Assembly (NCBI GenBank): GCA_001797335.1
Contig: MGPE01000003.1
Span: forward strand, 1-61,745
Source of the DNA: Deltaproteobacteria bacterium GWA2_38_16
GTDB lineage: Bacteria > Bdellovibrionota > JACOXK01 > 2-02-FULL-40-11
DNA length: 61,745 nucleotides
Direction of reading: 5' to 3'
Shown: in pieces, positions 1-61,745 of the stretch
How positions within the stretch are numbered: position 1 is the stretch's first letter
How the letters are laid out: each line of letters begins with the position of its first letter
Notes under the pieces: generated by a model
Seen by the model: only the letters and a program-made list of their open reading frames with translations
The model's database searches: none
What the model was told of the DNA's origin: nothing
Position numbers and translations under genes: made by a program

Positions 1-97
1 AAACGGGATTTACTTCAGGGATCGAGCTGGCAATAAACTTTCATTAAGTGCAAGTGGAAATAATTTTACAAAGATCATTGTTCATGTAAATAACTAA
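1..97 (+). CDS. C-terminal end of an unknown protein (partial)
   Basis: The first 94 bases read open in one plus-strand frame for 31 codons and stop at TAA 95-97. The peptide begins NGIYFRDRAGNK and ends KIIVHVNN, an alternation of polar and hydrophobic residues that suggests the last beta strands of a secreted or beta-sandwich protein. It converges on oleD and overlaps its last codons by about 23 bases. The start lies outside the window, so no function can be given. A chance open frame of this length is possible. Confidence 0.4.
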   Translation, partial: NGIYFRDRAGNKLSLSASGNNFTKIIVHVNN

Positions 98-1067
98 ATA
101 GTCTCTTTAATCCTTCTTCAGTCGATATCCAAGGAGTGTAACCAAAGTCTTTTTGTGCAGCAGAGATATCGTAGGTGTGGCTTGTGGAAAGCTGCTGAGC
201 AATCATGCGGGTAATCGGGGGCTCTCCTGGGATGTGAAGCCAGCGATACAGCGTTTCTAAGAGGGCGCCAGCCGTATAGGCTGTTTTAAAAGAAATATGC
301 TTTGTGACAGGAGGAATATTCATGTGTCCCAGAACCTCATTAATCCACTCCCACATAAGAACGGGTTTGCCTTGAGTAATATAATAGACTTTCCCGCAGA
401 TAGGGGATTTTGGAATTAGATGCTCTGCAGCTAAAAGATGGGCTTTAGCAATATTTTCGACGTACGTAATATCCGTAAGGTTTTTCCCTGTGCCCACAAT
501 CCAAAGTTTTCCTTTTTTTCCCTGTTCTAAGAGTCTGGGGATAATGTACTTATCTCTGGGGCCCCAGATTAAGTGCGGTCTGAGAGATACGGTTAATAAT
601 TCTTTTTGACCATTGGCATGTCGAATGAGTTTTTCAGAAAGTGCTTTGGTTTCAGAATAAGCAGATAAATAGGTTTTTGGATAGGGGGTACTTTCATTGG
701 CATTGAGCTGATCTGTTCCATGGTAAGCAACGGAGGAAGAACTTGTAAAAATAAGTTTATGGATATTATTTTTTTGGCATCCATGAATAACATGTTGAGT
801 GCCTAAGACATTGGTTTGAAAGTAGTCATGATAATTTCCAAACATGCTCACTTTCGCTGCCGTATGAAAAACGCAGTCGATATTTTTGCAGGCTTCATCT
901 ACGTGAGAAGAATTTCGAATATTTCCTGAAAATAGTTCGGCTCCTCGTTTTTCAAGTTCAGGATAAGATCCACGGGAAAAAACGCGAACCTGGTGCCCTG
1001 CCTCTAACAATTGTTCAACAATATACTGTCCTAAGAACCCACCTCCGCCGGTGACTAAAGTTTTCAT
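75..1067 (-). CDS. oleD: OleD, NAD(P)-dependent 2-alkyl-3-oxoalkanoate reductase
   Basis: This short-chain dehydrogenase/epimerase-type protein of about 330 residues reduces the beta-keto acid made by OleA to the beta-hydroxy acid in long-chain olefin synthesis. The N-terminus has a glycine-rich Rossmann motif (TGGGGFLG), and the catalytic Tyr-x3-Lys is visible as YSETK. I place the start at the ATG at 1067, which overlaps the oleC stop as ATGA and puts the Rossmann strand at the very N-terminus; a start seven codons upstream is possible but would add residues before it. It is the last gene of a four-gene oleABCD operon. The family call rests mostly on the complete ole context, since the protein alone would be read only as a 3-beta-HSD-like reductase. 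Confidence 0.88.
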   Translation of the reverse strand: MKTLVTGGGGFLGQYIVEQLLEAGHQVRVFSRGSYPELEKRGAELFSGNIRNSSHVDEACKNIDCVFHTAAKVSMFGNYHDYFQTNVLGTQHVIHGCQKNNIHKLIFTSSSSVAYHGTDQLNANESTPYPKTYLSAYSETKALSEKLIRHANGQKELLTVSLRPHLIWGPRDKYIIPRLLEQGKKGKLWIVGTGKNLTDITYVENIAKAHLLAAEHLIPKSPICGKVYYITQGKPVLMWEWINEVLGHMNIPPVTKHISFKTAYTAGALLETLYRWLHIPGEPPITRMIAQQLSTSHTYDISAAQKDFGYTPWISTEEGLKRLFSYLHEQ

Positions 1068-2662
1068 GAGAGTTTTTCCTTTGCCCAAAGAGCCAATTTT
1101 TCTCGATTGATTTTTGCATTGTGCCGAATATCGACGGGGAAAGAGGGATGAAAGAGAATGGTTTGGATATCTTGGGTGTGAGGATGGCGCCTGGCCAAAA
1201 TCAAAAGCTCGTCTTTAATTTTGGACATTTTTGAGATCTTTGATATTTTTTCAAAAGATTTATTTTTTTTATCTTTTAATTCAATGATGATGACGGGTGT
1301 TTTGGATACGCCCACAAGAGCAGATCGAAATACTTCAGGATGTTGATTAAAAATGGCCTCACAAGGAATTGTGTACAGGGTTTGGGAATAGGTTTGAACG
1401 CGATGGGCTTTTCTTCCACAAAACCATAAACGTCCTTGAGAATCTATGTATCCCACATCGCCCATGCGGTGCCAAAAACTTCCATCGGTAGGATCTTTAA
1501 TTTTGGCTAAAGACGTTTCTTTGGGACGATTAAAATAGCTTTTTGTGACCATGGGGCCTTTGACAACAATTTCACCAATAGTGCCTGGATTAATTTCTAA
1601 AGAGTTATCCCCCTTATCCCATGTCAGGATAGATTGATCTGTGATTCTAATGATTTTAACTTGAAGTTCGTTTAAGGGTTTTCCAACGCAGGTTCCATAT
1701 CCTGAAGTTCCCCATTCGCCAGAAGTCACAGGCAGTGCTTCTGTGGCTCCATAAGGCGTATAAACTCTGGCCTCAGGGGATACTATTTTTTGAAATCTTT
1801 CTAAAACAGTGGAGGGCACAGGGGCCCCCGCAATTAAAATGAGTGTCATACTGGGGAGATGGATTTTATGTTCTATACAGTACTGGGTGATGCGGTTCCA
1901 GAGTGCCGGAGAACCAAAGCTATAGGTAACGTTGTGATCCAATATGGTTTGAGTAAGCGTGAGTGGGTTACATTGGGCGGGTTTTGTAGGATCCATATCG
2001 GGAATGACAGAAGTGGTTCCCATGGCTACACTAAAGAGAACAAAAAGGGGAAAAGTGGGCATATCGACTTCACCTTCTTTAATACCATACGTTTTTTGAA
2101 GAATTTTAATTTGAGCCTCAAACATGCCGTGTTCATAGATGACGCCTTTAGGAATTCCTGTGCTTCCGGTTGTAAAAATAATAGCGGCAGGATCTGTGTC
2201 TTGGGTTTCAACCATGGGGAAGGGAGTTTTTTTTATTGAATGGGGAAGAGTTGAAATGCCTAAAAACCATTTTGGGCCAACGACAATGTTATAGAGAGAG
2301 GTTTTAAAAGAAGATGGCCATAGCCATCTGAGAAGATGCGCTTTGGGGATTCCAATAAATCCATGAGGTTCTACTTCTCGAATGCAGTGCTTTAAATATT
2401 GTTTCCCAATGCCTGGGTCAATCAGGACAGAAATAGCGCCGATTTTTAAAAGAGCAAAGGTCAAGGCCACAAATTCTACTCCAGGGCGTACCATCAAAAT
2501 AATGCGATGGCCTTTTTCAATGCCTTGTTTCTTTAAAAAATGAGCATAGGTATCACTTTTTAAATTGAGTTCAGAAAAAGTCCAAGAGCTGTTTAAAAAA
2601 TAGAGGGCTTTCGTTTCGGGAGACTTTTCGGCTCTCAACGGCAAATAATGGGCAACATTCAT
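1064..2662 (-). CDS. oleC: OleC, AMP-binding beta-lactone synthetase
   Basis: OleC is an acyl-adenylate-forming enzyme that converts the beta-hydroxy acid to a beta-lactone with ATP. The protein of about 532 residues has the P-loop-like adenylation motif TTGSTGIPKG near residue 165 and YGATEALPV further on, with the later GD and RKAHRV segments typical of the superfamily. It overlaps oleB upstream (ATGA at 2659-2662) and oleD downstream (ATGA), which implies translational coupling. The start at 2662 was chosen for this overlap; an in-frame start 33 bases upstream would lie inside oleB. Fatty-acyl-CoA ligase is the alternative if the context is ignored. Confidence 0.88.
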   Translation of the reverse strand: MNVAHYLPLRAEKSPETKALYFLNSSWTFSELNLKSDTYAHFLKKQGIEKGHRIILMVRPGVEFVALTFALLKIGAISVLIDPGIGKQYLKHCIREVEPHGFIGIPKAHLLRWLWPSSFKTSLYNIVVGPKWFLGISTLPHSIKKTPFPMVETQDTDPAAIIFTTGSTGIPKGVIYEHGMFEAQIKILQKTYGIKEGEVDMPTFPLFVLFSVAMGTTSVIPDMDPTKPAQCNPLTLTQTILDHNVTYSFGSPALWNRITQYCIEHKIHLPSMTLILIAGAPVPSTVLERFQKIVSPEARVYTPYGATEALPVTSGEWGTSGYGTCVGKPLNELQVKIIRITDQSILTWDKGDNSLEINPGTIGEIVVKGPMVTKSYFNRPKETSLAKIKDPTDGSFWHRMGDVGYIDSQGRLWFCGRKAHRVQTYSQTLYTIPCEAIFNQHPEVFRSALVGVSKTPVIIIELKDKKNKSFEKISKISKMSKIKDELLILARRHPHTQDIQTILFHPSFPVDIRHNAKINREKLALWAKEKLS

Positions 2663-3552
2663 AAGGGATTTTGTTTTAGAAAATTTTCTACCCACGGGAT
2701 AATGCGCTCATAGGCATCTTCAACCACATAGTGGTCGGCATCTGAAATGAGTCGTGTGTAGGCGTAAGGAAAAAAATCTTCCCAAGCCATTAAAAAGCGG
2801 TGAGTAAAACAAAAATCTTTTTCTCCCCAAATAATAATCATGGGATATTTTTTGAAGTGGCTTAAATCATACGTAATTTTTTCGAGGATAGAATAACTGG
2901 GAATGGCTGGGTGCCAGGGGATGTCCTGGACGAATCTGAGATTAGCAACCCTATTTTTAAAACTATTGTAAGGAGCTAAATAGCCAGCTTTGACATCGGG
3001 AGTCAATTTTTCTTGATGATGAATAGCCATTAAAAGAGCACCCCGGGCAAATGCATTGAATAGGCGAATGACAATATCTCCAAAAATGGGAAGACTGCAG
3101 AGCTTTATTCGAAGGGGCAGTTTTAGCCGAGATTCAAAATCTAAGAAAGCAGCACTGTTAAAAACGACAAAACGTCGGACATGATGCTTAAATTGGGTGG
3201 CATATCCCATCCCTATGGGAGCACCCCAATCATGCATAAAAAGAGTGATGTTGGAAAGATTAAGATGAGTAATGAGTTTTTCTAAATTTTCGATGTGAGT
3301 AGAAAGAGTGTAAGGATATTTTTGAGGTTTATCAGAAAGACCACAGCCCATGTGGTCGGGAGCAATGACTCGATATTTTTTGGAAAAATGAGTAATTAAA
3401 TTTCGCCAATAAAAAGACCACGTTGGATTTCCGTGAAGCATGATCAAGACTTCCCCTTGGCCTTCATCTACGTAATGATAACGATGCCCATTAATATCTA
3501 AAAAATGGGATTGAAACGGATATAAATGTCGAAATGAAGAAGTATCTACCAT
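2659..3552 (-). CDS. oleB: OleB, alpha/beta-hydrolase beta-lactone decarboxylase
   Basis: This 297-residue alpha/beta hydrolase is of the haloalkane-dehalogenase type. In olefin synthesis OleB removes CO2 from the beta-lactone to give the cis-alkene. HGNPTW (oxyanion region) is present near residue 40, the nucleophile Asp is in MHDWGAP, and a C-terminal DADHYV segment supplies the catalytic His. A separate oleB is the arrangement of Gammaproteobacteria and others, whereas Actinobacteria fuse oleB to oleC. It overlaps oleA by 7 bases and oleC by 4. A stand-alone haloalkane dehalogenase is the alternative, but it would not explain the neighbours. Confidence 0.88.
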   Translation of the reverse strand: MVDTSSFRHLYPFQSHFLDINGHRYHYVDEGQGEVLIMLHGNPTWSFYWRNLITHFSKKYRVIAPDHMGCGLSDKPQKYPYTLSTHIENLEKLITHLNLSNITLFMHDWGAPIGMGYATQFKHHVRRFVVFNSAAFLDFESRLKLPLRIKLCSLPIFGDIVIRLFNAFARGALLMAIHHQEKLTPDVKAGYLAPYNSFKNRVANLRFVQDIPWHPAIPSYSILEKITYDLSHFKKYPMIIIWGEKDFCFTHRFLMAWEDFFPYAYTRLISDADHYVVEDAYERIIPWVENFLKQNPL

Positions 3553-4595
3553 TGTACTAGAAAAAATAAAGAGTTAATGCCACTGCCAAACCCCATTAAA
3601 ATAATATTGTCCTTTGCCTGGATTTGCCTTTTTTCTACGCCCATGGCAAAAGTTGCCGGCAAAGAGACAGATCCCATATTACCTAAAAATTCAAAAGTGG
3701 GGTAATCTTTTGTGTGATCTACTCCCAAAGCTTTCATCATTTCTTCTCGGGGCATTCGGCCGACTTGATGACTAAAAATATGATGAATAGAGTTGTTCTC
3801 TAGAGAGAAGTCTTGTTTAAATTCTGTCCAGGTACTTTTAGCCAGCTTGGCTGCTTCTTGCATTAAGGTATTGGCCTCCGTTTTCATGGATAATTGAGGA
3901 GAAAAATTGAAAAGTCCTGTGTCCGGGATGGCCTGGCACAATGTATGAAATTCGGAAGCGGTGCGAGAAAGGCCTCCTAAGATTCGATGTTTAGTTTTAG
4001 AAACAGAAGTGTGTGCCAATATCAAGGCTGCGGATCCACACCCCAACGTTAAAGAAGGTAAATAGGTATAGGCTTCTGAAATGGTTAGATTGGGAGTGTT
4101 TAGAAGTTTTGTAATAATGGCTTCAATCATGGGAGTGCTAATTTCAGTTCCGACGATTAAACCGCGTTTAATTTGACCCAATTCGATCATGTTTGAAAGA
4201 ACTAAAATGCCATTCAAAAATCCTAAACAGGCATTAGAAATGTCAAAATAAGAGGCCTGGGGTGATAATCCAAGCTCGTGATGAACCGTAGCCGCGGTGG
4301 CGGGTTCTAAATAATCTCTAGAAACAGAAACGTGAAGAAGATAGTCGATATCGGTATTTTTAAGATTTTCTTTTGTAAGGGCTTTTTGAGCAGCCAGCGT
4401 ACTCATATGACTGGGAAGGGTTTCTTTTTCCCATACCCGTCGTTCTTTAATCCCTGTGAAAATTTCAAAGAATCCACTGGGCAAGGAAAACTTTTTACAG
4501 AGAGGCGAAAGTTGTTTTTCAATTTCAAGAGAGGTGAGCACTTTTTCTGGTAAAACATATCCCCATGATTCAAGGCACACCTGTGAATAACGCAT
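3546..4595 (-). CDS. oleA: OleA, thiolase-fold acyl-CoA head-to-head condensing enzyme
   Basis: This 349-residue ketosynthase-III-like thiolase joins two fatty acyl-CoAs in a non-decarboxylative Claisen condensation, the first step of long-chain olefin synthesis. The nucleophilic cysteine is Cys123 in DISNACLGF. The His (IFSHQVGR) and Asn (FLGNMGSVS) of the thiolase triad follow, and LEPATA near residue 97 may hold the Glu that OleA contributes across the dimer. It is first in the operon and its start ATG is preceded by a 65-base divergent region shared with the M20 gene. FabH is the alternative, but the oleBCD genes behind it argue strongly for OleA. Confidence 0.9.
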   Translation of the reverse strand: MRYSQVCLESWGYVLPEKVLTSLEIEKQLSPLCKKFSLPSGFFEIFTGIKERRVWEKETLPSHMSTLAAQKALTKENLKNTDIDYLLHVSVSRDYLEPATAATVHHELGLSPQASYFDISNACLGFLNGILVLSNMIELGQIKRGLIVGTEISTPMIEAIITKLLNTPNLTISEAYTYLPSLTLGCGSAALILAHTSVSKTKHRILGGLSRTASEFHTLCQAIPDTGLFNFSPQLSMKTEANTLMQEAAKLAKSTWTEFKQDFSLENNSIHHIFSHQVGRMPREEMMKALGVDHTKDYPTFEFLGNMGSVSLPATFAMGVEKRQIQAKDNIILMGFGSGINSLFFLVQW

Positions 4596-4660
4596 CCAAA
4601 AAGTATAGCAAAAAATAAGGATGAATAGAAATTAAAATTGTGGTAAAAACATAAATTCAT

Positions 4661-5824
4661 ATGAATGATAAAGACATACAGGATTTAGTGGCATGGCGAC
4701 GTGACTTTCATGCTCATCCGGAATTAAAATATCAAGAACAAAGAACTGCGGAGGCGATCCAAGCTAAGCTCAAGAGTTTTGGGTATTCTTCTATCCAAAC
4801 AGGGATTGCAAAAACCGGGGTTGTAACCGTGTTAAAAGGAAAGACCTCTCGGACGATTTTGCTTCGAGCTGATATGGATGGACTTCCTATTGAAGAGTTA
4901 AATTCCGTTTCCTATCGATCAAAAAATAAGGGAGTGATGCATGCCTGTGGGCATGATGCCCATGTGGCTTCGCTGCTGATGGTGGCTAAGCATTTAAAAA
5001 ATGAAAGTTTAAATGGAAATATCAAATTTGTATTTCAGCCAGCAGAAGAGGGCGGTGAAGGGGGACGAGTGATGGTAGAAGAAGGAGTATTAAAAAATCC
5101 CTCTGTTGAGGCGGCTTTTGGCCTTCATGTTTGGCAAAATTTACCCGTTGGAAAAATTGGAGTGACACCAGGGCCCATCATGGCTGCGGTCGATAAACTA
5201 GAAATTAAAATTAAGGGAAAGGGAGGCCATGGAGCGGTTCCTCAATTAACGGTTGATAGTATTGTAGTGGCTTCTCATGTGATTCAAGCGCTCCAAACCA
5301 TTGTGAGTCGGCAAACGGATCCCCTGGATTCGGCGGTGGTGACCATTGGAAGAGTGAGTGGAGGGAGTGCTTTTAATATTATTGCAGAAGAAACAACCCT
5401 CATTGGGACTGTTCGAACAATGAGTACAGATATGTGGAAAAAAATGCCAAAGCTCATCGAAAGAACTGTAAAAGGAGTCACCTCTGCCTATGGGGCATCT
5501 TATGAATTAAAGTATGAGAGATCTGCACCCGTAACAATTAACGATAAAAAAATGGCTGATTTTGTGGCAGAAGTAGCGGCATCGGTAGTTGGGAGTAAAA
5601 ATGTAGTTCGAGATGAGCGAACCTTAGGAGGCGAAGATTTTTCATTTATGCTGAATGAAGTACCAGGATGTTTCTTTTTTGTGGGATCAAAAAATGAAAA
5701 AAAGGAGCTTACCAGTTCCCATCATAACCCTCATTTCAATATCGACGAAGCCTGTTTACCTCTGGGCGTAGAAATCATGAAAAAAATTGCCCAGGAATAT
5801 TTTTCTTATTTTAAATCTGTATGA
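4661..5824 (+). CDS. M20 family amidohydrolase (N-acyl amino acid/hippurate hydrolase type)
   Basis: A 387-residue metal-dependent amidohydrolase of the M20D type that hydrolyses N-acyl or N-carbamoyl amino acids. The metal ligands can be followed: HACGHDAHVA (Cys and His), EEGGEG (Glu), GLHVWQ (His) and HHNPHFNID (His) near the C-terminus. A dimerisation (lid) domain lies in the middle. There is no signal peptide, so it should be cytoplasmic. The stop overlaps the typA start as ATGA. The exact substrate cannot be inferred; related enzymes cover hippurate, acetyl-amino acids and IAA conjugates. Confidence 0.85.
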   Translation: MNDKDIQDLVAWRRDFHAHPELKYQEQRTAEAIQAKLKSFGYSSIQTGIAKTGVVTVLKGKTSRTILLRADMDGLPIEELNSVSYRSKNKGVMHACGHDAHVASLLMVAKHLKNESLNGNIKFVFQPAEEGGEGGRVMVEEGVLKNPSVEAAFGLHVWQNLPVGKIGVTPGPIMAAVDKLEIKIKGKGGHGAVPQLTVDSIVVASHVIQALQTIVSRQTDPLDSAVVTIGRVSGGSAFNIIAEETTLIGTVRTMSTDMWKKMPKLIERTVKGVTSAYGASYELKYERSAPVTINDKKMADFVAEVAASVVGSKNVVRDERTLGGEDFSFMLNEVPGCFFFVGSKNEKKELTSSHHNPHFNIDEACLPLGVEIMKKIAQEYFSYFKSV

Positions 5825-7593
5825 ATATTAGAAATGTTGCAATCATAGCCCATGTGGACCATGGGAAAACGACGTTGGTGGATGCGCTGCTTCATCAATC
5901 CAAAACAAAATTAGACAAAGAAATTGTCGATACCGTTTGTATTATGGATAGCAATGAACTGGAGCGAGAGCGAGGGATTACTATTTTTTCTAAAAATGCA
6001 TCGGTGGAGTGGAAGGGGAATAAAATTAATATCATTGATACGCCCGGGCATGCCGATTTTGGGGGTGAAGTAGAGCGCGTATTATCAATGGCTGATGGAT
6101 GTTTGCTCTTGGTCGATGCCAAAGAAGGTCCCATGCCCCAAACGCGATTTGTATTAAAGCAAGCGTTAGCCACAAAATTAAAAATTATTGTTGTCATTAA
6201 TAAAATAGACAAACCTAATGCTAGGCCTCAGATAGTATTAGATAAAATTTTTGATTTATTTATTGAGCTGGGAGCAGATGAAGAATCGGCGTATTTTCCA
6301 GTTGTGTACGCCAGTTCAAAATTAGGAAAAGCAGGATTAACTCCGAATTTAAATACGATGACAGATATATCGGCTGTGTTTGATGCTATTTTTACACATG
6401 TCCCCGCCCCATCGGGAGATCCCACGAAGCCTTTGCAAATGAGAGTTTCTATGATTACAGCCAATAATTTTAAAGGGCGCATTGCTACGGGGAGAATTTA
6501 TCATGGGCAACTAAAAGCCAACCAGGATATCATGCACATTTCTCGAACGGGGCAAATGAAAAAATACCGTTTGATGTCTTTAATGACCTTTAAAGGGCTT
6601 GAGCAGGTAGAAGTGTCAGAAGCCTCTGCAGGGGATATTGTGGCCATTGCGGGAATTCCAGATATTACCATTGGGGAAACTGTGGCTGATGTTGAAAATC
6701 CTATGGCGCTTCCACTTTTGGGAATTGAAGAGCCAACCATTCGGATGACATTTAGCGTGAATAGTTCTCCTTTTGCAGGTCAGGAGGGAGAATTTAAAAC
6801 TTCTCGTCAGATCAGAGAGCGGCTCTATAAAGAACTCGAGAAAGACGTTGCTCTTCGGGTGGAAGATATTCCAGATGGCACGTGGCTTGTATCGGGGCGA
6901 GGAGAATTGCATTTGGCCATTTTTATTGAACGTATGAGAAGAGAAGGGTATGAGTTTGAGGTGTCTAGACCACAGGTAATTACAAAAGAGATCAATGGGA
7001 AAACACATGCTCCTTTTGAGAGAGTCTTTATTGAAGTTCCTGAAATCTATTCTGGAATTATGATGAAAAAAATGGGGATGCGTCATGCTGAGATGGTGGA
7101 TATGAAAACAGAAAATGGGATTATTTTTTATGAATTTATTGTTTCTACCCGAGAACTTTTTGGTTTTCGAGGGGAGTTTTTAACGGATACCAAAGGGCTT
7201 GGAATTATGAATACCATTTTTTATCAATATCAACCTGATGTAGGGACCTTGCGAGAACGCGAGCGTGGATCGCTCGTGGCGCATGAAACGGGCGTTACCA
7301 ATATGTATGGACTTATCAATACTCAAGAACGGGGCACCTTATTTATGGGGCCAGGAGTGTCCGTGTATAAAGGGCAAGTTGTTGGACAAAATTCAAGAGG
7401 GATGGATATGAGAGTTAATGTGTGCAAGGAAAAACATCTTTCCAATATGCGCTCTAAAGGAGATGGAACCAATGATCACTTTGATCATCCAAAGGCTATG
7501 GATTTAGAAGATTGTCTTGAATATATTGATGATACAGAACTTGTGGAAGTCACTCCCAAAAACATCCGTATGCGTAAAAAGAGTTTTTCTTAA
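5821..7593 (+). CDS. typA: Ribosome-associated GTPase TypA/BipA
   Basis: This 590-residue translational GTPase of the EF-G-like family assists 50S assembly and stress and cold adaptation. The GTPase motifs are clear: AHVDHGKTT (G1), ERGITI (G2), DTPGHADF (G3) and NKIDKP (G4), followed by EF-Tu domain II, EF-G III/V-like domains and the BipA-specific C-terminal domain ([13 protein letters not shown] onward). The length is just under the usual 600-615. The start overlaps the amidohydrolase stop, so it may be co-translated. A mid-gene antisense frame is only a codon shadow. Confidence 0.97.
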
Positions 7594-7613
7594 CGACAAT
7601 AAATAAGATATAT

Positions 7614-7642
7614 AAAACTATACAAAACTATATAAATATAGT
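7614..7642. promoter_or_regulatory. Probable operator of the RHH/RelE toxin-antitoxin operon
   Basis: Two direct repeats AAAACTATA lie at 7614-7622 and 7624-7632. The second runs into a perfect palindrome, ACTATA-TAAA-TATAGT (7627-7642). It sits 28 bases before the antitoxin start in the only AT-rich spacer here. Ribbon-helix-helix antitoxins typically repress their own operons at such sites, so autoregulation is inferred. A clear Shine-Dalgarno GGGAGG follows at about 7660. Confidence 0.55.
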
Positions 7643-7669
7643 ATATTCATAAGTGTAAGGGAGGTTTTT

Positions 7670-7894
7670 ATGTCTGAAAAGCAGCTTGCTACAAAAGTTG
7701 ATGAAAGAGTTAAAAAGGCGCTTGAAGAAGTATGCCGTCAAAGAGGCCTTAAAATGAATCGGTTTATTGAAAATGCTATTGTCGATAAACTCGAGGAGTT
7801 AGAGGATATTGAAGATTTAAAACATCTACGAAAAGAGTCTTTCCGTTCCCTGAGTGATGTTCTTTCTGAATTGAAAAAACATGGAAAAATATAA
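7670..7894 (+). CDS. Ribbon-helix-helix antitoxin
   Basis: A 74-residue protein with a short N-terminal strand (QLATKVDERV) and two helices ending in RFIENAIVDKLEE, the pattern of CopG/MetJ-type ribbon-helix-helix DNA-binding domains. The C-terminal tail (SLSDVLSELKKHGKI) would wrap the partner toxin. It overlaps the RelE-like toxin by 14 bases, the usual order antitoxin-toxin. The start has a strong GGGAGG site. It probably represses its own promoter at the palindrome upstream. Confidence 0.85.
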   Translation: MSEKQLATKVDERVKKALEEVCRQRGLKMNRFIENAIVDKLEELEDIEDLKHLRKESFRSLSDVLSELKKHGKI

Positions 7895-8141
7895 GGTCGT
7901 CATTTCTTCTTCTGCTGAAAAGAGCCTCAAAAAAATTCCCAAAAAAGATGTTCAGCATATCGTTGTTGCAATGGAACGCTTGGCTACGCATCCATTTCCG
8001 GTGGGCTCTAGAAAGCTTTCTGGATATGAAAAGATATTTAGGATTAGAATTGGCAAGTATCGCGTGATATATGAAGTGGAAGGACAAAAACTGCTTATTT
8101 TAGTTCTTAAAATTGGACATCGAAAAGATATTTATAGATAA
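7881..8141 (+). CDS. RelE/ParE-family toxin
   Basis: An 86-residue protein with the RelE/ParE fold pattern: helices with SAEKSLKKIPKKD, then RKLSGYEKIFRIRIGKYRVIYEV and a final KIGHRKDIYR strand. The Arg/Lys/His residues and terminal Tyr-Arg fit a ribosome-dependent mRNA interferase of RelE type rather than a gyrase-poisoning ParE, but the assignment is uncertain. It is translationally coupled to the RHH antitoxin. The gene stops 4 bases before the 3' end of the opposing tRNA-Leu, so transcription would run into that tRNA antisense. Confidence 0.85.
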   Translation: MEKYKVVISSSAEKSLKKIPKKDVQHIVVAMERLATHPFPVGSRKLSGYEKIFRIRIGKYRVIYEVEGQKLLILVLKIGHRKDIYR

Positions 8142-8144
8142 AAA

Positions 8145-8232
8145 TGCCACCGGCCAGAATTGAACTGGCACGGCCAAATAAATAGCCGAGGGATTTTAAG
8201 TCCCTTGCGTCTACCAATTCCGCCACGGTGGC
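8145..8232 (-). tRNA. tRNA-Leu (anticodon UAA)
   Basis: Read on the minus strand, the acceptor stem GCCACCG pairs with CGGTGGC plus discriminator A. A D-arm (GCG...CGC), an anticodon stem AGGGA/TCCCT with loop CTTAAAA (anticodon UAA), a long variable arm as expected for a class II tRNA, and a T-arm GCCAG-TTCAATT-CTGGC are all present. The 3' CCA is not encoded. It may be transcribed ahead of the downstream P5C dehydrogenase region only if transcription is in the opposite order; the two genes are not obviously in one unit. Confidence 0.97.
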
Positions 8233-8291
8233 ATAAGATTGATGAGACCAGTGATATCAAAGAGCTGAAAGCATTGTCAAAAAAATAATTC

Positions 8292-9836
8292 TTATTTTTT
8301 TTCTGAAATACTTTTGGCTTGCATGAAAAGTTGTAAATAGTCTGGACCGCCGGCCTTGGAGTCTGTCCCTGAGAGATTAAACCCACCAAAAGGGTGAACA
8401 CCGACCAAGGCTCCCGTACATCCTCGATTGATGTAAAAATTCCCGGCATAAAAAACATCTTTTGCTTTTTTAATTTTGGTTTTATTTTTTGTATATACAG
8501 CACCTGTTAGTCCATAGGCAGTATTATTAGCAATGGACAGAGCATCATCAAAATCTTTGGCTTTAATTAGGGCTAGGATAGGAGCAAAAATTTCTTCTTG
8601 AGCCAAACGGGCAGTAGGAGCGATATCTCCAAAAATCGTGGGTTTCACAAAATATCCTGGAGAGGAAATGGTTTCTCCACCGACGAGTAGAGTACCTTCT
8701 TGCTTTCCGATTTCAATATATTCTTTGACTTTGTTCAATGATTCGGCATTGATGACCGGGCCTAAAAACATTTGGGGGTTTTGAGGATCTCCCGTTTTAA
8801 GTTGTTTTGTTTTTTCAATAATTTTAGGGAGCAGTTTGTCATATACTTTTTCATGAATAATGGCTCGAGAGCAGGCAGAACATTTTTGTCCTTGAAAACC
8901 AAAGGCAGATCGGACAATACCACTAGCAGCAGATTCTAAATCAGCTTCATTGTCTACCACAATGGCATCTTTTCCTCCCATTTCTAAGATAACGCGTTTA
9001 AGCCATTTCTGCGTCGGTGGAACATGGGCGGCTTCTTCATTAATTTGAATACCAACCTCTTTAGATCCGGTAAAAGAAATAAACCGTGTTTTAGGATGTT
9101 TAATAAGATAGGTTCCTACCAAACTTCCACTGCCCGTTATAAAATTAATAACGCCACTGGGAAGTTTTGCGGCTTCTGCGATTTTCATAAATTGATAGGC
9201 GATTGCCGAAGAACACATAGAGGGTTTTATAATAACGGTATTTCCTGTGACAATGGCAGCGGTTGACATCCCCACCAAAATGGCAAGAGGGAAATTCCAG
9301 GGAGCAATGATGACTCCAACTCCCAAAGGAATATATCGAAGTTCATTTTTTTCTGTCGGTATGGAGATGAGTTTTGGGGAACGAGAAAGACGAATCATTT
9401 CTCGGCCATAGTATTCTAAAAAATCAATGGCTTCACAAACATCTCCATCAGCTTCTCGCCAGGATTTTCCCACTTCTAAAATGAGCCATGCAGATAGTTC
9501 TGACTTTTTCTGCCGCATAAGGGTTGCCATTTTAAATAGGTATTGGGCCCTTTTTTGAGGAGGAACTTGTTTCCAGGATTCAAAAGCAGTGAGAGCGGCC
9601 TCCATGGCTTCCTCGCACAAAGAGGGCGTTGCTTTTTGGAAGGTTCCAATAACTTCTGTGGTATTAGAAGGGTTAAAAGAATAAAATGTTTCTGGAGTTG
9701 TAACCCTTTTCCCGCCGATAATAAGTGGGTAAGTTTCCCCCAGTTGTTTTTTTACACTCTCTAAAGCAAGTTGTAATGCTTTTTTATTCTTTTCTTTTGA
9801 AAAATCACAAAAAGGTTCATTTTTAAAGGGCTTCAT
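8292..9836 (-). CDS. rocA: L-glutamate gamma-semialdehyde (P5C) dehydrogenase
   Basis: A 514-residue aldehyde dehydrogenase that oxidises P5C/glutamate semialdehyde to glutamate in proline and arginine breakdown. The sequence has PWNFPLAI, the Rossmann FTGSKEVG, the catalytic Glu in ILEMGGKDAI, and the catalytic Cys in FQGQKCSACSRAI, which is diagnostic of the RocA/PutA P5CDH branch. The C-terminal HPFGGFNLSGT segment is also typical. Length matches the stand-alone enzyme. No proline dehydrogenase gene is nearby, so its partner must lie elsewhere. It diverges from the 9916 operon. Confidence 0.92.
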   Translation of the reverse strand: MKPFKNEPFCDFSKEKNKKALQLALESVKKQLGETYPLIIGGKRVTTPETFYSFNPSNTTEVIGTFQKATPSLCEEAMEAALTAFESWKQVPPQKRAQYLFKMATLMRQKKSELSAWLILEVGKSWREADGDVCEAIDFLEYYGREMIRLSRSPKLISIPTEKNELRYIPLGVGVIIAPWNFPLAILVGMSTAAIVTGNTVIIKPSMCSSAIAYQFMKIAEAAKLPSGVINFITGSGSLVGTYLIKHPKTRFISFTGSKEVGIQINEEAAHVPPTQKWLKRVILEMGGKDAIVVDNEADLESAASGIVRSAFGFQGQKCSACSRAIIHEKVYDKLLPKIIEKTKQLKTGDPQNPQMFLGPVINAESLNKVKEYIEIGKQEGTLLVGGETISSPGYFVKPTIFGDIAPTARLAQEEIFAPILALIKAKDFDDALSIANNTAYGLTGAVYTKNKTKIKKAKDVFYAGNFYINRGCTGALVGVHPFGGFNLSGTDSKAGGPDYLQLFMQAKSISEKK

Positions 9837-9915
9837 AAAACGACAAAAAAGCTAACAAAATCAACTTAATAAATCAACCAAATTGACCGAAAAGGATCTA
9901 TGAAGGGATATTTTT

Positions 9916-11271
9916 ATGCCTGAGAGGCTACTGGAACTATCTATTTACGCATTGGGAGCTTTAATTGGGATATTGTTAATTTGGGCTATCTTGCGGGAAT
10001 TACTCATTAAAGTGTCATCTTCAAAAGAAGAAAAACGAGAGCTTCAAACTAAAAAACTTTTTGAAGAATGGCTCTACGGGAATGATATCAAACGAAAAGT
10101 CATTATCCAAAAACTTAAAAAAATGGGTTCTGCTGCTTATCTTGAACCCTTTTTCTTTGAGCTCTTTGAAGGATCTGAGAAAGAAAAAAAAGAAGAATTA
10201 AAAGTTCTATTTGAATTGGTGGGTATACAGGCTGAACTTCGGCGGATTTTAAAAGAGTCTTCAGATGTGATTCAGCGAGAAAAATCTGTTTTAAAATTGG
10301 GAAAAGTAGGGGTTATTTATGATGTTCAATTTTTAATTGATGCTTATAGAGATCCTGAAGAACATAGTTTGGTAAAACAGTGTTGCGTCCAAGCTATTTA
10401 TGATTTGGTAGAACCTCTATTTCACGAGCAGGAACAAGCCATGGCTAATTTTGGACTTTTGGTTCAGCTCTTTGATATTCCCAATGAAAATTTAAGATAT
10501 CATTTGGTCAGAACCATTGCTGCTTCAAAAATGCCTGTTGAAGATATTTTGCCTCATTTATTGAAACTTCAAAATGATTTTGGAAAAGAAAGTGCTCTAT
10601 TTGTGTTAGAGCAGTGGAATCATCCAGAGCTCTGTCAGATTGTCTATGATTATTTGGATGATTTAAATCCTCACATCCGATCTATCGCTGTCTCTCTTTT
10701 GGGAAAATGGAAGGATGAAGAGGCTATTCTTCTTCTTTTTAAGAAGTTATCTGACCCCGATGAAATGGTTCGCCTTTCGACGGTAGATGTGCTGACTCAT
10801 TTTAAAAATTCAGCTATTTTAAAACAGCTGACGCTTCACTTAAGTGATCCTTCTTCTCTGGTAAGGGCAAGATTATTATGGGCGTTGGTATTAAAAAAAG
10901 ATCAAAAGATTTTTGATCGAGCTATTGCCATGCTTCAAGAAATGGATTTTCAAAAACTCTTTTTTGCTCAGATCAAGCTCAAGCCTCAAGAAGAATCTCA
11001 GCAGGTTTTTGAATTTTTAGGGGTAGATTATCGATTGTTTGTGAAAAAATATGGAGTAGAAGATCATGGGTTTTCAGCATTTGTGAGCACAGCACGAGAA
11101 AGTCAGGACGTGGCTCTTCGAAAAAGAGCCATGATGGCATTGCAGCTGTGGAAAGATAAAGATGTTATTTCTGTTTTTAACGACATTTTAAATTCAGACC
11201 CTGATCCTACGAATCGTCTTTATGCCAAAAAAATGTTGGAGCGTTTAAAGATGAAGGATGTGGTACCATGA
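9916..11271 (+). CDS. Membrane-anchored HEAT-repeat protein
   Basis: A 451-residue protein with a single N-terminal transmembrane helix (residues about 9-30) followed by a charged linker and helical repeats through to the C-terminus. HEAT-like units with the proline/aspartate signature are seen (DLNPHIRSIAVSLLGKW, DPDEMVRLSTVDVLTHF, DPSSLVRARLLWALV, DPTNRLYAKKML). The repeats probably form a cytoplasmic scaffold at the inner membrane. It opens an operon that overlaps into the transporter gene by ATGA, so it may tether or regulate the glycan synthase or the importer. The start has a GAAGGGA site 9 bases upstream. The precise role is unknown. Confidence 0.8.
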   Translation: MPERLLELSIYALGALIGILLIWAILRELLIKVSSSKEEKRELQTKKLFEEWLYGNDIKRKVIIQKLKKMGSAAYLEPFFFELFEGSEKEKKEELKVLFELVGIQAELRRILKESSDVIQREKSVLKLGKVGVIYDVQFLIDAYRDPEEHSLVKQCCVQAIYDLVEPLFHEQEQAMANFGLLVQLFDIPNENLRYHLVRTIAASKMPVEDILPHLLKLQNDFGKESALFVLEQWNHPELCQIVYDYLDDLNPHIRSIAVSLLGKWKDEEAILLLFKKLSDPDEMVRLSTVDVLTHFKNSAILKQLTLHLSDPSSLVRARLLWALVLKKDQKIFDRAIAMLQEMDFQKLFFAQIKLKPQEESQQVFEFLGVDYRLFVKKYGVEDHGFSAFVSTARESQDVALRKRAMMALQLWKDKDVISVFNDILNSDPDPTNRLYAKKMLERLKMKDVVP

Positions 11272-13439
11272 AAAAAAATATATTTTTTTTCATGTTTCTT
11301 TTTTCTTCTGTGTCTTTTGTGGCTTTGGCGGCAGATCTTCATGTTTGGCAATTTAGTATGGATGAAGAACAGTCTCGGTTTATTGTCGAACGTTTTGAAA
11401 AAGAAAATCCAAATATTAAAATTCACCTCCAACAATTAAGTTGGGATTTTGGAAACGATAAAATTATTACAAGCATGATAGCGGGTAATGCTCCGGATAT
11501 TTTTGAAATTGGATCAACGTTTGGCCCTCACTTTTCTCAAAGTGGTGTACTTCGAGATCTTACAGAAGAGGTGAAAGATCTAAAAGATAAATATCTCATG
11601 TGGGAACCCGTGACGCATGAAGGTAAAATCTATGGAATGCCATGGCTCGTGGGAACGCGATTTTTATTTTATAATAAAGTATTATTTAAAAGAGCGGGTT
11701 TGGATCCTCATCATCCTCCTAAAACATGGTCAGAACTTCTTTCGGCAGCAGAAAAGATTAAAAATCTTGGGCCAGATATGTATGGGTATGGAATTTCTGT
11801 AGCGGAAGAATTTTCTCCATGGCAAACGTTTATCCCATATTTATGGAATGGGGGGAGCGATGTTTTGTCTTTAGATCTCAGTCAGACCATTTTAAATAGC
11901 AGGGCTACACAGAATACGCTTTCTTTTTATCGTCAGTTAAAATCTTTTTCTCTTCTTAATCGCCAAGAACAAATTGATCAGATGTTTTCTGCTGGAAAAG
12001 TAGGCATCATGCTGTCTGGCGCTTGGAATTTTAAGTCCATTGCCAAAACAAATTCATTATTAGAGTACGGGGTGACAACCGTACCCACGCCCGAAGAGCA
12101 TCTGCCTCCTTATTCTTTTGGAGGAGGAGAGATGTTGGTGATTCTTAAAAAGAGTTCTTATCCAAAAGAAGCTTTTACTTTTGTGCAATATTTAACTTCC
12201 AAAGAAGTGGAGATTTTTTTATCGAAAGAGCAAAGAAATGTTTTGCCTTCATTAAAAGAAGCTTTAAATGATCCCTTTTTTTCCAGCGACTTTAGAATGA
12301 AAGGTTTTTCAGAACAAATGCGTTTTACCAAAACTCCCCCAGCTCATATCGGGTGGATAAAAATGGAACGTGTTTTATCTTCGATGATTGACCAAGTGAT
12401 GTTGCAAGAAGAGCCCATTGAAAAAGCTATTCAAAAAACGTCTTTGGATATTGACCGTATCCTTCAGGAAACTCATGAAAAAGGAGAAATTTCAGATAAA
12501 AAACTGACTGTGTGGATTTTATTATTAATAGTAATTTTATTTTTAGGATGTTGGTTTTTCCGAAATCGACTGGAGCCTATTGGGGCCTTTTCAACGTGGA
12601 TCTTTATTTCTCCATGGATTTTACTTTTTTTGATTTTTAGTTTGTATCCGTTGCTGTATGCTTTTCTCATTAGTTTTTCAAGTTATCATGTATTAACTTC
12701 TCATCTTTCTTTTATTGGGATTCGAAATTATATTGAAATTTTAAAAGACTCAGAATTTAGGAAAGCATTATATCATACGCTCTTTTTTGCTGTGGGAACG
12801 GTTCCTTTTACGCTGGTTATTTCTATTCTTTTAGCAACCCTTATTGATCATGGAAAAGTTCCATTCAAATCTCTTTTTCAGGCAGGATTTTTCTTGCCAG
12901 TGGTAACTTCTATTATTGTTATTGCCACTCTTTTTACTTATTTTTATTCGGAAAATGGTTTTTTAAATTTTATATTAACAACGCTTTACCTCCCAAAACC
13001 AGATCCTTCGTGGCTCATTCATAAAACGTGGGCATTGCCAGCGATTATGGCTATGGCAGTGTGGTCTAGCTCGGGTTATTATCTCATTTTATTTTTGGCA
13101 GCTCTTCAGTCGATCCCTCAATCTTTGTATGAGGCCTCAAGGCTGGATGGAGCTAATGCGGTTCAGCAATTTTTTAAGATTACTCTGCCTCAACTAAAGC
13201 CCATGATTTTATTTGTGGTGGTGATTAATACGATTAATTCACTTCAAGTATTTCCAGAAATTTTTACAATGACCAAAGGGGGACCGGCCAGATCGACGAC
13301 AACAATTGTGTATTATCTCTACGAAAAGGGGTTTAGTGAATTTAAAATGGGTGAAGCATCTTCAGTAGCCTATCTTTTAGCGCTGATCATTTGTGCGTTT
13401 TCATATTTTCAGATGCGCCTGCTGAGGGAAAAAATATGA
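11268..13439 (+). CDS. Sugar-binding protein fused to MalF-type ABC permease
   Basis: A 723-residue fusion. Residues 1-21 are a signal peptide (cleavage after VALA); about 22-400 form an extracellular solute-binding protein family 1 domain (DEEQSRFIVERFEKENP, PWLVGTRFLFYNK, GAWNF). A transmembrane helix near 408-430 then leads into a CUT1 MalF-like permease with six predicted helices and the EAA loop EASRLDGANAVQQFFKITLPQ. The receptor would therefore be permanently tethered to the channel in the periplasm. The reading frame is continuous with no sign of a missed stop. Its partner permease overlaps by ATGA. No ATPase is encoded here, so a shared MsmX/UgpC-type ATPase elsewhere is likely. Confidence 0.9.
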   Translation: MKKNIFFFMFLFSSVSFVALAADLHVWQFSMDEEQSRFIVERFEKENPNIKIHLQQLSWDFGNDKIITSMIAGNAPDIFEIGSTFGPHFSQSGVLRDLTEEVKDLKDKYLMWEPVTHEGKIYGMPWLVGTRFLFYNKVLFKRAGLDPHHPPKTWSELLSAAEKIKNLGPDMYGYGISVAEEFSPWQTFIPYLWNGGSDVLSLDLSQTILNSRATQNTLSFYRQLKSFSLLNRQEQIDQMFSAGKVGIMLSGAWNFKSIAKTNSLLEYGVTTVPTPEEHLPPYSFGGGEMLVILKKSSYPKEAFTFVQYLTSKEVEIFLSKEQRNVLPSLKEALNDPFFSSDFRMKGFSEQMRFTKTPPAHIGWIKMERVLSSMIDQVMLQEEPIEKAIQKTSLDIDRILQETHEKGEISDKKLTVWILLLIVILFLGCWFFRNRLEPIGAFSTWIFISPWILLFLIFSLYPLLYAFLISFSSYHVLTSHLSFIGIRNYIEILKDSEFRKALYHTLFFAVGTVPFTLVISILLATLIDHGKVPFKSLFQAGFFLPVVTSIIVIATLFTYFYSENGFLNFILTTLYLPKPDPSWLIHKTWALPAIMAMAVWSSSGYYLILFLAALQSIPQSLYEASRLDGANAVQQFFKITLPQLKPMILFVVVINTINSLQVFPEIFTMTKGGPARSTTTIVYYLYEKGFSEFKMGEASSVAYLLALIICAFSYFQMRLLREKI

Positions 13440-14245
13440 AGAAGATAATCTTATTTTTATTTCTATGTTGTCTTCTCGTCATTTCCCTTTTTCCTCTTTG
13501 CCTCATGTTTACGACGGCCTTTAAACCTGAAGGAAATCTCCTCATGTCGATGAATGAGCTTTTTCCAAAACAGTGGACCGTAAAAAATTTTAAAGATGTA
13601 TGGGCAGCTGGCCCCTTTGATCAATATTTTTTAAATAGTGTATTTGTCGGGATATGTGTGACCCTTGGAAATATTATTTTTTCTTTGATGGTGGCCTATG
13701 CGTTTGCCAGAAGAGAATTTTTAGGGAAAAAGCTTTTTTTTGGAACGGTACTTCTCATGATGATGATCCCAGCGCAAACCATCATGGTGCCCACCTTTAT
13801 TTTAATGAAACATTTTGGGTGGCTTAATACCTATTGGGCGTTAATTGTGCCTTCGCTCGTTTTGCCCTTTAACGTATTTTTATTAAAACAGTATTTGCAT
13901 CAATTACCCTTAAGTCTTGAAGAAGCGGCAAAACTCGACGGTGCCAGCGATTTTCAAATTTTGTTTAAAATTGTAATGCCTCTTTCAAAGCCTGCGTTGG
14001 CCGTTGTGGGGATTAATACTTTTTTAGGTGCATGGAATACTTTTTTATACCCATTTTTACTGACAAATACGACAGAAATGAGAACGCTGCCCGTGGGATT
14101 AGCGCTCTATAAAGGACTTCATGGGGTGGATTGGGTTCATCTCATGGCCGGAGCAGCTTTGTCTTCTGCTCCTGTGATTCTTATTTTTCTTGTCTTTCAA
14201 AAAATGATTATTAGAGGCTTAACCGCCGGAGCCATAAAGGAGTGA
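13436..14245 (+). CDS. MalG-type carbohydrate ABC transporter permease
   Basis: A permease of about 269 residues, the second membrane subunit of the CUT1 sugar importer. It has six hydrophobic segments and the EAA motif EAAKLDGASDFQILFKIVMPLSKPA that contacts the ATPase. I take the start at 13436, where ATG overlaps the stop of the fused receptor/permease; an upstream ATG at 13391 would add 15 residues that do not resemble a membrane N-terminus. It is followed after 3 bases by the GH94 phosphorylase, so imported sugar is probably a phosphorolysis substrate. Confidence 0.92.
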   Translation: MKKIILFLFLCCLLVISLFPLCLMFTTAFKPEGNLLMSMNELFPKQWTVKNFKDVWAAGPFDQYFLNSVFVGICVTLGNIIFSLMVAYAFARREFLGKKLFFGTVLLMMMIPAQTIMVPTFILMKHFGWLNTYWALIVPSLVLPFNVFLLKQYLHQLPLSLEEAAKLDGASDFQILFKIVMPLSKPALAVVGINTFLGAWNTFLYPFLLTNTTEMRTLPVGLALYKGLHGVDWVHLMAGAALSSAPVILIFLVFQKMIIRGLTAGAIKE

Positions 14246-14248
14246 ACG

Positions 14249-16636
14249 ATGTTTATTAAAAAACCAAAATTAGAATTAAAGACGGCTTGGGGATTCTTTA
14301 ATGAACAGCATGAGTATGTGATTACACGGCCAGATACCCCAAAACCGTGGATTAATTATTTGAGTAACAGCCAGTATCATGCCTTGGTATCGCAAACAGG
14401 AGGAGGCTATAGTTATTATAAGGATTCTAAATTACACCGAATACTACACTGGGAAAATTTTAGATCCGATCGTCCAGGGCGTTATGTATTTATAAAAGAT
14501 CAAAAAACGGGGGAGGTGTGGACTCCCAATTGGCAACCTTTGTGTAAGAGACTCGATTATTGGCAGGCTACTCATGGTTTTGGATACAGTTCTATTTATG
14601 CAGCACATCAAAATATGGAAGCGACTCTCACCTATTTTGTTCCTCCCGAAGCTTCCTGTGAAGTGTGGGTTACTACTTTTAAAAATACAAGTTTAGAAAC
14701 AAAAACTCTTTCCATTTATCCCTACGTGCATTGGCTTTTGGGAGATTTTTACATGGAGCAGGATCATAAAAATATTATGGTTCTCTATAATGAGGGATAT
14801 TATGATCCAGCTCTTCAGTCGATTGTGGCTTTTAAGCATCCCAATAGTAGTCGAAAATATGAAACGTATGGATTTTTTGCCAGCTCTCTAAAACCTTCTG
14901 GTTATGAGTTAAATTATGAAAAATTTGTTGGAAAGTATGGGAGCATATCAAATCCTAAAATGCTAAAAAAGGGGAAGCTTTCTTCAGAGCCTGTTCGGGG
15001 AGAAGAGATGGTGGGAGTAATGGAAATTCCTCTGACCTTAAAACCACAACAAGAAGTAACCTGTGTTTTTGTTTTAGGCTTTACAGAAAAAAAATCAGAC
15101 ATTGAAAAAATCATTAAGGATCATGTGAAGCCACAAGAAGCCAAGCATCTTTTACAAAAGACAAAAGTGATGTGGGAAACTAAATTATCTGGAATGAAAG
15201 TTGAAACCCCTGATCCCCAATTTAATCTCATGACGAATTTTTGGGGAAAATACCAATTATTGCACATTACACGGTGGCGATCGGCGTCTTTTTATAGCCC
15301 CGGAGAAGGAGGAAGGGGATATCGAGATACGGCTCAAGATGTGGAAGGAGTGGCATCGATTGATCCCTTTTTATGTCGAGAGTGGATTGAACGGCTTTTG
15401 ACTTATCAATATAAAAGCGGACATGCCGTGGCTGGTTTTTCAGATATTGAAGGGCCATGGGAAATTGGAACGGACAAAGGGATTTTAGGGAAAAGTGATG
15501 TGGCCGTGTGGATTCCTTTTATGGTGTCTACCTATGTCAAAGAAACAGGAGACAAAGATTTTTTACAAAAAGAGATTTCATTTTTAGACGGAGATAAGGC
15601 TTCCGTATGGGAGCATTGTCTTAGGGCCATGGAACATTTTTGGAAGAGTCGAGGAGAACATGGCTTGCCTCTTTTTTGGAAAGCCGATTGGAACGATGCT
15701 TTGGATCGATGTGGAATTCAAGGAAAAGGAGAATCTGTTTGGTTGGGGCAGGCGTATGCACGAGCTTTATTATGTGTAGAGGAAATGGCTTTGTGGTTGG
15801 GAAAAAAAGAAGATGAAGCACTCATGCATTCTCGATATGAAGAAATGAAAAAAATTATTAATGATGTGGGGTGGGATGGAGATTGGTATCGGTGTGTTTT
15901 TACTGACTCTCAAAAAATTTTAGGATCAAAAACAGGTGAGGCCAATCGAGTGTATTTAAATACACAATCGTGGGCCATATTATCCAAGGTTGCCCCAGAG
16001 TTACGAGCTGAAAAATGTTTTCGTGCTATTGAAGAGCACTTGGAAACAGAAATGGGTCCGGCCATGTTTTCTCCCTATTATACCCAATATGATCCCCAGA
16101 TTGGACGAATGACAGCCTTTGCGCCGGGGACGAAAGAAAATGCGGCTATTTTTTCTCATGCGTGTGCATTTCTCATTGTAAGCTATGCGATGAGTAAAAA
16201 AGGAAAAAAAGCCTATGAACTTTTTACAAAAATTGCTCCTTATAACCCTGCCAAAACAGTAGAGCGATACCAGACAGAACCCTATGTGTATGCCGAATAT
16301 TGTTATGGTCCTGGAAATGCTCAGTTTGGAATGGGAGCGTTTAACTGGAATACGGGGACAGCGGCGTGGATGTTTATTGCGGCAACGCAGTGGATGGTAG
16401 GGGTGAGGCCAGTGTTTGAAGGATTAATGATAGATCCCTGTGTGCCTTCTCATTGGAAAACATTTTCTATAGAACGGGCCTTTCGAGGAGCGCTCTATAA
16501 AATTCATATTGAAAATCCAGAAGGCGTGGAGAGTGGGGTGAAGGAAGTGACGGTGGATGGGAAGAGAATAGAAGGGAATGTTATTCCTCAGATGCCGGCG
16601 GGAAAGGTTTATGAAGTTCATGTGCTAATGGGATAA
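14249..16636 (+). CDS. GH94 glycoside phosphorylase (cellobiose/chitobiose phosphorylase-like)
   Basis: A 795-residue cytoplasmic enzyme of the GH94 (former GT36) family, which cleaves beta-linked di- or oligosaccharides with phosphate to give a sugar 1-phosphate. The N-terminal beta-sandwich carries the family motif EYVITRPDTPKPWINYLSN followed by GGGYSYY and DRPGRYVFIKD; the (alpha/alpha)6 catalytic domain has the general-acid Asp in WKADWNDALDR near residue 479 and a GTASWM-like end (NTGTAAWMF). No signal peptide is present. Which linkage it acts on (beta-1,2, 1,3, 1,4 or GlcNAc-based) cannot be read from the sequence. It sits between the sugar importer and a glycan synthase. Confidence 0.9.
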   Translation: MFIKKPKLELKTAWGFFNEQHEYVITRPDTPKPWINYLSNSQYHALVSQTGGGYSYYKDSKLHRILHWENFRSDRPGRYVFIKDQKTGEVWTPNWQPLCKRLDYWQATHGFGYSSIYAAHQNMEATLTYFVPPEASCEVWVTTFKNTSLETKTLSIYPYVHWLLGDFYMEQDHKNIMVLYNEGYYDPALQSIVAFKHPNSSRKYETYGFFASSLKPSGYELNYEKFVGKYGSISNPKMLKKGKLSSEPVRGEEMVGVMEIPLTLKPQQEVTCVFVLGFTEKKSDIEKIIKDHVKPQEAKHLLQKTKVMWETKLSGMKVETPDPQFNLMTNFWGKYQLLHITRWRSASFYSPGEGGRGYRDTAQDVEGVASIDPFLCREWIERLLTYQYKSGHAVAGFSDIEGPWEIGTDKGILGKSDVAVWIPFMVSTYVKETGDKDFLQKEISFLDGDKASVWEHCLRAMEHFWKSRGEHGLPLFWKADWNDALDRCGIQGKGESVWLGQAYARALLCVEEMALWLGKKEDEALMHSRYEEMKKIINDVGWDGDWYRCVFTDSQKILGSKTGEANRVYLNTQSWAILSKVAPELRAEKCFRAIEEHLETEMGPAMFSPYYTQYDPQIGRMTAFAPGTKENAAIFSHACAFLIVSYAMSKKGKKAYELFTKIAPYNPAKTVERYQTEPYVYAEYCYGPGNAQFGMGAFNWNTGTAAWMFIAATQWMVGVRPVFEGLMIDPCVPSHWKTFSIERAFRGALYKIHIENPEGVESGVKEVTVDGKRIEGNVIPQMPAGKVYEVHVLMG

Positions 16637-16644
16637 AAATCTTT

Positions 16645-19254
16645 ATGAGAAAAATATGTGGGTATGAGTGGGTGGCGCCAAAAGAGAGGCTCCGCCGCCG
16701 CGCCCGGAGCGTATGCGAGGACGGACGGTGGAGATTGTCTTTTGGCGACAGGACCCGGAAGATCATATTTTTGTCCCTATGTTTTTGTTTTAGCTCTTTA
16801 AGTTGGGCACAGAAGAACCCTCTATGGCAAATCCAAAAAGAACTTCAAGTCGGTGGTTCTGATATTCCGGTGGTTCCCCTGAAAGCCCAAAAAGCTCTCT
16901 GTGAACTTTCAGAGAAGACAGGAGTGTATAAAATTCTTTTTAATACCTTAGGCGGAAATGAGTGTAAGATAAAAATTCCCCTTCAACCTGTCATCCCGAG
17001 CAAAGCGAGGGATCTCAGTCACAGTGCACTCTTGGCTTTTCGAATTCGAGGGGAAAAAGATGTTCAAAATTTTAATGTAGGATTAGAGGCGAACGGTCAC
17101 ATTGAATACGTTGGTCCCATTTTAGAATATCTTCCCTTTTCTGTCATATCTTCTTGGACGCAAACCGGAATTCCCATTCGGGAATTTGAAGCGAAGGGGG
17201 CCAGTGTTTCCCAAGCGCAATTCCTCGTGTTTGATTTTAATGAGCCGGCTGAGGGAGTTTTAGAAGTAAAAGATGTGGTTTCGGTTCCTCGAAAATCTCA
17301 TTCAGAGCATTGGGACCCCGTGGTTATTCTTCTTTCTCAGTATGATTTAAAACGAGTCAAAGACATTAAAACAATTTCAATGGGACACTATGGCCAAGAG
17401 TTTGGTTGGAAAGTAGGCCAATTGTATCATCATTCCCCTGAAAAATCGTTTTCATCGGGGAAAATTGATATGGGAATGCTTAAGAGTATCCCTCCAACGA
17501 TTGTCGATGGATACGCTAAGATAGCGGATTTCAATAATGGACTTGAAAATCAAGTAGGTGGATTTTTTAATGAATTCCAAAAAGCACCTTCTAAAAGTTT
17601 TGTAACGCTAAATCCAACCATTTTTCGTGGTTCTGTGGGGAGAAGTTTAGAAATTATTTATGAAAAAGAATCTCAAGGATTTTGTGGGGCCTGGGTGCAT
17701 TTTTTTGATTTTAAAAAACCTCCTAAAGAAAGAATCTATTTAGATGCTACAAAGCTTCAGTATTTATCTTTCTGGGTTCGAGGAAAAGAGGGGAAAGAAG
17801 ATGTGTCCATTCAGTTGGCCGATGCCAGTTGGGAAAAAACAGAAGACTCTGTGTATTATGGAAAAATATCTGATTATTTGAAAGGGGGTATTACGACAGA
17901 ATGGCAACGAGTCTTGATACCACTTAAACAAGAGTTTTATAAAAATCTCCACTTTAAAAAATTAGCGGGATTAACTTTTAATTTTCGAGAAAAATCTAAA
18001 GGGACTCTGTATGTGGATGATGTGGCTTTTTTAACGTCTCGAGATTCTTCGCCTTGGGTCAGTGACCCTTCGGCTCAGAATGACAGGGGGGAGCCGGAGA
18101 AGGTGAGTAAAAAGCTCTATAAAGCCATGTGGCTTTGGCATACCGTTCGTCAACTTAAAAATCCAAAAGCTCAAGATGAGTTTTTTAAATTCTGTACTCA
18201 AAATGGCGTTAATCTTATTTTCTTTCAGCTTCAATATGAACTTCAGAAAAAAACAGATGGAACGTATGGCTGTATTTTAAAATATGAGCCAGAGCTTCGA
18301 AAGTTTATTGCTCGTGCTTCTTCTTATCAAATTGAGGTGCAAGCCCTGGATGGATTTAGTCGCTTTGCCTTAAAGCCTTGGCATGAAAAAGTGTATGCCC
18401 AGATTCGATCGATTATTGAATATAATAAACGTGTTTCTTCATCGGAACGCTTTACGGGGATTCATCATGATAATGAGCCTTATTTGATTCCCTCTTATTG
18501 GGGAGTTATTCGCGAAGGGGTCATGAAGCAGTATCTAGAATTGTGTGAAAAATCACAAGCGTTGGTTCAAAATTCAGGCCTTTCTAATTTTGTATTTGGG
18601 GTAGATATCCCTTTTTGGTACGAGGAGGCGAATTTTGATTTTGAAGTTCCCGTTGAAATCACTTGGCGAGGAGTTCGAAAGCCCGCTAGTTTTCATATCA
18701 TTGATATTGTCGATAATGTGGGGATTATGGATTATCGCACCAAAGCGTATGGAGCAGATGGGACCATTGTTCATGGAAGGAATGAAATTTATTATGCCAA
18801 TTCGGCTGGTAAAAAAGTGTTAGTGGGGATTGAAACCTATCCCTTGCCTCATGAAATTTTTGCTATTTTTAGATCCAACCAGCCCGTTCAACTGGCCAAT
18901 CTTTCCCAAAAAATTCAGTTAGATCCAAGACAGCTTTTTATGTTTTTTGATCAATATCAAGAGCTAGGCATTGCCTATATGCGTCGATTTCGAGAAGATT
19001 TAAAAGATACTCCAGAAAGTATTTCTAAAGAAATTTTTAAACTTAAAATTCAAGATAAAGAAGTCATTTTAAAATCAGAAATTGCAGTAGATGTGCCTTC
19101 TTCAAAATTATCTTTTTCTGGGATGAATAAGGATTATTTTTTAAGTATTTATGAGGATACGCAAAACTACTTTATGCATGAGCCTAGTTTTTTTGGAATG
19201 GCGATTCATTATTATGAAACCTATCGACAGCTCATGGAAGGACCTTCTTCATGA
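16645..19254 (+). CDS. Large secreted carbohydrate-active protein with CBM-like and barrel-like parts
   Basis: An 869-residue protein of unknown exact function. Residues about 38-56 (IIFLSLCFCFSSLSWAQ) are a signal peptide preceded by an abnormally long Arg-rich n-region made by a GC-rich palindromic insert. Two jelly-roll-like regions follow; the second (about 320-470, ending GTLYVDDVAFL) looks like a CBM11/CIA30-type carbohydrate-binding fold. The C-terminal third, with GIHHDNEPYLIP near residue 607 and later HEIFAIF, looks like a TIM barrel with an Asp/Glu pair that could be catalytic. Two short dispersed repeats are embedded in frame (16990-17016, 18041-18084). A TTG at 16736 behind GGTGGAGA is an alternative start. 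It overlaps the GT2 gene by ATGA. Confidence 0.75.
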   Translation: MRKICGYEWVAPKERLRRRARSVCEDGRWRLSFGDRTRKIIFLSLCFCFSSLSWAQKNPLWQIQKELQVGGSDIPVVPLKAQKALCELSEKTGVYKILFNTLGGNECKIKIPLQPVIPSKARDLSHSALLAFRIRGEKDVQNFNVGLEANGHIEYVGPILEYLPFSVISSWTQTGIPIREFEAKGASVSQAQFLVFDFNEPAEGVLEVKDVVSVPRKSHSEHWDPVVILLSQYDLKRVKDIKTISMGHYGQEFGWKVGQLYHHSPEKSFSSGKIDMGMLKSIPPTIVDGYAKIADFNNGLENQVGGFFNEFQKAPSKSFVTLNPTIFRGSVGRSLEIIYEKESQGFCGAWVHFFDFKKPPKERIYLDATKLQYLSFWVRGKEGKEDVSIQLADASWEKTEDSVYYGKISDYLKGGITTEWQRVLIPLKQEFYKNLHFKKLAGLTFNFREKSKGTLYVDDVAFLTSRDSSPWVSDPSAQNDRGEPEKVSKKLYKAMWLWHTVRQLKNPKAQDEFFKFCTQNGVNLIFFQLQYELQKKTDGTYGCILKYEPELRKFIARASSYQIEVQALDGFSRFALKPWHEKVYAQIRSIIEYNKRVSSSERFTGIHHDNEPYLIPSYWGVIREGVMKQYLELCEKSQALVQNSGLSNFVFGVDIPFWYEEANFDFEVPVEITWRGVRKPASFHIIDIVDNVGIMDYRTKAYGADGTIVHGRNEIYYANSAGKKVLVGIETYPLPHEIFAIFRSNQPVQLANLSQKIQLDPRQLFMFFDQYQELGIAYMRRFREDLKDTPESISKEIFKLKIQDKEVILKSEIAVDVPSSKLSFSGMNKDYFLSIYEDTQNYFMHEPSFFGMAIHYYETYRQLMEGPSS
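16676..16747. repeat. GC-rich nested palindrome inserted at a gene start
   Basis: Outer arms CGCCAAAAGA (16676-16685) and TCTTTTGGCG (16738-16747) pair perfectly and enclose a very GC-rich core with an inner hairpin GCTCCG (16689-16694)/CGGAGC (16705-16710). Its base composition is unlike everything around it. It lies between the first codons of the 16645 gene and the hydrophobic core of the signal peptide, giving an Arg-rich peptide when translated. Confidence 0.7.
16990..17016 (-). repeat. Dispersed palindromic repeat inside a coding region
   Basis: A 27-base unit which, read on the minus strand, starts GAGATCCCTC and ends TCGGGATGAC, and matches the unit in nnrD (58420-58446) at 23 of 27 positions. 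Its length is a multiple of three and it adds the peptide VIPSKARDL to the 16645 protein without breaking the frame. Confidence 0.75.
18041..18084 (+). repeat. Dispersed palindromic repeat inside a coding region
   Basis: The unit starts GAGATTCTTCG and ends CTCAGAATGAC with a central hairpin GGGTCA-G-TGACCC. The same ends occur in the intergenic element at 51292-51362. It is translated as a Ser/Asp/Pro-rich loop right after the second carbohydrate-binding-like domain of the 16645 protein, a likely interdomain linker. Confidence 0.7.
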
Positions 19255-20777
19255 TGACAGCCATTTTCTTTATTGTTTATTTTTTGCAAGCTTCCATCAT
19301 TGCCTATTTAATTATCTATGACGCGCTGTCTTTGATTTTATTTTTTGTAGCGACGTATAAAATTAAAAACTATGTCCGTTGGGGAAGGGTGTCTAATCTT
19401 AATTTACTCTACGATCATCCCGGACTTCCTTCGGTTTCTTTTTTAATGCCAGCCTATAATGAAGAAAATGCCATTGTGGAAAGCATTAAGTCTCTTATGA
19501 ATCTTCATTATCCCTGTTTCGAGATCATTATTATTAATGACGGATCGACAGATTCTACTTTTAGGCGAGTTAAGAACGCATTTTCCTTTGAGCCTTTTTT
19601 AGGCTCTTATTCATCGACTTTAGGGACTGAAAAAGTACTGGGTATTTATGAAATTCCAAGACAAGAACTAAGGGACAAACCCAATATTGTGCGTATCATT
19701 TTAATAGACAAGAAAAATGGAGGCAAGGCAGATTCTTTAAATGCGGGCATTAATATTGCCCAGCATTCTTATGTTTGCAGTATGGATGCCGATAGTTTGA
19801 TGGATAAACAAGCACTTCTGATTGGAATGAGACCTTTTTTAGATCATCCCGGATATGTTGTAGGTGTAGGAGGGCAAGTAGGAATTGTTAATGGTTGTAT
19901 CGTTGAAAAAGGGAAGGTTCTAAAAGTGGGATTACCTAAGAAATCAATAGAGCGATTTCAAATTGTAGAATATGCCCGATCCTTTAATATAGGACGAACG
20001 GCACTGGCGACTTTAAATTCCCTCGTTGTACTTTCAGGTGTTTTTTCTATTTTTAATCGTGAACTTCTTTTAAAAATCGGGGGCTATTTAACCAAAAACA
20101 TGAAAACAGAAGTGGGCCTTCGATATTGTGGGGCCGTGGATACCGTATGTGAAGACATGGAAATTGTGGTGCGCCTGTATCGATATATTCAAGAAAATAA
20201 AATAAAGGCTAAGATAGAATATCTTCCTTTCCCCCTAGCGTGGACAGAAGCTCCTGCCAGCTATGTTAATTTAGGAAAGCAACGAAATCGGTGGTATCGA
20301 GGATTGATGGAGTCTTTATGGTTTCATAAGCGCATGCTCTTTAATCCCTTTTATGGGAGAACCGGGCTTTTTGCGATGCCCTATCAATTTATTTTTGAAT
20401 TTTTAGGACCGTTGTGTGAATTTTTGGGCTATGTGAGTTTACCTATTTTTTATGTTTTAGGCTATATCCACACACCCTATTTAATTTTATTTTTATTGCT
20501 GGCTATTGTGTATGGGATGTTTTTGTCAGTGCTGACGTTACTCGTAGGGATGTGGATTGGGCCAGGCTATAAAACGGAGTATGGGAACTATAATATTTTC
20601 TTTTCAACCGGCCTTAAGGACATATTATTATTGATATTTTTTGCTCTCTTGTCTAACATTGGATATAGGCAGTATTTGATGATGTGGCAGGTTAAAGGAT
20701 TTGTGGACTTTCTTAAAGGCAAAAAATCTTGGGAAAAGTTCGAACATACCGGTTTTCAGCAGTCATCCTCTTCTTAG
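19251..20777 (+). CDS. Processive family 2 glycosyltransferase (glycan synthase)
   Basis: A 508-residue inner-membrane glycosyltransferase of the PgaC/cellulose synthase/hyaluronan synthase type. Hydrophobic N-terminal segments (about 1-38) precede the GT-A domain with PAYNEEN, INDGST (about residue 95), MDADS (about 178), the catalytic base region CEDMEIVVRLY and the processivity motif QRNRWYRG (about 344-351). At least three membrane segments close the protein. No PilZ domain is visible. The product is a beta-linked polysaccharide of unknown monomer. It overlaps the TPR/barrel gene by 49 bases, consistent with synthase and exporter made together. Confidence 0.9.
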   Translation: MMTAIFFIVYFLQASIIAYLIIYDALSLILFFVATYKIKNYVRWGRVSNLNLLYDHPGLPSVSFLMPAYNEENAIVESIKSLMNLHYPCFEIIIINDGSTDSTFRRVKNAFSFEPFLGSYSSTLGTEKVLGIYEIPRQELRDKPNIVRIILIDKKNGGKADSLNAGINIAQHSYVCSMDADSLMDKQALLIGMRPFLDHPGYVVGVGGQVGIVNGCIVEKGKVLKVGLPKKSIERFQIVEYARSFNIGRTALATLNSLVVLSGVFSIFNRELLLKIGGYLTKNMKTEVGLRYCGAVDTVCEDMEIVVRLYRYIQENKIKAKIEYLPFPLAWTEAPASYVNLGKQRNRWYRGLMESLWFHKRMLFNPFYGRTGLFAMPYQFIFEFLGPLCEFLGYVSLPIFYVLGYIHTPYLILFLLLAIVYGMFLSVLTLLVGMWIGPGYKTEYGNYNIFFSTGLKDILLLIFFALLSNIGYRQYLMMWQVKGFVDFLKGKKSWEKFEHTGFQQSSSS

Positions 20778-22777
20778 CATTTCTCTTTAGTTTTCATCTG
20801 GCTTTTCCTCAGGATTTTTCAAAAGACATTGATCATTATCGAAAGCTGGTTAGAGAAAACCCCAATAATATTGAAGCACTGGTGCAGTTGGCCAAGTATT
20901 TGAGTTGGAGTGGACGATGGGATGAATCTATTGATATTTATAAAGAGGCCTTAAAAAAACAACCGGGGAATGTCGATGCGGAACTTGGCTTAGCGGCTGT
21001 TTATTCTTGGCAAAAAAAATATTCTGAATCCATTCGACTTTATAAAGGGATTTTAGCAAAACATCCGGATCATATAGATGCCATGACAGGATTGGCCAGA
21101 GTCTATAGCTTTCAAGGCAGTCATACTCAATCCATTCAAATCTTTCAAAAATCTTTAAAATATGATTCTGAAAATAAAGAATCTTTATTGGGATTAGGTC
21201 GAGTGTATAGCTGGAATAAGCAGTATGTGGAGAGCGAAAAAGTATATCGTAAACTTCTCCAAAAATATCCAAAAGATCCAGAAGTGCTTAAAGGGTTAGC
21301 CGATACGTATAAATGGAGTGGGCAATATACCAAGGGCATTGATATTGAGCTTAAGATCTTAGAAATGACGCCTAAAAATATAGATAGCCATATATCAATT
21401 GGGTATATGTATGGGGAATTAGGTGCCATTAAGCAAAGTATTCATTGGTATGAAAAAGCCGCTAAAATTGATCCCGAGCGGGGAGATATTCAGGCCCATT
21501 TAGGGATGTTATATAGCCACACAGCTCAAGTGGATGCGGCTGCTACTGCTTTTAAAAAGGCCATTTCGCTGCAAGAACGAGATATCCAAAGTTATATTTC
21601 CTTGGGACGCGTGTATAGCTGGCAAAATAAAATAGAGGAATCCGAAAAGCTCTATAAGAAAGCGTTAGAAATTAACCCTCAAAGTGCGGGAGCATATGCT
21701 GGACTAGGACAGCTTTACTTTTTTAATGGGCAGTGGAGAAAATCAATTGAATATTACAAAAAAAGTTTATCCATTGATCCTTCGTATGTGGAATCGCTTC
21801 AAGGGTTAAAACGGGTGAGTCTTTTAAAAGCGCCGGTGTATATTACCCGATATAATTTATTTGTGAATAATTACCACAGTGCGTTGACCAATCAGTTAAC
21901 CAATAAAGAATATCAGCATGTGTTTTCCCATGAGCTTACTTATAAATTTGATGCCAATAAGTTGATCGAAGCCAGGGCACTGCTGACCCAATATGCTTCT
22001 AGGGATGCTGAGACCGGTTTTCGAGATTATCTTTATAATGAAAAAATTATGTCTTTAAGGCTGGATTATCCTGTGTGGAAAGATCGACTTTTTTTCTCTG
22101 GAAGGTATGATCAGGAGCTTTTTGAAAATGCCGGCCATCCTCATACCTATAATTTCCGCACTGATGAATGGTTTTCGTCTGGATATAGTTTACTTCGATA
22201 TGAAAAAGGTCCTTTCTTTTCAATTCTTTCTTTTTCCGCTGAACCCAACGTAACTACTCGAGCCGGTGGAACGCTGAATGTAGATCATTTGGCTAGTTAT
22301 GGGATTTCTTCTAGTTATGATTTTAGTGAATATCTTTCAACAATTGCGACATTCTTTTTTAATGATTATACCAAAGGAACTCGGGATCGCAGAGATTGGA
22401 AGGGGATTATCAATTATCGTCTGCCATTTTTTAAGAATTTGGAGCTGGGGTATGAGATGCGGTTTAGAGATCATCCGGCAGAATTGACCCGTTCGGGCAC
22501 ATTTCGACTTCAGGAGCGGTTTTTAAAAGATAAGCTTTTGGTGGAGGGACTGTATCGACTGGATTCTGTCATTGCGAGTGAAAACTATGGGATGACAAAT
22601 AAACATATTTTTCAAACTTTTATTTCCTATCCTTTATTGGATTGGGTGATTTTAACAACTGATACGACGTTTCAAATTAATAAGGGAGCAGATCCTGATA
22701 ATTTTAAAGCCTTTCGGCACTATATTACTTTTCTCTTAGACTGGAAAGCCGTGCGGGGAGGCTACTACAAAGACTGA
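20729..22777 (+). CDS. TPR protein with outer-membrane beta-barrel (polysaccharide exporter type)
   Basis: A 682-residue protein with a signal peptide (about 1-28, cleaved after AFPQ), roughly ten tetratricopeptide repeats (residues about 30-365; units such as DAELGLAAVYSWQKKY and GAYAGLGQLYFFNGQW), and a C-terminal region of alternating aromatic strands (about 367-682) that resembles a YaiO/BcsC/PgaA-type outer-membrane barrel. This layout is known from exporters that move polysaccharide across the periplasm and outer membrane. The start is a TTG inside the GT2 gene; it is the only in-frame start that precedes the signal peptide. It is probably the export partner of the GT2 synthase. Confidence 0.82.
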   Translation: MGKVRTYRFSAVILFLAFLFSFHLAFPQDFSKDIDHYRKLVRENPNNIEALVQLAKYLSWSGRWDESIDIYKEALKKQPGNVDAELGLAAVYSWQKKYSESIRLYKGILAKHPDHIDAMTGLARVYSFQGSHTQSIQIFQKSLKYDSENKESLLGLGRVYSWNKQYVESEKVYRKLLQKYPKDPEVLKGLADTYKWSGQYTKGIDIELKILEMTPKNIDSHISIGYMYGELGAIKQSIHWYEKAAKIDPERGDIQAHLGMLYSHTAQVDAAATAFKKAISLQERDIQSYISLGRVYSWQNKIEESEKLYKKALEINPQSAGAYAGLGQLYFFNGQWRKSIEYYKKSLSIDPSYVESLQGLKRVSLLKAPVYITRYNLFVNNYHSALTNQLTNKEYQHVFSHELTYKFDANKLIEARALLTQYASRDAETGFRDYLYNEKIMSLRLDYPVWKDRLFFSGRYDQELFENAGHPHTYNFRTDEWFSSGYSLLRYEKGPFFSILSFSAEPNVTTRAGGTLNVDHLASYGISSSYDFSEYLSTIATFFFNDYTKGTRDRRDWKGIINYRLPFFKNLELGYEMRFRDHPAELTRSGTFRLQERFLKDKLLVEGLYRLDSVIASENYGMTNKHIFQTFISYPLLDWVILTTDTTFQINKGADPDNFKAFRHYITFLLDWKAVRGGYYKD

Positions 22778-22817
22778 GGGTGACAGGACCCATGAATTTT
22801 CTTTTAATGAGATTTTA

Positions 22818-23633
22818 ATGAGAATAAAGCAGGCTCCATTGATATTACATGAGAGAAGAGTTAATATTAAATTAGTAGAACGTGTGTTGATGTGGGTGGT
22901 CTTGGTATCCGCTCCAACTCAGGATATGACCCGTTCTTATGATACAGTTTTTAGAGAAAGTGGACATTTGGAATATAGGATTAGCGGAGGAAACTTAAAA
23001 CCGAGTACTCCTTTTGAATGGGAGAAAAAAGTTGGACTTCGAAAGCTCTATCTCATCTGGAGTGGAGCTAAAAAAGTGGAGGTAAATGGTACGGAAATAA
23101 GAGCCCAAAAAATTTATACAATAACGGAACAGAAGACAGAGATAATGGCAGCAATTTCAGAAGTGAGTTCTGTTTTTAAGAAAGAAGGAATGTATACGAT
23201 TAAAGGGATCGATATGAAAGAAGCTCCTTTTCAAGGCTACGCAGTGATTGAAGTAGTTGAAGAAGCAAAGGCTCCCTTAAGAGAAATTGTGGTGAAAGCA
23301 GGAATGGCACGACTAAAACCGGGAGAACTCTATACCGTAGAGATGTTGGAAAAAGGAGAAAAGGGGAAAAAAGGAATGATTAGCCGATTTTCAGTGATCG
23401 GTGGGAATGGAAAAGCTGGAAACGGCAGTTCAAATTTATTAAATGGGGTTACTGTCAGTGGAAAGGATGATTGGGATGGTTCGAGTGGGATAAGGTGGGA
23501 TATAGATGATTACGATGTCAAAGAATTTAAGATTTTGTCAGAAAAAGGAGTGAGGTGGTCGATGGATCCTCTACTTCAGTGGCTTTATCCGATTGGAGCG
23601 GTGGTTCAGATCGACCTAGAAGAAGGAAGGTGA
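22818..23633 (+). CDS. Unknown exported or periplasmic protein in exosortase operon
   Basis: A 271-residue protein that I do not recognise. A short hydrophobic stretch (VLMWVVLVSA, about residues 23-32) could be a signal peptide with a long basic n-region, so the true start may be a later codon near 22884-22890. The body is rich in beta-type sequence, and near the C-terminus a Gly/Asp-rich stretch (NGSSNLLNGVTVSG, then DDWDGSSG and WDIDDYDV) could be a calcium-binding or jelly-roll edge; weak resemblance to DUF3344-like domains is felt, not proven. It lies 5 bases before the PEP-CTERM-like gene with a shared GGTGAGG site, so the two are likely co-translated. Confidence 0.65.
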   Translation: MRIKQAPLILHERRVNIKLVERVLMWVVLVSAPTQDMTRSYDTVFRESGHLEYRISGGNLKPSTPFEWEKKVGLRKLYLIWSGAKKVEVNGTEIRAQKIYTITEQKTEIMAAISEVSSVFKKEGMYTIKGIDMKEAPFQGYAVIEVVEEAKAPLREIVVKAGMARLKPGELYTVEMLEKGEKGKKGMISRFSVIGGNGKAGNGSSNLLNGVTVSGKDDWDGSSGIRWDIDDYDVKEFKILSEKGVRWSMDPLLQWLYPIGAVVQIDLEEGR

Positions 23634-23638
23634 GGACC

Positions 23639-24040
23639 ATGAAAAAGATACTCTTTACAACGATGGTGATGGGATTATTCCTCATCATGCAGGGAAGTTA
23701 TACAATTGCCGAGGAAATTACTCGAAGTGTTTCTACTCCCAATGTGCAAGCTTCTGGAACCGTGAGTAATACTGCTACGGCCACAACCGGTGCAACGGTT
23801 ACCCGAGAACCGGGTCAAGTGACGATTAGTGGGATTGCTTCTGCGGTAGGAGTGGTCGACACAAGAACCGTGCAAGGATCTGCCAGTGGAACGTTAAGAA
23901 TCCGATGGGGGAGAGGAACACTGGAACGACAACCTATGCTTCCTCCAGGTGCGCCTGAAATGAATGGGCTTTGGATGTTTGGAGTTGGATTTGTGGTATT
24001 TGGATTTGGTTTGCTGCGGACTCGAAAATATCTATGGTAA
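23639..24040 (+). CDS. Small exosortase substrate with PEP-CTERM-like tail
   Basis: A 133-residue secreted protein: signal peptide 1-24 (MKKILFTT to YTIA), a mature part of only about 80 residues rich in Ser, Thr, Ala, Gly and Val without Cys, then a C-terminal tripartite signal of Pro106-Glu107-Met, a hydrophobic helix (about 111-126) and a basic end RTRKYLW. This is the layout of PEP-CTERM sorting signals removed by exosortases. The gene overlaps the exosortase start by 7 bases, so it is very likely the dedicated substrate. Many Ser/Thr residues could be glycosylated. The start at 23639 has GGTGAGG just before it; an upstream in-frame ATG lies within the previous gene. Confidence 0.8.
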   Translation: MKKILFTTMVMGLFLIMQGSYTIAEEITRSVSTPNVQASGTVSNTATATTGATVTREPGQVTISGIASAVGVVDTRTVQGSASGTLRIRWGRGTLERQPMLPPGAPEMNGLWMFGVGFVVFGFGLLRTRKYLW

Positions 24041-24876
24041 ATAAAGCAGGAGCAGCATTGGTGATTCTTCTCTGTGCTGCTCTTACGTATGTGTTGTTTG
24101 GTTCTTTTTTTCAATATCTATGGCTGACGTGGAAAATGGATCCCTTTTATGCCCATGGGGCTGCGATTGGTGGTCTTAGCATTTTTCTCTATTTTAAATT
24201 TATTTGGGAACACAGATCTTCTTCTATTTTAGGATTATATCAACAAAACATTCTTTTTTCACTTTTGTATTTTTCCCTATTTCTTTTTTTCTTTGTATTT
24301 GGAATTAAAACCCATCTTCCTTTTTTAGGGGGGATGGCCTTTGTATGTTGGTTTATCGCGCTTCAGTGTTTATGGTTTGACCTTTCTTTTTGGAAGGAAT
24401 TTTCATTTCCTGGAGTTTATTTTTTATGGGCGGTGCCTTTGCCGTATCTATCGGAGTTTTCAGGTAGGCTTCAGATCGTTATTGCTTCTCTCTGTGCATC
24501 CATTATTCGTGGTCTGGGTTATTCTATTATTCAAGACGGAATCCGGCTACAATTACCCAATGCCAGTTTTCAGATTGCGTCAGATTGTACGGGAATTAAA
24601 TCATGGCTTGTCCTTTTTTCTCTAGCATCCTTTTTTCTTTATTTTTTAAAGATACGTTTTCAGACAAAACTCATGATTTTTGTAAGTCTTTTGCCTTTGG
24701 CTTTTGTGGTTAATCTCATGAGAGTAACTGTTTTGATTCTGGTTGGGCATTACGCGGGCGAGGTGATTGCTATGAACTATTGGCATGATTTTTCAGGAAT
24801 CTTTTTTTACGGTGTATCAACGCTTTTAATTCTGGGGATTTCAGGGTGTCTTATAAAATTTTTCGACTCATTTTAG
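24034..24876 (+). CDS. Exosortase (exosortase/archaeosortase family)
   Basis: A 280-residue multi-pass inner-membrane cysteine protease-transpeptidase. The three family residues are present in order: Cys185 in SDCTGIKSW, Arg230 in VNLMRVTVLI and His251 in YWHDFSGIFFYG. Eight or so hydrophobic segments surround them. Exosortases process PEP-CTERM-type tails at the periplasmic face. I chose the ATG at 24034, which overlaps the substrate stop; an ATG 63 bases upstream would lie wholly within the substrate gene. The 3' end overlaps the EpsI fusion gene by 31 bases. The subfamily (XrtA-type letter) cannot be assigned by eye. Confidence 0.9.
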   Translation: MVNKAGAALVILLCAALTYVLFGSFFQYLWLTWKMDPFYAHGAAIGGLSIFLYFKFIWEHRSSSILGLYQQNILFSLLYFSLFLFFFVFGIKTHLPFLGGMAFVCWFIALQCLWFDLSFWKEFSFPGVYFLWAVPLPYLSEFSGRLQIVIASLCASIIRGLGYSIIQDGIRLQLPNASFQIASDCTGIKSWLVLFSLASFFLYFLKIRFQTKLMIFVSLLPLAFVVNLMRVTVLILVGHYAGEVIAMNYWHDFSGIFFYGVSTLLILGISGCLIKFFDSF

Positions 24877-26864
24877 CATTAACTCTATTATTGGGTGGGT
24901 TAATTTGGGTAAAACATCGTTATTTTGAACCCGATTTTTCTATCAAGATTCATTTTAAAGATTCTTCTATTCAAGCTCCTTATCAATTTATTGCGGATAC
25001 TTCTTTATATCCTTTTTCTTCGTATGAAGGAAAAATGGCAGCCAGTAGTAATTTTTTTTCAGAAAAATTTATTTCGTACTTTCCATCGGTATTGGGAGAT
25101 TGGGTTGGGAAAGATATTGAACATCAGTATGCAGATATCAAGCTTTTTCGTCTCTATCATCATCAAAAGACCAACGATGATTTATGGCTTATGATGGTTT
25201 ACGGAGCGCATGAAAGTCAATTTCACTCTGCTGAAGTGTGCTACATGAGCGATGGCTGGGATGTAGCGGTGAGGGATATTAAAAAGGTGATGACAGATCA
25301 AGGAACATTTCCCATTCGATATATGATTGCTCAAAAAGGGAATAACATGCATTTGGTGGCATATTGGTATCTCTGGGGAAATCCGAGGCGACGGATTCAA
25401 GAGGGAACATTACTCTTTAGAATTTCTATTGAGCTTCGAGATCAAGAAGAGCGTGGTCAAAAAGCACTGATAGATTTTATGACTCGTCTCATGAATGTAG
25501 TGATGGAAGAAGAAAAGCCCATAGTCCCTGCCTTGGTTCAGACCATTCCCCAAAAGACAACGCTTCCGCCCGTTCAGGTAACTTCTTCTTTTTCGAGGGC
25601 TAAAGAAAAAGCACTGAACTGGATTTTAAATCAAAAAGTGCCAAATACCATAGTCCCTTTTCCCGAAATGGACCGGCGGTATTTTTTATTAAGCTATGAA
25701 CTCAATTCTAAAAATCCAAAAACTCAAAATGATAAAAGCTATCCCTATATTTATAGTCGCGCAGCCATTTACGACAATGCTTTAGGGGTCATTGCCTTTA
25801 CTCAAGCGCATCGTTACACCGAAGCAGAAAATGTGATGGATGCTTTTGAGAGGGTAGTGGGAGAGGATGGGAGCTTATGGTTTAGCTACAATACCCATAA
25901 TGAATGGCCATCTGAGAGCGATCACAGTGAAGCTACCCTTCGAACGGGGGCGAGTAGTTGGGGTGGGTATGCAATAACATATTATTTAAGACAAAAACTA
26001 TTAGAAGATCCTTCTTTTACTCATACCAAATCTTTTAAACGTTATGAGAGTTTAGCTCGAAAAATTTTGGATCGTCTTCTTCAAGAGCAGATTGTAGATG
26101 AGAAAGACCCCAGATTTGGATTCATAACCGGAGGGCAGGGAAGGCACGAGCTGGTATTTGATGAAAAGAGCCGTAAGGTAATTGAAAAATTTAAAGATGA
26201 AAAAATTACTTGGGCCAGTATTGAGCATAATTTAGATGCCTATTTTTTATTGAAGAATATGGAAATTCTCACCCATGATCCAAGATATAAAAAAGCCAAA
26301 GATCTTTTAAAAGAGGCCTTACTTTCTAAAGCCTGGAATGAAAAAGAAGGGCAGTTTAATCGAGGGGTGAGAAAAGAAGAAATAGATTCTGCTATGGCCC
26401 TAGACTGTGCGTCTTGGGGGATTTTATTTTTACTATCCATTGGAGAAAAAGAAAAAGCCAGACAGGCCATGAACGCTATGGAGCGTTATTTTATTCAAGA
26501 TCCCATTCGAGGCGTTTGGGGGTATCGCCCTTATTATGCCGGATTTATTTATGATGAAATGTCTATAAATAAACTTTTTTATCCGCACTGGCCTCAAAAA
26601 AGTTGGAGTGATATTCCGATGGTCTGGTCAGAAGGGTCCCTAGGGGTTGCTATGGCGTATCTCAAGATGGGTGAAAAAGAAAAAGCAAAATCAATTCTAG
26701 AAGAAATATCAAAAATGCAAATGCCTTCTGGAGGATTTCAGTACGCTACCCAAGAAATCCCATTTCAATTTTCACCCTCGCCCTCCATGGCAGGTACTGC
26801 CTGGTTTGCAATGGTCGCTTTAGCCCTTGAAAACGAAACGCTTTTAAAGCTCTTTTGGGACTAA
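24846..26864 (+). CDS. EpsI-domain protein fused to an alpha/alpha-barrel glycosidase-like domain
   Basis: A 672-residue protein with a GTG start. A signal-anchor helix (about 5-23) is followed by an EpsI domain (to about 230): LGDWVGKD and the family motif around His127-x4-Cys132 with Gly137-Trp138 (HSAEVCYMSDGW), and WYLWGNPRRR. EpsI proteins accompany exosortases. From about 265 onward the sequence is a helical repeat region with IYDNALGVIAF, WASIEHNLDAYFLL, MALDCASWGILFL and WSEGSLGVAMAYL, spaced as in six-hairpin (alpha/alpha)6 glycosidases or lyases. Such a fusion suggests that glycan handling and exosortase action are physically joined in the periplasm. It ends the operon. Confidence 0.82.
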   Translation: MSYKIFRLILALTLLLGGLIWVKHRYFEPDFSIKIHFKDSSIQAPYQFIADTSLYPFSSYEGKMAASSNFFSEKFISYFPSVLGDWVGKDIEHQYADIKLFRLYHHQKTNDDLWLMMVYGAHESQFHSAEVCYMSDGWDVAVRDIKKVMTDQGTFPIRYMIAQKGNNMHLVAYWYLWGNPRRRIQEGTLLFRISIELRDQEERGQKALIDFMTRLMNVVMEEEKPIVPALVQTIPQKTTLPPVQVTSSFSRAKEKALNWILNQKVPNTIVPFPEMDRRYFLLSYELNSKNPKTQNDKSYPYIYSRAAIYDNALGVIAFTQAHRYTEAENVMDAFERVVGEDGSLWFSYNTHNEWPSESDHSEATLRTGASSWGGYAITYYLRQKLLEDPSFTHTKSFKRYESLARKILDRLLQEQIVDEKDPRFGFITGGQGRHELVFDEKSRKVIEKFKDEKITWASIEHNLDAYFLLKNMEILTHDPRYKKAKDLLKEALLSKAWNEKEGQFNRGVRKEEIDSAMALDCASWGILFLLSIGEKEKARQAMNAMERYFIQDPIRGVWGYRPYYAGFIYDEMSINKLFYPHWPQKSWSDIPMVWSEGSLGVAMAYLKMGEKEKAKSILEEISKMQMPSGGFQYATQEIPFQFSPSPSMAGTAWFAMVALALENETLLKLFWD

Positions 26865-26865
26865 A

Positions 26866-27399
26866 TTAATTATCCGTCTCTATAAATAAGATGGCTTCTT
26901 TCAGATCTTGCGTCATCCCGATTCTTAAATTTTCTCGTCTCACATTGAGCTGTCTTACAAAAGGGAAAAAGGGAACACGATCCCAACGAGCAATGGTTTG
27001 ATACTGTCCATCTCCAATAAATTTAAGTCTGGTTTTCCCATCAAAAATAACTTGATCCGTAGGGATAGGATAGTAACCCACTTGATGATTGCATTGGGTT
27101 TCAAATTCTACCCAGCATTCTTGCCAATAACCCGGATGCCCTGGATAGGGGTCTGGATAGGGGGAGTGGCTGGAGCGACAGCGGGGAACCGCATAGGTTT
27201 GGCAATCTCCTTGCGTATGAATGACGGCATAGGCTACCCCACGGTCATAGGCTAGATTAGTACCGGTCACAGAATAATGGGGGAGCATAAAAGTCCCTTC
27301 TTCAAGTTTTGCAGAAACAGTATACGATTTTGCTAGCGTACAGACAGGGATAAGACTCACAACAAACACACCTAAACACAGAAATTTTTTAAATTTCAT
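26866..27399 (-). CDS. Small secreted protein of unknown function
   Basis: A 177-residue protein with a clear signal peptide (about 1-23, cleaved after CTLA). The mature part has four to five cysteines (GDCQTY, PRCRSS, QECWVEF, TQCNHQ), which fits disulphide bonding in the periplasm, and a Pro/Tyr-rich loop (SPYPDPYPGHPGYW). I do not recognise a family. The start follows AGGAGG in a spacer whose TCCTAATTAGGA palindrome (27409-27420) partly covers that site. It ends 1 base from the convergent EpsI fusion gene with no visible terminator. Confidence 0.7.
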   Translation of the reverse strand: MKFKKFLCLGVFVVSLIPVCTLAKSYTVSAKLEEGTFMLPHYSVTGTNLAYDRGVAYAVIHTQGDCQTYAVPRCRSSHSPYPDPYPGHPGYWQECWVEFETQCNHQVGYYPIPTDQVIFDGKTRLKFIGDGQYQTIARWDRVPFFPFVRQLNVRRENLRIGMTQDLKEAILFIETDN

Positions 27400-27445
27400 A
27401 ACGATACCTCCTAATTAGGAAAAGTATCTAAATTTAAAAATAATA

Positions 27446-28747
27446 TCAATTATTAAATTGAGTAATGAAGGCTCGGCGGAGGGAGGCGTTAGATTCACCA
27501 GCATCGAATTGTCGAAGATTTCGTTCTCCTGCGGTGAGTTTTGAAAAGTAAAAGAAAATGCTTCCGCTATAATCTCTTTTTTCACCTTCTGGGAGAAGTT
27601 GGGCAAATTGTTTATTCCACTGGGTGGGGCGTCCAGCGCTAATCCAGGAGTTTTCAGCATCCCCCATTCCAAAATTGTACCAGACCATCAGAAATTTCCA
27701 CAATTCTGCTTCTTCGATTTGAGGCATGTTCTCATGAGCTGTAAGATAGAGATGGCGCAAATACGCAGCACCATAGAGAAGATTTTGGTCGTAGCGATTC
27801 CACAGTTTTTTGCTGGGTTTTACAGCTGAATTTTTTTGATAGCGGATTAAAAAGTCTTGAGATTGAAAACACACTTCTTCACAGTCTTCGACAGCATAGG
27901 TTAAACTTACCTGGGCAGGACCTTGGATATCTCCGGATTGATCAGAAATATTAAATTTGCTTTCTTGATAAATAAGCGCTGTAAAAAGAAGCGGGGGAAT
28001 ATCGTAACTTTTAGCCGCAAATAAAATAGCCTTGGCTAAATCCGGGTGAGTAATAGCGGTGTCGCTTTTGGAAATTTCAATAATTTCTGAAAGAATTTCT
28101 GTGTCGGTTAAAGGTAAAATACCTTGAATATGGGTAGTGCTCTCTTTTGTTTCGTTTAACGTAGAAGTGATGATCCACTGTTGTCCCTGAAATTGGATCA
28201 GTTGAGTATAGTGATAGTTTAGAGTAGGCCACTCATTGGTAAAAGTTAAAGTTCCTTCATTCCCCACAAATCCTAAAACTTTTCCCTCATGAACGGCTGT
28301 GTGGTGGGTAATGGTTTTTTGTGGGCTGACTAAAAATCCTAAATATACTTTTTGGTTCATACCTTCTAATTTAGGCCATGAATAGATAACTTCTTTCCAT
28401 TGCCACAGCCACTGTAAAGTGCCTTGGGTGATTGTGGGAGTAGAAGCATTTTTTGAGGTAACAATAACTTGATATTGCCGAGTAGAGGTGACTTCGGCTT
28501 TCACCGTAAAAATATCGTTAATGCCAGGGATTTGAATGGTTTCGGGGGCTTTGACAACATAGTGTTGGACTTGGTTTTGAAGCGTTAACGTATATCCAAT
28601 GTCTAAAGTAGCCGTATACATACCCTTTGGAGTAGAGAGTTGATAAGACACTTTTTCCCATAGGTAGTTTTCTTTGGTTACTTGAGCAAAGGCTGAAGGA
28701 ATAAACCAGGTGAGCAATAAAAATGAAAATAGAATTCTTTTTTTCAT
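27446..28747 (-). CDS. Lytic transglycosylase-like protein with N-terminal beta domain
   Basis: A protein of about 433 residues. A signal peptide (MKKRILFSFLLLTWFIPSAFAQ) sets the start at 28747. The first half is a beta-rich region of unknown type; the C-terminal half (about 255-400) is an SLT-type domain with the catalytic Glu in IYQESKFN, the GPAQVSL motif and the YNFG(M)G segment near the end. It should cut peptidoglycan strands in the periplasm, perhaps to make room for an envelope-spanning assembly. A TTG 63 bases upstream is open but would bury the signal peptide. Confidence 0.83.
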   Translation of the reverse strand: MKKRILFSFLLLTWFIPSAFAQVTKENYLWEKVSYQLSTPKGMYTATLDIGYTLTLQNQVQHYVVKAPETIQIPGINDIFTVKAEVTSTRQYQVIVTSKNASTPTITQGTLQWLWQWKEVIYSWPKLEGMNQKVYLGFLVSPQKTITHHTAVHEGKVLGFVGNEGTLTFTNEWPTLNYHYTQLIQFQGQQWIITSTLNETKESTTHIQGILPLTDTEILSEIIEISKSDTAITHPDLAKAILFAAKSYDIPPLLFTALIYQESKFNISDQSGDIQGPAQVSLTYAVEDCEEVCFQSQDFLIRYQKNSAVKPSKKLWNRYDQNLLYGAAYLRHLYLTAHENMPQIEEAELWKFLMVWYNFGMGDAENSWISAGRPTQWNKQFAQLLPEGEKRDYSGSIFFYFSKLTAGERNLRQFDAGESNASLRRAFITQFNN

Positions 28748-28847
28748 GTTAACTTTAAATGATGCAAATGGGGTGCCAGGATTAGTATATAAAAATATAA
28801 GTAAAGTCAAATAATTAGCTTATTTATTTAAACTGAAAAGTGACAAT

Positions 28848-29786
28848 TTATGCCTTATTGACGAATTGGGGATCGAAGGCGTCCCGTAACCCATCCCCCA
28901 CAAAGTTAATGGCCACTACCGTTAAGAGGATAAAAAGCCCGGGAAAGAAGGCTAGCAAGGGCGAACTTCGAATATAATCTTGAGCATTGGTGAGCATATT
29001 GCCCCAACTTGGGATAGGGGGTTGAATGCCAAGTCCTAAAAAGCTCAAGGCTGCTTCAGAGAGAATAATGCCTCCAATGGAAAGGGTGATAGAGACAATA
29101 ATCGGAGCCACACAATTAGGAATAATATGTACCCAAATAATTTTTTTATTGGAAACTCCCAGTCCTCGGGCTGCTATAACAAACTCTCGTTCTCTTAAAG
29201 ATAAAAATTCTCCGCGAACAAGTCTGGCCACTCCCATCCAGCTAAAAAATATCATAATGATCATGAGCTTTATCATCGAAGCATAATTTCCATGCATTAA
29301 AAAAGAAAGACTTTCAGGTAGTGCTTTTTGAAGGTCTACGGCAGCCAGAAGAATCATTAAAGGAAGCGTGGGGAGCGAAAGCACGGCATCGGTTAAGCGC
29401 ATTAAAAAAGAATCAATTATGCCTCCATAATATCCTGCCCAGGCACCAATAGCTGTGCCAATCAACAAAGAAGAAAGGGAAGAAATAAGAGCTACGGATA
29501 AAGAAATTCTTCCTCCATAGAGAATTCGAGCCAATACGTCTCGTCCCAAATCATCTGTTCCAAAAGGATGGGCTAGAGATATCGGTAAAAAACGCATATA
29601 AATATTAGTGATCGTATAGTCGAATCGAAATATTTTTTCTAAAATAAAGGGAGCAATAAGAATAACAATGGAGAGAATCAAAAGAAATGTAAGGCTATAC
29701 CAGGCTAGGCTATGGTGCCGAAATCGTCTCCAGGCCATTTGAGTAGGACTATAATATTTTTTTTGTGAAGGTGTGTTATTTTGCAT
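28848..29786 (-). CDS. OppC/DppC-type peptide ABC transporter permease
   Basis: A 312-residue permease with six membrane helices and the EAA-like loop EFVIAARGLGVSNKKIIWVHI. HPFGTDDLGRDVLARILYGGR near residue 75 is typical of OppC/DppC. It overlaps the OppB-like gene by 11 bases and belongs to a three-gene minus-strand unit with a family 5 binding protein. Peptides or nickel are possible cargo; peptides are more likely. Confidence 0.92.
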   Translation of the reverse strand: MQNNTPSQKKYYSPTQMAWRRFRHHSLAWYSLTFLLILSIVILIAPFILEKIFRFDYTITNIYMRFLPISLAHPFGTDDLGRDVLARILYGGRISLSVALISSLSSLLIGTAIGAWAGYYGGIIDSFLMRLTDAVLSLPTLPLMILLAAVDLQKALPESLSFLMHGNYASMIKLMIIMIFFSWMGVARLVRGEFLSLREREFVIAARGLGVSNKKIIWVHIIPNCVAPIIVSITLSIGGIILSEAALSFLGLGIQPPIPSWGNMLTNAQDYIRSSPLLAFFPGLFILLTVVAINFVGDGLRDAFDPQFVNKA

Positions 29787-30744
29787 TTCGTCCCATCCGA
29801 ATTCTGGGGTCTACGATAGCGTATAAAATATCGGCTACAAAATTTGAAGCCATCGTTAAGACAGCTAAAAATAAAAGCGCTAGCATGGCTACATAATAGT
29901 CGTTACTTAAAACAGAATCTAAAAGAAGTCTTCCCATTCCTGGCCAGGCAAAAATAGTTTCTGTAATGACGGCGCCACTGACAAGCCCTGGCAGAGATAG
30001 CGCCAAAATGGTGATAACAGGAATCAGTGCATTCCGTAGGGCATGTTTGTAAAGGATCGTATCTTCATCTAATCCTTTGGCTCGGGCTGTTCTTAAATAA
30101 TCTTGTTGAATCACTTCAAGCATACTGGATCTGACATATCGAACCAAAGAGCCAATTTGTTGTACACTTAAAGAAGTAATGGGAAGGATCATGTATTTTA
30201 ATTTGTCACCTATGTCATCCATTCCAATAGTTTGGATGCCACCGGCAGGGAGAAATCCTAATTTTTCTGAAAATACAGCAATAAGCATAAGCCCTAGCCA
30301 AAAGGAAGGGACAGAAATTCCAATAAAAGCTAAAATACTGATGATAAAATCTAATTTTGAATAATGATTAATGGCTGAATAAATGCCAATGGGAACTGCA
30401 ATGAGGATGCTCATCAAAAAAGCTCCGAGCATCAAGAAAAATGTATTTTTAACTCTTCCTTCAATAATTTCTACCGTTGGTTTTTTATACGTTCTAGAAA
30501 ATCCAAGGTCGTGTTCAACAACGACTTGCTTTAGCCATTTAAAATATCGGACATAAATGGGTTTATCGAGGCCATATACTTTTTTAAGCCGTGCAATATC
30601 TTCAGCTTTAATTTTAGGATTAGCCGTAATAAGAAGTTCTACAGGATCTCCCGGCATCAGCCCCAGCATGTAATAGATAACGATAGATAATATAAAAAGG
30701 ATGAAGAGAGTTTGAAAAAATCGTCGTGATAAATACAGTAACAT
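29776..30744 (-). CDS. OppB/DppB-type peptide ABC transporter permease
   Basis: A 322-residue permease starting MLLYLSRRFFQTLFILF, with the OppB signature GLMPGDPVELL, DLGFSRTYKKP and the loop DYLRTARAKGLDEDTILYKHALRNAL that docks to the ATPase. Six membrane helices are visible. It lies 3 bases after the binding-protein gene and overlaps oppC. No oppD/oppF follows, so ATPases must be encoded elsewhere. Confidence 0.93.
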   Translation of the reverse strand: MLLYLSRRFFQTLFILFILSIVIYYMLGLMPGDPVELLITANPKIKAEDIARLKKVYGLDKPIYVRYFKWLKQVVVEHDLGFSRTYKKPTVEIIEGRVKNTFFLMLGAFLMSILIAVPIGIYSAINHYSKLDFIISILAFIGISVPSFWLGLMLIAVFSEKLGFLPAGGIQTIGMDDIGDKLKYMILPITSLSVQQIGSLVRYVRSSMLEVIQQDYLRTARAKGLDEDTILYKHALRNALIPVITILALSLPGLVSGAVITETIFAWPGMGRLLLDSVLSNDYYVAMLALLFLAVLTMASNFVADILYAIVDPRIRMGRNAK

Positions 30745-30747
30745 TGC

Positions 30748-32430
30748 TTACTTAAGCAGGGAAAATCTCCATTGTTCCGAATTCCAGGTAATAGGTGTGG
30801 TGGTCCCTGTCATTTTCCAGTTTGCGAGATCTTTGTGAGTGACGGATACATCCGTTCTAAAAAACATGGGAAGGGCGGGGACTTCATCTGCCCACAGTAC
30901 TTGTTGTTGCTGCAGAAGGTCTTTTCGAATGCTTTCTTCTAATGTAACCGGAACCGTATGGTCAATTTTATTGGCTTGTTCATTAACCCAGCCTGGATAA
31001 TTTTGACCATTCCAATTATTTTTTTCAGAAGGAATATTTTCTTTTGTCCACAGTCCTTCACCATCGCTCACGGGTCCTACAACCCATGCGTAGAGAGCCA
31101 TTTGTTTATATTTTCGATGCCGCATGGTTTCACCAAAAAATACTTTTGGAGGTTGGTTAATAATTTCAAGTTCAATGCCAATTTTACTCCAATCGGATTG
31201 CAAGACCTGTTCCACTTGTTCTCGAGTTTTGTTTCCTGCGGTAGACATGAGGGTGAGGTGAAGTTTATCTCCGCGTTTATTGACTCTAACGCCACTGGGG
31301 CTTAGCACCCAGCCTGCTTCTTCTAGGAGTTTTTTAGCTTTATCAGGGTCGTAATTATAATGAGCGACTTTTGGGTTATAGCCATAGTGTTTAGGAGGAA
31401 GCCAGGTGTCTGCTACTTGTTGTTTTCCTTGAAACAATACATCCACAATTTGTTGCCGATTGGCGCTATAGAGCAACGCTTGTCTCACACGCTTATCTTT
31501 TAAAATAGGATCTTCGAGATTACAATCAATGTGTTCCCACGTCATCGAAGGACGATAATGAAATGCAAATTTAGTTCCATGCCGTCTTTCAAAATCAAGC
31601 GCTTGATCTAAAGGAAGTCCCAAAGGTGAAATGGCATCGATGGTACCTGATAAAAGATTAGATTCCAAAGCATTGGTATTGGGAATAATTTTATAAATGA
31701 CTTTTTCAAAATTGGGTTTATCCCCTCCCCAATTTTCGTTTCTTTTAAAAACCAAATGACTTCCTGAAACCCATTCTTCCAGCTGATAAGGGCCATTGCC
31801 CAGCGGTTTGGAATTAAAAAAAGACTCTTTATATTTTTCAGGATTCTTTTTGTATTCAGGCTCTACAATGTGTTTGGGAAGAGCACCATGCCCTAAGTTT
31901 GCATAGGCGTAAGGTTCTTTCCAAGTAACAATCAAGGTGTGATCATTGGGAGCTTGCATTTTTTCAATCCGTCGGTCCAGATCTCGAGAAATAATGGGAA
32001 GTCGGTCGTCCATAATCATTTCATGAGTAAAAATAAAATCTTGGGGTGTAATCGGAGTGCCATCGGCCCATTTGAGTCCTTCTTTTAGGTGCCAGGTCAC
32101 TTGCATTTTATTTTGAGGCAATTTTTTAATAAGACCATTTTCAATAGAAGGGATCATGGTAACTAATCGAGGCATTAAATCCCAATTTTCATTTCGTTCA
32201 ACCATGTCTTCAAAATAGAGAGCATAGAGTTCTGTTGAAGCCGCCATTTCTTGAAACAAGGGGTCTAAGGTATCTGGCTCTTGGGTAATGCCAATGACAA
32301 TTTGCTTGGTATCTTTTTTAGAGGCTTTTTTAGAGGTAAAAGTGACAATGAGAACAACAATCAAAATTCCAATGACAATTGCCCCTAACCACTGGGAGTG
32401 ATTGAGACCTGCTCTTTGCTTTTTCGCCAT
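30748..32430 (-). CDS. Membrane-anchored peptide-binding protein (SBP family 5)
   Basis: A 560-residue solute-binding protein with a basic N-terminus and an uncleaved-looking transmembrane anchor (about 15-35) rather than a lipobox. The family 5 pattern is clear: ITQEPDTLDPLF, WHLKEGLKWADGTPITPQDF, GNGPYQLEEW and VRQALLYSANRQQIVDVLF. It would hold oligopeptides at the outer face of the inner membrane for the permeases encoded next. Its Shine-Dalgarno AAGGAG lies inside a perfect 12-bp hairpin (32432-32463), so translation may be conditional. Confidence 0.92.
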   Translation of the reverse strand: MAKKQRAGLNHSQWLGAIVIGILIVVLIVTFTSKKASKKDTKQIVIGITQEPDTLDPLFQEMAASTELYALYFEDMVERNENWDLMPRLVTMIPSIENGLIKKLPQNKMQVTWHLKEGLKWADGTPITPQDFIFTHEMIMDDRLPIISRDLDRRIEKMQAPNDHTLIVTWKEPYAYANLGHGALPKHIVEPEYKKNPEKYKESFFNSKPLGNGPYQLEEWVSGSHLVFKRNENWGGDKPNFEKVIYKIIPNTNALESNLLSGTIDAISPLGLPLDQALDFERRHGTKFAFHYRPSMTWEHIDCNLEDPILKDKRVRQALLYSANRQQIVDVLFQGKQQVADTWLPPKHYGYNPKVAHYNYDPDKAKKLLEEAGWVLSPSGVRVNKRGDKLHLTLMSTAGNKTREQVEQVLQSDWSKIGIELEIINQPPKVFFGETMRHRKYKQMALYAWVVGPVSDGEGLWTKENIPSEKNNWNGQNYPGWVNEQANKIDHTVPVTLEESIRKDLLQQQQVLWADEVPALPMFFRTDVSVTHKDLANWKMTGTTTPITWNSEQWRFSLLK

Positions 32431-32431
32431 G

Positions 32432-32463
32432 ATAAGACTCCTTTGTATATCAAGGAGTCTTAT
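32432..32463 (-). promoter_or_regulatory. Hairpin that sequesters the ribosome binding site of the peptide-binding protein
   Basis: Perfect 12-bp arms (AAGGAGTCTTAT and its complement ATAAGACTCCTT) flank an 8-base loop. On the minus strand the 3' arm is AAGGAGTCTTAT, which ends one base before the ATG at 32430 and contains the only Shine-Dalgarno. No T-run follows on either strand, so it does not look like a terminator. Confidence 0.6.
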
Positions 32464-32488
32464 AAAAAATCCGCAGTTAAATCAAGGA

Positions 32489-33871
32489 TTATTCAGCAGT
32501 CTTTGTAAAAGTAAGATCGGGTAATGTGGTATTGTTGTCTTTGAAATTGTCTTCGAGACGTAAATTTACCACTCTATGAATTGCAGTAACAGCACCCTCT
32601 CTTCTTGTTTCGGTTTCAGTATATTGTATACCTACATCTACATCTGGATGGGGTTGAGCGATATATAGAAATTTGTCATAGGGGTAATTAGGGTCAGATA
32701 TGAGAGTGATTCTATATTGACGGCTTTTTTGGAACAAGAAGGGATTGCTATAGGTGTTATACCTATAATCATAGTTTTTAAAAGCAGAATAATAAAGATA
32801 TTTTTGTTGTAAATAAACTTCATCGGTGCTTTCAACTGTACCGTCTAGCTTTAAAAGTTCTATTTTCAGTGTCTTAAAATTTCGGCCAACAAATCTGGTT
32901 TGCAGTCGATGAGAAAAAAGAAGGGTATTATCTGAAATATAATAAATTTCTGGTTGTACAGCACGAATTTGACCGTAGGTAATGGCACTACCAGAAGGAG
33001 AAGCTTCTGCCAGTAATTTTTCTCCACCTGTCGTGCCAGCAGAATCAGGAGGGCTTAATTCTATACTTTCAATGCCATTGGCCGTTTGTTTATTTTGATA
33101 AATTTTGACAGTGATATTGACACTATCAATGATAGGAAAGCTATTAATAGGGTGTGATTTAAGAGGAGGTTCTCTATCTGGCATGTTGGTACAAATGTCT
33201 GGGGAGTGGCATACGCTATAAGACCATTGGGTATTAATCATTGATTTTAGGAAACGTCTTTCATAGTTTACTCCCTTGGACCAAATTCCATTCCTAAACA
33301 CACTTGAGTGTGCACTATTCCAGTTATCATAGCACTCAAGATAATTGCCATACGTGGGGGGATAGGGAATGCTGCCGGGAGGGTTCTCAATGAGGGGAAG
33401 TTCTTTATCAATAATAGGGGCTCCCCTAAAAATAAAGATAACCTTTTTCCCATACTCAGATTGGCTATAATTATTAATGGTATTAACATTTATTGGGTCA
33501 CAATCTGTGGATGGAGCAATAACAAAATTGTCATGAGTAGAATCTATTTGTTCTTTGGCTTTGCTCATGACAATAAAAGCTATTTTTCCTGAAGCCATGT
33601 CCAGAGTAGAAAATGTTTTATTTTGAGGGAAAATGCGATAGGTCATCAAATCACTGGTTGTGTTTTCAATAACACTTGTATCCCCATTATTATTTCCTTG
33701 ATCTTGATTACTTCCTTGATCCTGGTCTCCTGTTTTCTGTCCTGGGATGACTCCTCCAATGGTAGAGGATTGGCTTTCACTTCCTCCTCCCCCTCCACCG
33801 CCTCCGCCGCCACAGGTGGTAAAGAAGAGAAGTAAGAGAAGACTAAAAAGAATTTTAATATGTTTCATCAT
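32489..33871 (-). CDS. Gly-rich lipoprotein, related in layout to the two upstream genes
   Basis: A lipoprotein of about 460 residues: signal MMKHIKILFSLLLLLFF, lipobox FTTC, then a run of ten glycines and an acidic Gln/Asp/Asn linker. The rest is rich in Ser, Thr, Asn and Tyr with beta-type pattern and few cysteines (DICTN, HSPD). I do not recognise a domain. The start at 33871 has AGGGAG upstream; a more distal ATG at 33907 overlaps the preceding gene and would mask the lipobox. Apart from the leader it is not obviously homologous to the next two genes. The product is probably anchored in the outer membrane. Confidence 0.75.
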   Translation of the reverse strand: MMKHIKILFSLLLLLFFTTCGGGGGGGGGGSESQSSTIGGVIPGQKTGDQDQGSNQDQGNNNGDTSVIENTTSDLMTYRIFPQNKTFSTLDMASGKIAFIVMSKAKEQIDSTHDNFVIAPSTDCDPINVNTINNYSQSEYGKKVIFIFRGAPIIDKELPLIENPPGSIPYPPTYGNYLECYDNWNSAHSSVFRNGIWSKGVNYERRFLKSMINTQWSYSVCHSPDICTNMPDREPPLKSHPINSFPIIDSVNITVKIYQNKQTANGIESIELSPPDSAGTTGGEKLLAEASPSGSAITYGQIRAVQPEIYYISDNTLLFSHRLQTRFVGRNFKTLKIELLKLDGTVESTDEVYLQQKYLYYSAFKNYDYRYNTYSNPFLFQKSRQYRITLISDPNYPYDKFLYIAQPHPDVDVGIQYTETETRREGAVTAIHRVVNLRLEDNFKDNNTTLPDLTFTKTAE

Positions 33872-33884
33872 CGTTTCTCCCTTT

Positions 33885-35291
33885 TTACTGACATCGGGTG
33901 GTGTCATAGCGATAGAGTTTTAATTCACGTTCCTTTTTAAGCACAAGACCACTCTTCCATGCGTTATCACTGTCCCTAAAAGTGAATTTCTTAAGATCTT
34001 GAAAATCATCCGCTTCAAAGATGGTTTTTTCATTTTCAGTTGCTCTATTGGTGTTAATAACGGAGACAACCTTTGGTCCTGTAGAGTTTTGTTGCCCCAA
34101 TGCGAAAATATATTTTTCTCCTATAGAAATTGCTTTATGGATGGGACTGGCAAAAGGTGTTAGCACTATAGCTCTCCTATTGATTTGGATAGAATTTGAA
34201 CTACCAGAGCTACTAAAAGTATAATTAAATACCACTATTTCTTTTAGATTTTGTTCCAAGATATAAATTCTATTGCTATTGAGCTCGCCATTATTGGAAA
34301 TAATCATGCTAAATTGGTCGTTTAGAGCAGTTGGAGAAAAGGGATCAGAGGTTAGAGTTGTCGCAGAAGTTTTCAATTCTAAACGATATGCATTTGCTGA
34401 GCTTTTATAGAGACTGGCAATGGTTAGGCTTGCCTCTAATGATCCACGCATAAATGGAATGCTGTGTACAATGTTATAGGTTATTTCGTTGATAGTTATA
34501 TTGTTACTTACAGTCATTATATCTTCTGAAAGGGCTTGGTTTGAGGTTGAACCACTCATGTTTTCATTTACATTTATACTTTTTATAAAATAATCTCCCA
34601 CACGACGTGCACCCCCGATATGAGTACTATTTAGCTTAACAATAGGGAAAGTGTAGGCATTAGAAAACCATCTTAAAAATGCAGCAGCAGGATTAACTGA
34701 TGTGGAGGCTTGATTGTGTATCCTAAACATTAAAAATTTAACGATACTTCCAAAAGTTGCTTTGACGGTGCAGATAGCTTGGTTAATACTCTGGGGTGCC
34801 GCTGTCATACCAAAACTTTCGTTAACTGACATTCCTTGAAAACAATGCGAAAAGTCATCAAAATTAAAAGAAGCAAGATCGTCACTAAGAGATGGAGTCC
34901 AAATAATATTTTGATTAGATGACGCTGTTTTTGCATCCCAATATTCAAGTTTTCCATTGTAGGATCGAGAAGAGAGGGTAGTGCTATCGCTATTAACAAT
35001 CATAAAGTCAGATCCTGCATTTGCAAAAGATCTAATATTGGAATTGGCTATATAGGATTTTAAAACAGTATTTGTGTCTATAGGGGCACAGGCTTGAGAC
35101 GTTGTGTCGCCATCCCCCACAGTGTCGCCATCACCCTCATCTTCACCTTCACCGTCTCTTCCAGGATTAACGGTGATATCACCAGAAGGAGAGGAAGTTG
35201 GGGCTGAGGAACCCCCTCCATCGCCTCCACCACAGGCTGCAAACAAGAGGATAATAAAGACGCTGACTAGGATCTGGGCTTGCTTCATCAT
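33885..35291 (-). CDS. Gly-rich lipoprotein, paralogue of the 35310 gene
   Basis: A 468-residue lipoprotein: MMKQAQILVSVFIILLF, lipobox FAAC, a GGGDGGG spacer and an acidic Glu/Asp/Gly linker (about 30-65). The body shares a pattern with the neighbouring 544-residue protein: KSYIANSNIRSF / KSYRAHSDIKTF, GKLEYWDA / GKLEYWNA, and an almost identical end KLYRYDTTRCQ / KLYRHDAQRCQ. Repeated strand-turn units suggest a beta-propeller-like sensor or adhesin, but this is a guess. Its first 40 bases of leader and signal codons are identical to those of the paralogue. Confidence 0.78.
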   Translation of the reverse strand: MMKQAQILVSVFIILLFAACGGGDGGGSSAPTSSPSGDITVNPGRDGEGEDEGDGDTVGDGDTTSQACAPIDTNTVLKSYIANSNIRSFANAGSDFMIVNSDSTTLSSRSYNGKLEYWDAKTASSNQNIIWTPSLSDDLASFNFDDFSHCFQGMSVNESFGMTAAPQSINQAICTVKATFGSIVKFLMFRIHNQASTSVNPAAAFLRWFSNAYTFPIVKLNSTHIGGARRVGDYFIKSINVNENMSGSTSNQALSEDIMTVSNNITINEITYNIVHSIPFMRGSLEASLTIASLYKSSANAYRLELKTSATTLTSDPFSPTALNDQFSMIISNNGELNSNRIYILEQNLKEIVVFNYTFSSSGSSNSIQINRRAIVLTPFASPIHKAISIGEKYIFALGQQNSTGPKVVSVINTNRATENEKTIFEADDFQDLKKFTFRDSDNAWKSGLVLKKERELKLYRYDTTRCQ

Positions 35292-35313
35292 ATATATACG
35301 TACCTCCGATTAT
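35274..35313 (-). repeat. Duplicated leader sequence, copy 1
   Basis: Forty bases identical to 36927-36966. The unit covers the first signal-peptide codons, tandem ATGATG start, an ATATATATA spacer and the ribosome binding site GGAGGT. In this copy it also includes the stop codon of the upstream paralogue. Confidence 0.85.
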
Positions 35314-36944
35314 TGGCATCTCTGTGCGTCATGTCGATAAAGTTTTAACTCATTTCCTTTTTTAAGGACGATGCCCTTGTCATTAGCAGCATTTCCAAAA
35401 AGAAAAGTCTTAATGTCGTATTTAGAATTCGCATAACTTGTGCCATCATCAAAGTAACCGGTTTCGAGAAAGGTTGCCTCTCTTCGTGCACTGTCTATGC
35501 CATTACTGGTTTTAATAACAATGACTGCATTTTGACCGGAAGCATTTTTCCCAAAGGTATAGATAAAGTTTCCAAGGATACTGGCTTTTTCAACAGAACG
35601 TCGTGCATCATCTGAAGTGTCAATTGAAAAATGTCCATTATCAGATGAGCGTAGATTAAGGTGATCTGTTGTTACGGTAGCTGGAGAAATGCCTGTAGTG
35701 GTTGACGAAAGATCAAAAACAAATATTTCTTTGAGATTTTTTCCTAAGATATAAATTTTATGGGTTGTGGCATCCGTCCAAAGGATTCGATGGAGTTCAA
35801 GATCTGCACTGGTGGGAGAAAATTCAGCAGATTCCACATGGTTGTTTGTTGACCCATTGTTGAACAAACTTAAAATATATCTGTTTTCTGAAGGGTGTTT
35901 ATACAGGATTAGAGCCATGATGTGATTTCTCCACATGATCGGAACTGAAGGAATCATGGTAGATATAGTTTGCCCAGCGACACTTATGTCTATGGCTGCT
36001 CGGGCATAATCTGCACCATCTGAACCTCGTCCTCCAATGTGTATGCTATTTGGAATAGAAAATTCTTCAGCAGAATTTAACCAATAATCATCTGTTAATG
36101 CTCCCTGAACATCGACAGAGGTAACGCTTCTGCGATCAAACATTCCTCCTCCAAAATCAAAATGATGTCCTCCCACAAGCGTTGTTGAATTTTGTTTTAT
36201 AAGAGGGATAGCAAATTCTCTCATGTATCGAATTCCACCTTTAAAATGGGCTTCTGGCCGATTGATATCAGGAAAGATGGAAAATAGAATAAATCGCTGA
36301 CTTGATAAAAAACTACTGGCTTTTATAGCACAGAATATTTTATTGGTGGAAGGATCTCTTCCTGAACGCATGCCATCAAAACAATAGGAAGGATTTAGAA
36401 GAGAGCTGTACAAATTAGAGGGAGGTGCCCAAAAACTTTGAGTTCCCATGTTTGTATTGGCATTCCAATATTCAAGTTTTCCAGTAGATGAGGTGAGAGA
36501 ACTCCACTGAATGCGATCGCTATTTCCAATAATAAATATGGAACCAGTACTTGAAAATGTTTTAATATCAGAATGGGCTCTATATGATTTGAAGGGGGTT
36601 GTGAGATCCGCTTCAACCAATGGATTACAACCTGTGGGGCTTACTACTACCTGATCGTCATCATCATCATCATCGCCAGTATCTCCGGAATCTCCTGTAC
36701 CTCCAGAATCGCCAGTATTTCCAGAATCCCCAGTGTCTCCAGAATCTCCTGTATCTCCACTGCCTCCGCTATCCCCCCCTGGCGTGTCTCCAGTATTATC
36801 ATCAATATCACCTCCAGGATTTACGGTACCATCATTTGAAGGAGCTTGAGCCGGGGCTGAGGAACCCCCTCCACCACCTCCACTGCAGGCAATAAACATG
36901 GAAAACAATAAAAGACTCAATAGGACCTGGGCTTGCTTCATCAT
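35310..36944 (-). CDS. Gly-rich lipoprotein with long Gly-Asp-Ser linker
   Basis: A 544-residue lipoprotein: signal MMKQAQVLLSLLLFSMF, lipobox FIAC, then GGGGGG. Residues about 40-100 are a repetitive linker of GDSGDTGDS-type units ending in a run of Asp, encoded by imperfect 15-18 bp repeats near 36669-36773. The globular part pairs with the next gene downstream (see the 33885 entry), so the two are tandem paralogues. The last residues KLYRHDAQRCQ are conserved. The linker could hold the domain away from the membrane and bind Ca2+. Function unknown; surface location inferred. Confidence 0.78.
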   Translation of the reverse strand: MMKQAQVLLSLLLFSMFIACSGGGGGGSSAPAQAPSNDGTVNPGGDIDDNTGDTPGGDSGGSGDTGDSGDTGDSGNTGDSGGTGDSGDTGDDDDDDDQVVVSPTGCNPLVEADLTTPFKSYRAHSDIKTFSSTGSIFIIGNSDRIQWSSLTSSTGKLEYWNANTNMGTQSFWAPPSNLYSSLLNPSYCFDGMRSGRDPSTNKIFCAIKASSFLSSQRFILFSIFPDINRPEAHFKGGIRYMREFAIPLIKQNSTTLVGGHHFDFGGGMFDRRSVTSVDVQGALTDDYWLNSAEEFSIPNSIHIGGRGSDGADYARAAIDISVAGQTISTMIPSVPIMWRNHIMALILYKHPSENRYILSLFNNGSTNNHVESAEFSPTSADLELHRILWTDATTHKIYILGKNLKEIFVFDLSSTTTGISPATVTTDHLNLRSSDNGHFSIDTSDDARRSVEKASILGNFIYTFGKNASGQNAVIVIKTSNGIDSARREATFLETGYFDDGTSYANSKYDIKTFLFGNAANDKGIVLKKGNELKLYRHDAQRCQ

Positions 36945-36966
36945 ATATATACGTACCTCCGATTAT
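36927..36966 (-). repeat. Duplicated leader sequence, copy 2
   Basis: Identical to 35274-35313 over 40 bases, including start codons, AT-rich spacer and GGAGGT. Beyond this block the flanks diverge at once. Confidence 0.85.
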
Positions 36967-37035
36967 GAGAATTGGATTAACCCGGAAACGCGACTATAGT
37001 TTAATTTTAACTGGACTTTTTAAAAATGCAAATTT

Positions 37036-37608
37036 ATGATGTCTGCCATGAAAAAAACAATTCTTACACTTTTTTGTATAGTAGTATTAACTGGAATTTC
37101 TGAAGCAAAAAAAGAAGTTAAAAAGAAAGGAAAATCTGTGGAACAAACAACGTATGCAATATTGGATACAACCAAAGGAAAAATTAAAATAAAACTTTTT
37201 CCAGATAAAACTCCAAAAACGGTGGCTAATTTTGTAAAACTCACAGAAAAGAAGTTTTATGATGGGCTTATTTTCCATAGAGTCATTCCTGATTTTATGA
37301 TTCAAGGGGGAGACCCTTCCGGTAACGGGACCGGTGGCCCCGGCTACACATTTGCCGATGAATTTAATCCTACCTTAAAGCACAGTAAACCTGGAATTTT
37401 GTCGATGGCCAATGCCGGCCCCAATACCAATGGCTCTCAATTTTTTATTACAGCAAAAGCCACTCCCTGGCTGGATGGGCATCACACGGTGTTTGGAGAA
37501 GTGGTGGAGGGGCTAGATGTGGTTCATGTCATTGAAAAAGTGGAAAGAGATTCTAGAGATAAACCCATTCATGACGTGGTCATTAAAAAAGTCACTATTG
37601 CTCATTAA
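37036..37608 (+). CDS. Secreted cyclophilin-type peptidyl-prolyl isomerase
   Basis: A 190-residue protein with a signal peptide ([20 protein letters not shown]) and a complete cyclophilin domain: [25 protein letters not shown] in the middle, [15 protein letters not shown] and [12 protein letters not shown] after it. It should catalyse proline isomerisation during folding in the periplasm. The Lys-rich stretch KKEVKKKGK follows the signal. Two ATGs 12 bases apart could start it (37036, 37048). The end overlaps the acyltransferase gene. Confidence 0.95.
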
Positions 37609-38455
37609 ATTCATTCAAATATTAGGGGCTCTTTTGGGGGATATTTTTTTCTACTGTATCCCTGTTCGTCGAAAAATTATCTTAGAAAATTTAACCCGCG
37701 CGTATTTACTTCAAAAAACACCCAAGGAAATTAAAGCACTTGCCAGAAAAAATGTTGAGCATTATGGGAAAATGCTTTTTGAAATTTTTTATCTCAGAAA
37801 TCAAAGACAATTAAAATGTCATACAGGGGTTATAGGGCAAGAGGTCATTCAAAAAGCTTTATCTCAAGGAAAAGGGATTATTTTATTGGGGCTTCATCTG
37901 GGAAATTGGGAAGTCATGGTGAGATCTTTTTTTATGATAGGGGAGCCGGTGCATGTAGTAGCGCGCGAAATTAAATCTTCTTGGATAAATTATGTCGTTG
38001 AGAAATTAAGATCTCAGTCAGGGTTAACTTTTATTTCTGTAGAACACTCTTACCGCGCGCTTCTTTCTCTTTTACGCCAAAATAAAATTATTGGATTAGT
38101 CTTGGATCAACATAAAAATGCAAAGAATAGGGCTTTATATGTTGAGTTTTTTAATAGGCCTGCAGCCACGTCGACGGCTATTGCATCTTTGGCGCTAACT
38201 TCAGGTGCAGCAGTGATCCCAGCGTATCATTATAGAAAGCCAGATGGAAGCTTTGGCCTTGTTTTTGAATCGCCTCTGGAATTAAAGAAAACGGGAAATT
38301 TAGAAGAAGATATTTTTTATAACACACAACTTTTTACAAAGAAATTAGAAGCGATTATTCGTCAATATCCCGAGCAGTGGTTTTGGGCACATCAACGATG
38401 GAAGGGAACGGTTCCCCCCTGGCAAACCATCAAACCTGTTTTTAAAATAGCGTAA
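37571..38455 (+). CDS. Lipid A-type lysophospholipid acyltransferase (LpxL/HtrB family)
   Basis: A protein of about 294 residues that transfers an acyl chain to lipid A precursors or a related lysolipid at the inner membrane. The catalytic H-x4-E box is HLGNWE near residue 109, and later LDQHKNAK and the Pro-containing [11 protein letters not shown] fit the family. A hydrophobic N-terminal segment anchors it. The gene starts inside the cyclophilin gene; the ATG at 37571 is the last good start and gives the usual length, although earlier in-frame ATGs exist. Its presence supports an LPS-bearing outer membrane. Confidence 0.88.
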
Positions 38456-38460
38456 TTTCT

Positions 38461-38916
38461 TCAAGATAGAAGCTCTAAAAACGTCTTCGGTAAAATGATT
38501 TTAATGTCTTCTTCATCGTATGCTACAAGATCTAAGAGATGCTTATCTCCTGTCACAATATAATTGGCTTTTCCTTCTTGAGCAGCTACAAGATATTTTT
38601 TGTCATCTGGATCAGAAATAAAAATGTTAATATCCGCAGTGCCTTCTACAAAAGTACTCAAAAGTTCAATGGCGATAAGCGTCAAGTCTATTTCTTGTGA
38701 AGACCATTTAAGATATTTTTGAATCCGTGGATAGGTCATGGTATCCTTGATTTCTTCCATAATGGGTTTAGAAATAATTAATTCAAAAGCTTGATGCTTT
38801 AAGAATTTTTTTAGAATTTGACCGGGCGGACCAGATGGCTTAATAAAGGCACTAACAAAAATATTTGCATCTAAAACAACTTTAAGATTTTTTTCGGGAT
38901 TCATGCTTGGCTTCAT
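38461..38916 (-). CDS. PIN-domain toxin (putative endoribonuclease)
   Basis: A 151-residue PIN-domain protein. Acidic metal-binding residues appear in order: VVLDANIFVSAFI (Asp), EEIKDTM (Glu), ISDPDDKKYL (Asp) and VTGDKHLLDL (Asp). PIN toxins cleave RNA, often tRNA or rRNA. It overlaps the antitoxin gene upstream by 35 bases, so the pair is co-translated with the antitoxin first. It converges on the acyltransferase gene with 5 bases between stops. Confidence 0.9.
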   Translation of the reverse strand: MKPSMNPEKNLKVVLDANIFVSAFIKPSGPPGQILKKFLKHQAFELIISKPIMEEIKDTMTYPRIQKYLKWSSQEIDLTLIAIELLSTFVEGTADINIFISDPDDKKYLVAAQEGKANYIVTGDKHLLDLVAYDEEDIKIILPKTFLELLS

Positions 38917-39151
38917 TGGCTAATTCATCTGCTTTTTCTTGCGAAGGTTCCGAGCTCTTGGACTTTTCTAAAACTTGAAGTAAATGAAGACGAGCGGCTA
39001 TTTGCATTTGCTGAATTTTCTCAACAGGAACTAAGGCAGCTAAAGATCTTCCTTTTCGCTCCACAATAAATTCATCATGTCGCAAAAAAACTCTATTGAG
39101 AATATCCCCCAATTGTTGCCTAATTTTGAGTGTAGATACCTTAAATGCCAT
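38882..39151 (-). CDS. Phd/YefM-type antitoxin
   Basis: An 89-residue protein with the Phd/YefM N-terminal pattern: VSTLKIRQQLGDILNRV, then DEFIVERKGRSLAALVPVEKIQQ, and a charged C-terminal helix that would bind the PIN toxin. It precedes and overlaps the toxin gene. A perfect 22-bp palindrome lies 11 bases before its start, the expected site for autorepression. Confidence 0.88.
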   Translation of the reverse strand: MAFKVSTLKIRQQLGDILNRVFLRHDEFIVERKGRSLAALVPVEKIQQMQIAARLHLLQVLEKSKSSEPSQEKADELANEAKHESRKKS

Positions 39152-39162
39152 ACATCCTTCCT

Positions 39163-39184
39163 AACTATAATAACTATTATAGTT
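39163..39184. promoter_or_regulatory. Palindromic operator of the PIN/Phd toxin-antitoxin operon
   Basis: AACTATAATA-AC-TATTATAGTT is a perfect 10-bp inverted repeat with a 2-base spacer, followed by a further half site TATAGTT at 39190. It overlaps the expected promoter and precedes the antitoxin ATG by 11 bases. The half site ACTATA is the same as in the other toxin-antitoxin operator at 7627-7642. Confidence 0.65.
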
Positions 39185-39205
39185 GATATAGTTTCCTTTG
39201 TCAAA

Positions 39206-39278
39206 TGGACCCGACAGGAATTGAACCTGCGACCCCTTCAATGCCATTGAAGTGCTCTCCCAACTGAGCTACGGGCCC
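39206..39278 (-). tRNA. tRNA-Ala (anticodon GGC)
   Basis: On the minus strand the acceptor GGGCCCG pairs with CGGGTCC with one G-U, followed by discriminator A. D-arm GCTC...GAGC, anticodon stem CTTCA/TGAAG with loop ATGGCAT (anticodon GGC) and T-arm with TTCAATT are all found. CCA is not encoded. Confidence 0.96.
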
Positions 39279-39354
39279 ATGATTTTAGTGTTCTATTAAA
39301 AATAGATATTCTTTTCAAGACAATAAAAGAGTAAGTCGTAAAAAAGTGGAAAAG

Positions 39355-39382
39355 TTGACAAAATAAAGTTGTCGGGTACAAT
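39355..39382 (+). promoter_or_regulatory. Sigma70-like promoter of the PTGW-repeat gene
   Basis: TTGACA (39355-39360) is followed by a 16-base spacer and TACAAT (39377-39382), 46 bases before the start at 39429. An inverted repeat GACAA/TTGTC spans the -35 and spacer, so a regulator could bind here. Confidence 0.6.
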
Positions 39383-39428
39383 TTTAATTAACAAACGGTA
39401 CGTTTTAGGAAGCAGGAGGAATAAAGCA

Positions 39429-40031
39429 ATGTTTTCCAATATCTCTCAAAAAAAGATAATGTATGGTTTAGCCTTAATCATGTTTTTTGCCATCATGGAG
39501 CAGTGCCAAGATGCTTATGGGCAGATCAGCCGAGGGGGTAGAAGAGTAGCAATTATTAAGCCTACTTATCACATGGAATTTTCAATTCTAGAACAAGAAC
39601 AATTTGGGAATGGATCCTCTGTAGCGAATTTAAGAATAGAATTATTTTCAGAATATCAAAAACAAGCTCAGCCCGTGCCAACAGGGTGGATCCCCATGGC
39701 TCAGCCGATACCTACAGGATGGCTTAATCAACCTGTGCCCACGGGATGGCTTTATGAACCCATTCCTACTGGGTGGCTCTATCAACCTATCCCTACTGGA
39801 TGGAAATATGATGTTGTATGGGAATTTGTAGATCGTTCTGTCCTTGAAAAAGAATCTACAGATCTTCAAAGTATTTCATCTGAGAGAGGGGCTGTTTTGG
39901 TTAGTGAAAAAAGATTTGTTTTTCCTCAGAGTGGGGCTTACATGCTGAGACTTCATTTTTATCTCATGCCTTCAGCGAAAGTAAGATTCTTGGCGCATGA
40001 AGAAGAAGTTCAAGTTGTAATTGGGAGATAA
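39429..40031 (+). CDS. Secreted protein with PTGW tandem repeats
   Basis: A protein of about 200 residues with a signal peptide (about 10-31, ending DAYGQ) and no recognised family. Residues about 80-126 hold five copies of [V/I]PTGW separated by 5-7 residues (QPVPTGWIPMA, QPIPTGWLN, QPVPTGWLY, EPIPTGWLY, QPIPTGWKYD), an aromatic Pro-rich stretch. Flanking parts are beta-rich; the C-terminal part (VFPQSGAYMLRLHFYL) resembles an Ig-like or CalX-beta edge. The start at 39429 has GGAGGA upstream. A distal in-frame start 60 bases earlier would place extra residues before the signal. The gene has its own promoter. Confidence 0.75.
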   Translation: MFSNISQKKIMYGLALIMFFAIMEQCQDAYGQISRGGRRVAIIKPTYHMEFSILEQEQFGNGSSVANLRIELFSEYQKQAQPVPTGWIPMAQPIPTGWLNQPVPTGWLYEPIPTGWLYQPIPTGWKYDVVWEFVDRSVLEKESTDLQSISSERGAVLVSEKRFVFPQSGAYMLRLHFYLMPSAKVRFLAHEEEVQVVIGR

Positions 40032-40034
40032 TAG

Positions 40035-40065
40035 CCTAATTTGTCATTGTCAGTGACAAATTAGG
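40035..40065. terminator. Perfect inverted repeat behind the PTGW-repeat gene
   Basis: CCTAATTTGTCA and TGACAAATTAGG (12-bp perfect arms, 7-base loop) start 3 bases after the stop codon. A terminator role fits the position, but no T-run follows, so an RNA-stability hairpin or a regulator site is equally possible. Confidence 0.45.
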
Positions 40066-40164
40066 GCATCCTCCTCATCTTATTTTCTCTTTTTAAGCTC
40101 AAATTCTCCTGGCATATTCTTTGCAAAATTTAACTTTGAAACGATAGCGACAGGGAGGTATGCC

Positions 40165-41172
40165 ATGATGAAGAAATATGTGTTTATGGTTGTTTTGGGC
40201 GTTATTACTTTTGGTTTTTCCACCCAATCATTTTCTAAAGTGAGAAAAATTAAAAAAGTCAATGATGTAACTACGGTAACAGAAGTAGAATCTAAAACAG
40301 CTGTTGAAGTAAAAGAAAAACTAAAAGTGTCCGTAGGAGTTCAACAAGTCAATGCCATCACAGAAGATAAACAAAATATTTTTAATATTACTCAAAGAAC
40401 ATTAAATGTGTCGACCTTTTATCAGTGGGATCCTAAAACAACATTTTCAATCCTTATTCCATATCATATGGAAACAGGAGAAAATACTCTTCCCACGGTA
40501 ACGGATGAAGCCAAAATTATTGAACACAAATACTTTGGAAGGGTAGAGGTGGGTGCACAACAAGAACTTTTTAGCCATTCAAATATAGGAACTGTGAGTG
40601 GCATGGTAAATCTGGCTTTGCCGACCATGAGTGGTTTTAGCCAAAAATTAGGTTATGAATATTTTAATCACCTGGCCGCCCATTTTGGTGCCAAAAACAA
40701 GCTTAATTTAATTCAATGGCCCGTTACAATTTCAGGTTCTCTCATTTATAAAGCAAAATCTGCGGTAGCCTTAGAAGAGACCATTGTTGATTTTGGTGAT
40801 GAAATCGTGGCCTCTATCGATGGTGAATATAGATTTACGCATTCAGCCTATCGATTTTTAAATCCTGTATCTGCTCATGCAGAACTTCAATATGCATATG
40901 TGGCGCCTGTCTCTGTAAAAACTATTCCCAAAGATGAAAAATCACTTATTATTACCACTCAAGAAACAAAGACAGGAGCCTCTGCTGTTTTATTGAATAA
41001 CCGCATTAATTATGCTTATAGCTCCAATATGTTATTTCATTTAGATTCGCAATTTGCACTCATGAGATCTGAGTTGCCTAAAGAGGCTAATAAACTGGCA
41101 CCCCTGTGGGGCAGCGTTCAAAACAGTGGGAAAATAGCCATTCAATTAGGTATTACGTTGGGAATTCTATAA
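40165..41172 (+). CDS. Outer-membrane beta-barrel-like protein of unknown function
   Basis: A 335-residue protein with a signal peptide (about 1-25, ending STQSFS). The mature part begins with a basic stretch (KVRKIKKVND) and continues with repeated amphipathic strands (TTFSILIPYHMETG, GTVSGMVNLALPTMSG, INYAYSSNMLFHLDSQ), as in 10-14-stranded outer-membrane barrels of the phenol-degradation (MetA) transporter type. It ends in a strand GKIAIQLGITLGIL but without a terminal Phe. A GGGAGG site precedes the start. It may act with the PTGW-repeat protein encoded just upstream. Confidence 0.6.
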   Translation: MMKKYVFMVVLGVITFGFSTQSFSKVRKIKKVNDVTTVTEVESKTAVEVKEKLKVSVGVQQVNAITEDKQNIFNITQRTLNVSTFYQWDPKTTFSILIPYHMETGENTLPTVTDEAKIIEHKYFGRVEVGAQQELFSHSNIGTVSGMVNLALPTMSGFSQKLGYEYFNHLAAHFGAKNKLNLIQWPVTISGSLIYKAKSAVALEETIVDFGDEIVASIDGEYRFTHSAYRFLNPVSAHAELQYAYVAPVSVKTIPKDEKSLIITTQETKTGASAVLLNNRINYAYSSNMLFHLDSQFALMRSELPKEANKLAPLWGSVQNSGKIAIQLGITLGIL

Positions 41173-41179
41173 GAAATAT

Positions 41180-41200
41180 GCTACAACGCATGTTTGTAGC
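41180..41200. repeat. Hairpin abutting the mutY start
   Basis: GCTACAA-CGCATGT-TTGTAGC, a 7-bp perfect stem, ends 3 bases before the mutY ATG. It lies directly after the previous gene (stop at 41172). No T-run follows. No Shine-Dalgarno is visible for mutY, so the stem may influence its translation or merely stabilise the upstream mRNA. Confidence 0.4.
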
Positions 41201-41203
41201 ATC

Positions 41204-42319
41204 ATGATTCGTTTCTCAGAAAAACTATTACACTGGTATGACCAAAAAACCCGAGGGCCAATGCCGTGGCGGGGAGAAAAAGATCTCTATCGGGTGTGGC
41301 TTTCAGAAGTCATGCTCCAGCAAACCCAGGTAGAAACCGTTATCCCTTATTATCAACGCTGGCTTCAACAATACCCTACCGTAAAAGCAGTGGCCAAGGC
41401 TTCTCAAGATGACATTTTAAAATCCTGGGAGGGATTAGGATATTATGCCAGGGCTAGAAATTTTCATGCAGCCTGCCAGCAGGTAGAAAAAGAGCATGGT
41501 GGAAAAATTCCCGAAACCCCAGAAGAATTTTCAAAATTAAAGGGGATTGGAAGCTATACATTAGCAGCGGTGCAATCGATTGCCTTAAATCGTCCCTTGC
41601 CCGCCATTGATGGAAATGTAAAGCGAGTAGTGGCACGACTTAAACGCATGAAAGAAGCTCCTTCAAAGGCTCTGTTGGCTATTGAAACATTTTTAAAATC
41701 TACGATCAGTCATGATAGGCCGGGAGATTTTAATCAGGCCATGATGGATTTAGGAGCGACCATTTGTAAATCGACAGTTGCTAAATGTGATCGTTGCCCA
41801 GTAAAAAAATTTTGTGGGGCTTTTAAATGTCGGGAAGTTCACCTTTATCCTGTATTAGAAGAAAAACCTTTTAAACCTCATTATAAAATTGCGGTGGGAA
41901 TTGTATGGAAGGGCGAGAGGGTTTTAATTACGAAAAGAAAAGCCCATGGACTGTTAGGAGGTCTTTGGGAATTTCCCGGAGGAAAAATAAAAGAAGGAGA
42001 AACTGCCAAACATTGCGCCAAACGGGAAGTAAAAGAAGAAGTAGGAGTAATGGTTCAACCTCTTTCTTCCGTTGGAACGATAAAACATGTATATACTCAT
42101 TTTTCTATTGAGATGGAAGGAATTTTGTGTCGCTATGTGAGGGGGCAACCCAAAACCCTAGATTGTGCAGATTGGAAATGGATCAATTTTAGCAATATCT
42201 CTTCTTATGCTTTCCCAAAAGCCAATCATAAACTTTTTCCCCTAATTCCAAAGATTCCCAATGGCCCAAAAATAAGCCCCAAAGAACCTATCAATAGAAA
42301 AGTAGCCAAAGCCTGCTGA
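41204..42319 (+). CDS. mutY: A/G-specific adenine glycosylase MutY
   Basis: A 371-residue DNA repair enzyme that removes adenine opposite 8-oxoguanine. The catalytic Glu is in LSEVMLQQTQVETV, the helix-hairpin-helix plus Asp is in LKGIGSYTLAAVQSIAL...PAIDGNVKRV, and the [4Fe-4S] cluster ligands follow Cys-x6-Cys-x2-Cys-x5-Cys (CKSTVAKCDRCPVKKFC). A C-terminal NUDIX-like domain (about 225-350) has GLWEFPGGKIKEGE and REVKEEVG, which keeps Nudix-box character. The last 31 codons overlap the convergent DMT gene on the other strand, so one of the ends may be shorter in practice. Confidence 0.95.
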   Translation: MIRFSEKLLHWYDQKTRGPMPWRGEKDLYRVWLSEVMLQQTQVETVIPYYQRWLQQYPTVKAVAKASQDDILKSWEGLGYYARARNFHAACQQVEKEHGGKIPETPEEFSKLKGIGSYTLAAVQSIALNRPLPAIDGNVKRVVARLKRMKEAPSKALLAIETFLKSTISHDRPGDFNQAMMDLGATICKSTVAKCDRCPVKKFCGAFKCREVHLYPVLEEKPFKPHYKIAVGIVWKGERVLITKRKAHGLLGGLWEFPGGKIKEGETAKHCAKREVKEEVGVMVQPLSSVGTIKHVYTHFSIEMEGILCRYVRGQPKTLDCADWKWINFSNISSYAFPKANHKLFPLIPKIPNGPKISPKEPINRKVAKAC

Positions 42320-43110
42320 AGAGAAAAATGTTCTTTCAGTAAAAGTAAAGAAAGTCCTACCCCCCAAAAAGGAGAAGAAGCAAAAATCATTTGGGATTTA
42401 AATGCGCCAACTCGTCTAGCACAGATGGTATAGAGTAAAATACTGGCCCCATAGCAAAAAGTTCCAACATAAATAGCCCCTAAAAAATCATACAGTGTAG
42501 GAGGAAAATTATTTTTTAGAAAGAAAGCCAACGTTAAATTGCATAAACCTCCTGCCAACCCTTTAAAAAAGGTATTGGTCACTGGGGTAATGGCTCTGAT
42601 ATTGGCGGTAAAATTATTATCAAATCCCCATCCAAATGTGGATAAAATGATGAAGACCCCTCCTAGACTTGGGATCCAATTTTTTTCAAAAATAAGTAAT
42701 ATACCTGCCAAGACTATTCCCAAAGCTCCCAGCCAATCTTTTCGGTGAATAATTTCTTTAAATAAAAAATAAGCAATAAGCGTTGTGGCCACAGGTTCTA
42801 CGTTCATTAAAAGACTGGCCGATGTGGCAGACGTCAATTTTAATCCATAGAGAAGAAAAATAGGAGCCAGTATTCCTCCAAATAATAAAGAACCAGAGAG
42901 CATCCACAGATCTTTTTTGCTTTTTTTAAGTTTTTGAATTTCTGAAGGAAGATTTCGGAAAATAAAAGGTAAAACAGCCAGAGCGGTAGAAAAATAATAA
43001 ATACCTGCTAGGGCGAGGGGACTGGTTCCTTGCACCAGCATTTTGCTTAAAGGAGTGGAAAGACCAAAAAGAAGGGCAGAAAGAAGACCTGTGAAAAAAT
43101 GATTCTTCAT
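42226..43110 (-). CDS. EamA/DMT family transporter
   Basis: A 294-residue membrane protein with ten hydrophobic helices in two EamA halves (TPLSKMLVQGTSPLALAGIYY and the repeat near FWGVGLSLLLLKEHFSLQQA). It should export an amino acid, nucleotide or other metabolite; the substrate is unknown. It starts at the dusB stop (ATGA) and its C-terminus overlaps mutY antisense by 94 bases. Confidence 0.9.
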   Translation of the reverse strand: MKNHFFTGLLSALLFGLSTPLSKMLVQGTSPLALAGIYYFSTALAVLPFIFRNLPSEIQKLKKSKKDLWMLSGSLLFGGILAPIFLLYGLKLTSATSASLLMNVEPVATTLIAYFLFKEIIHRKDWLGALGIVLAGILLIFEKNWIPSLGGVFIILSTFGWGFDNNFTANIRAITPVTNTFFKGLAGGLCNLTLAFFLKNNFPPTLYDFLGAIYVGTFCYGASILLYTICARRVGAFKSQMIFASSPFWGVGLSLLLLKEHFSLQQALATFLLIGSLGLIFGPLGIFGIRGKSL

Positions 43111-44033
43111 GTAAAGAATTGTTCTATATAATTTTGGGCTGCTTTTAAAGTTTTAAGTGCGTGAATGTGTCGACGGAATTCGGCACTATTTTTTAATCCA
43201 TGAGAATACCAAGAAAAATGTTTTTGCATGAGTCTTACGCCTAATTCTTCGCCATAATATTCCACATTATTTTGAAGATGTTCTAAAATAATATTCTTTT
43301 TTTCTAAAAGAGTGGGTTCGTAGCCCGGGCTAAAAATCCAAGGTTTTCCCAAAGCGCCTCGTCCGATCATGACACCATCACACCCTGTCTCTTCCATCAT
43401 CTGAAGAGCTTTGTTATAAGTTGTAACGTCTCCATTCCCAATGACTGGAATATGGATATTTTCTTTTAATTTTTTAATTTCAACCCATTTGGCTTCTCCC
43501 TTAAATGCTTGGGCTCTGGTTCTGGCATGCATAAAGATAGCAGCGCATCCTTCTTGCTCGGCTATTTGGGCAATTTCTATATAATTCATCGTTTTCTCAT
43601 CCCATCCTAATCTAATTTTAATGGTGAGTGGTATGGAGATAGATTGTCTCACTTCTTTAAGGATAGCAGAAACTAGGAGGGGATCTTTCATCAGTGAGCA
43701 TCCAGCTTGACTTTGGGTGACTTTTTTAGAAGGGCAGCCCATATTGATATTTAAAATTTTAGCTCCCATATCCTGGGCCTGTTTAGCTACCTTGGACATC
43801 ACTTTAGGGTCATCCCCAGCAATTTGAATTCCCGCAGGATGTTCTTCAGGGTGAATATCCATTTTACGCAGAATTTTAACTCCTCCTCGTAAAACGCCAT
43901 TGGAGTTGATCATTTCGCTAAAAACCAAGCCACACCCATAGCGTTTGGCAAGCTTTCGAAAGACCGTATCGGTAATGCCGGCCAGAGGAGCCAAGGATAA
44001 ATTATTTTTAAGTTCTAAGGTGCCTAGTTTCAT
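43107..44033 (-). CDS. dusB: tRNA-dihydrouridine synthase (DusB-like)
   Basis: A 308-residue FMN enzyme that reduces uridine to dihydrouridine in tRNA D-loops. The TIM-barrel motifs LAPLAGITDTVFRKL, EMINSNG and the catalytic Cys in NMGCPSKKVTQSQAGCSLM are present, followed by HARTRAQAFKGEAKW and GNGDVTT. The small C-terminal helical domain is a little shorter than usual. It shares a divergent promoter region with the Cys-rich gene and is coupled to the DMT gene. DusB is preferred over DusA/C because of the MGCP and QSQAG spacing. Confidence 0.93.
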   Translation of the reverse strand: MKLGTLELKNNLSLAPLAGITDTVFRKLAKRYGCGLVFSEMINSNGVLRGGVKILRKMDIHPEEHPAGIQIAGDDPKVMSKVAKQAQDMGAKILNINMGCPSKKVTQSQAGCSLMKDPLLVSAILKEVRQSISIPLTIKIRLGWDEKTMNYIEIAQIAEQEGCAAIFMHARTRAQAFKGEAKWVEIKKLKENIHIPVIGNGDVTTYNKALQMMEETGCDGVMIGRGALGKPWIFSPGYEPTLLEKKNIILEHLQNNVEYYGEELGVRLMQKHFSWYSHGLKNSAEFRRHIHALKTLKAAQNYIEQFFT

Positions 44034-44046
44034 AAATTTTAAACTG

Positions 44047-44055
44047 TGCTATAAT
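44047..44055 (+). promoter_or_regulatory. Extended -10 promoter element
   Basis: TG-C-TATAAT matches an extended -10 box in the 79-base divergent region between dusB and the Cys-rich gene. No convincing -35 is seen, which is common for extended -10 promoters. It reads toward the metal-efflux genes. Confidence 0.5.
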
Positions 44056-44112
44056 ACATAATTAGGGGAAAAATTGTATTTATATTTTATTTATGTTAAG
44101 CCGATAAGAAAG

Positions 44113-44472
44113 ATGAAGAAACGAAGTATGAAAAAAGCGATTTTAATGTTGGTTTGCATGGCCTGGATAGGCAATAATGCAATGCTTTTTGCGGCCTCTT
44201 CTTGTGGTGCAAATCAAAAGGCTCAACACACGTGTTGTGAAAAAATGACACCTTGTAAAACGACCTGTACGATGTCTCACGAGAAGGTCAAAAATACAGA
44301 GGGTGTGGTATTTTCTCAAGTACCTCAACTTAATCTTGTGTATGATGTCATTCGGCTGAGTTCTTTAGACATTCCTCGCCCTGCGAAGAATCTGAATTCT
44401 TTTGATATTTTTTCTCAGAATGAAAAGATTTCTGTTCCTATCTATATTCAGTATCATCAGTTCCTCATTTAA
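44113..44472 (+). CDS. Small Cys-rich exported protein upstream of metal efflux genes
   Basis: A protein of about 119 residues with a signal peptide (MKKRSMKKAILMLVCMAWIGNNAMLFA). The mature N-terminus is dense in cysteine and methionine (SSCGANQ, HTCCEKMTPC, KTTCTMSHE), a pattern that suits copper or silver binding, and the rest is featureless. It precedes cusC-like, cusB-like and cusA-like genes by about 100 bases, so a periplasmic metal-binding role is likely. It does not look like CusF. Starts at 44113 or 44128 are both possible. Confidence 0.65.
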   Translation: MKKRSMKKAILMLVCMAWIGNNAMLFAASSCGANQKAQHTCCEKMTPCKTTCTMSHEKVKNTEGVVFSQVPQLNLVYDVIRLSSLDIPRPAKNLNSFDIFSQNEKISVPIYIQYHQFLI

Positions 44473-44501
44473 TTTTCTCTCACAATAGAAGTATTTTTGA
44501 T

Positions 44502-44562
44502 GTCATTCCCTGGCTTGACCAGGGAATCTAGAAAAATAGATCCCCGTTTTCACGGGGATGAC
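44502..44562. repeat. Composite palindromic element before cusC
   Basis: Two inverted units face each other: GTCATTCCC...GGGAATC and GATCCCCG...CGGGGATGAC, separated by an AT-rich spacer of about ten bases. Each unit is itself a hairpin. It has the same architecture as 51292-51362. It ends 4 bases before the ribosome binding site of the TolC-like gene. Confidence 0.75.
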
Positions 44563-44576
44563 CACAAGGAGTGTGT

Positions 44577-45905
44577 ATGGTTACAACATTTTATAAAAAA
44601 CAATTTGTCTTCATCATTCAGATCCTAGCGGTAGGGATCGGATTATCTCTCAGTCTTTATGCGTCTGAAAATAGCACAGCAAAAAAGCTCAAACTAAAAG
44701 ACCTAATCCAAGAAGCCTTGGAGAATAATTTAGAAGGGCAAGCGGTAAAGCAAGAGGCTTTGAGTCAAAAAGCTCAAATTGGTCCCATGGGAGCGTATGA
44801 AGATCCCATGCTTGCTTTTGAAGCCAAAGATTATCCAGTCAACACCTTAAGCCCTAACCAATTTGGAATGACGGGCAATGAAGTGAGTGTGACACAGAGG
44901 GTTCCTTTCCCTGGAAAACTCACAAAATTACGAAGTGCCACCCGAAAAGAATATGAATCTAAAGAAAGTGCAGTGCACCAAAAAGAACTTCAAATTACAA
45001 CAGATGTAAAGAGGGTCTACTATGAACTATTTTTGGCATATAAAAAACATGACATTTTAGGGGAGCAAAAAAATCTACTTAAACAATTGGTAGCTGTAGC
45101 CAGGAGCAAATATTCTGTTGGGAAAATTCCCCAAGCAGAACTTTTAGGGTTTCAAATAGAGCAGGGAAAAATTTTGGGAGAAATTTTAGAAAGTGAAAAA
45201 GAAATTAAGACAAAAAATGCAGCTTTAAATTATGTGTTGGGACGAAAAGAAACATGGGTACAGGGAAAACCTGAAGACATTATAAAGACCCCTTTTGAAC
45301 GTCTAAAGCTTAACCAAGGCAATGCCTTGGATAAAGCTTTACAAAAAAACTTTAATTTAAAATCTGCCCAGTTCATGTTGGAATCTGCTGCAGATAAATC
45401 GACCTATGCAAAACTGACCTATCTTCCAGATTTTGAGCTTATGGGCGGATATACGTTTAGACAGCCGAGCCCCGGGGATCCAGGAACAGATTTTGTATCA
45501 GCAAAAATAGGTGCGACGATTCCTCTTTGGTTTTTAAGTAAACAATCAGAATTGGTTAAAAGTGCCAGCGCTGAAAAAGCCAAGGCCGAAGCCATGCTTC
45601 AAGAAGAACGGGTGCGTCTTATCCAAGAAGTTAGAACCCATTATGCAGAGCTGATTCAGGCACAGCAAAGTTTAGACCTTTACGAAAATGGGATTTTGCC
45701 ATTGGCACGGCAGGCAGTGGTGGCAGGAAAATCTTCTTATTTAACAGGACGCCTAGAATACATTAGTCTTTTAAGTCTCATTAACAGTCGTTTTCAAACC
45801 GAGTACGCCACCAATCAAGCACTGGTTAATTATGAAACTAAGATTTCAGAGTTGGAGGTGCTTTTGGGCGGGTCTATAGAAGAAAAACAAGGAGAAAAAC
45901 CATGA
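44577..45905 (+). CDS. TolC-family outer-membrane channel (CusC/CzcC-like)
   Basis: A protein of about 442 residues with a signal peptide (about 1-26) and long coiled-coil helices with the TolC repeat (LKLKDLIQEALENN, QKELQITTDVKRVYYELFLAYKK, then RLIQEVRTHYAELIQAQQSLD). The second half repeats this structure. It should be the outer-membrane exit duct of the RND pump encoded next. The start at 44577 is preceded by AAGGAG; a GTG six bases earlier is less likely. It overlaps the adaptor gene by ATGA. Confidence 0.9.
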   Translation: MVTTFYKKQFVFIIQILAVGIGLSLSLYASENSTAKKLKLKDLIQEALENNLEGQAVKQEALSQKAQIGPMGAYEDPMLAFEAKDYPVNTLSPNQFGMTGNEVSVTQRVPFPGKLTKLRSATRKEYESKESAVHQKELQITTDVKRVYYELFLAYKKHDILGEQKNLLKQLVAVARSKYSVGKIPQAELLGFQIEQGKILGEILESEKEIKTKNAALNYVLGRKETWVQGKPEDIIKTPFERLKLNQGNALDKALQKNFNLKSAQFMLESAADKSTYAKLTYLPDFELMGGYTFRQPSPGDPGTDFVSAKIGATIPLWFLSKQSELVKSASAEKAKAEAMLQEERVRLIQEVRTHYAELIQAQQSLDLYENGILPLARQAVVAGKSSYLTGRLEYISLLSLINSRFQTEYATNQALVNYETKISELEVLLGGSIEEKQGEKP

Positions 45906-47059
45906 AAGCAGTACATAAGATATTTTTAATCGTGATCGTAGGGGCAATGGTTGGAGGGGGAATATTTTATTTTTCTCAGAATAAATCTCAAGACAAAAAA
46001 GAAACTTCTTCTTCAACGCATGCCAAACATGAGCATAAAAAAGAACTGTATTTCTGTCCCATGCATCCCAATATTACGTCAGACCGTCCGGGCAATTGTC
46101 CCATTTGTGGAATGAATCTTCAAAAAGCTGAAGAAGGAGAAAAGCCTGTAGAGAAAAAAGAAGGGGAGGAGGGTGCGGTCCCGGGAAGAAGTTCCTTTAT
46201 ATTATCAGAAGAACGGCAGCAATTGATTGGGGTTACCACCACTCAGGCGGAGCTTCGGGAACTTAGCCGCGAGGTCAGGGCCAGTGGAAAAGTGGCGTTT
46301 GATCCTGATCTTTTTACAGCAATTGAAGAATACCGACAGGCCATTCAATCCCAGGCTCAAATGTCAAAAAGTATGTTTAAAGATTTAAGAGAAGAAGCCC
46401 AGCAACTGGTAAAATCTTCTGAAACAAAATTAAAACTCATGGGATTAAACGATGAGCAAATTCATGCCGTGGCAAAAAAAGATGCCGATGCGATGAATTT
46501 GCTACTTCCCAAGGGAATGGTGTGGATTTATGCAGAAGTGTTTGAATATGAAGTCTCTGGGCTTAAACAAGGACAGGGGATTGAAGCACACGCACCTTCT
46601 ATTCCAGGGAAAATATTTTTAGGTACTGTTTCTAGCATTAGTCCTATTTTAAATACGCCGACTCGGACGTTTCGAGTCCGAGCAGAAGTGCCAGATCCAG
46701 AAAATGTATTGCGACCAGATACCTTTGTGAATGTGAAAATTAAAATTGAATTTGGTAAGCGATTAACGGTGCCGTTGGATTCCGTTCTCCATTCAGGAGA
46801 TCAAAATTTTGTGTTTGTGGTGAAAGAGAAAGGTATTTTTGAACCCAGAATGGTTCAAATCGGAGTAAAGTCCCAAGAGTACTTTGAAATTTTATCAGGG
46901 ATTTCTGAAGGAGAAACCGTTGTAACCGCAGCTAATTTTCTTATTGATTCAGAATCCAGACTTCGAAACGCTCTTAAAAATATTCAAAAATCCGGCTCGT
47001 CTTCTTCCCCAGAAGCTCCTTCTTCTCCTCAGCATCAAGGTCATGGAGGCAATCCATGA
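45902..47059 (+). CDS. RND efflux adaptor with heavy-metal-binding domain (CusB-like)
   Basis: A 385-residue membrane-fusion protein anchored by an N-terminal helix (about 7-28). A heavy-metal-binding domain (about 50-72; YFCPMHPNITSDRPGNCPICGMNL) with Cys, His and Met ligands comes first, as in many CusB/CzcB proteins. Barrel-sandwich and beta-barrel parts follow (SREVRASGKVAFDPD, GIEAHAPSIPGKIFLGTVSSI, FRVRAEVPDPENVLRP). It links the inner-membrane pump to TolC. Cu(I)/Ag(I) is the probable cargo. Confidence 0.93.
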   Translation: MKAVHKIFLIVIVGAMVGGGIFYFSQNKSQDKKETSSSTHAKHEHKKELYFCPMHPNITSDRPGNCPICGMNLQKAEEGEKPVEKKEGEEGAVPGRSSFILSEERQQLIGVTTTQAELRELSREVRASGKVAFDPDLFTAIEEYRQAIQSQAQMSKSMFKDLREEAQQLVKSSETKLKLMGLNDEQIHAVAKKDADAMNLLLPKGMVWIYAEVFEYEVSGLKQGQGIEAHAPSIPGKIFLGTVSSISPILNTPTRTFRVRAEVPDPENVLRPDTFVNVKIKIEFGKRLTVPLDSVLHSGDQNFVFVVKEKGIFEPRMVQIGVKSQEYFEILSGISEGETVVTAANFLIDSESRLRNALKNIQKSGSSSSPEAPSSPQHQGHGGNP

Positions 47060-50000
47060 TCCATCGGATTATTGAATTTAGCGCACACAATAAATTTTTT
47101 GTCATGCTCATGACGATCGTCGTCATTCTTGGCGCTTCATGGGCAGTGAAACATATTCCTTTAGATGCCATTCCAGATCTATCCGATACCCAGGTCATTA
47201 TTTATTCCAAATGGGATCGGAGCCCTGACATCATTGAAGATCAGGTAACGTATCCCATTGTCACAGCTCTCTTGGGAGCCCCTAAAATTAAAGCTATTCG
47301 AGGGATATCTGATTTTGGATTTTCCTATGTTTATGTCATTTTTGAAGATGGGACCAATTTGTATTGGGCTAGAAGCCGGGTCATTGAATATTTAAGTAAA
47401 ATTCTTCCCAAACTCCCGTCTGAAGTCAGAACAGAAATGGGCCCCGATGCAACGAGCGTTGGGTGGGTGTATCAATATGTTCTTTTAGATAACTCTAATA
47501 CCTTAAATATTGCTGAGCTCAAAAGTCTTCAAGATTGGCTTTTAAAATTTCATCTTCAAGCAGTGCCTGGGGTTTCAGAAGTCGCCTCTGTCGGTGGTTT
47601 TGTAAAACAGTATCAGGTTCACGTTGATCCTAACCGACTTTTTTCCTACCATATTACGCTGACTCAAGTCATGGATGCAATTCGAGCGGGTAATAATGAT
47701 ATGGGGGGAAGGGTTATTGAATTTTCAGGAACCGAATACATGGTTCGAGGACGAGGATATGTTAAAAATATTTCAGATATTGAAAAAATTGTGGTGGCCA
47801 CAGATCCCAAGAGCGGAGTGCCTATTTTAGTTAAAAATGTGGCTTCTGTAGAAATTGGTCCCGATATGAGACGAGGAGTAGCTGATTTTAATGGCATGGG
47901 CAATGTGGTGGGTGGCATTGTCATTATGCGGCAAGGCGAAAATGCTCTCAATGTCATTAAAGGAGTGAAAAAGCGTCTTGAGGAATTAAAACCTTCTCTT
48001 CCCAAAGGCGTCGAAGTGGTTCCGGTTTATGACAGATCTGAACTCATTCAGCGATCGATTGAAACCCTGATTCATGAATTAAAACTAGAAGTCATTATTG
48101 TGAGCCTTATTATTCTACTCTTTTTGTGGCATTTTCCATCGGCTTTTGTTCCCATTGTGACGATTCCTATTTCTGTCTTTTTAGCTTTTATTCCCATGTA
48201 TTTTATGAAGGTTACTACCAATATTATGTCTCTTTCTGGGATTGCGATTTCCATTGGAGTTTTGGTGGATGGAGCGATTGTGGAGGTTGAAAATGCATAT
48301 AAAAAATTAGAGGAGTGGAATTCTACCGGTAGAAAAGGAGATTTTCATGCCATTCGACTTCAAGCTTTAAAACAAGTAGGCCCTTCGGTATTTTTCTCAC
48401 TCTTGGTCATTGCTGTTTCTTTCTTACCCATCTTTACACTGGTGGACCAAGAAGGAAGACTCTTTATGCCTCTGGCCATTTCAAAAACTCTGGCCATGGC
48501 GTTGGCTGCTCTTTTAGCCGTAACGATTGATCCTGCGATTCGAATGCTCTTTGCCCGGATGGATTATTTCTCTTTTAAACCAGCTTGGCTGTGTTGGATT
48601 TCAAATCAACTTTTGGTGGGACGATATTATCCTGAAGAAAAACATCCCATTAGCCGGGTCCTTTTTAAATATTATGAGCCCGCCGTTCATTTTGTATTAC
48701 GTCATGGAAAAAAAACGTTGGTAGTGGCTGGCCTTTTGGTGTTATCGACGGTATTTGCCTATGTTAATATGGGAAGTGAATTTATGCCGCCTTTAAATGA
48801 GGGAGCGTATTTATATATGCCCACGGCTTTTCCTGGCATGTCAGTTACCGAAGCTCAGCGCATTCTTCAGGCTCAGGATAAGCTCTTAAAAGAATTTGAA
48901 GAAGTAAGTACTGTTTTTGGAAAAGCAGGGCGGGCCGATACCCCGACAGATCCCGCTCCTTTTTCAATGGTTGAAACCACGGTCGTTTTAAAACCCAAAG
49001 AGGCCTGGCCCAAGGCTCAAAAAACCTGGTGGGGAGGCAAAAGACAACGCACCTTTGATGAACTCCAAACTGCCATGAACGATAAATTAAAATTTGCTGG
49101 GATCCCAAACATTTGGACGATGCCCATTAAAAACAGAATTGACATGCTTTCAACCGGTATCCGAACACCCATTGGCGTTAAAGTCATGGGAGCAGATTTA
49201 AATGTGATTCAATCGATCAGTGAAAAAATTGAAGGAGCCATACACGAAATTCCGGGTACTCGGAATGTGTATGCCGAGCGAAGTGCTGACGGATATTATT
49301 TGGATTTTATTTTAAATCGCGACGAGCTGGCCCGGTATGGAATTTCGATTAATGATGCACAGATGATTATTAATTCTGCAGTCGGGGGAGAAAATATTTC
49401 TACCACCGTCGAAGGTAGGGAGCGTTATCCGATTAGTGTTCGTTATGCCCGTGAATTTAGAGATGATATTGATGTTTTAAAACGCGTTTTAGTACCTACT
49501 CCCAGTGGAGCGCACATTCCTATGGCGCAGCTTGCTGAAATCAAAATGGTGAAAGGTCCAGCGATGATTCGAAATGAAAATGGACTTTTGGCTGGTTACG
49601 TATACGTCGATATGGCAGGCCGAGATATTGGAAGCTATGTAAAGGAAGCTAAAAAAATTGTGCAAGCAAAAGTTGAAGTGCCAGCGGGATATAGTTTGGT
49701 GTGGAGTGGGCAGTATGAAAATATGATTCGGGTCAAAGAACGATTAAAAGTGGTTGTCCCCGTAACTCTTTTTATTATCTTTTTGCTCCTCTATATGAAT
49801 ACAAAATCCATGACTAAAACGTGTATTGTCATGCTGGCGGTGCCTTTTTCTCTGGTGGGTGGGATATGGCTTTTGTATATTTTAGGCTATCACATGTCGA
49901 TTGCGGTGTGGGTGGGGATGATTGCTTTGATGGGGCTTGATGCGGAGACGGGTGTCTTTATGCTTTTATATTTGGATATTGCGTATGAAGATCATGTGAA

Positions 50001-50277
50001 AGCAGGAAAAATGAAAACCAAAGAAGATTTAACAGAAGCGATTATTCAAGGGGCGGTGAAACGAATTCGTCCAAAAATGATGACTGTGATGGCAGCCTTT
50101 ATGGGATTATTACCCATTATGTGGTCACTGGGAACAGGAAGTGACATGATGAAACGGGTGGCAGCTCCGATGGTGGGAGGGCTATTCACTAGCTTTATTC
50201 TAGAACTTTTGGTATATCCTGTGATCTTTTATATGTGGAAAATAAAGGGTCTAAAGAAATATGCCGAACACATTTGA
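47056..50277 (+). CDS. Heavy-metal RND pump (CusA-like)
   Basis: A 1073-residue inner-membrane proton-driven pump with twelve helices and two periplasmic loops. Early DAIPDLSDTQVIIYSKW, the pore-domain SVGGFVKQYQV, the helix-4 motif GVLVDGAIVEVENA and late GLDAETGVFMLLYLD are typical of the HME-RND group. In the central cleft AGRADTPTDPAPFSMVETTV keeps the Met associated with Cu/Ag binding in CusA. Metal specificity is inferred from this and from the Cys/Met-rich neighbours; Zn/Co/Cd cannot be excluded. It overlaps tilS by 17 bases. Confidence 0.95.
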   Translation: MIHRIIEFSAHNKFFVMLMTIVVILGASWAVKHIPLDAIPDLSDTQVIIYSKWDRSPDIIEDQVTYPIVTALLGAPKIKAIRGISDFGFSYVYVIFEDGTNLYWARSRVIEYLSKILPKLPSEVRTEMGPDATSVGWVYQYVLLDNSNTLNIAELKSLQDWLLKFHLQAVPGVSEVASVGGFVKQYQVHVDPNRLFSYHITLTQVMDAIRAGNNDMGGRVIEFSGTEYMVRGRGYVKNISDIEKIVVATDPKSGVPILVKNVASVEIGPDMRRGVADFNGMGNVVGGIVIMRQGENALNVIKGVKKRLEELKPSLPKGVEVVPVYDRSELIQRSIETLIHELKLEVIIVSLIILLFLWHFPSAFVPIVTIPISVFLAFIPMYFMKVTTNIMSLSGIAISIGVLVDGAIVEVENAYKKLEEWNSTGRKGDFHAIRLQALKQVGPSVFFSLLVIAVSFLPIFTLVDQEGRLFMPLAISKTLAMALAALLAVTIDPAIRMLFARMDYFSFKPAWLCWISNQLLVGRYYPEEKHPISRVLFKYYEPAVHFVLRHGKKTLVVAGLLVLSTVFAYVNMGSEFMPPLNEGAYLYMPTAFPGMSVTEAQRILQAQDKLLKEFEEVSTVFGKAGRADTPTDPAPFSMVETTVVLKPKEAWPKAQKTWWGGKRQRTFDELQTAMNDKLKFAGIPNIWTMPIKNRIDMLSTGIRTPIGVKVMGADLNVIQSISEKIEGAIHEIPGTRNVYAERSADGYYLDFILNRDELARYGISINDAQMIINSAVGGENISTTVEGRERYPISVRYAREFRDDIDVLKRVLVPTPSGAHIPMAQLAEIKMVKGPAMIRNENGLLAGYVYVDMAGRDIGSYVKEAKKIVQAKVEVPAGYSLVWSGQYENMIRVKERLKVVVPVTLFIIFLLLYMNTKSMTKTCIVMLAVPFSLVGGIWLLYILGYHMSIAVWVGMIALMGLDAETGVFMLLYLDIAYEDHVKAGKMKTKEDLTEAIIQGAVKRIRPKMMTVMAAFMGLLPIMWSLGTGSDMMKRVAAPMVGGLFTSFILELLVYPVIFYMWKIKGLKKYAEHI

Positions 50278-51274
50278 GTTAAAAGTCCTTAAATTTATTG
50301 ATGATGAAAAGCTGATTTTGTCTAGAGATTCTTTGCTCTTAGCCATTTCTGGGGGGATGGATTCAATGTGTTTACTCTATCTTCTCGAAAAATGGGCAAA
50401 AGTAAGAAAATGGGATTTAAAAGTGGCGTATTTTGATCATGGAATTAGACCTGCGGCAAAAAAAGAAAGTTATTTTGTCCGAGATGAAGCAAGAAAATTA
50501 GGTATTTCTTGTGTACTGGGAAAAGGAAAATCACTTTCTTTAAAAGAAAAACAGAACCTTTCTTTAGAAGAAGCTGCCAGGAAACTTCGGTATGAATTTT
50601 TGAGGAAGGAGGCGAAGAGGATGGATCCCCGCTTTCGCGGGGATGACAGGCACGTCAAAATTGTTTTAGCGCATCATCTAAATGACCAAGTAGAAACTTT
50701 TTTTGTCCAGCTTTTAACAGGAAGTGGATTAGGAGGGCTTTCTGGGATGAAATCCCAAGAGGGCGTTCTCATTCGACCGCTTCTGTGTGTGACTAAAAAA
50801 GAAATTCAAGGGTATGTGAAATTAAAAAAAATAAAATATGTTCATGATGAAACCAACTTGTCGCTACGCATGGTGAGGAATAGAGTTCGATTAAAACTTT
50901 TCCCTGCTATTCAAAGGCTTTTTCCAGAATGGAATTTATTAAAAACACTTCCTAAAATGATGCGGGTAATGAAACTGGAACATGAATTTATGAAAACCAT
51001 TGCGCAAGAATGGACGTCTAAAAATCTGATTTCGGAAAATAAAGGCTATGGGGTTCCCCTGAGCTTATTTCAACAATTACCATCTGCTGTGCAGCGGAGA
51101 ATTATTAAAAATGTATTAGAAAAGTTTTCAACTTCCCGAAATTACACCAGTTCTCACATCGAGGAGAATAGAAAATTATTTTATAATCCTATATCTTATA
51201 AGAAAATACAGCTGCCAGATGGGATTGAAGCTCAAAAATTAAAAAATGAAGTTTTTTTTCGAAAAGCACTGTGA
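50261..51274 (+). CDS. tilS: tRNA(Ile)-lysidine synthase TilS
   Basis: A 337-residue N-type ATP pyrophosphatase that makes lysidine at position 34 of tRNA-Ile(CAU). The PP-loop is AISGGMDSMCLLYLLEKW, with FDHGIRP and AHHLNDQVETFFVQLLTGSGLGGLSGM following and the RNRVRLKLFP helix later. It is shorter than E. coli TilS and seems to lack most of the C-terminal domain. A short palindromic repeat is inserted in frame at 50623-50647 (MDPRFRGDDR in the protein), between the PP-loop half and the AHHLNDQ segment. Despite this the frame is intact and all motifs are kept. Confidence 0.93.
   Translation: MPNTFELKVLKFIDDEKLILSRDSLLLAISGGMDSMCLLYLLEKWAKVRKWDLKVAYFDHGIRPAAKKESYFVRDEARKLGISCVLGKGKSLSLKEKQNLSLEEAARKLRYEFLRKEAKRMDPRFRGDDRHVKIVLAHHLNDQVETFFVQLLTGSGLGGLSGMKSQEGVLIRPLLCVTKKEIQGYVKLKKIKYVHDETNLSLRMVRNRVRLKLFPAIQRLFPEWNLLKTLPKMMRVMKLEHEFMKTIAQEWTSKNLISENKGYGVPLSLFQQLPSAVQRRIIKNVLEKFSTSRNYTSSHIEENRKLFYNPISYKKIQLPDGIEAQKLKNEVFFRKAL
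50623..50647 (+). repeat. Dispersed palindromic repeat inside tilS
   Basis: The unit has a perfect 8-bp stem ATCCCCGC-TTTC-GCGGGGAT followed by GAC and belongs to the subfamily found before cusC. It encodes MDPRFRGDD, a peptide often produced by such elements, in a position where TilS tolerates a loop. Confidence 0.75.
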
Positions 51275-51291
51275 TATCATTAATGAGTATA

Positions 51292-51362
51292 GTCATTCTG
51301 AGGCCATTTGGCCGAAGAATCTCAAACATAGTTATGAGATCCTTCGCTTTGCTCAGGATGAC
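51292..51362. repeat. Composite palindromic element before ftsH
   Basis: Two inverted copies: GTCATTCTGAG...CGAAGAATCTC, spacer, then GAGATCCTTCG...CTCAGGATGAC. Each copy matches the unit at 18041-18084 at its ends. It fills nearly all of the 111-base spacer between tilS and ftsH and would fold into a long stem. Confidence 0.8.
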
Positions 51363-51385
51363 ATGACAGTGGGGGGATAAATTTT

Positions 51386-53302
51386 TTGAAGCAGTCACAT
51401 AAAACATTAGCGTTATGGGCAGTGATGATTCTTGTTTTTTTTAGTGTCCTTCATCGCTACTACCAGCCACAGCAGCAAGAAAAAGCCATTAAGTTTAATG
51501 AATTTATTCAAGATGTTGAAAATAAAAGAGTTTCAGAAGTTACTTTTATCCAAAATAAAAATGAAATTGTTGGGAAATATAAACCCGATTATAAAAATGG
51601 TGTAAAGTTTGTTACCTCTGGAAATATTGGGGATAAAATTTTTGAAATTTGTAAAGATAATGGAGTTACTCCAAACTATATTATTAATGAGACGCCTTTT
51701 TGGCAACCTCTTCTGCTTCAATTAGGCCCTGCGGTTCTTCTCATTGCACTGATGATTTTTTTCTTGCGCCAAATTCAAGTGGGTGGAGGAAAAGCCATGT
51801 CATTTGGGAAAAGTAGGGCGCGTCTTTTAGAAGAAAATCAACAAAAAGTTACTTTTAAAGATGTGGCCGGAATTGATGAGGCCAAAGAAGAGTTGGAAGA
51901 AATCATTGAATTTTTAAAAGATCCCAAAAAATTTACCCGTTTAGGGGGACGCATTCCCAAAGGGGTTCTCCTCATGGGACCTCCCGGGACAGGGAAAACA
52001 CTGTTAGCCCGTGCCATTGCCGGAGAAGCCGGAGTTCCTTTTTATAGTATCAGTGGGTCTGATTTTGTGGAAATGTTTGTGGGAGTGGGAGCTTCTAGGG
52101 TTCGTGATCTTTTTGACCAGGGGAAAAAACATGCCCCTTGTATTATTTTTATTGATGAAATTGATGCCGTAGGTCGAAATCGTGGAGCAGGGTTGGGGGG
52201 CGGTCACGACGAGCGAGAACAAACTTTAAATCAACTCCTTGTAGAAATGGATGGTTTTGAATCCAACGAAGGAGTTATTTTAATTGCAGCAACCAATAGG
52301 CCTGATGTTCTTGATTCAGCGCTTTTACGACCAGGGCGTTTTGATAGACGGGTGGTTGTGGCTATCCCCGATGTGGGAGGGAGAGAAGGAATTTTAAAAG
52401 TTCATACCAAAAAAACACCTTTGGCTCCCGAAGTTGATTTAAAACTTATTGCCAGAGGGACTCCTGGTTTTTCTGGGGCGGATCTTGAAAATCTCGTCAA
52501 TGAAGCAGCCCTTTTAGCATCCAGGCATAATCAACCCAATCTCATTCAAGATAATTTTGAAGAAGCCAAAGATAAAGTCATGATGGGATCTGCCAGAAGA
52601 AGCCTTATTATGACGGAAGAGGATAAGAAAAATACAGCCTATCATGAGTCTGGCCATACGCTGGTTGCTTGTTCTATTCCAGGCACAGATCCAGTTCACA
52701 AAGTGACCATTATTCCACGGGGCAGAGCCTTGGGACTGACGCAACTGTTACCTACAGACGATCGTTTTATGGTGTCAAAAGAATATGTTGAAAATCAAAT
52801 TGCAGTCATGATGGGGGGAAGAATTGCAGAAGAACTCATTTTACACCACATGACTTCTGGTGCCGCCAATGATTTTGAACATGCTACGGAATTAGCCAGG
52901 AAGATGGTGTGTGAATGGGGGATGAGTGAAAAAGTGGGGACTTTGACGATTGGCAAAAAAGATGACCAAATATTTTTAGGGAAAGAATTTGGGCATCGAC
53001 AGATATATAGTGAGCAAACAGCATTGGTGGTGGATCAAGAAATTAAAGCTATTATTGGTAGGAATTATGATCGTGCACGGAAAATTTTAATGGAAAAAAT
53101 GAATATTTTGCATAATTTGGCCAATGCTCTTTTAGAACATGAAACTTTGGATACGCATGAAGTGGAAATGATTGCTTCTGGAAAAGTGATCCCAAAAAAA
53201 TTCAAACCGAAAGTAGAGAAAAAAGAAGACGTGAAAACAGAGGAAAACAAGGAAACTAAGGAAACTAAGGAAACTAAGGATAAAACACCTCAGGATGTAT
53301 GA
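51386..53302 (+). CDS. ftsH: ATP-dependent zinc metalloprotease FtsH
   Basis: A 638-residue membrane AAA protease that degrades membrane and short-lived cytoplasmic proteins such as LpxC. Two membrane helices bracket a periplasmic domain. The AAA part has Walker A GPPGTGKT, Walker [12 protein letters not shown] and the SRH, and the protease part has HESGH with the zinc ligand Asp further on. The start is TTG at 51386 with GGGGGG upstream. The C-terminus ends in a Lys/Glu-rich tail with a 9-bp triplication (53252-53278, Glu-Thr-Lys x3). It is coupled to folP by ATGA. Confidence 0.97.
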
Positions 53303-54102
53303 CGCAGTTTTATATTGTAGGGATTTTAAATGTTACTCCAGATTCGTTTTATGATGGGGGCAGATACACTGGGCTGGATCAGTCTCTAAAAAGAGCTGAA
53401 CAGATGATCGAAGAAGGGGCCGATGTATTGGACGTAGGCGGAGAGTCGACCCGACCAGGATCTGAAAGAATTAGTCAGGAAGAAGAAATAAAAAGAGTGA
53501 TTCCTGTGATTGAGATGCTTTCAAAACGATGTTCGGTGCCCATCTCGATTGATACGTATAAGGCAGAGGTCGCCAAGCAGGCCCTGGAGGCTGGGGCAAC
53601 CTGGGTGAATGATATTAGTGGGTTAACAATGGATAAACATATGGGAGAAGTGGTTTCGCAAAAGAATGCAAAAGTGGTGATCACTCATCTGTTGGGGACA
53701 CCCAAAGACATGCAACTTGAGCCCGTGTACCAAAACGTGGTGGAAGATATTCGTGTGTTTTTTAAAAAACAATTAAATCTTGCTAAAGAGTATGGGGTGG
53801 ATATTAAAAATATTATTTTAGATCCAGGCATTGGTTTTGGAAAAACAGTAGAACATAATTTAGTTATTTTAAATCATCTTTCTTCTTTTTTAACGTTGGG
53901 ATGTCCTTTAATGGTAGGAACTTCTCGAAAATCTTTTATCGGAAAAATTTTAAAAGACAAAGGTCCCGAAGATCGCCTGGCTGGAAGTTTGGCTACGGCC
54001 GTTTATGGGCTGTTCAAAGGAGTGACCTATTTTCGGGTACATGATGTTTTGGAGACAAAGCGAGCGTTAACGGTGATGTCTCATATTTTAAGTGAGGGCT
54101 AA
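53299..54102 (+). CDS. folP: Dihydropteroate synthase
   Basis: A 267-residue TIM-barrel enzyme that joins p-aminobenzoate to the pterin pyrophosphate in folate synthesis. The signatures [13 protein letters not shown] and [12 protein letters not shown] are at the N-terminus, followed by [29 protein letters not shown] and GTSRKSF. It overlaps ftsH and cdaA by ATGA and TAATG respectively. Confidence 0.97.
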
Positions 54103-54881
54103 TGGAGCACTTACCCCCCATTCTACAACATATTCGCTGGCAAGATGCGGTTGATTTTTTAATTATCTTCTACCTCATCTATCGCGCACTCTTACTCATC
54201 AAAGGTACTCGTGCCATTCAAATGCTAACTGGATTTGGGATTGTGATTGTCATATTTTTGCTGTCTAAAAATTTTGGGTTTTATACACTCTATGTTCTTT
54301 TAAAAGAACTCTTAAGCCCTTTGGTGATTATTATTATTATTATTTTTCAAGATGATATTCGAAGGGCTTTGGCGCATGTTGGGAAAAATCCATTTTTCTC
54401 AGGCCTTAGTAAAATTGAAGATATTCATGTTATCGATGAAATTTTAAAAGCAGCCTTTACCATGGCTGAAAGACGTCTTGGAGGAATCATTGTCATTGAG
54501 CGTGAAACGGGGCTTAAAAATTTTATTGAAGAAGGAGTAAAGCTGGATGCCAAAGTAGACAGTGACCTTTTATTTAGTATTTTTCTTCCGTATGGCCCTA
54601 TCCATGATGGTGCCGTGATCATTCAAGGGGGAAGAATGACGGCAGGTGGCTGTTTTTTGCCTTCTTCTCAGGCTACGAATCTTCCTAAACAATATGGTTC
54701 TAGGCACAGGGCTGCTTTGGGACTTTCAGAACAAACAGATGCATTGGTCATTGCGATCTCTGAGGAAACATCCGAGGTTTCTTTATTTTTTGAAGGGAAG
54801 GTTAAAAAAGGCTTGGATCAATATGAGATGTCCAAACTTATTTTAGAGCTCTTAGAAAAGAATTTGGGAGTAGAGCGATGA
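54102..54881 (+). CDS. cdaA: Diadenylate cyclase CdaA
   Basis: A 259-residue membrane enzyme that makes the second messenger c-di-AMP from two ATP. Three N-terminal helices (about 15-85) anchor a DAC domain with DGAVIIQGGRM and GSRHRAALGLSEQTDA, the two catalytic motifs (DGA and RHRxA). It is followed by cdaR and glmM in the classical order, which usually means that CdaA activity is tied to cell-wall precursor supply. Confidence 0.96.
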   Translation: MEHLPPILQHIRWQDAVDFLIIFYLIYRALLLIKGTRAIQMLTGFGIVIVIFLLSKNFGFYTLYVLLKELLSPLVIIIIIIFQDDIRRALAHVGKNPFFSGLSKIEDIHVIDEILKAAFTMAERRLGGIIVIERETGLKNFIEEGVKLDAKVDSDLLFSIFLPYGPIHDGAVIIQGGRMTAGGCFLPSSQATNLPKQYGSRHRAALGLSEQTDALVIAISEETSEVSLFFEGKVKKGLDQYEMSKLILELLEKNLGVER

Positions 54882-55567
54882 AAACCAACATTGTTAAAAC
54901 ATTAAAAGTAATTTTAAAATTTCTGCGGGGAGCTGTTTTAGAAAATATTTCTTTAAAGCTCATTGCAGCATTTATTACGCTGACGTTATTTGTGATTGTG
55001 GCAGGGGAATCTGTACAAATTTCTAAACGAGTAAAAATTGAATATGAAACCTCTGAATCCATGATGATTGTGAACGATGTTCCTTTCGAATTTGAAATGG
55101 TTTTATCAGGGCCAAAGTCTTTAATTGGAAGTGTTCGAAATCGCGATTTTTATTATAAAGTAGATTTAAAAGGAGCTAACGAAGGTCCCACGCGTATTCA
55201 AATTAATCCCAGAGAATTGGGATTAGATAGGGGTATTTTAGTTTCTAGCCTGATCCCTTCCACTTTATATCCAAGACTTGAGCGTATTTTAACGAAGAAA
55301 GTACCGATTGAGTTAAAATTTATAGGGCAATCGAAAGTAGGTATTAAGTCGATTGTCTTAAACCCATCGGAAGTGGAAATTGCTGGCCCTCACAGCAAAG
55401 TAACGGCCGTTACCAGCGTGCCTACAGAAATGCTTGATATTGGGAAAATTCATAAGTCACAAGATATGGAAATTTCTCTTTCAACCCTTGATCCACAAAT
55501 ACAATGGATTAGTCTTAAGTCGGGTAAAATAAAAATCCATATTGAAGTCTTTAAAATTAAATACTAG
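54878..55567 (+). CDS. cdaR: YbbR-domain regulator CdaR
   Basis: A 229-residue protein with one N-terminal membrane helix (about 24-45) and YbbR-type repeats (YKVDLKGANEGPTRIQINPREL, VLNPSEVEIAGPHSKVTAV) facing the periplasm. CdaR binds and modulates CdaA in Gram-positive bacteria; here the same role is inferred from order. Fewer YbbR units than in Firmicutes are seen. Confidence 0.88.
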   Translation: MKTNIVKTLKVILKFLRGAVLENISLKLIAAFITLTLFVIVAGESVQISKRVKIEYETSESMMIVNDVPFEFEMVLSGPKSLIGSVRNRDFYYKVDLKGANEGPTRIQINPRELGLDRGILVSSLIPSTLYPRLERILTKKVPIELKFIGQSKVGIKSIVLNPSEVEIAGPHSKVTAVTSVPTEMLDIGKIHKSQDMEISLSTLDPQIQWISLKSGKIKIHIEVFKIKY

Positions 55568-55576
55568 TCTACGCGT

Positions 55577-56938
55577 ATGAAACCAAAACGATTATTTGGA
55601 ACAGATGGAATTCGAGGACAGGCAAATCGTGATCCTATTGAACCTCTAACCTTAGTAAAGGTGGGAAAAGCGCTAGTAACCTTATTAAGAAAAGAATTAG
55701 CCCACAATAAGACCATAAAAATTGTGATTGGGCGTGATACTCGGATTTCTGGCCCTATGATTGAAAGTGCCCTATCGAGTGGGATTTGCTCACAAGGAGG
55801 AAGGGTGAGACTGGCTGGAGAAATTCCTACTCCTGGAGTGGCTTTTACAACCTTTGGCATGCGAGCCGATGCAGGCATTGTGATTTCTGCTTCGCATAAT
55901 GCCTATCAGGATAATGGAATTAAGATTTTTTCTTCTGAAGGGTATAAAATTCCCGATGAGTGGGAAAGAAAAATTGAAGAACTGGTAGAAACTCAAAAAT
56001 TTGATCCTCCCTCGACGGGAGATGAAGTAGGAGAAGCAGAAGATATTTCAGAAGCTTCCGGACGCTATGTTGAATTTTTAAAAAATACTTTTCCTAAAAA
56101 ACAAACATTAAAAGGATTAAAAATTGTCTTAGATTGTGCTCATGGGGCTTCTTATAAAGTAGCGCCGATTGTTTTTGAAGAACTGGATGCCAACCTCATG
56201 GTGATGAATAATGAACCGGATGGTAAAAATATTAATGATCAATGTGGGGCCGTATATCCAGAAAATCTTCGGTCTAGGGTTTTGCAAAAAAAAGCAGATA
56301 TTGGAATTGCCCTGGATGGAGATGCTGACCGGCTTATTGTCATCGATGAAAAAGGAAATGTTTTAGATGGTGATTTTATTATGGCCATTTGCGGACTAGA
56401 TCTCATGAAAAAAGGAAAGCTTGTTAAAAATACGGTCGTCGCTACCCAGATGAGTAATTTTGGGTTGGAAGAGCTTTTTCAAAAGCACCACGTCGATTTG
56501 GTTCGTACCGATGTGGGAGACCGCTATGTGGTTGAAGAAATGAGACGGCATTCGTATAATTTTGGAGGAGAGCAGTGCGGCCATTTGGTATTTTTAGATT
56601 ATAATACAACGGGAGATGGAATTGTTTCTGCGCTTCAATTGCTCTCTGTGATGCAGCGACAAGAAAAGTCGTTATCAGAACTATCGCATATTCTTCAAAA
56701 ATTTCCTCAGGTTCTTCTCAATGTTAAAGTTAAAGAAAAGAAACCTCTAGAAGCCTTATCTCAAACCTCTCAAAAAATTCAAACAATCCAAGAAAAATTA
56801 CGGGGTCGAGGAAGGGTATTGGTTCGGTATTCTGGAACTGAAAATTTAGCTCGGGTGATGCTCGAAGGAAATGATCAAAAAGAAATTGAACTCATGGCCT
56901 TAGACATTGCCGAAAGTTTAAAGAAAGAATTGGGATAG
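55577..56938 (+). CDS. glmM: Phosphoglucosamine mutase
   Basis: A 453-residue enzyme interconverting glucosamine 6- and 1-phosphate for UDP-GlcNAc synthesis. The phosphoserine loop is ISASHNAYQDNGIKIF (about residue 100), the metal loop is ALDGDADRLI, the sugar-binding loop is GGEQCGH and the phosphate loop near the end is RYSGTENLARVM. Start 55577 follows cdaR by 9 bases. Confidence 0.97.
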   Translation: MKPKRLFGTDGIRGQANRDPIEPLTLVKVGKALVTLLRKELAHNKTIKIVIGRDTRISGPMIESALSSGICSQGGRVRLAGEIPTPGVAFTTFGMRADAGIVISASHNAYQDNGIKIFSSEGYKIPDEWERKIEELVETQKFDPPSTGDEVGEAEDISEASGRYVEFLKNTFPKKQTLKGLKIVLDCAHGASYKVAPIVFEELDANLMVMNNEPDGKNINDQCGAVYPENLRSRVLQKKADIGIALDGDADRLIVIDEKGNVLDGDFIMAICGLDLMKKGKLVKNTVVATQMSNFGLEELFQKHHVDLVRTDVGDRYVVEEMRRHSYNFGGEQCGHLVFLDYNTTGDGIVSALQLLSVMQRQEKSLSELSHILQKFPQVLLNVKVKEKKPLEALSQTSQKIQTIQEKLRGRGRVLVRYSGTENLARVMLEGNDQKEIELMALDIAESLKKELG

Positions 56939-56940
56939 TC

Positions 56941-57636
56941 ATGGCGCTTTTGGGGGTTAATATAGACCATGTGGCCACCTTGAGACAACTTCGAGGAACA
57001 AAATATCCAGATCCCCTGGCAGCGGCCGCTTTATGCGAGCTCGCTGGAGCAGATTCTATTACGGTTCATTTAAGAGAAGACAGGCGTCATATTCAAGATC
57101 GAGATGTGGAGATGTTAAAAAAGACCCTTCAAACACGTCTTAATTTGGAAATGGCCGTCACAGAAGAAATGGTTGAAATTGCGTGTGATCTGCGGCCAAA
57201 TTCTGTTTGTCTGGTTCCTGAAAAACGGCAAGAAGTGACAACGGAAGGTGGGTTAGATGTTATTTCTCTTTTTGAACCCGTTAAAAATGCGGTACTCAGA
57301 CTTAATGAAAAAGGAGTTCAAGTTTCGTTATTCATCGATCCCGATCAAAAGCAAATCGAAGCGTCTAAAAAAACGGGAGCTCAGATGGTTGAGATTCATA
57401 CCGGAAGCTACTGTAGCCATCCTGAAGAACTCCACCAAATTCTAAAATCTATTGAATGGGCAAAGTCCTGTGATTTAATTTGCAATGCAGGGCATGGGCT
57501 AGATTATATCAATATTCAACCTCTGGCGAAACATTCTGATATTCATGAATTTAATATTGGGCATTCCATCGTTTCTAGAGCCGTGCTTATTGGGCTTGAT
57601 CAGGCGGTTCGGGATATGAAAGCACTGCTTTTATGA
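56941..57636 (+). CDS. pdxJ: Pyridoxine 5'-phosphate synthase PdxJ
   Basis: A 231-residue TIM-barrel enzyme that closes the PLP ring from aminoacetone phosphate and DXP. Its N-terminus GVNIDHVATLRQLRGT, then ITVHLREDRRHIQDRDV, and the Glu/His-bearing VEIHTGSYC and EFNIGHSIVSRAV are diagnostic. It overlaps acpS as ATGA. Confidence 0.97.
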   Translation: MALLGVNIDHVATLRQLRGTKYPDPLAAAALCELAGADSITVHLREDRRHIQDRDVEMLKKTLQTRLNLEMAVTEEMVEIACDLRPNSVCLVPEKRQEVTTEGGLDVISLFEPVKNAVLRLNEKGVQVSLFIDPDQKQIEASKKTGAQMVEIHTGSYCSHPEELHQILKSIEWAKSCDLICNAGHGLDYINIQPLAKHSDIHEFNIGHSIVSRAVLIGLDQAVRDMKALLL

Positions 57637-58010
57637 TCATTGGGCATGGCGTTGATATTGTTTCTATTCCTCGCATGCATCAATCTCTTAAAAAACAGGG
57701 AGATCGATTCTTAAAAAAAATATTTACAGAGAAGGAAATTCACTATTGCCAAAAAAAGGCCGCACCTTCTCTTCACTTTGCTGCTCGTTTCTCTGCTAAA
57801 GAGGCTTGTTTGAAAGCACTTCAAACGGGATTTTCACAAGGGATGTATTTTAAGGATATTTCTATAGAAGTGAAGTCTTTTGGGGCGCCTGTCTTAAAGC
57901 TTACAGGATCTGTTTTAAAAAGAGCAAAAAAAATGGGAGCAAACCATTTTTTTGTGAGTCTCTCACATGAAAAAAATTATGCCATTGCTTCGGTGATTTT
58001 AACCAAATGA
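57633..58010 (+). CDS. acpS: Holo-[acyl-carrier-protein] synthase
   Basis: A 125-residue phosphopantetheinyl transferase that activates ACP. IGHGVDIVSIPRM (metal Asp) and RFSAKEACLKAL (metal Glu) are present, followed by the C-terminal SLSHEKNYAIASVIL. It is coupled on both sides by ATGA overlaps, and it would serve ACP for fatty acids, lipid A and any ACP-dependent lipids. Confidence 0.96.
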   Translation: MIIGHGVDIVSIPRMHQSLKKQGDRFLKKIFTEKEIHYCQKKAAPSLHFAARFSAKEACLKALQTGFSQGMYFKDISIEVKSFGAPVLKLTGSVLKRAKKMGANHFFVSLSHEKNYAIASVILTK

Positions 58011-58855
58011 AAAAAATTAGAAAACGCGATGTTCAAGGACTTCTTCCTAAAAGAAGTAAAAGTGCTCATAAGGGAACATCTGGCCATGCACTTATTATAG
58101 CTGGAAGTCCCGGAAAAGTGGGTGCTGCGGTCATGGCCGTTCAGTCTGCTTTTAGAAGTGGGGTAGGGCTGGTGACGCTTTTAACGCATCCTAAATCTTT
58201 AAAAGTAATTGCCCCACAGGTGAAAGAAGCATTTTTAGAATCATTCCCAACGCAAGAAAATAACTATCAAAAATATTTAAAAGATAAAAAAGTTATCGCC
58301 ATAGGGCCTGGGGTTGGATTTTCAAAAGAAGCAAAAAATTTAGTGAAGTGGACATTAAAGCATGCCCACGTGCCAGTGCTGATGGATGCTGATGCGTTGA
58401 CAATCATAGCGCAGAAGAAGAGATCCCTCACTACGTTCGGGATGACTCAGGTCATCCTAACCCCTCATCCCGGAGAAATGGCTAGACTGATTCGAAAGAC
58501 AACCGCGTATGTTCAATCGCATCGTTTAGAAGTTGCTCAAAAATTTTCTAAAAAATACGGAGTTTATTTAGTTCTAAAAGGAGCGGGGACTATTATTGCG
58601 ACCCCTTCAGGAAAAACATACATTAACTCAACTGGAAATCCAGCCATGGCCACAGCTGGTATGGGAGATGTTTTAACAGGAATGATTACGAGTTTTATAG
58701 CTCAAAGCGTCAACATTGAAGGAGCCATTATCTTAGCGGTCTATCTTCATGGTCTGCTGGCTGATCAGTGGGTAGCAAAAACCAAAGCCACCCGCGGTCT
58801 TATGGCTTCTGACATTATTCACGCATTGCCCCACGCGCTTGAAGACATTCTTTAA
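58007..58855 (+). CDS. nnrD: ADP/ATP-dependent NAD(P)H-hydrate dehydratase NnrD
   Basis: A 282-residue YjeF C-domain type kinase-fold protein that repairs hydrated NAD(P)H. GHALIIAGSPGKVGAAVMA, AIGPGVGF, DADALT, LTPHPGEMARL, LVLKGAGTIIATP and NPAMATAGMGDVLTG follow the family order. The NnrE epimerase half usual in bacterial fusions is missing. A 27-base repeat (58420-58446) is embedded between DADAL and ILTPHPG and adds KRSLTTFGM to the loop. Confidence 0.93.
   Translation: MKKIRKRDVQGLLPKRSKSAHKGTSGHALIIAGSPGKVGAAVMAVQSAFRSGVGLVTLLTHPKSLKVIAPQVKEAFLESFPTQENNYQKYLKDKKVIAIGPGVGFSKEAKNLVKWTLKHAHVPVLMDADALTIIAQKKRSLTTFGMTQVILTPHPGEMARLIRKTTAYVQSHRLEVAQKFSKKYGVYLVLKGAGTIIATPSGKTYINSTGNPAMATAGMGDVLTGMITSFIAQSVNIEGAIILAVYLHGLLADQWVAKTKATRGLMASDIIHALPHALEDIL
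58420..58446 (+). repeat. Dispersed palindromic repeat inside nnrD
   Basis: The unit starts GAGATCCCTC and ends TCGGGATGAC; it has the same length as the unit at 16990-17016 in the opposite orientation, with 23 of 27 bases equal. It keeps the frame and extends a surface loop of NnrD. Confidence 0.75.
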
Positions 58856-58859
58856 ATTA

Positions 58860-60044
58860 TTATTGGATAATTTCGCAAAGTTTTCCGATTTTTTGAAAGG
58901 TGTCTAAAATAAAATCGAGTTCTTTTTCGGTGTGAGAGGCCATATAAGAAGTTCGGACGAGTCCTTTTCCAGGAGGAACACCCGGAGCCACTACAGGATT
59001 TGAAAATACGCCTTCATCATAAATGGCTTTGGCAAACATAAAAGTTCGAATATCATCTCCAATATTAATGGGGATAATAGGAGTTTGAGAAGGAGAAGTG
59101 TCATATCCCATGTCATCAAATCCTTTTTTCATTTTTTCTGTATTTTTCCAAAGTTTTTCAATATGTTCATTTTCTGTTTCCATGACTTCTAAGGCAGCCA
59201 TGACGGTAGCAACAGCAGAGGGTGGCATGGACGCACTAAAAATAAATGTTCTAGCATGATGTTTTACATAATGAATGAGATCACTTGAAGCTACAATAAA
59301 ACCACCCAGAGAACCAAAAGATTTGCTGAAGGTCCCCATAATAATATCTACATCTTTTGTAACTCCAAAATGATCGGTTGTGCCTCGACCCTGTTTTCCT
59401 AAAACTCCAATTCCATGGGCATCGTCAACCATAATGCGAGCGCCGTATTTTTTAGCGAGGGCAACGATTTTATCGAGTTTTGCTATGTCACCGGTCATTG
59501 AAAAAACACCATCTGTGACAATGAGTTTTCCGGATGTTTTTTCATGTTCCTTCAAAAGACGTTCTAGATCTGCCATGTCATTGTGTTGATAGACAATGGT
59601 TTTTCCTTCAGCAAGTTGAGTGCCTTCAATAATGCTTGCATGATTTTCGCTATCTGAAAAAATAAGGTCTGCAGCATCAATTAGGCAAGAGATGGTTCCT
59701 AAATTGGTTTGAAAACCGGTGCTGTAGAGTAGGGCTTCTTCTTTTTCCATAAATCTGGCCAGCCTTTTTTCAAGCTCCACATGAAGATCGATCGTGCCAT
59801 TTAAAAATCGAGATCCAGAGCACCCGGTGCCATATTTGTCGAGTGCTTTTTGAGCTGCTTTAATAATTTTGGGGTGTTGGGTGAGCCCTAGATAATTATT
59901 AGAACCCGCCATTACCTTTTTTTGGCCGTCGATATGAACGCTTCCACCCTCAAACTTTTCAATGACTCTAAAATAGGGATATAAGCCGGATTCTTGAAGT
60001 TGACGCGCAATTGTAAACTCACGGCATTTCTGCAGTATGTCCAT
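58860..60044 (-). CDS. PLP-dependent alpha-oxoamine synthase, serine palmitoyltransferase-like
   Basis: A 394-residue fold-type I enzyme that joins an amino acid and an acyl thioester with loss of CO2. NYLGLTQHPKI, YGTGCSGSRFLNGTIDLHVELE and STGFQTNLG are closest to bacterial serine palmitoyltransferases; VDDAHGIGVLG and the PLP lysine in TFSKSFGSLGG follow. KBL (2-amino-3-ketobutyrate ligase) and BioF have different residues at the GSRFLNGT block. It would make 3-ketosphinganine, hence sphingolipids, if the assignment holds. No dedicated ACP or reductase lies next to it. It is the only minus-strand gene in the cluster. Confidence 0.75.
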   Translation of the reverse strand: MDILQKCREFTIARQLQESGLYPYFRVIEKFEGGSVHIDGQKKVMAGSNNYLGLTQHPKIIKAAQKALDKYGTGCSGSRFLNGTIDLHVELEKRLARFMEKEEALLYSTGFQTNLGTISCLIDAADLIFSDSENHASIIEGTQLAEGKTIVYQHNDMADLERLLKEHEKTSGKLIVTDGVFSMTGDIAKLDKIVALAKKYGARIMVDDAHGIGVLGKQGRGTTDHFGVTKDVDIIMGTFSKSFGSLGGFIVASSDLIHYVKHHARTFIFSASMPPSAVATVMAALEVMETENEHIEKLWKNTEKMKKGFDDMGYDTSPSQTPIIPINIGDDIRTFMFAKAIYDEGVFSNPVVAPGVPPGKGLVRTSYMASHTEKELDFILDTFQKIGKLCEIIQ

Positions 60045-60118
60045 AAAAATAAGGTTCTAGTTTATTGAGGAGATAGTTCATTGTCAAATCATTTTTGCTT
60101 TGGTAGAGCTTAAAAGCT

Positions 60119-60577
60119 ATGGAAAATCAAAACTTTGTAACCAAAAATAGCGAAGAAACAAAAGCGCTGGCCAAGAAACTAGCCCTTCATTTAAGGAGGG
60201 GGGATGTCATTGGATTAAGAGGAGAGTTGGGGAGTGGAAAGACGACTTTTGTTCAAGGACTATCAGAGGGGCTTCATATTTTAGAGGGCTACCGTGCGTT
60301 AAGCCCCACCTTTACGTTGATCAATGAATATCCCTGTCACAGCATCTCTTTATTCCACATGGATTTTTATCGATTAGAAAAAGAAGCAGAAGTAGAAACC
60401 TTGGGATTTGACTCTTATTTTGGAGTAGGGGTGTGCGTGATTGAATGGTTTGAAAAAGCTCCCCAGGTTTTACCTTTAGACTTTTTAGAAATTCAGTTTC
60501 AGTGGATTTCAGAATCTGTTAGAGAAATTTGTTTTGTGTCTCATGGTGATCGTAGTCAAAAAATCTTAAATTTGTAG
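60119..60577 (+). CDS. tsaE: tRNA threonylcarbamoyladenosine ATPase TsaE
   Basis: A 152-residue P-loop ATPase of the t6A37 tRNA modification complex with TsaB and TsaD. The Walker A is RGELGSGKTTFVQG; SPTFTLINEY, HMDFYRLEKEAEVETLGFDSYF and VIEWFEKA follow as in other TsaE. It is placed at the end of the nnrD cluster as in related genomes. Nineteen bases after it an IS element begins. Confidence 0.94.
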   Translation: MENQNFVTKNSEETKALAKKLALHLRRGDVIGLRGELGSGKTTFVQGLSEGLHILEGYRALSPTFTLINEYPCHSISLFHMDFYRLEKEAEVETLGFDSYFGVGVCVIEWFEKAPQVLPLDFLEIQFQWISESVREICFVSHGDRSQKILNL

Positions 60578-60595
60578 ATGGTCAGGACATAATGA

Positions 60596-61726
60596 AGTGA
60601 GTTACGCAGCCAGTGCATAGGATTCATCGGTTAAATTTTCGTTAAGATTAAATTTCACTTTTAAATAAATAAGAAACCACAGGGATTGTTCCATAAGCCA
60701 CTGATTAGGAGATCTCCAGCCCAGAGGCTTATACCGACGTATGGAGTTATGTTCTTCGACCCAGCGTTTTAACATGAGGTTGAGCTCGTCATGTGATTTG
60801 GCTTGGTGGAAGCTATAAAACTCAACGTCATCGATTCTATGATTTCGCTCTACACAGCCATTGAGTTCTTTTTCTCCTACGGGATTGAGTTTGTGACGGA
60901 CGTTATTTTCTTGGCACCAGCGATCCATGGCATGCTCTCTAGGTTCAGAGTAAATGGGTTGAGAGATAAATTTGTTGGTAAACTCAACTCCATTATCCGT
61001 TTGAATGAGCTGGATAGGAAAGGGACAGTGCCTTAAAACGTCATATAAAAACATTTTGGTATTGCACAAAGGCCCAAAAGAATCAAAAGCTCTTTTATAA
61101 GACCACCTGGATGCCTTATCGATGATGTTATAAACATAATACTGCCGTCCTTTGATTCGATAAGGGAGATATTTCACATCTAGCTGCATTCTTTCTCCTG
61201 CGATAGAGAGTTCATAACGTTTCAAATGCTTTTTAGAGGGGAGTCTTTTCCTTTTTCCAATGAGCCCCTGCCTTTTTAAAATTCTATTTACCGTGGCAAT
61301 AGAAATTGAGATATTATGATCCAGTCTTAAATAGGCTTGAATTCTTTCGGCTCCATAGTGCTTTTCAATGCGATAGAACTTTACCCAATAGACGATCCAA
61401 TGGCTTTTCCTCATTGGACTTTGTTTGGGACGACGAGAGAGTTTCAAAAGACTCTTTGACCTGAATTTAAACTTTTTAAACCGATTTAACCAAAAATAAT
61501 AATAAGAAGGGGTAACTCCAAGTCGAACACAGGCATCTTCGACACAGCTTCCTTTTAAAACGAGAGTAAATAAACGTAATTTAAGTCGAACTTCACAACT
61601 TCTACTTTCCTTTGCGCACTTCTTAATATCTGTGATACTAAGATTCATGGGTAACCTCCAGTTATGACTACGTTTTCTTTCTTTAATTCAAAAGAAATTT
61701 AGCATTATCTGGCTGTGTTACCCACT
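60596..61726 (-). mobile_element. IS element of IS481/IS3-like integrase type
   Basis: Imperfect 18-bp terminal repeats face inward at 60596-60613 and 61709-61726 (AGTGAGTTACGCAGCCAG against CTGGCTGTGTTACCCACT, 15 of 18 match), bounding 1131 bases with one transposase gene. The transposase stop codon lies within the left repeat. No target duplication is seen in the few flanking bases. It landed 19 bases after tsaE, so it does not interrupt a gene here. Confidence 0.75.
60602..61648 (-). CDS. DDE transposase with integrase core
   Basis: A 348-residue transposase. N-terminal helix-turn-helix region (VEDACVRLGVTPSYYYFWLNRF), HTH_Tnp/HTH-like middle part (YGAERIQAYLRLDHNISISIATVNRIL), then an integrase core with Asp (QLDVKYLPY), Asp (QTDNGVEF) and Glu (LNGCVERNHRIDDVEFY). 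It is intact and starts after GGAGGT. IS481 is favoured over IS3 because the whole protein is in a single frame. Confidence 0.9.
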   Translation of the reverse strand: MNLSITDIKKCAKESRSCEVRLKLRLFTLVLKGSCVEDACVRLGVTPSYYYFWLNRFKKFKFRSKSLLKLSRRPKQSPMRKSHWIVYWVKFYRIEKHYGAERIQAYLRLDHNISISIATVNRILKRQGLIGKRKRLPSKKHLKRYELSIAGERMQLDVKYLPYRIKGRQYYVYNIIDKASRWSYKRAFDSFGPLCNTKMFLYDVLRHCPFPIQLIQTDNGVEFTNKFISQPIYSEPREHAMDRWCQENNVRHKLNPVGEKELNGCVERNHRIDDVEFYSFHQAKSHDELNLMLKRWVEEHNSIRRYKPLGWRSPNQWLMEQSLWFLIYLKVKFNLNENLTDESYALAA

Positions 61727-61745
61727 CTTTTCCCTCTCAACCCTT

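Follow-up and report, generated by a model that had tools for sequence, protein, structure and literature searches.

Do a sugar importer, a disaccharide phosphorylase, a glycan synthase, an exporter and an exosortase that are encoded in one run of genes belong to a single system, and, if so, what would that system build? The run lies on contig C3 of a 2.0-Mb genome in 19 contigs from a groundwater-dwelling member of the Bdellovibrio lineage; the whole stretch analysed, 61,745 nucleotides long, is called the window below. An earlier note had described eleven genes at 9916–26864 whose ends overlap or nearly touch, and the ORF listing and a check of the sequence place 11 ORFs over this span, all on the plus strand, with the protein classes it had named (importer, GH94, GT2, TPR/barrel and exosortase) upheld by domain matches. 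We read the run as a single conserved operon that serves a surface glycan and includes an exosortase and a substrate dedicated to each other; its genetics are well supported by comparison between genomes, and its biochemistry we infer.

Organization and boundaries of the run

The genes and features of the run are as follows.

9916–11271, plus strand: HEAT-repeat protein, partner of the GT2, with a membrane segment predicted at its N-terminus (HEAT_2, 6.6e-24)
11268–13439, plus strand: CUT1 importer, sugar-binding protein fused to a MalF-type permease (SBP_bac_1, 5e-44, and BPD_transp_1, 7.9e-15, in one ORF)
13436–14245, plus strand: MalG-type permease (BPD_transp_1, 2.7e-19; GlcU/UgpE/MalG-like)
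14249–16636, plus strand: GH94 disaccharide phosphorylase of the cellobiose/chitobiose type (Glyco_hydro_94, 4.9e-96)
16645–19254, plus strand: secreted protein combining a CBM30/CBM11-like domain with an unclassified C-terminal domain that may be a glycoside hydrolase (CBM30, 3.5e-11)
19251–20777, plus strand: GT2 synthase with processive-type motifs (Glycos_transf_2, 2.5e-21)
20729–22777, plus strand: TPR protein with a C-terminal barrel-like region, probable exporter (TPR families, 1.5e-40)
22818–23633, plus strand: U271, secreted, no recognised fold (eight-sequence alignment, motif GNGSSN..DDWDGSSG.RWDID..DPLLQW)
23639–24040, plus strand: candidate exosortase substrate with a signal peptide and a PPGAPE-TM-RTRKYLW C-terminal tail (alignment of eight)
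23942–24037, plus strand: sorting tail of the substrate (tail model, E 1.8e-19; the model includes this sequence)
24034–24876, plus strand: exosortase, EpsH family (PF09721, 5.3e-37)
24846–26864, plus strand: EpsI (DUF3485) with an N-terminal membrane segment, fused from about 25590 to an unclassified domain of about 420 aa (DUF3485, 2.9e-15; EpsI_fam, 45.1 bits)

The starts of the substrate (23639) and exosortase (24034) genes were corrected by reading the sequence. Most junctions overlap or leave at most 8 bp. The HEAT and SBP-MalF genes overlap by 4 nt, as do SBP-MalF and MalG; MalG and GH94 are 3 bp apart, and 8 bp separate GH94 from the gene of the CBM protein, whose start is uncertain and may truly lie about 90 nt further in. 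The latter overlaps the GT2 gene by 4 nt, and GT2 overlaps the TPR gene by about 49 nt, counted from an uncertain TTG start at 20729. The largest gap of the run, 40 bp, lies between TPR and U271, and is followed by a 5-bp gap between U271 and the substrate gene, a 7-nt overlap of substrate and exosortase, and an overlap of about 31 nt between exosortase and EpsI. Internal terminators, named in the earlier note as able to split the operon, do not stand out: terminator-like sites were looked for in the gaps of the run and found in none of them, and over the region neither these sites (18 versus 18.1 in shuffles) nor promoter-like sites (48 versus 50.2) are in excess. The run is flanked by a divergent gene (9836) and a convergent gene (26866). 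Close gene spacing is also seen elsewhere within the compact window, and spacing alone is for this reason weak evidence of an operon; it is the conserved gene order described below that argues strongly for a single unit. At a distance from the run (44571–50277), the window also encodes an outer-membrane efflux protein, an HlyD protein with a heavy-metal-binding domain and an RND pump, a CusCBA-like metal efflux set.

Conservation across genomes

The window's family includes five other genomes (G001–G005), in assemblies that are partly incomplete (61–92% complete). All 11 genes are present in G004, in the same order and beside the same P5CDH neighbour (loci L051 and L052, and L027), and 10 of the 11 in G002, split over two contigs whose ends fall within GH94, with EpsI lying past the contig end. 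Both halves of the operon are found in G003, where GT2 was not seen, and in G001, which has neither GT2 nor GH94 on a contig that spans importer and CBM protein without a break, its MalG gene containing a short stretch of undetermined sequence; a search of the G001 genome likewise returned no GH94. Because the assemblies are partly incomplete, the absence of GT2 from G001 and G003 is uninformative. G005 has GH94 alone, located elsewhere.

Beyond the family, a genome of another family in the same class (G294) carries the order GH94, a 479-aa protein, HEAT, GT2, TPR, U271, candidate substrate, exosortase, EpsI fusion and TPR, and one from another family of the phylum (G079) carries HEAT, GT2, U271, candidate substrate, exosortase and EpsI fusion, the TPR protein being absent from this locus. 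GT2 relatives are found in 22 of 368 genomes and exosortases in 15 of 368; the two occur together in five genomes of the phylum, from three families, and are adjacent in all five, so that the gene-neighbourhood search proposed in the earlier note does return a recurrent association. The importer and a stand-alone GH94 are joined to these genes only in the window's family.

The unit is made of two modules, a core common to other families and a family-specific addition. The core comprises the HEAT protein, GT2, U271, one PEP-CTERM-like protein, the exosortase and the EpsI fusion; the TPR/barrel protein is an addition to the core within the window's class; and the family-specific module consists of the fused binding protein and permease, the second permease and the GH94 phosphorylase.

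The synthase and its neighbours

The GT2 motifs NDG, DxD, ED and QRxRW are retained in nearly all of 23 sequences, and the D/DxD/ED/QxxRW set of processive enzymes is complete. Assignment of the enzyme to PgaC was rejected (PgaC_IcaA, 105 bits against a cut-off of 422), as was assignment to cellulose synthase (CelA, 30.3 bits against 699), and there is no PgaB deacetylase among the domain matches of the operon. The HEAT protein lies immediately upstream of GT2 in G079, G294, G036–G038 and many other genomes, and the pair also occurs in CSP1-8 and on one actinobacterial contig; in many other genomes HEAT alone precedes GT2, often with an upstream response regulator and a small barrel-like protein. 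The TPR protein shows weak matches to PgaA and BcsC. U271 stands beside the exosortase in G000 (the window's genome) to G004, at two loci of G294 and in G079, and Pfam and PDB searches with it gave no relative. No fold was recognised for U271, the EpsI-fused domain or the putative hydrolase domain of the CBM protein, and profiles A5, A4 and A1 yielded only chance-level matches against PDB and Pfam, except at the edge of the CBM30 domain.

The exosortase and its single detectable substrate

The exosortase (PF09721, 128 bits against a cut-off of 25.7) is the single match in the window's genome and contains the expected triad of Cys, Arg and His (SDCTGIKS, NLMRV, YWHDF); none of the named subtypes (XrtA, XrtV and others) is reached, the best score being 92.3 bits against the 208 required for XrtA. 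Encoded just before it, the candidate substrate of 133 aa displays, on inspection and in the alignment, a signal peptide, a motif, a hydrophobic stretch and a basic end, and this PPGAPE–hydrophobic–basic tail is kept within the window's family. A tail model built partly from the substrate's own tail found no second protein in the window's genome, and PF07589 has no match there, the substrate tail included; this model recognises just 22% of PEP-CTERM instances (PMC1569441). A one-to-one pairing of exosortase and substrate is likely, with the reservation that divergent substrates could escape detection.

Two variant loci were observed. The exosortase homologue of G079 (L090:5587-6423) has a Ser at the position of the expected catalytic Cys, beside a candidate substrate that lacks the PEP-like motif, and given this Ser, exosortase catalysis may not be required everywhere. 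A second exosortase locus of G294, on contig C24 (L089:7571-10499), has no GT2; it encodes U271, a divergent protein with a PGAPEP tail and a short EpsI, and a Lys replaces the conserved WH histidine there.

EpsI and its link to the synthase

The EpsI part of the last gene scores above the TIGR02914 (EpsI_fam) cut-off (45.1 against 42.8 bits), and the domain fused to it has a distribution of its own. In G036 and G037 this domain directly follows GT2, and in G038 it shares one 942-aa ORF with GT2 (40.97% over 432 aa and 31.1% over 508 aa); at the second exosortase locus of G294, which has no GT2, EpsI lacks it. Strong matches to the domain occur in 11 genomes, eight of which also have GT2 (hypergeometric 6e-9, with no phylogenetic correction). 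The domain, as far as these arrangements indicate, travels with the synthase, and EpsI became attached to it. Its position next to or within GT2, together with its absence from the locus that lacks GT2, therefore ties EpsI to the glycan synthase, a link that is the most informative result of the analysis. That the domain is an alpha/alpha toroid, and the putative hydrolase domain a TIM barrel, are guesses.

The importer, the phosphorylase and the CBM protein

The SBP-MalF fusion has full-length counterparts in G001–G004 (63–72% identity), and the importer search gave no match in G294 or G079. The operon encodes the binding protein and two permeases without an importer ATPase. One MalK-type ATPase gene with no importer genes beside it was noted on contig C11 of the same genome (L150:7066-8118), a candidate importer motor. 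Alpha-glucan operons were also observed in G148 (L151:1275-10459) and G142 (L152:3116-12279), in which an SBP-MalF fusion of weaker match is followed by MalG, MalK, amylase and ROK-type genes.

The phosphorylase matches GH94 over its full length and retains ADWND, the motif that contains the presumed general acid; its nearest solved relatives are cellobiose and diacetylchitobiose phosphorylases, both scoring alike. Stand-alone GH94 proteins of this type were found only in the window's family and in G294, apart from two less closely related copies in G295, and the G079 genome gave no match. Most GH94 matches of the phylum fall in long frames (mostly 2000–2900 aa) that resemble cyclic beta-1,2-glucan synthases, and these were discarded as evidence on sugar recycling.

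The C-terminus of the CBM protein has no Pfam or PDB relative and belongs to no recognised GH family; an invariant HHDNEPYLIP and a conserved ET are present in four genomes. Relatives of the protein are encoded next to GT2 in G294 (contig C15) and near GT2 in G300, both genomes without an importer match. Within the gene (16990–17014), an in-frame palindromic GTCATCCCGAGCAAAGCGAGGGATC element adds about 7 residues that the relatives lack; it resembles a dispersed repeat, and a search of the window found no second copy.

Proposed mechanism and alternative readings

Gene content, gene order, conservation, the domain fusions, the single exosortase and the single detectable substrate are observed. 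From them we infer the enzyme activities, the locations, the polymer and its flow, and propose, with a probability of about 0.6, a synthase-dependent surface-polysaccharide operon with a dedicated exosortase–substrate pair and a salvage module. GT2 would polymerise a beta-glycan across the inner membrane, probably with help from the HEAT protein, and the TPR/barrel protein would export it; in the periplasm, the polymer would be bound or trimmed by the EpsI-fused domain and by the secreted CBM protein. Together with the EpsI fusion, and perhaps with U271, the exosortase would cut the tail off the single substrate encoded for it and would deliver this protein, together with the glycan, to the cell surface; this suggests that polymer and surface protein are built together. 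In the window's family, the importer and GH94 would have been added, most simply for the salvage of di- or oligosaccharides.

How this addition relates to the core can be read in other ways. Two functions might merely be co-regulated from one promoter, the importer, GH94 and CBM protein scavenging environmental beta-glucan and the genes from GT2 to the exosortase building the surface. This is a tentative alternative, with which several points agree: the CBM30 and CBM11 families take their names from modules that bind cellulose and beta-glucan, the related SBP-MalF fusion of G142 and G148 belongs to an alpha-glucan operon, and GH94 is separable from the rest, as in G005 and G294. The CBM protein, however, is tied to GT2 and not to the importer in G294 and G300. 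The earlier note had instead conceived a recycle loop, in which released oligosaccharides are imported, phosphorolysed and returned to the synthase; spelled out, they would be clipped from the polymer of the operon itself, and the sugar phosphate formed by GH94 would reach the synthase via a nucleotide sugar. Importer, GH94, CBM protein and GT2 are contiguous, separated in the window by no more than 8 bp and arranged alike in G004, which fits such a loop, as does the presence of a MalK-type ATPase gene elsewhere in the genome, and a phosphorylase, unlike a hydrolase, preserves the energy of the bond that it cleaves. We nevertheless think it rather unlikely: with GH94 missing from G001, the importer unmatched in G294 and neither matched in G079, the loop is not supported as a property of the system, and would be an optional feature, one of several possible readings of a lineage-specific addition.

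It is improbable that the run serves protein anchoring without a free polymer, GT2 glycosylating the substrate or making its glycolipid anchor. The glycosyltransferases associated with XrtG and XrtP are recognised families with weak matches here, and the single substrate has Ser/Thr-rich segments; the processive-type QxxRW motif of GT2, the TPR/barrel exporter and the HEAT-GT2 loci without an exosortase in many genomes nonetheless speak for a polymer. A long shot is that the exosortase and EpsI fusion covalently join the single substrate to the synthase's polymer, with the added domain holding the glycan, as a dedicated protein–polysaccharide conjugation machine. If this were true, EpsI would gain a role and the nucleophile of the exosortase reaction would be named.

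Comparison with known systems

Literature searches, which left most subscription papers uncovered, did not find this gene combination described; the general linkage of exosortases with exopolysaccharide genes has been known since 2006 (PMC1569441). Among systems with related parts, the maltodextrin-type operons of G142 and G148 have the same SBP-MalF fusion followed by MalG, and differ in carrying genes of their own for MalK, pullulanase/amylase and a ROK kinase. GH94 cellobiose and chitobiose phosphorylases with CUT1 importers likewise combine a full-length GH94 with CUT1 permeases, whereas here the binding protein is fused to a permease, the operon has no ATPase and the set lies upstream of a synthase. 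The XrtG- and XrtP-associated glycosyltransferases (TIGR03111, NF053846) are also GT2 enzymes dedicated to an exosortase, but the GT2 of the window scores 76.8 and 26 bits against their cut-offs of 364 and 520. The synthase-dependent PgaABCD and Bcs systems (cf. PMC7112168) share the GT2, the TPR and barrel-like outer-membrane protein and candidate secreted glycan-acting proteins; here, in contrast, no PgaB deacetylase or BcsB-like subunit is recognised, and a HEAT partner, an exosortase module, an importer and a phosphorylase are present.

There are parallels, too, with the PEP-CTERM/EpsH system (PMC1569441), in which an exosortase and EpsI also lie beside exopolysaccharide genes with TPR proteins nearby, and in which substrates also carry a signal peptide and a tripartite C-terminal tail. 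That system has a median of eight substrates, mostly in single-gene operons, whereas here there is one, inside the operon, with a tail invisible to PF07589; EpsI bears an extra domain common to GT2 loci, and neither PrsK nor PrsR is found among the operon's genes. The founding paper left open the attachment target of exosortases and the role of EpsI (PMC1569441). With one exosortase, one substrate, one EpsI and one synthase in one operon, and an EpsI domain that is elsewhere part of the synthase gene, the suspected exosortase–polysaccharide link therefore becomes a small, testable system. We know of no later answer on the attachment target or on EpsI. Two further outcomes of the comparison are a pairing of HEAT and GT2 that recurs in many genomes and three protein domains that belong to no family.

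Follow-up and report, generated by a model that had tools for sequence, protein, structure and literature searches.

Exosortases cut proteins at a C-terminal sorting tail, and which acceptors they use and why their genes are placed in polysaccharide loci are still debated questions (PMC12188702, PMC11980579). PEP-CTERM genomes often hold twenty or more targets, and single-target sorting enzymes have been described as dedicated systems (PMC3237569). The window analysed here, a 61,745-nucleotide stretch of Deltaproteobacteria bacterium GWA2_38_16 (contig MGPE01000003.1, positions 1 to 61,745), carries an exosortase gene between the genes for a protein of 133 residues, called SUB below, and an EpsI fusion, next to genes for glycan synthesis. 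Is SUB the dedicated substrate of this enzyme, and is its sorting coupled to the polysaccharide?

Organisation of the locus

The genes form a compact co-directional operon on the forward strand, ending in SUB (23639..24040), the exosortase (24034..24876) and the EpsI fusion (24846..26864). As the sequence-only reading had noted, these three genes overlap by 7 and 31 bp. The exosortase starts with ATG at 24034 and its stop codon ends at 24876; the fusion starts with GTG at 24846 and ends at 26864. Beside these sorting genes, the operon includes a processive-type GT2 glycosyltransferase, an exporter-like TPR protein and a GH94 phosphorylase. Scans for promoters and terminators gave signal at chance level.

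SUB and its tail

Based on hydropathy, by which signal peptides and transmembrane (TM) helices were assigned, and on its sequence, SUB has an N-terminal hydrophobic signal peptide and a C-terminal tail (forward strand, 23936..24037) of tripartite layout, in which a motif is followed by a TM helix and a basic end; it reads PPGAPE-TM-RTRKYLW. The mature part between them counts about 80 residues, 27% of which are Ser or Thr, in agreement with the first description of a small Ser/Thr-rich protein. This description had also called the tail PEP-CTERM-like, which stands for its Pro-Glu/TM/basic layout but not for the family models: SUB matched nothing over cut-off in Pfam and NCBIfam, PEP-CTERM models included. 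PF07589 gave zero matches across the whole genome, even at E<=10. A canonical PEP-CTERM protein was therefore rejected. Profiles of SUB and of its tail, run against its own genome, retrieved SUB itself in one copy and nothing else; the proposed scan for other PEP-type tails thus returned none, within the reach of profile searches, which tails unlike these profiles and PF07589 could escape.

Relatives of SUB, 40-49% identical, occupy the same position in four genomes of the same family. Together with the recurrence of the tail layout in more distant loci, this rules out a chance ORF. In 13 aligned tails, the P and E of P-x3-E, the M of E-x5-M, a G and an R are invariant, giving the common pattern P-x3-E-x5-M...G...R. 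The motif itself varies from PPGAPE in the window's family to PPTVSE or PPTVAE in Nitrospinaceae, PPEVFE in relative G006 and DPQVDE in G084, another member of the window's phylum. The mature parts differ entirely between lineages, being Ser/Thr-rich, Asp/His-rich or Lys/Arg-rich. Since the tail invariants are shared and the mature parts are wholly different, the layout is best taken as a sorting signal on variable cargo. Such divergence would suit tagged, variable cargo better than a conserved role in glycan binding.

A profile of the 13 tails was run against eleven genomes. Ten gave strong matches (E<=4.3e-10), all adjoining an exosortase, and the best match away from an exosortase in all eleven had an E-value of 0.012. 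In G387, a genome outside this set, the tail is found in the same place beside the exosortase. SUB is present as three tandem copies in L029 and as two in L031, both from the Nitrospinaceae phylum.

The exosortase

The exosortase (280 aa) belongs to the superfamily, with 130.6 bits against PF09721 (cut-off 25.7; 8.4e-38) and 60.4 bits against TIGR04178, the general exosortase/archaeosortase signature (cut-off 23). Among the NCBIfam models for Xrt subfamilies, cyanoexosortases and archaeosortases, none was matched over cut-off; the best subfamily scores were 92.6 of 208 bits for XrtA and 89.7 of 313 for XrtV. The exosortase of L031 likewise reached 129.5 bits against XrtA (cut-off 208). These sub-cut-off scores rule out membership of a named subfamily, and the comparison with subfamily models that had been suggested thus gave no known name to the enzyme. 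It is the single exosortase of its genome (2.0 Mb in 19 contigs, listed as 100% complete).

Alignment places Cys185, Arg230 and His251 exactly where they had been read from the sequence. Across 10 aligned rows, Arg230 is invariant and His251 nearly so; the Cys185 position holds Cys in six rows and Ser in four. Unexpectedly, G084 and the Nitrospinaceae exosortases have this Ser (EPSSGIQS, PASSGIRS), with Arg230 and His251 retained. The Ser-type members may be serine enzymes or may lack activity by a Cys-based mechanism. Further exosortases from the Nitrospinaceae phylum have the Cys in place, and the tails in their vicinity read VPEPS or TPEPHE. Genome G007, the one of the eleven without a strong match to the tail profile, has no tail of the SUB type and carries an orphan exosortase only, with Phe at the Cys position.

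Conservation of the unit

A protein which the sequence-only reading did not name, p271 (22818..23633, forward strand), precedes SUB and is a conserved part of the SUB-exosortase-EpsI unit. It carries the pattern GNGSSNLLNG..DWDGSSG..WD..DPLLQW and adjoins this type of exosortase. As a stand-alone protein it occurs in 8 copies in 7 of the 369 genomes of the window's phylum, every one at these loci; four weaker matches are domains within large surface-type proteins. Its predicted structure (pLDDT 80) is all-beta and gave only weak, uninformative all-beta matches in the PDB (TM about 0.25), and Pfam gave none over cut-off.

The p271-SUB-exosortase-EpsI unit is not unique to the window's genome: 10 others carry it, of which five are relatives, four belong to the Nitrospinaceae phylum and one is a deeper member of the window's own phylum. 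The records include groundwater Deltaproteobacteria MAGs and three Nitrospinaceae or Nitrospina MAGs, and several relatives are represented by incomplete MAGs. G005 has the order GT2-TPR-p271-SUB-exosortase-EpsI fusion in full, and G001, G003 and G004 have it on shorter contigs; p869 and GH94 are also present in same-family genomes wherever the contig extends far enough. G006 has the same order with changes. This genome holds two exosortase loci and one SUB, the second locus consisting of p271, exosortase and an unfused EpsI, without SUB. In G084 the order is HEAT-GT2-p271-SUB-exosortase-EpsI fusion, the locus lacking genes for p869 and TPR. L029 and L031 have HEAT-GT2-p869-TPR-p271, followed by their tandem SUB copies, the exosortase and the EpsI fusion. 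The fourth genome of the Nitrospinaceae phylum, G387, shows p271-SUB-exosortase-EpsI fusion on a short contig.

The EpsI fusion

The EpsI domain (24846..25490, forward strand; approximately residues 1-215) has an FHxxExCY motif and scores 45.1 bits against TIGR02914 (cut-off 42.8) and 56.9 bits against PF11984 (cut-off 26.1; 2.9e-15). The C-terminal half of the fusion (25578..26864, forward strand; residues 245-672) models as an (alpha/alpha)6 barrel, with helix pLDDT mostly 80-97 and lower values in the loops. Using Foldseek, the top matches of this model were glycan-active enzymes, the best-covered target being MmpH (TMt 0.73). This is a similarity of fold only, as Pfam and PDB sequences gave nothing over cut-off for the domain, and no known glycoside hydrolase family was matched.

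The same domain is found with GT2 elsewhere. It is a separate protein immediately behind GT2 in G164 and G098 and is fused to GT2 in G165; no exosortase was seen at these three loci. Being joined to EpsI here, to GT2 in G165 and adjacent to GT2 in the other two, the barrel bridges the sorting and glycan branches. A domain shared by EpsI and the synthase is the strongest argument from sequence that sorting and glycan synthesis may act jointly. The GT2 and EpsI-barrel trees split alike, into the window's family with G006 and Nitrospinaceae with G084. The proposal that one substrate, one enzyme and one EpsI form a unit with glycan genes is supported; of the two outcomes named as refuting it, neither further PEP-CTERM proteins in the genome nor a named subfamily match turned up. 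Distant synteny and the GT2/barrel fusion make the tie to the glycan stronger.

The glycan genes

GT2 (19251..20777, forward strand; PF00535 2.5e-21) is a putative processive polysaccharide synthase with the motifs DGSTD, DAD, ED and QRxRW. The DGS.D, D.D, ED and QRxRW residues are invariant in 8 rows, as expected by the motif test for a processive synthase, and among PDB entries the GT2 profile finds synthases of chondroitin, cellulose and hyaluronan. The PgaA-like TPR protein (20729..22777, forward strand) matches TPR families and, in part, a PgaA model (4.4e-20). Its TPR part is clear; the C-terminal outer-membrane barrel was read from the sequence by eye, without a model match.

Further upstream, all on the forward strand, lie p869 (16645..19254), GH94 (14249..16636), a sugar-type ABC importer (11268..14245) and a HEAT-repeat protein (9916..11271; PF13646 6.6e-24), which opens the co-directional run. 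HEAT proteins also precede GT2 in G084, in Nitrospinaceae and in exosortase-less loci. In p869, the domain search recognised the CBM30-like part alone (PF21582 3.5e-11), next to a further conserved domain; its counterparts in L029 and L031 are 35-39% identical. The importer is made up of a solute-binding protein-permease fusion (11268-13439; PF01547 5e-44) and a second permease reaching 14245 (PF00528 7.9e-15 and 2.7e-19 for the importer). GH94 (PF17167 4.9e-96) has cellobiose phosphorylases as closest PDB relatives (1.6e-131) and is also close to chitobiose phosphorylases. Together with the importer, it would point to a beta-glycan and to salvage of it, a combination seen in the window's family only. 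Both GH94 and the importer seem to be catabolic, and the Nitrospinaceae loci lack them.

Comparison with known systems

Literature searches retrieved the concept of dedicated systems and a parallel in XrtG, and did not find the present operon. In the XrtG system of Lactiplantibacillus, one CTERM protein (Firmicu-CTERM), an exosortase and two glycosyltransferases form a gene unit (PMC12854382). The GT2 model of that system is partly matched by GT2 here (76.8 bits, model cut-off 364), and neither XrtG nor Firmicu-CTERM models were among the NCBIfam matches of the locus. Unlike the present unit, XrtG is Gram-positive, and no EpsI, TPR exporter or p271 is named for it. With XrtA/EpsH-type PEP-CTERM systems the locus shares the exosortase superfamily, EpsI, polysaccharide gene neighbours and a tripartite tail (PMC1569441), but here there is one target, the tail is without a PF07589 match and EpsI is fused to the barrel. 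A processive-type GT2 with a PgaA-type TPR protein recalls Bcs cellulose and Pga PNAG synthase-dependent secretion; however, scores here stay below the CelA, PgaC and PgaA cut-offs, and the exosortase, EpsI and SUB are additional. The XrtP-associated glycosyltransferase NF053846 is also a GT2 tied to an exosortase, but GT2 here scores 26 bits against its cut-off of 520.

One target per genome, adjoining its enzyme, is what the window's genome has; L031 and L029 have tandem targets. The best reading is that of a Gram-negative dedicated exosortase system that has a tail of its own, the EpsI-barrel fusion, p271 and the synthase-type glycan operon. As dedicated systems and XrtG were already described, the unit ranks as a variant within that known class.

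Proposed mechanism and alternatives

Gene order, the one-to-one pairing of enzyme and tail, the conservation of unit and tail, the catalytic residues and the EpsI/barrel/GT2 fusions are directly seen; SUB cleavage, its acceptor, the identity of the glycan and anchoring are inferred. We consider it somewhat more probable than the opposite that a dedicated exosortase module is wired into a synthase-dependent polysaccharide operon, SUB being attached to, or anchoring, the nascent glycan. As judged from the protein families, GT2 would make and extrude the glycan and the TPR/barrel protein would export it. SUB would be exported by Sec, its tail keeping it in the inner membrane; the exosortase would recognise the P-x3-E motif of this tail and cut the tail via Cys185, handing the new C-terminus to an acceptor. 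Beside it, the EpsI-barrel fusion may bind or trim the glycan, so that SUB would be joined to, or anchor, the nascent polysaccharide. Several observations speak against this reading: the complete divergence of mature SUB, the second G006 locus with its unfused EpsI and no SUB, the absence of p869 and TPR from the G084 locus, the possible inactivity of the Ser-type members, and the seemingly catabolic GH94 and importer, which Nitrospinaceae loci lack. Attachment of exosortase substrates to polysaccharide has been proposed (PMC12188702). A stricter form, in which the exosortase moves the SUB C-terminus straight onto the synthase polysaccharide, with the glycan end presented by the EpsI-barrel and the Nitrospinaceae enzymes acting via Ser, is doubtful.

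A lesser but real chance is given to conventional PEP-CTERM-like sorting, by which SUB, once cleaved, would either stay fixed in the envelope or be set free as a matrix protein with noncovalent glycan contact, gene proximity reflecting co-regulation. The low-complexity mature SUB sequences agree with this, as does the finding that PEP-CTERM proteins elsewhere stabilise polysaccharide contact with the cell surface (PMC12188702), but EpsI is fused here to a domain which in another lineage is joined to GT2, and this points to a coupling tighter than co-regulation. The exosortase-less GT2/barrel loci, which suggest that the synthase can do without SUB, speak against SUB being a small membrane subunit of the synthase or export complex (a PgaD- or BcsB-like helper), with the exosortase governing its assembly or turnover rather than surface sorting. 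Small size, a membrane tail and the tight overlap with the exosortase gene would suit such a helper, but the motif-TM-basic layout of the tail matches that of sorting signals and its motif crosses lineages, making this explanation improbable. Least credible, and hardly to be expected, is that p271 is the functional surface protein and SUB a short adaptor, cleaved to pass on p271 or the glycan. In its favour, p271 is more conserved than mature SUB and is present at the second G006 locus, where SUB is missing, and large surface-type proteins have a related domain at their N-terminus. Against it, p271 has no sorting tail, and neither fusion nor structure ties it to SUB.

Significance

The locus offers a closed set, with the enzyme, the small substrate, EpsI and the glycan synthase each present once, where many-target genomes make the question hard. 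Because the set is closed and a domain is shared by EpsI and the synthase, reconstitution would allow the linkage to be tested directly. The catalytic mechanism can be probed through a natural experiment, the Cys to Ser change conserved in one branch. Occurring with its own unnamed sorting tag in two distant uncultured groups, the unit is a compact site for asking what connects protein sorting with polysaccharide export.

Within the window, a single polypeptide (11268-13439) combines a solute-binding protein with an ABC permease. Three lipoprotein-like genes lie in tandem at 32489-36944, each with a Cys-Gly-rich stretch at its start, and two of the three look paralogous. A small protein (39369-40031) carries repeated QPIPTGWLY-like units, and an ORF at the contig end (60602-61648) resembles, as judged by eye, a transposase of the integrase core type.

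In loci of other genomes, the catalytic Cys is replaced by Ser in the exosortases at L029:9064-9891, L030:304-1128, L031:9046-9873, L033:9120-9956 and L112:4199-5080; these retain Arg and His, and a P-x3-E tail protein adjoins each of them. An orphan exosortase (L020:10239-11105) has Phe where Cys is expected, with neither substrate nor EpsI in its vicinity. The barrel domain, elsewhere fused to EpsI, is joined to GT2 in one protein at L060:7901-10729, a locus where no exosortase was seen.

Genes for SUB, the candidate substrate, occur as three in tandem (L029:7853-9067) and two in tandem (L031:8248-9052) in the Nitrospinaceae loci, the final copy of both arrays having an extremely Lys/Arg-rich mature part. 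The second exosortase locus of genome G006 (L018:7571-9928) holds p271, the exosortase and an unfused EpsI, and lacks a SUB gene. At L115:4770-6946, in a Nitrospinaceae-phylum genome, a TPEPHE-tailed protein immediately precedes exosortase and EpsI, apparently forming a further one-to-one pair.
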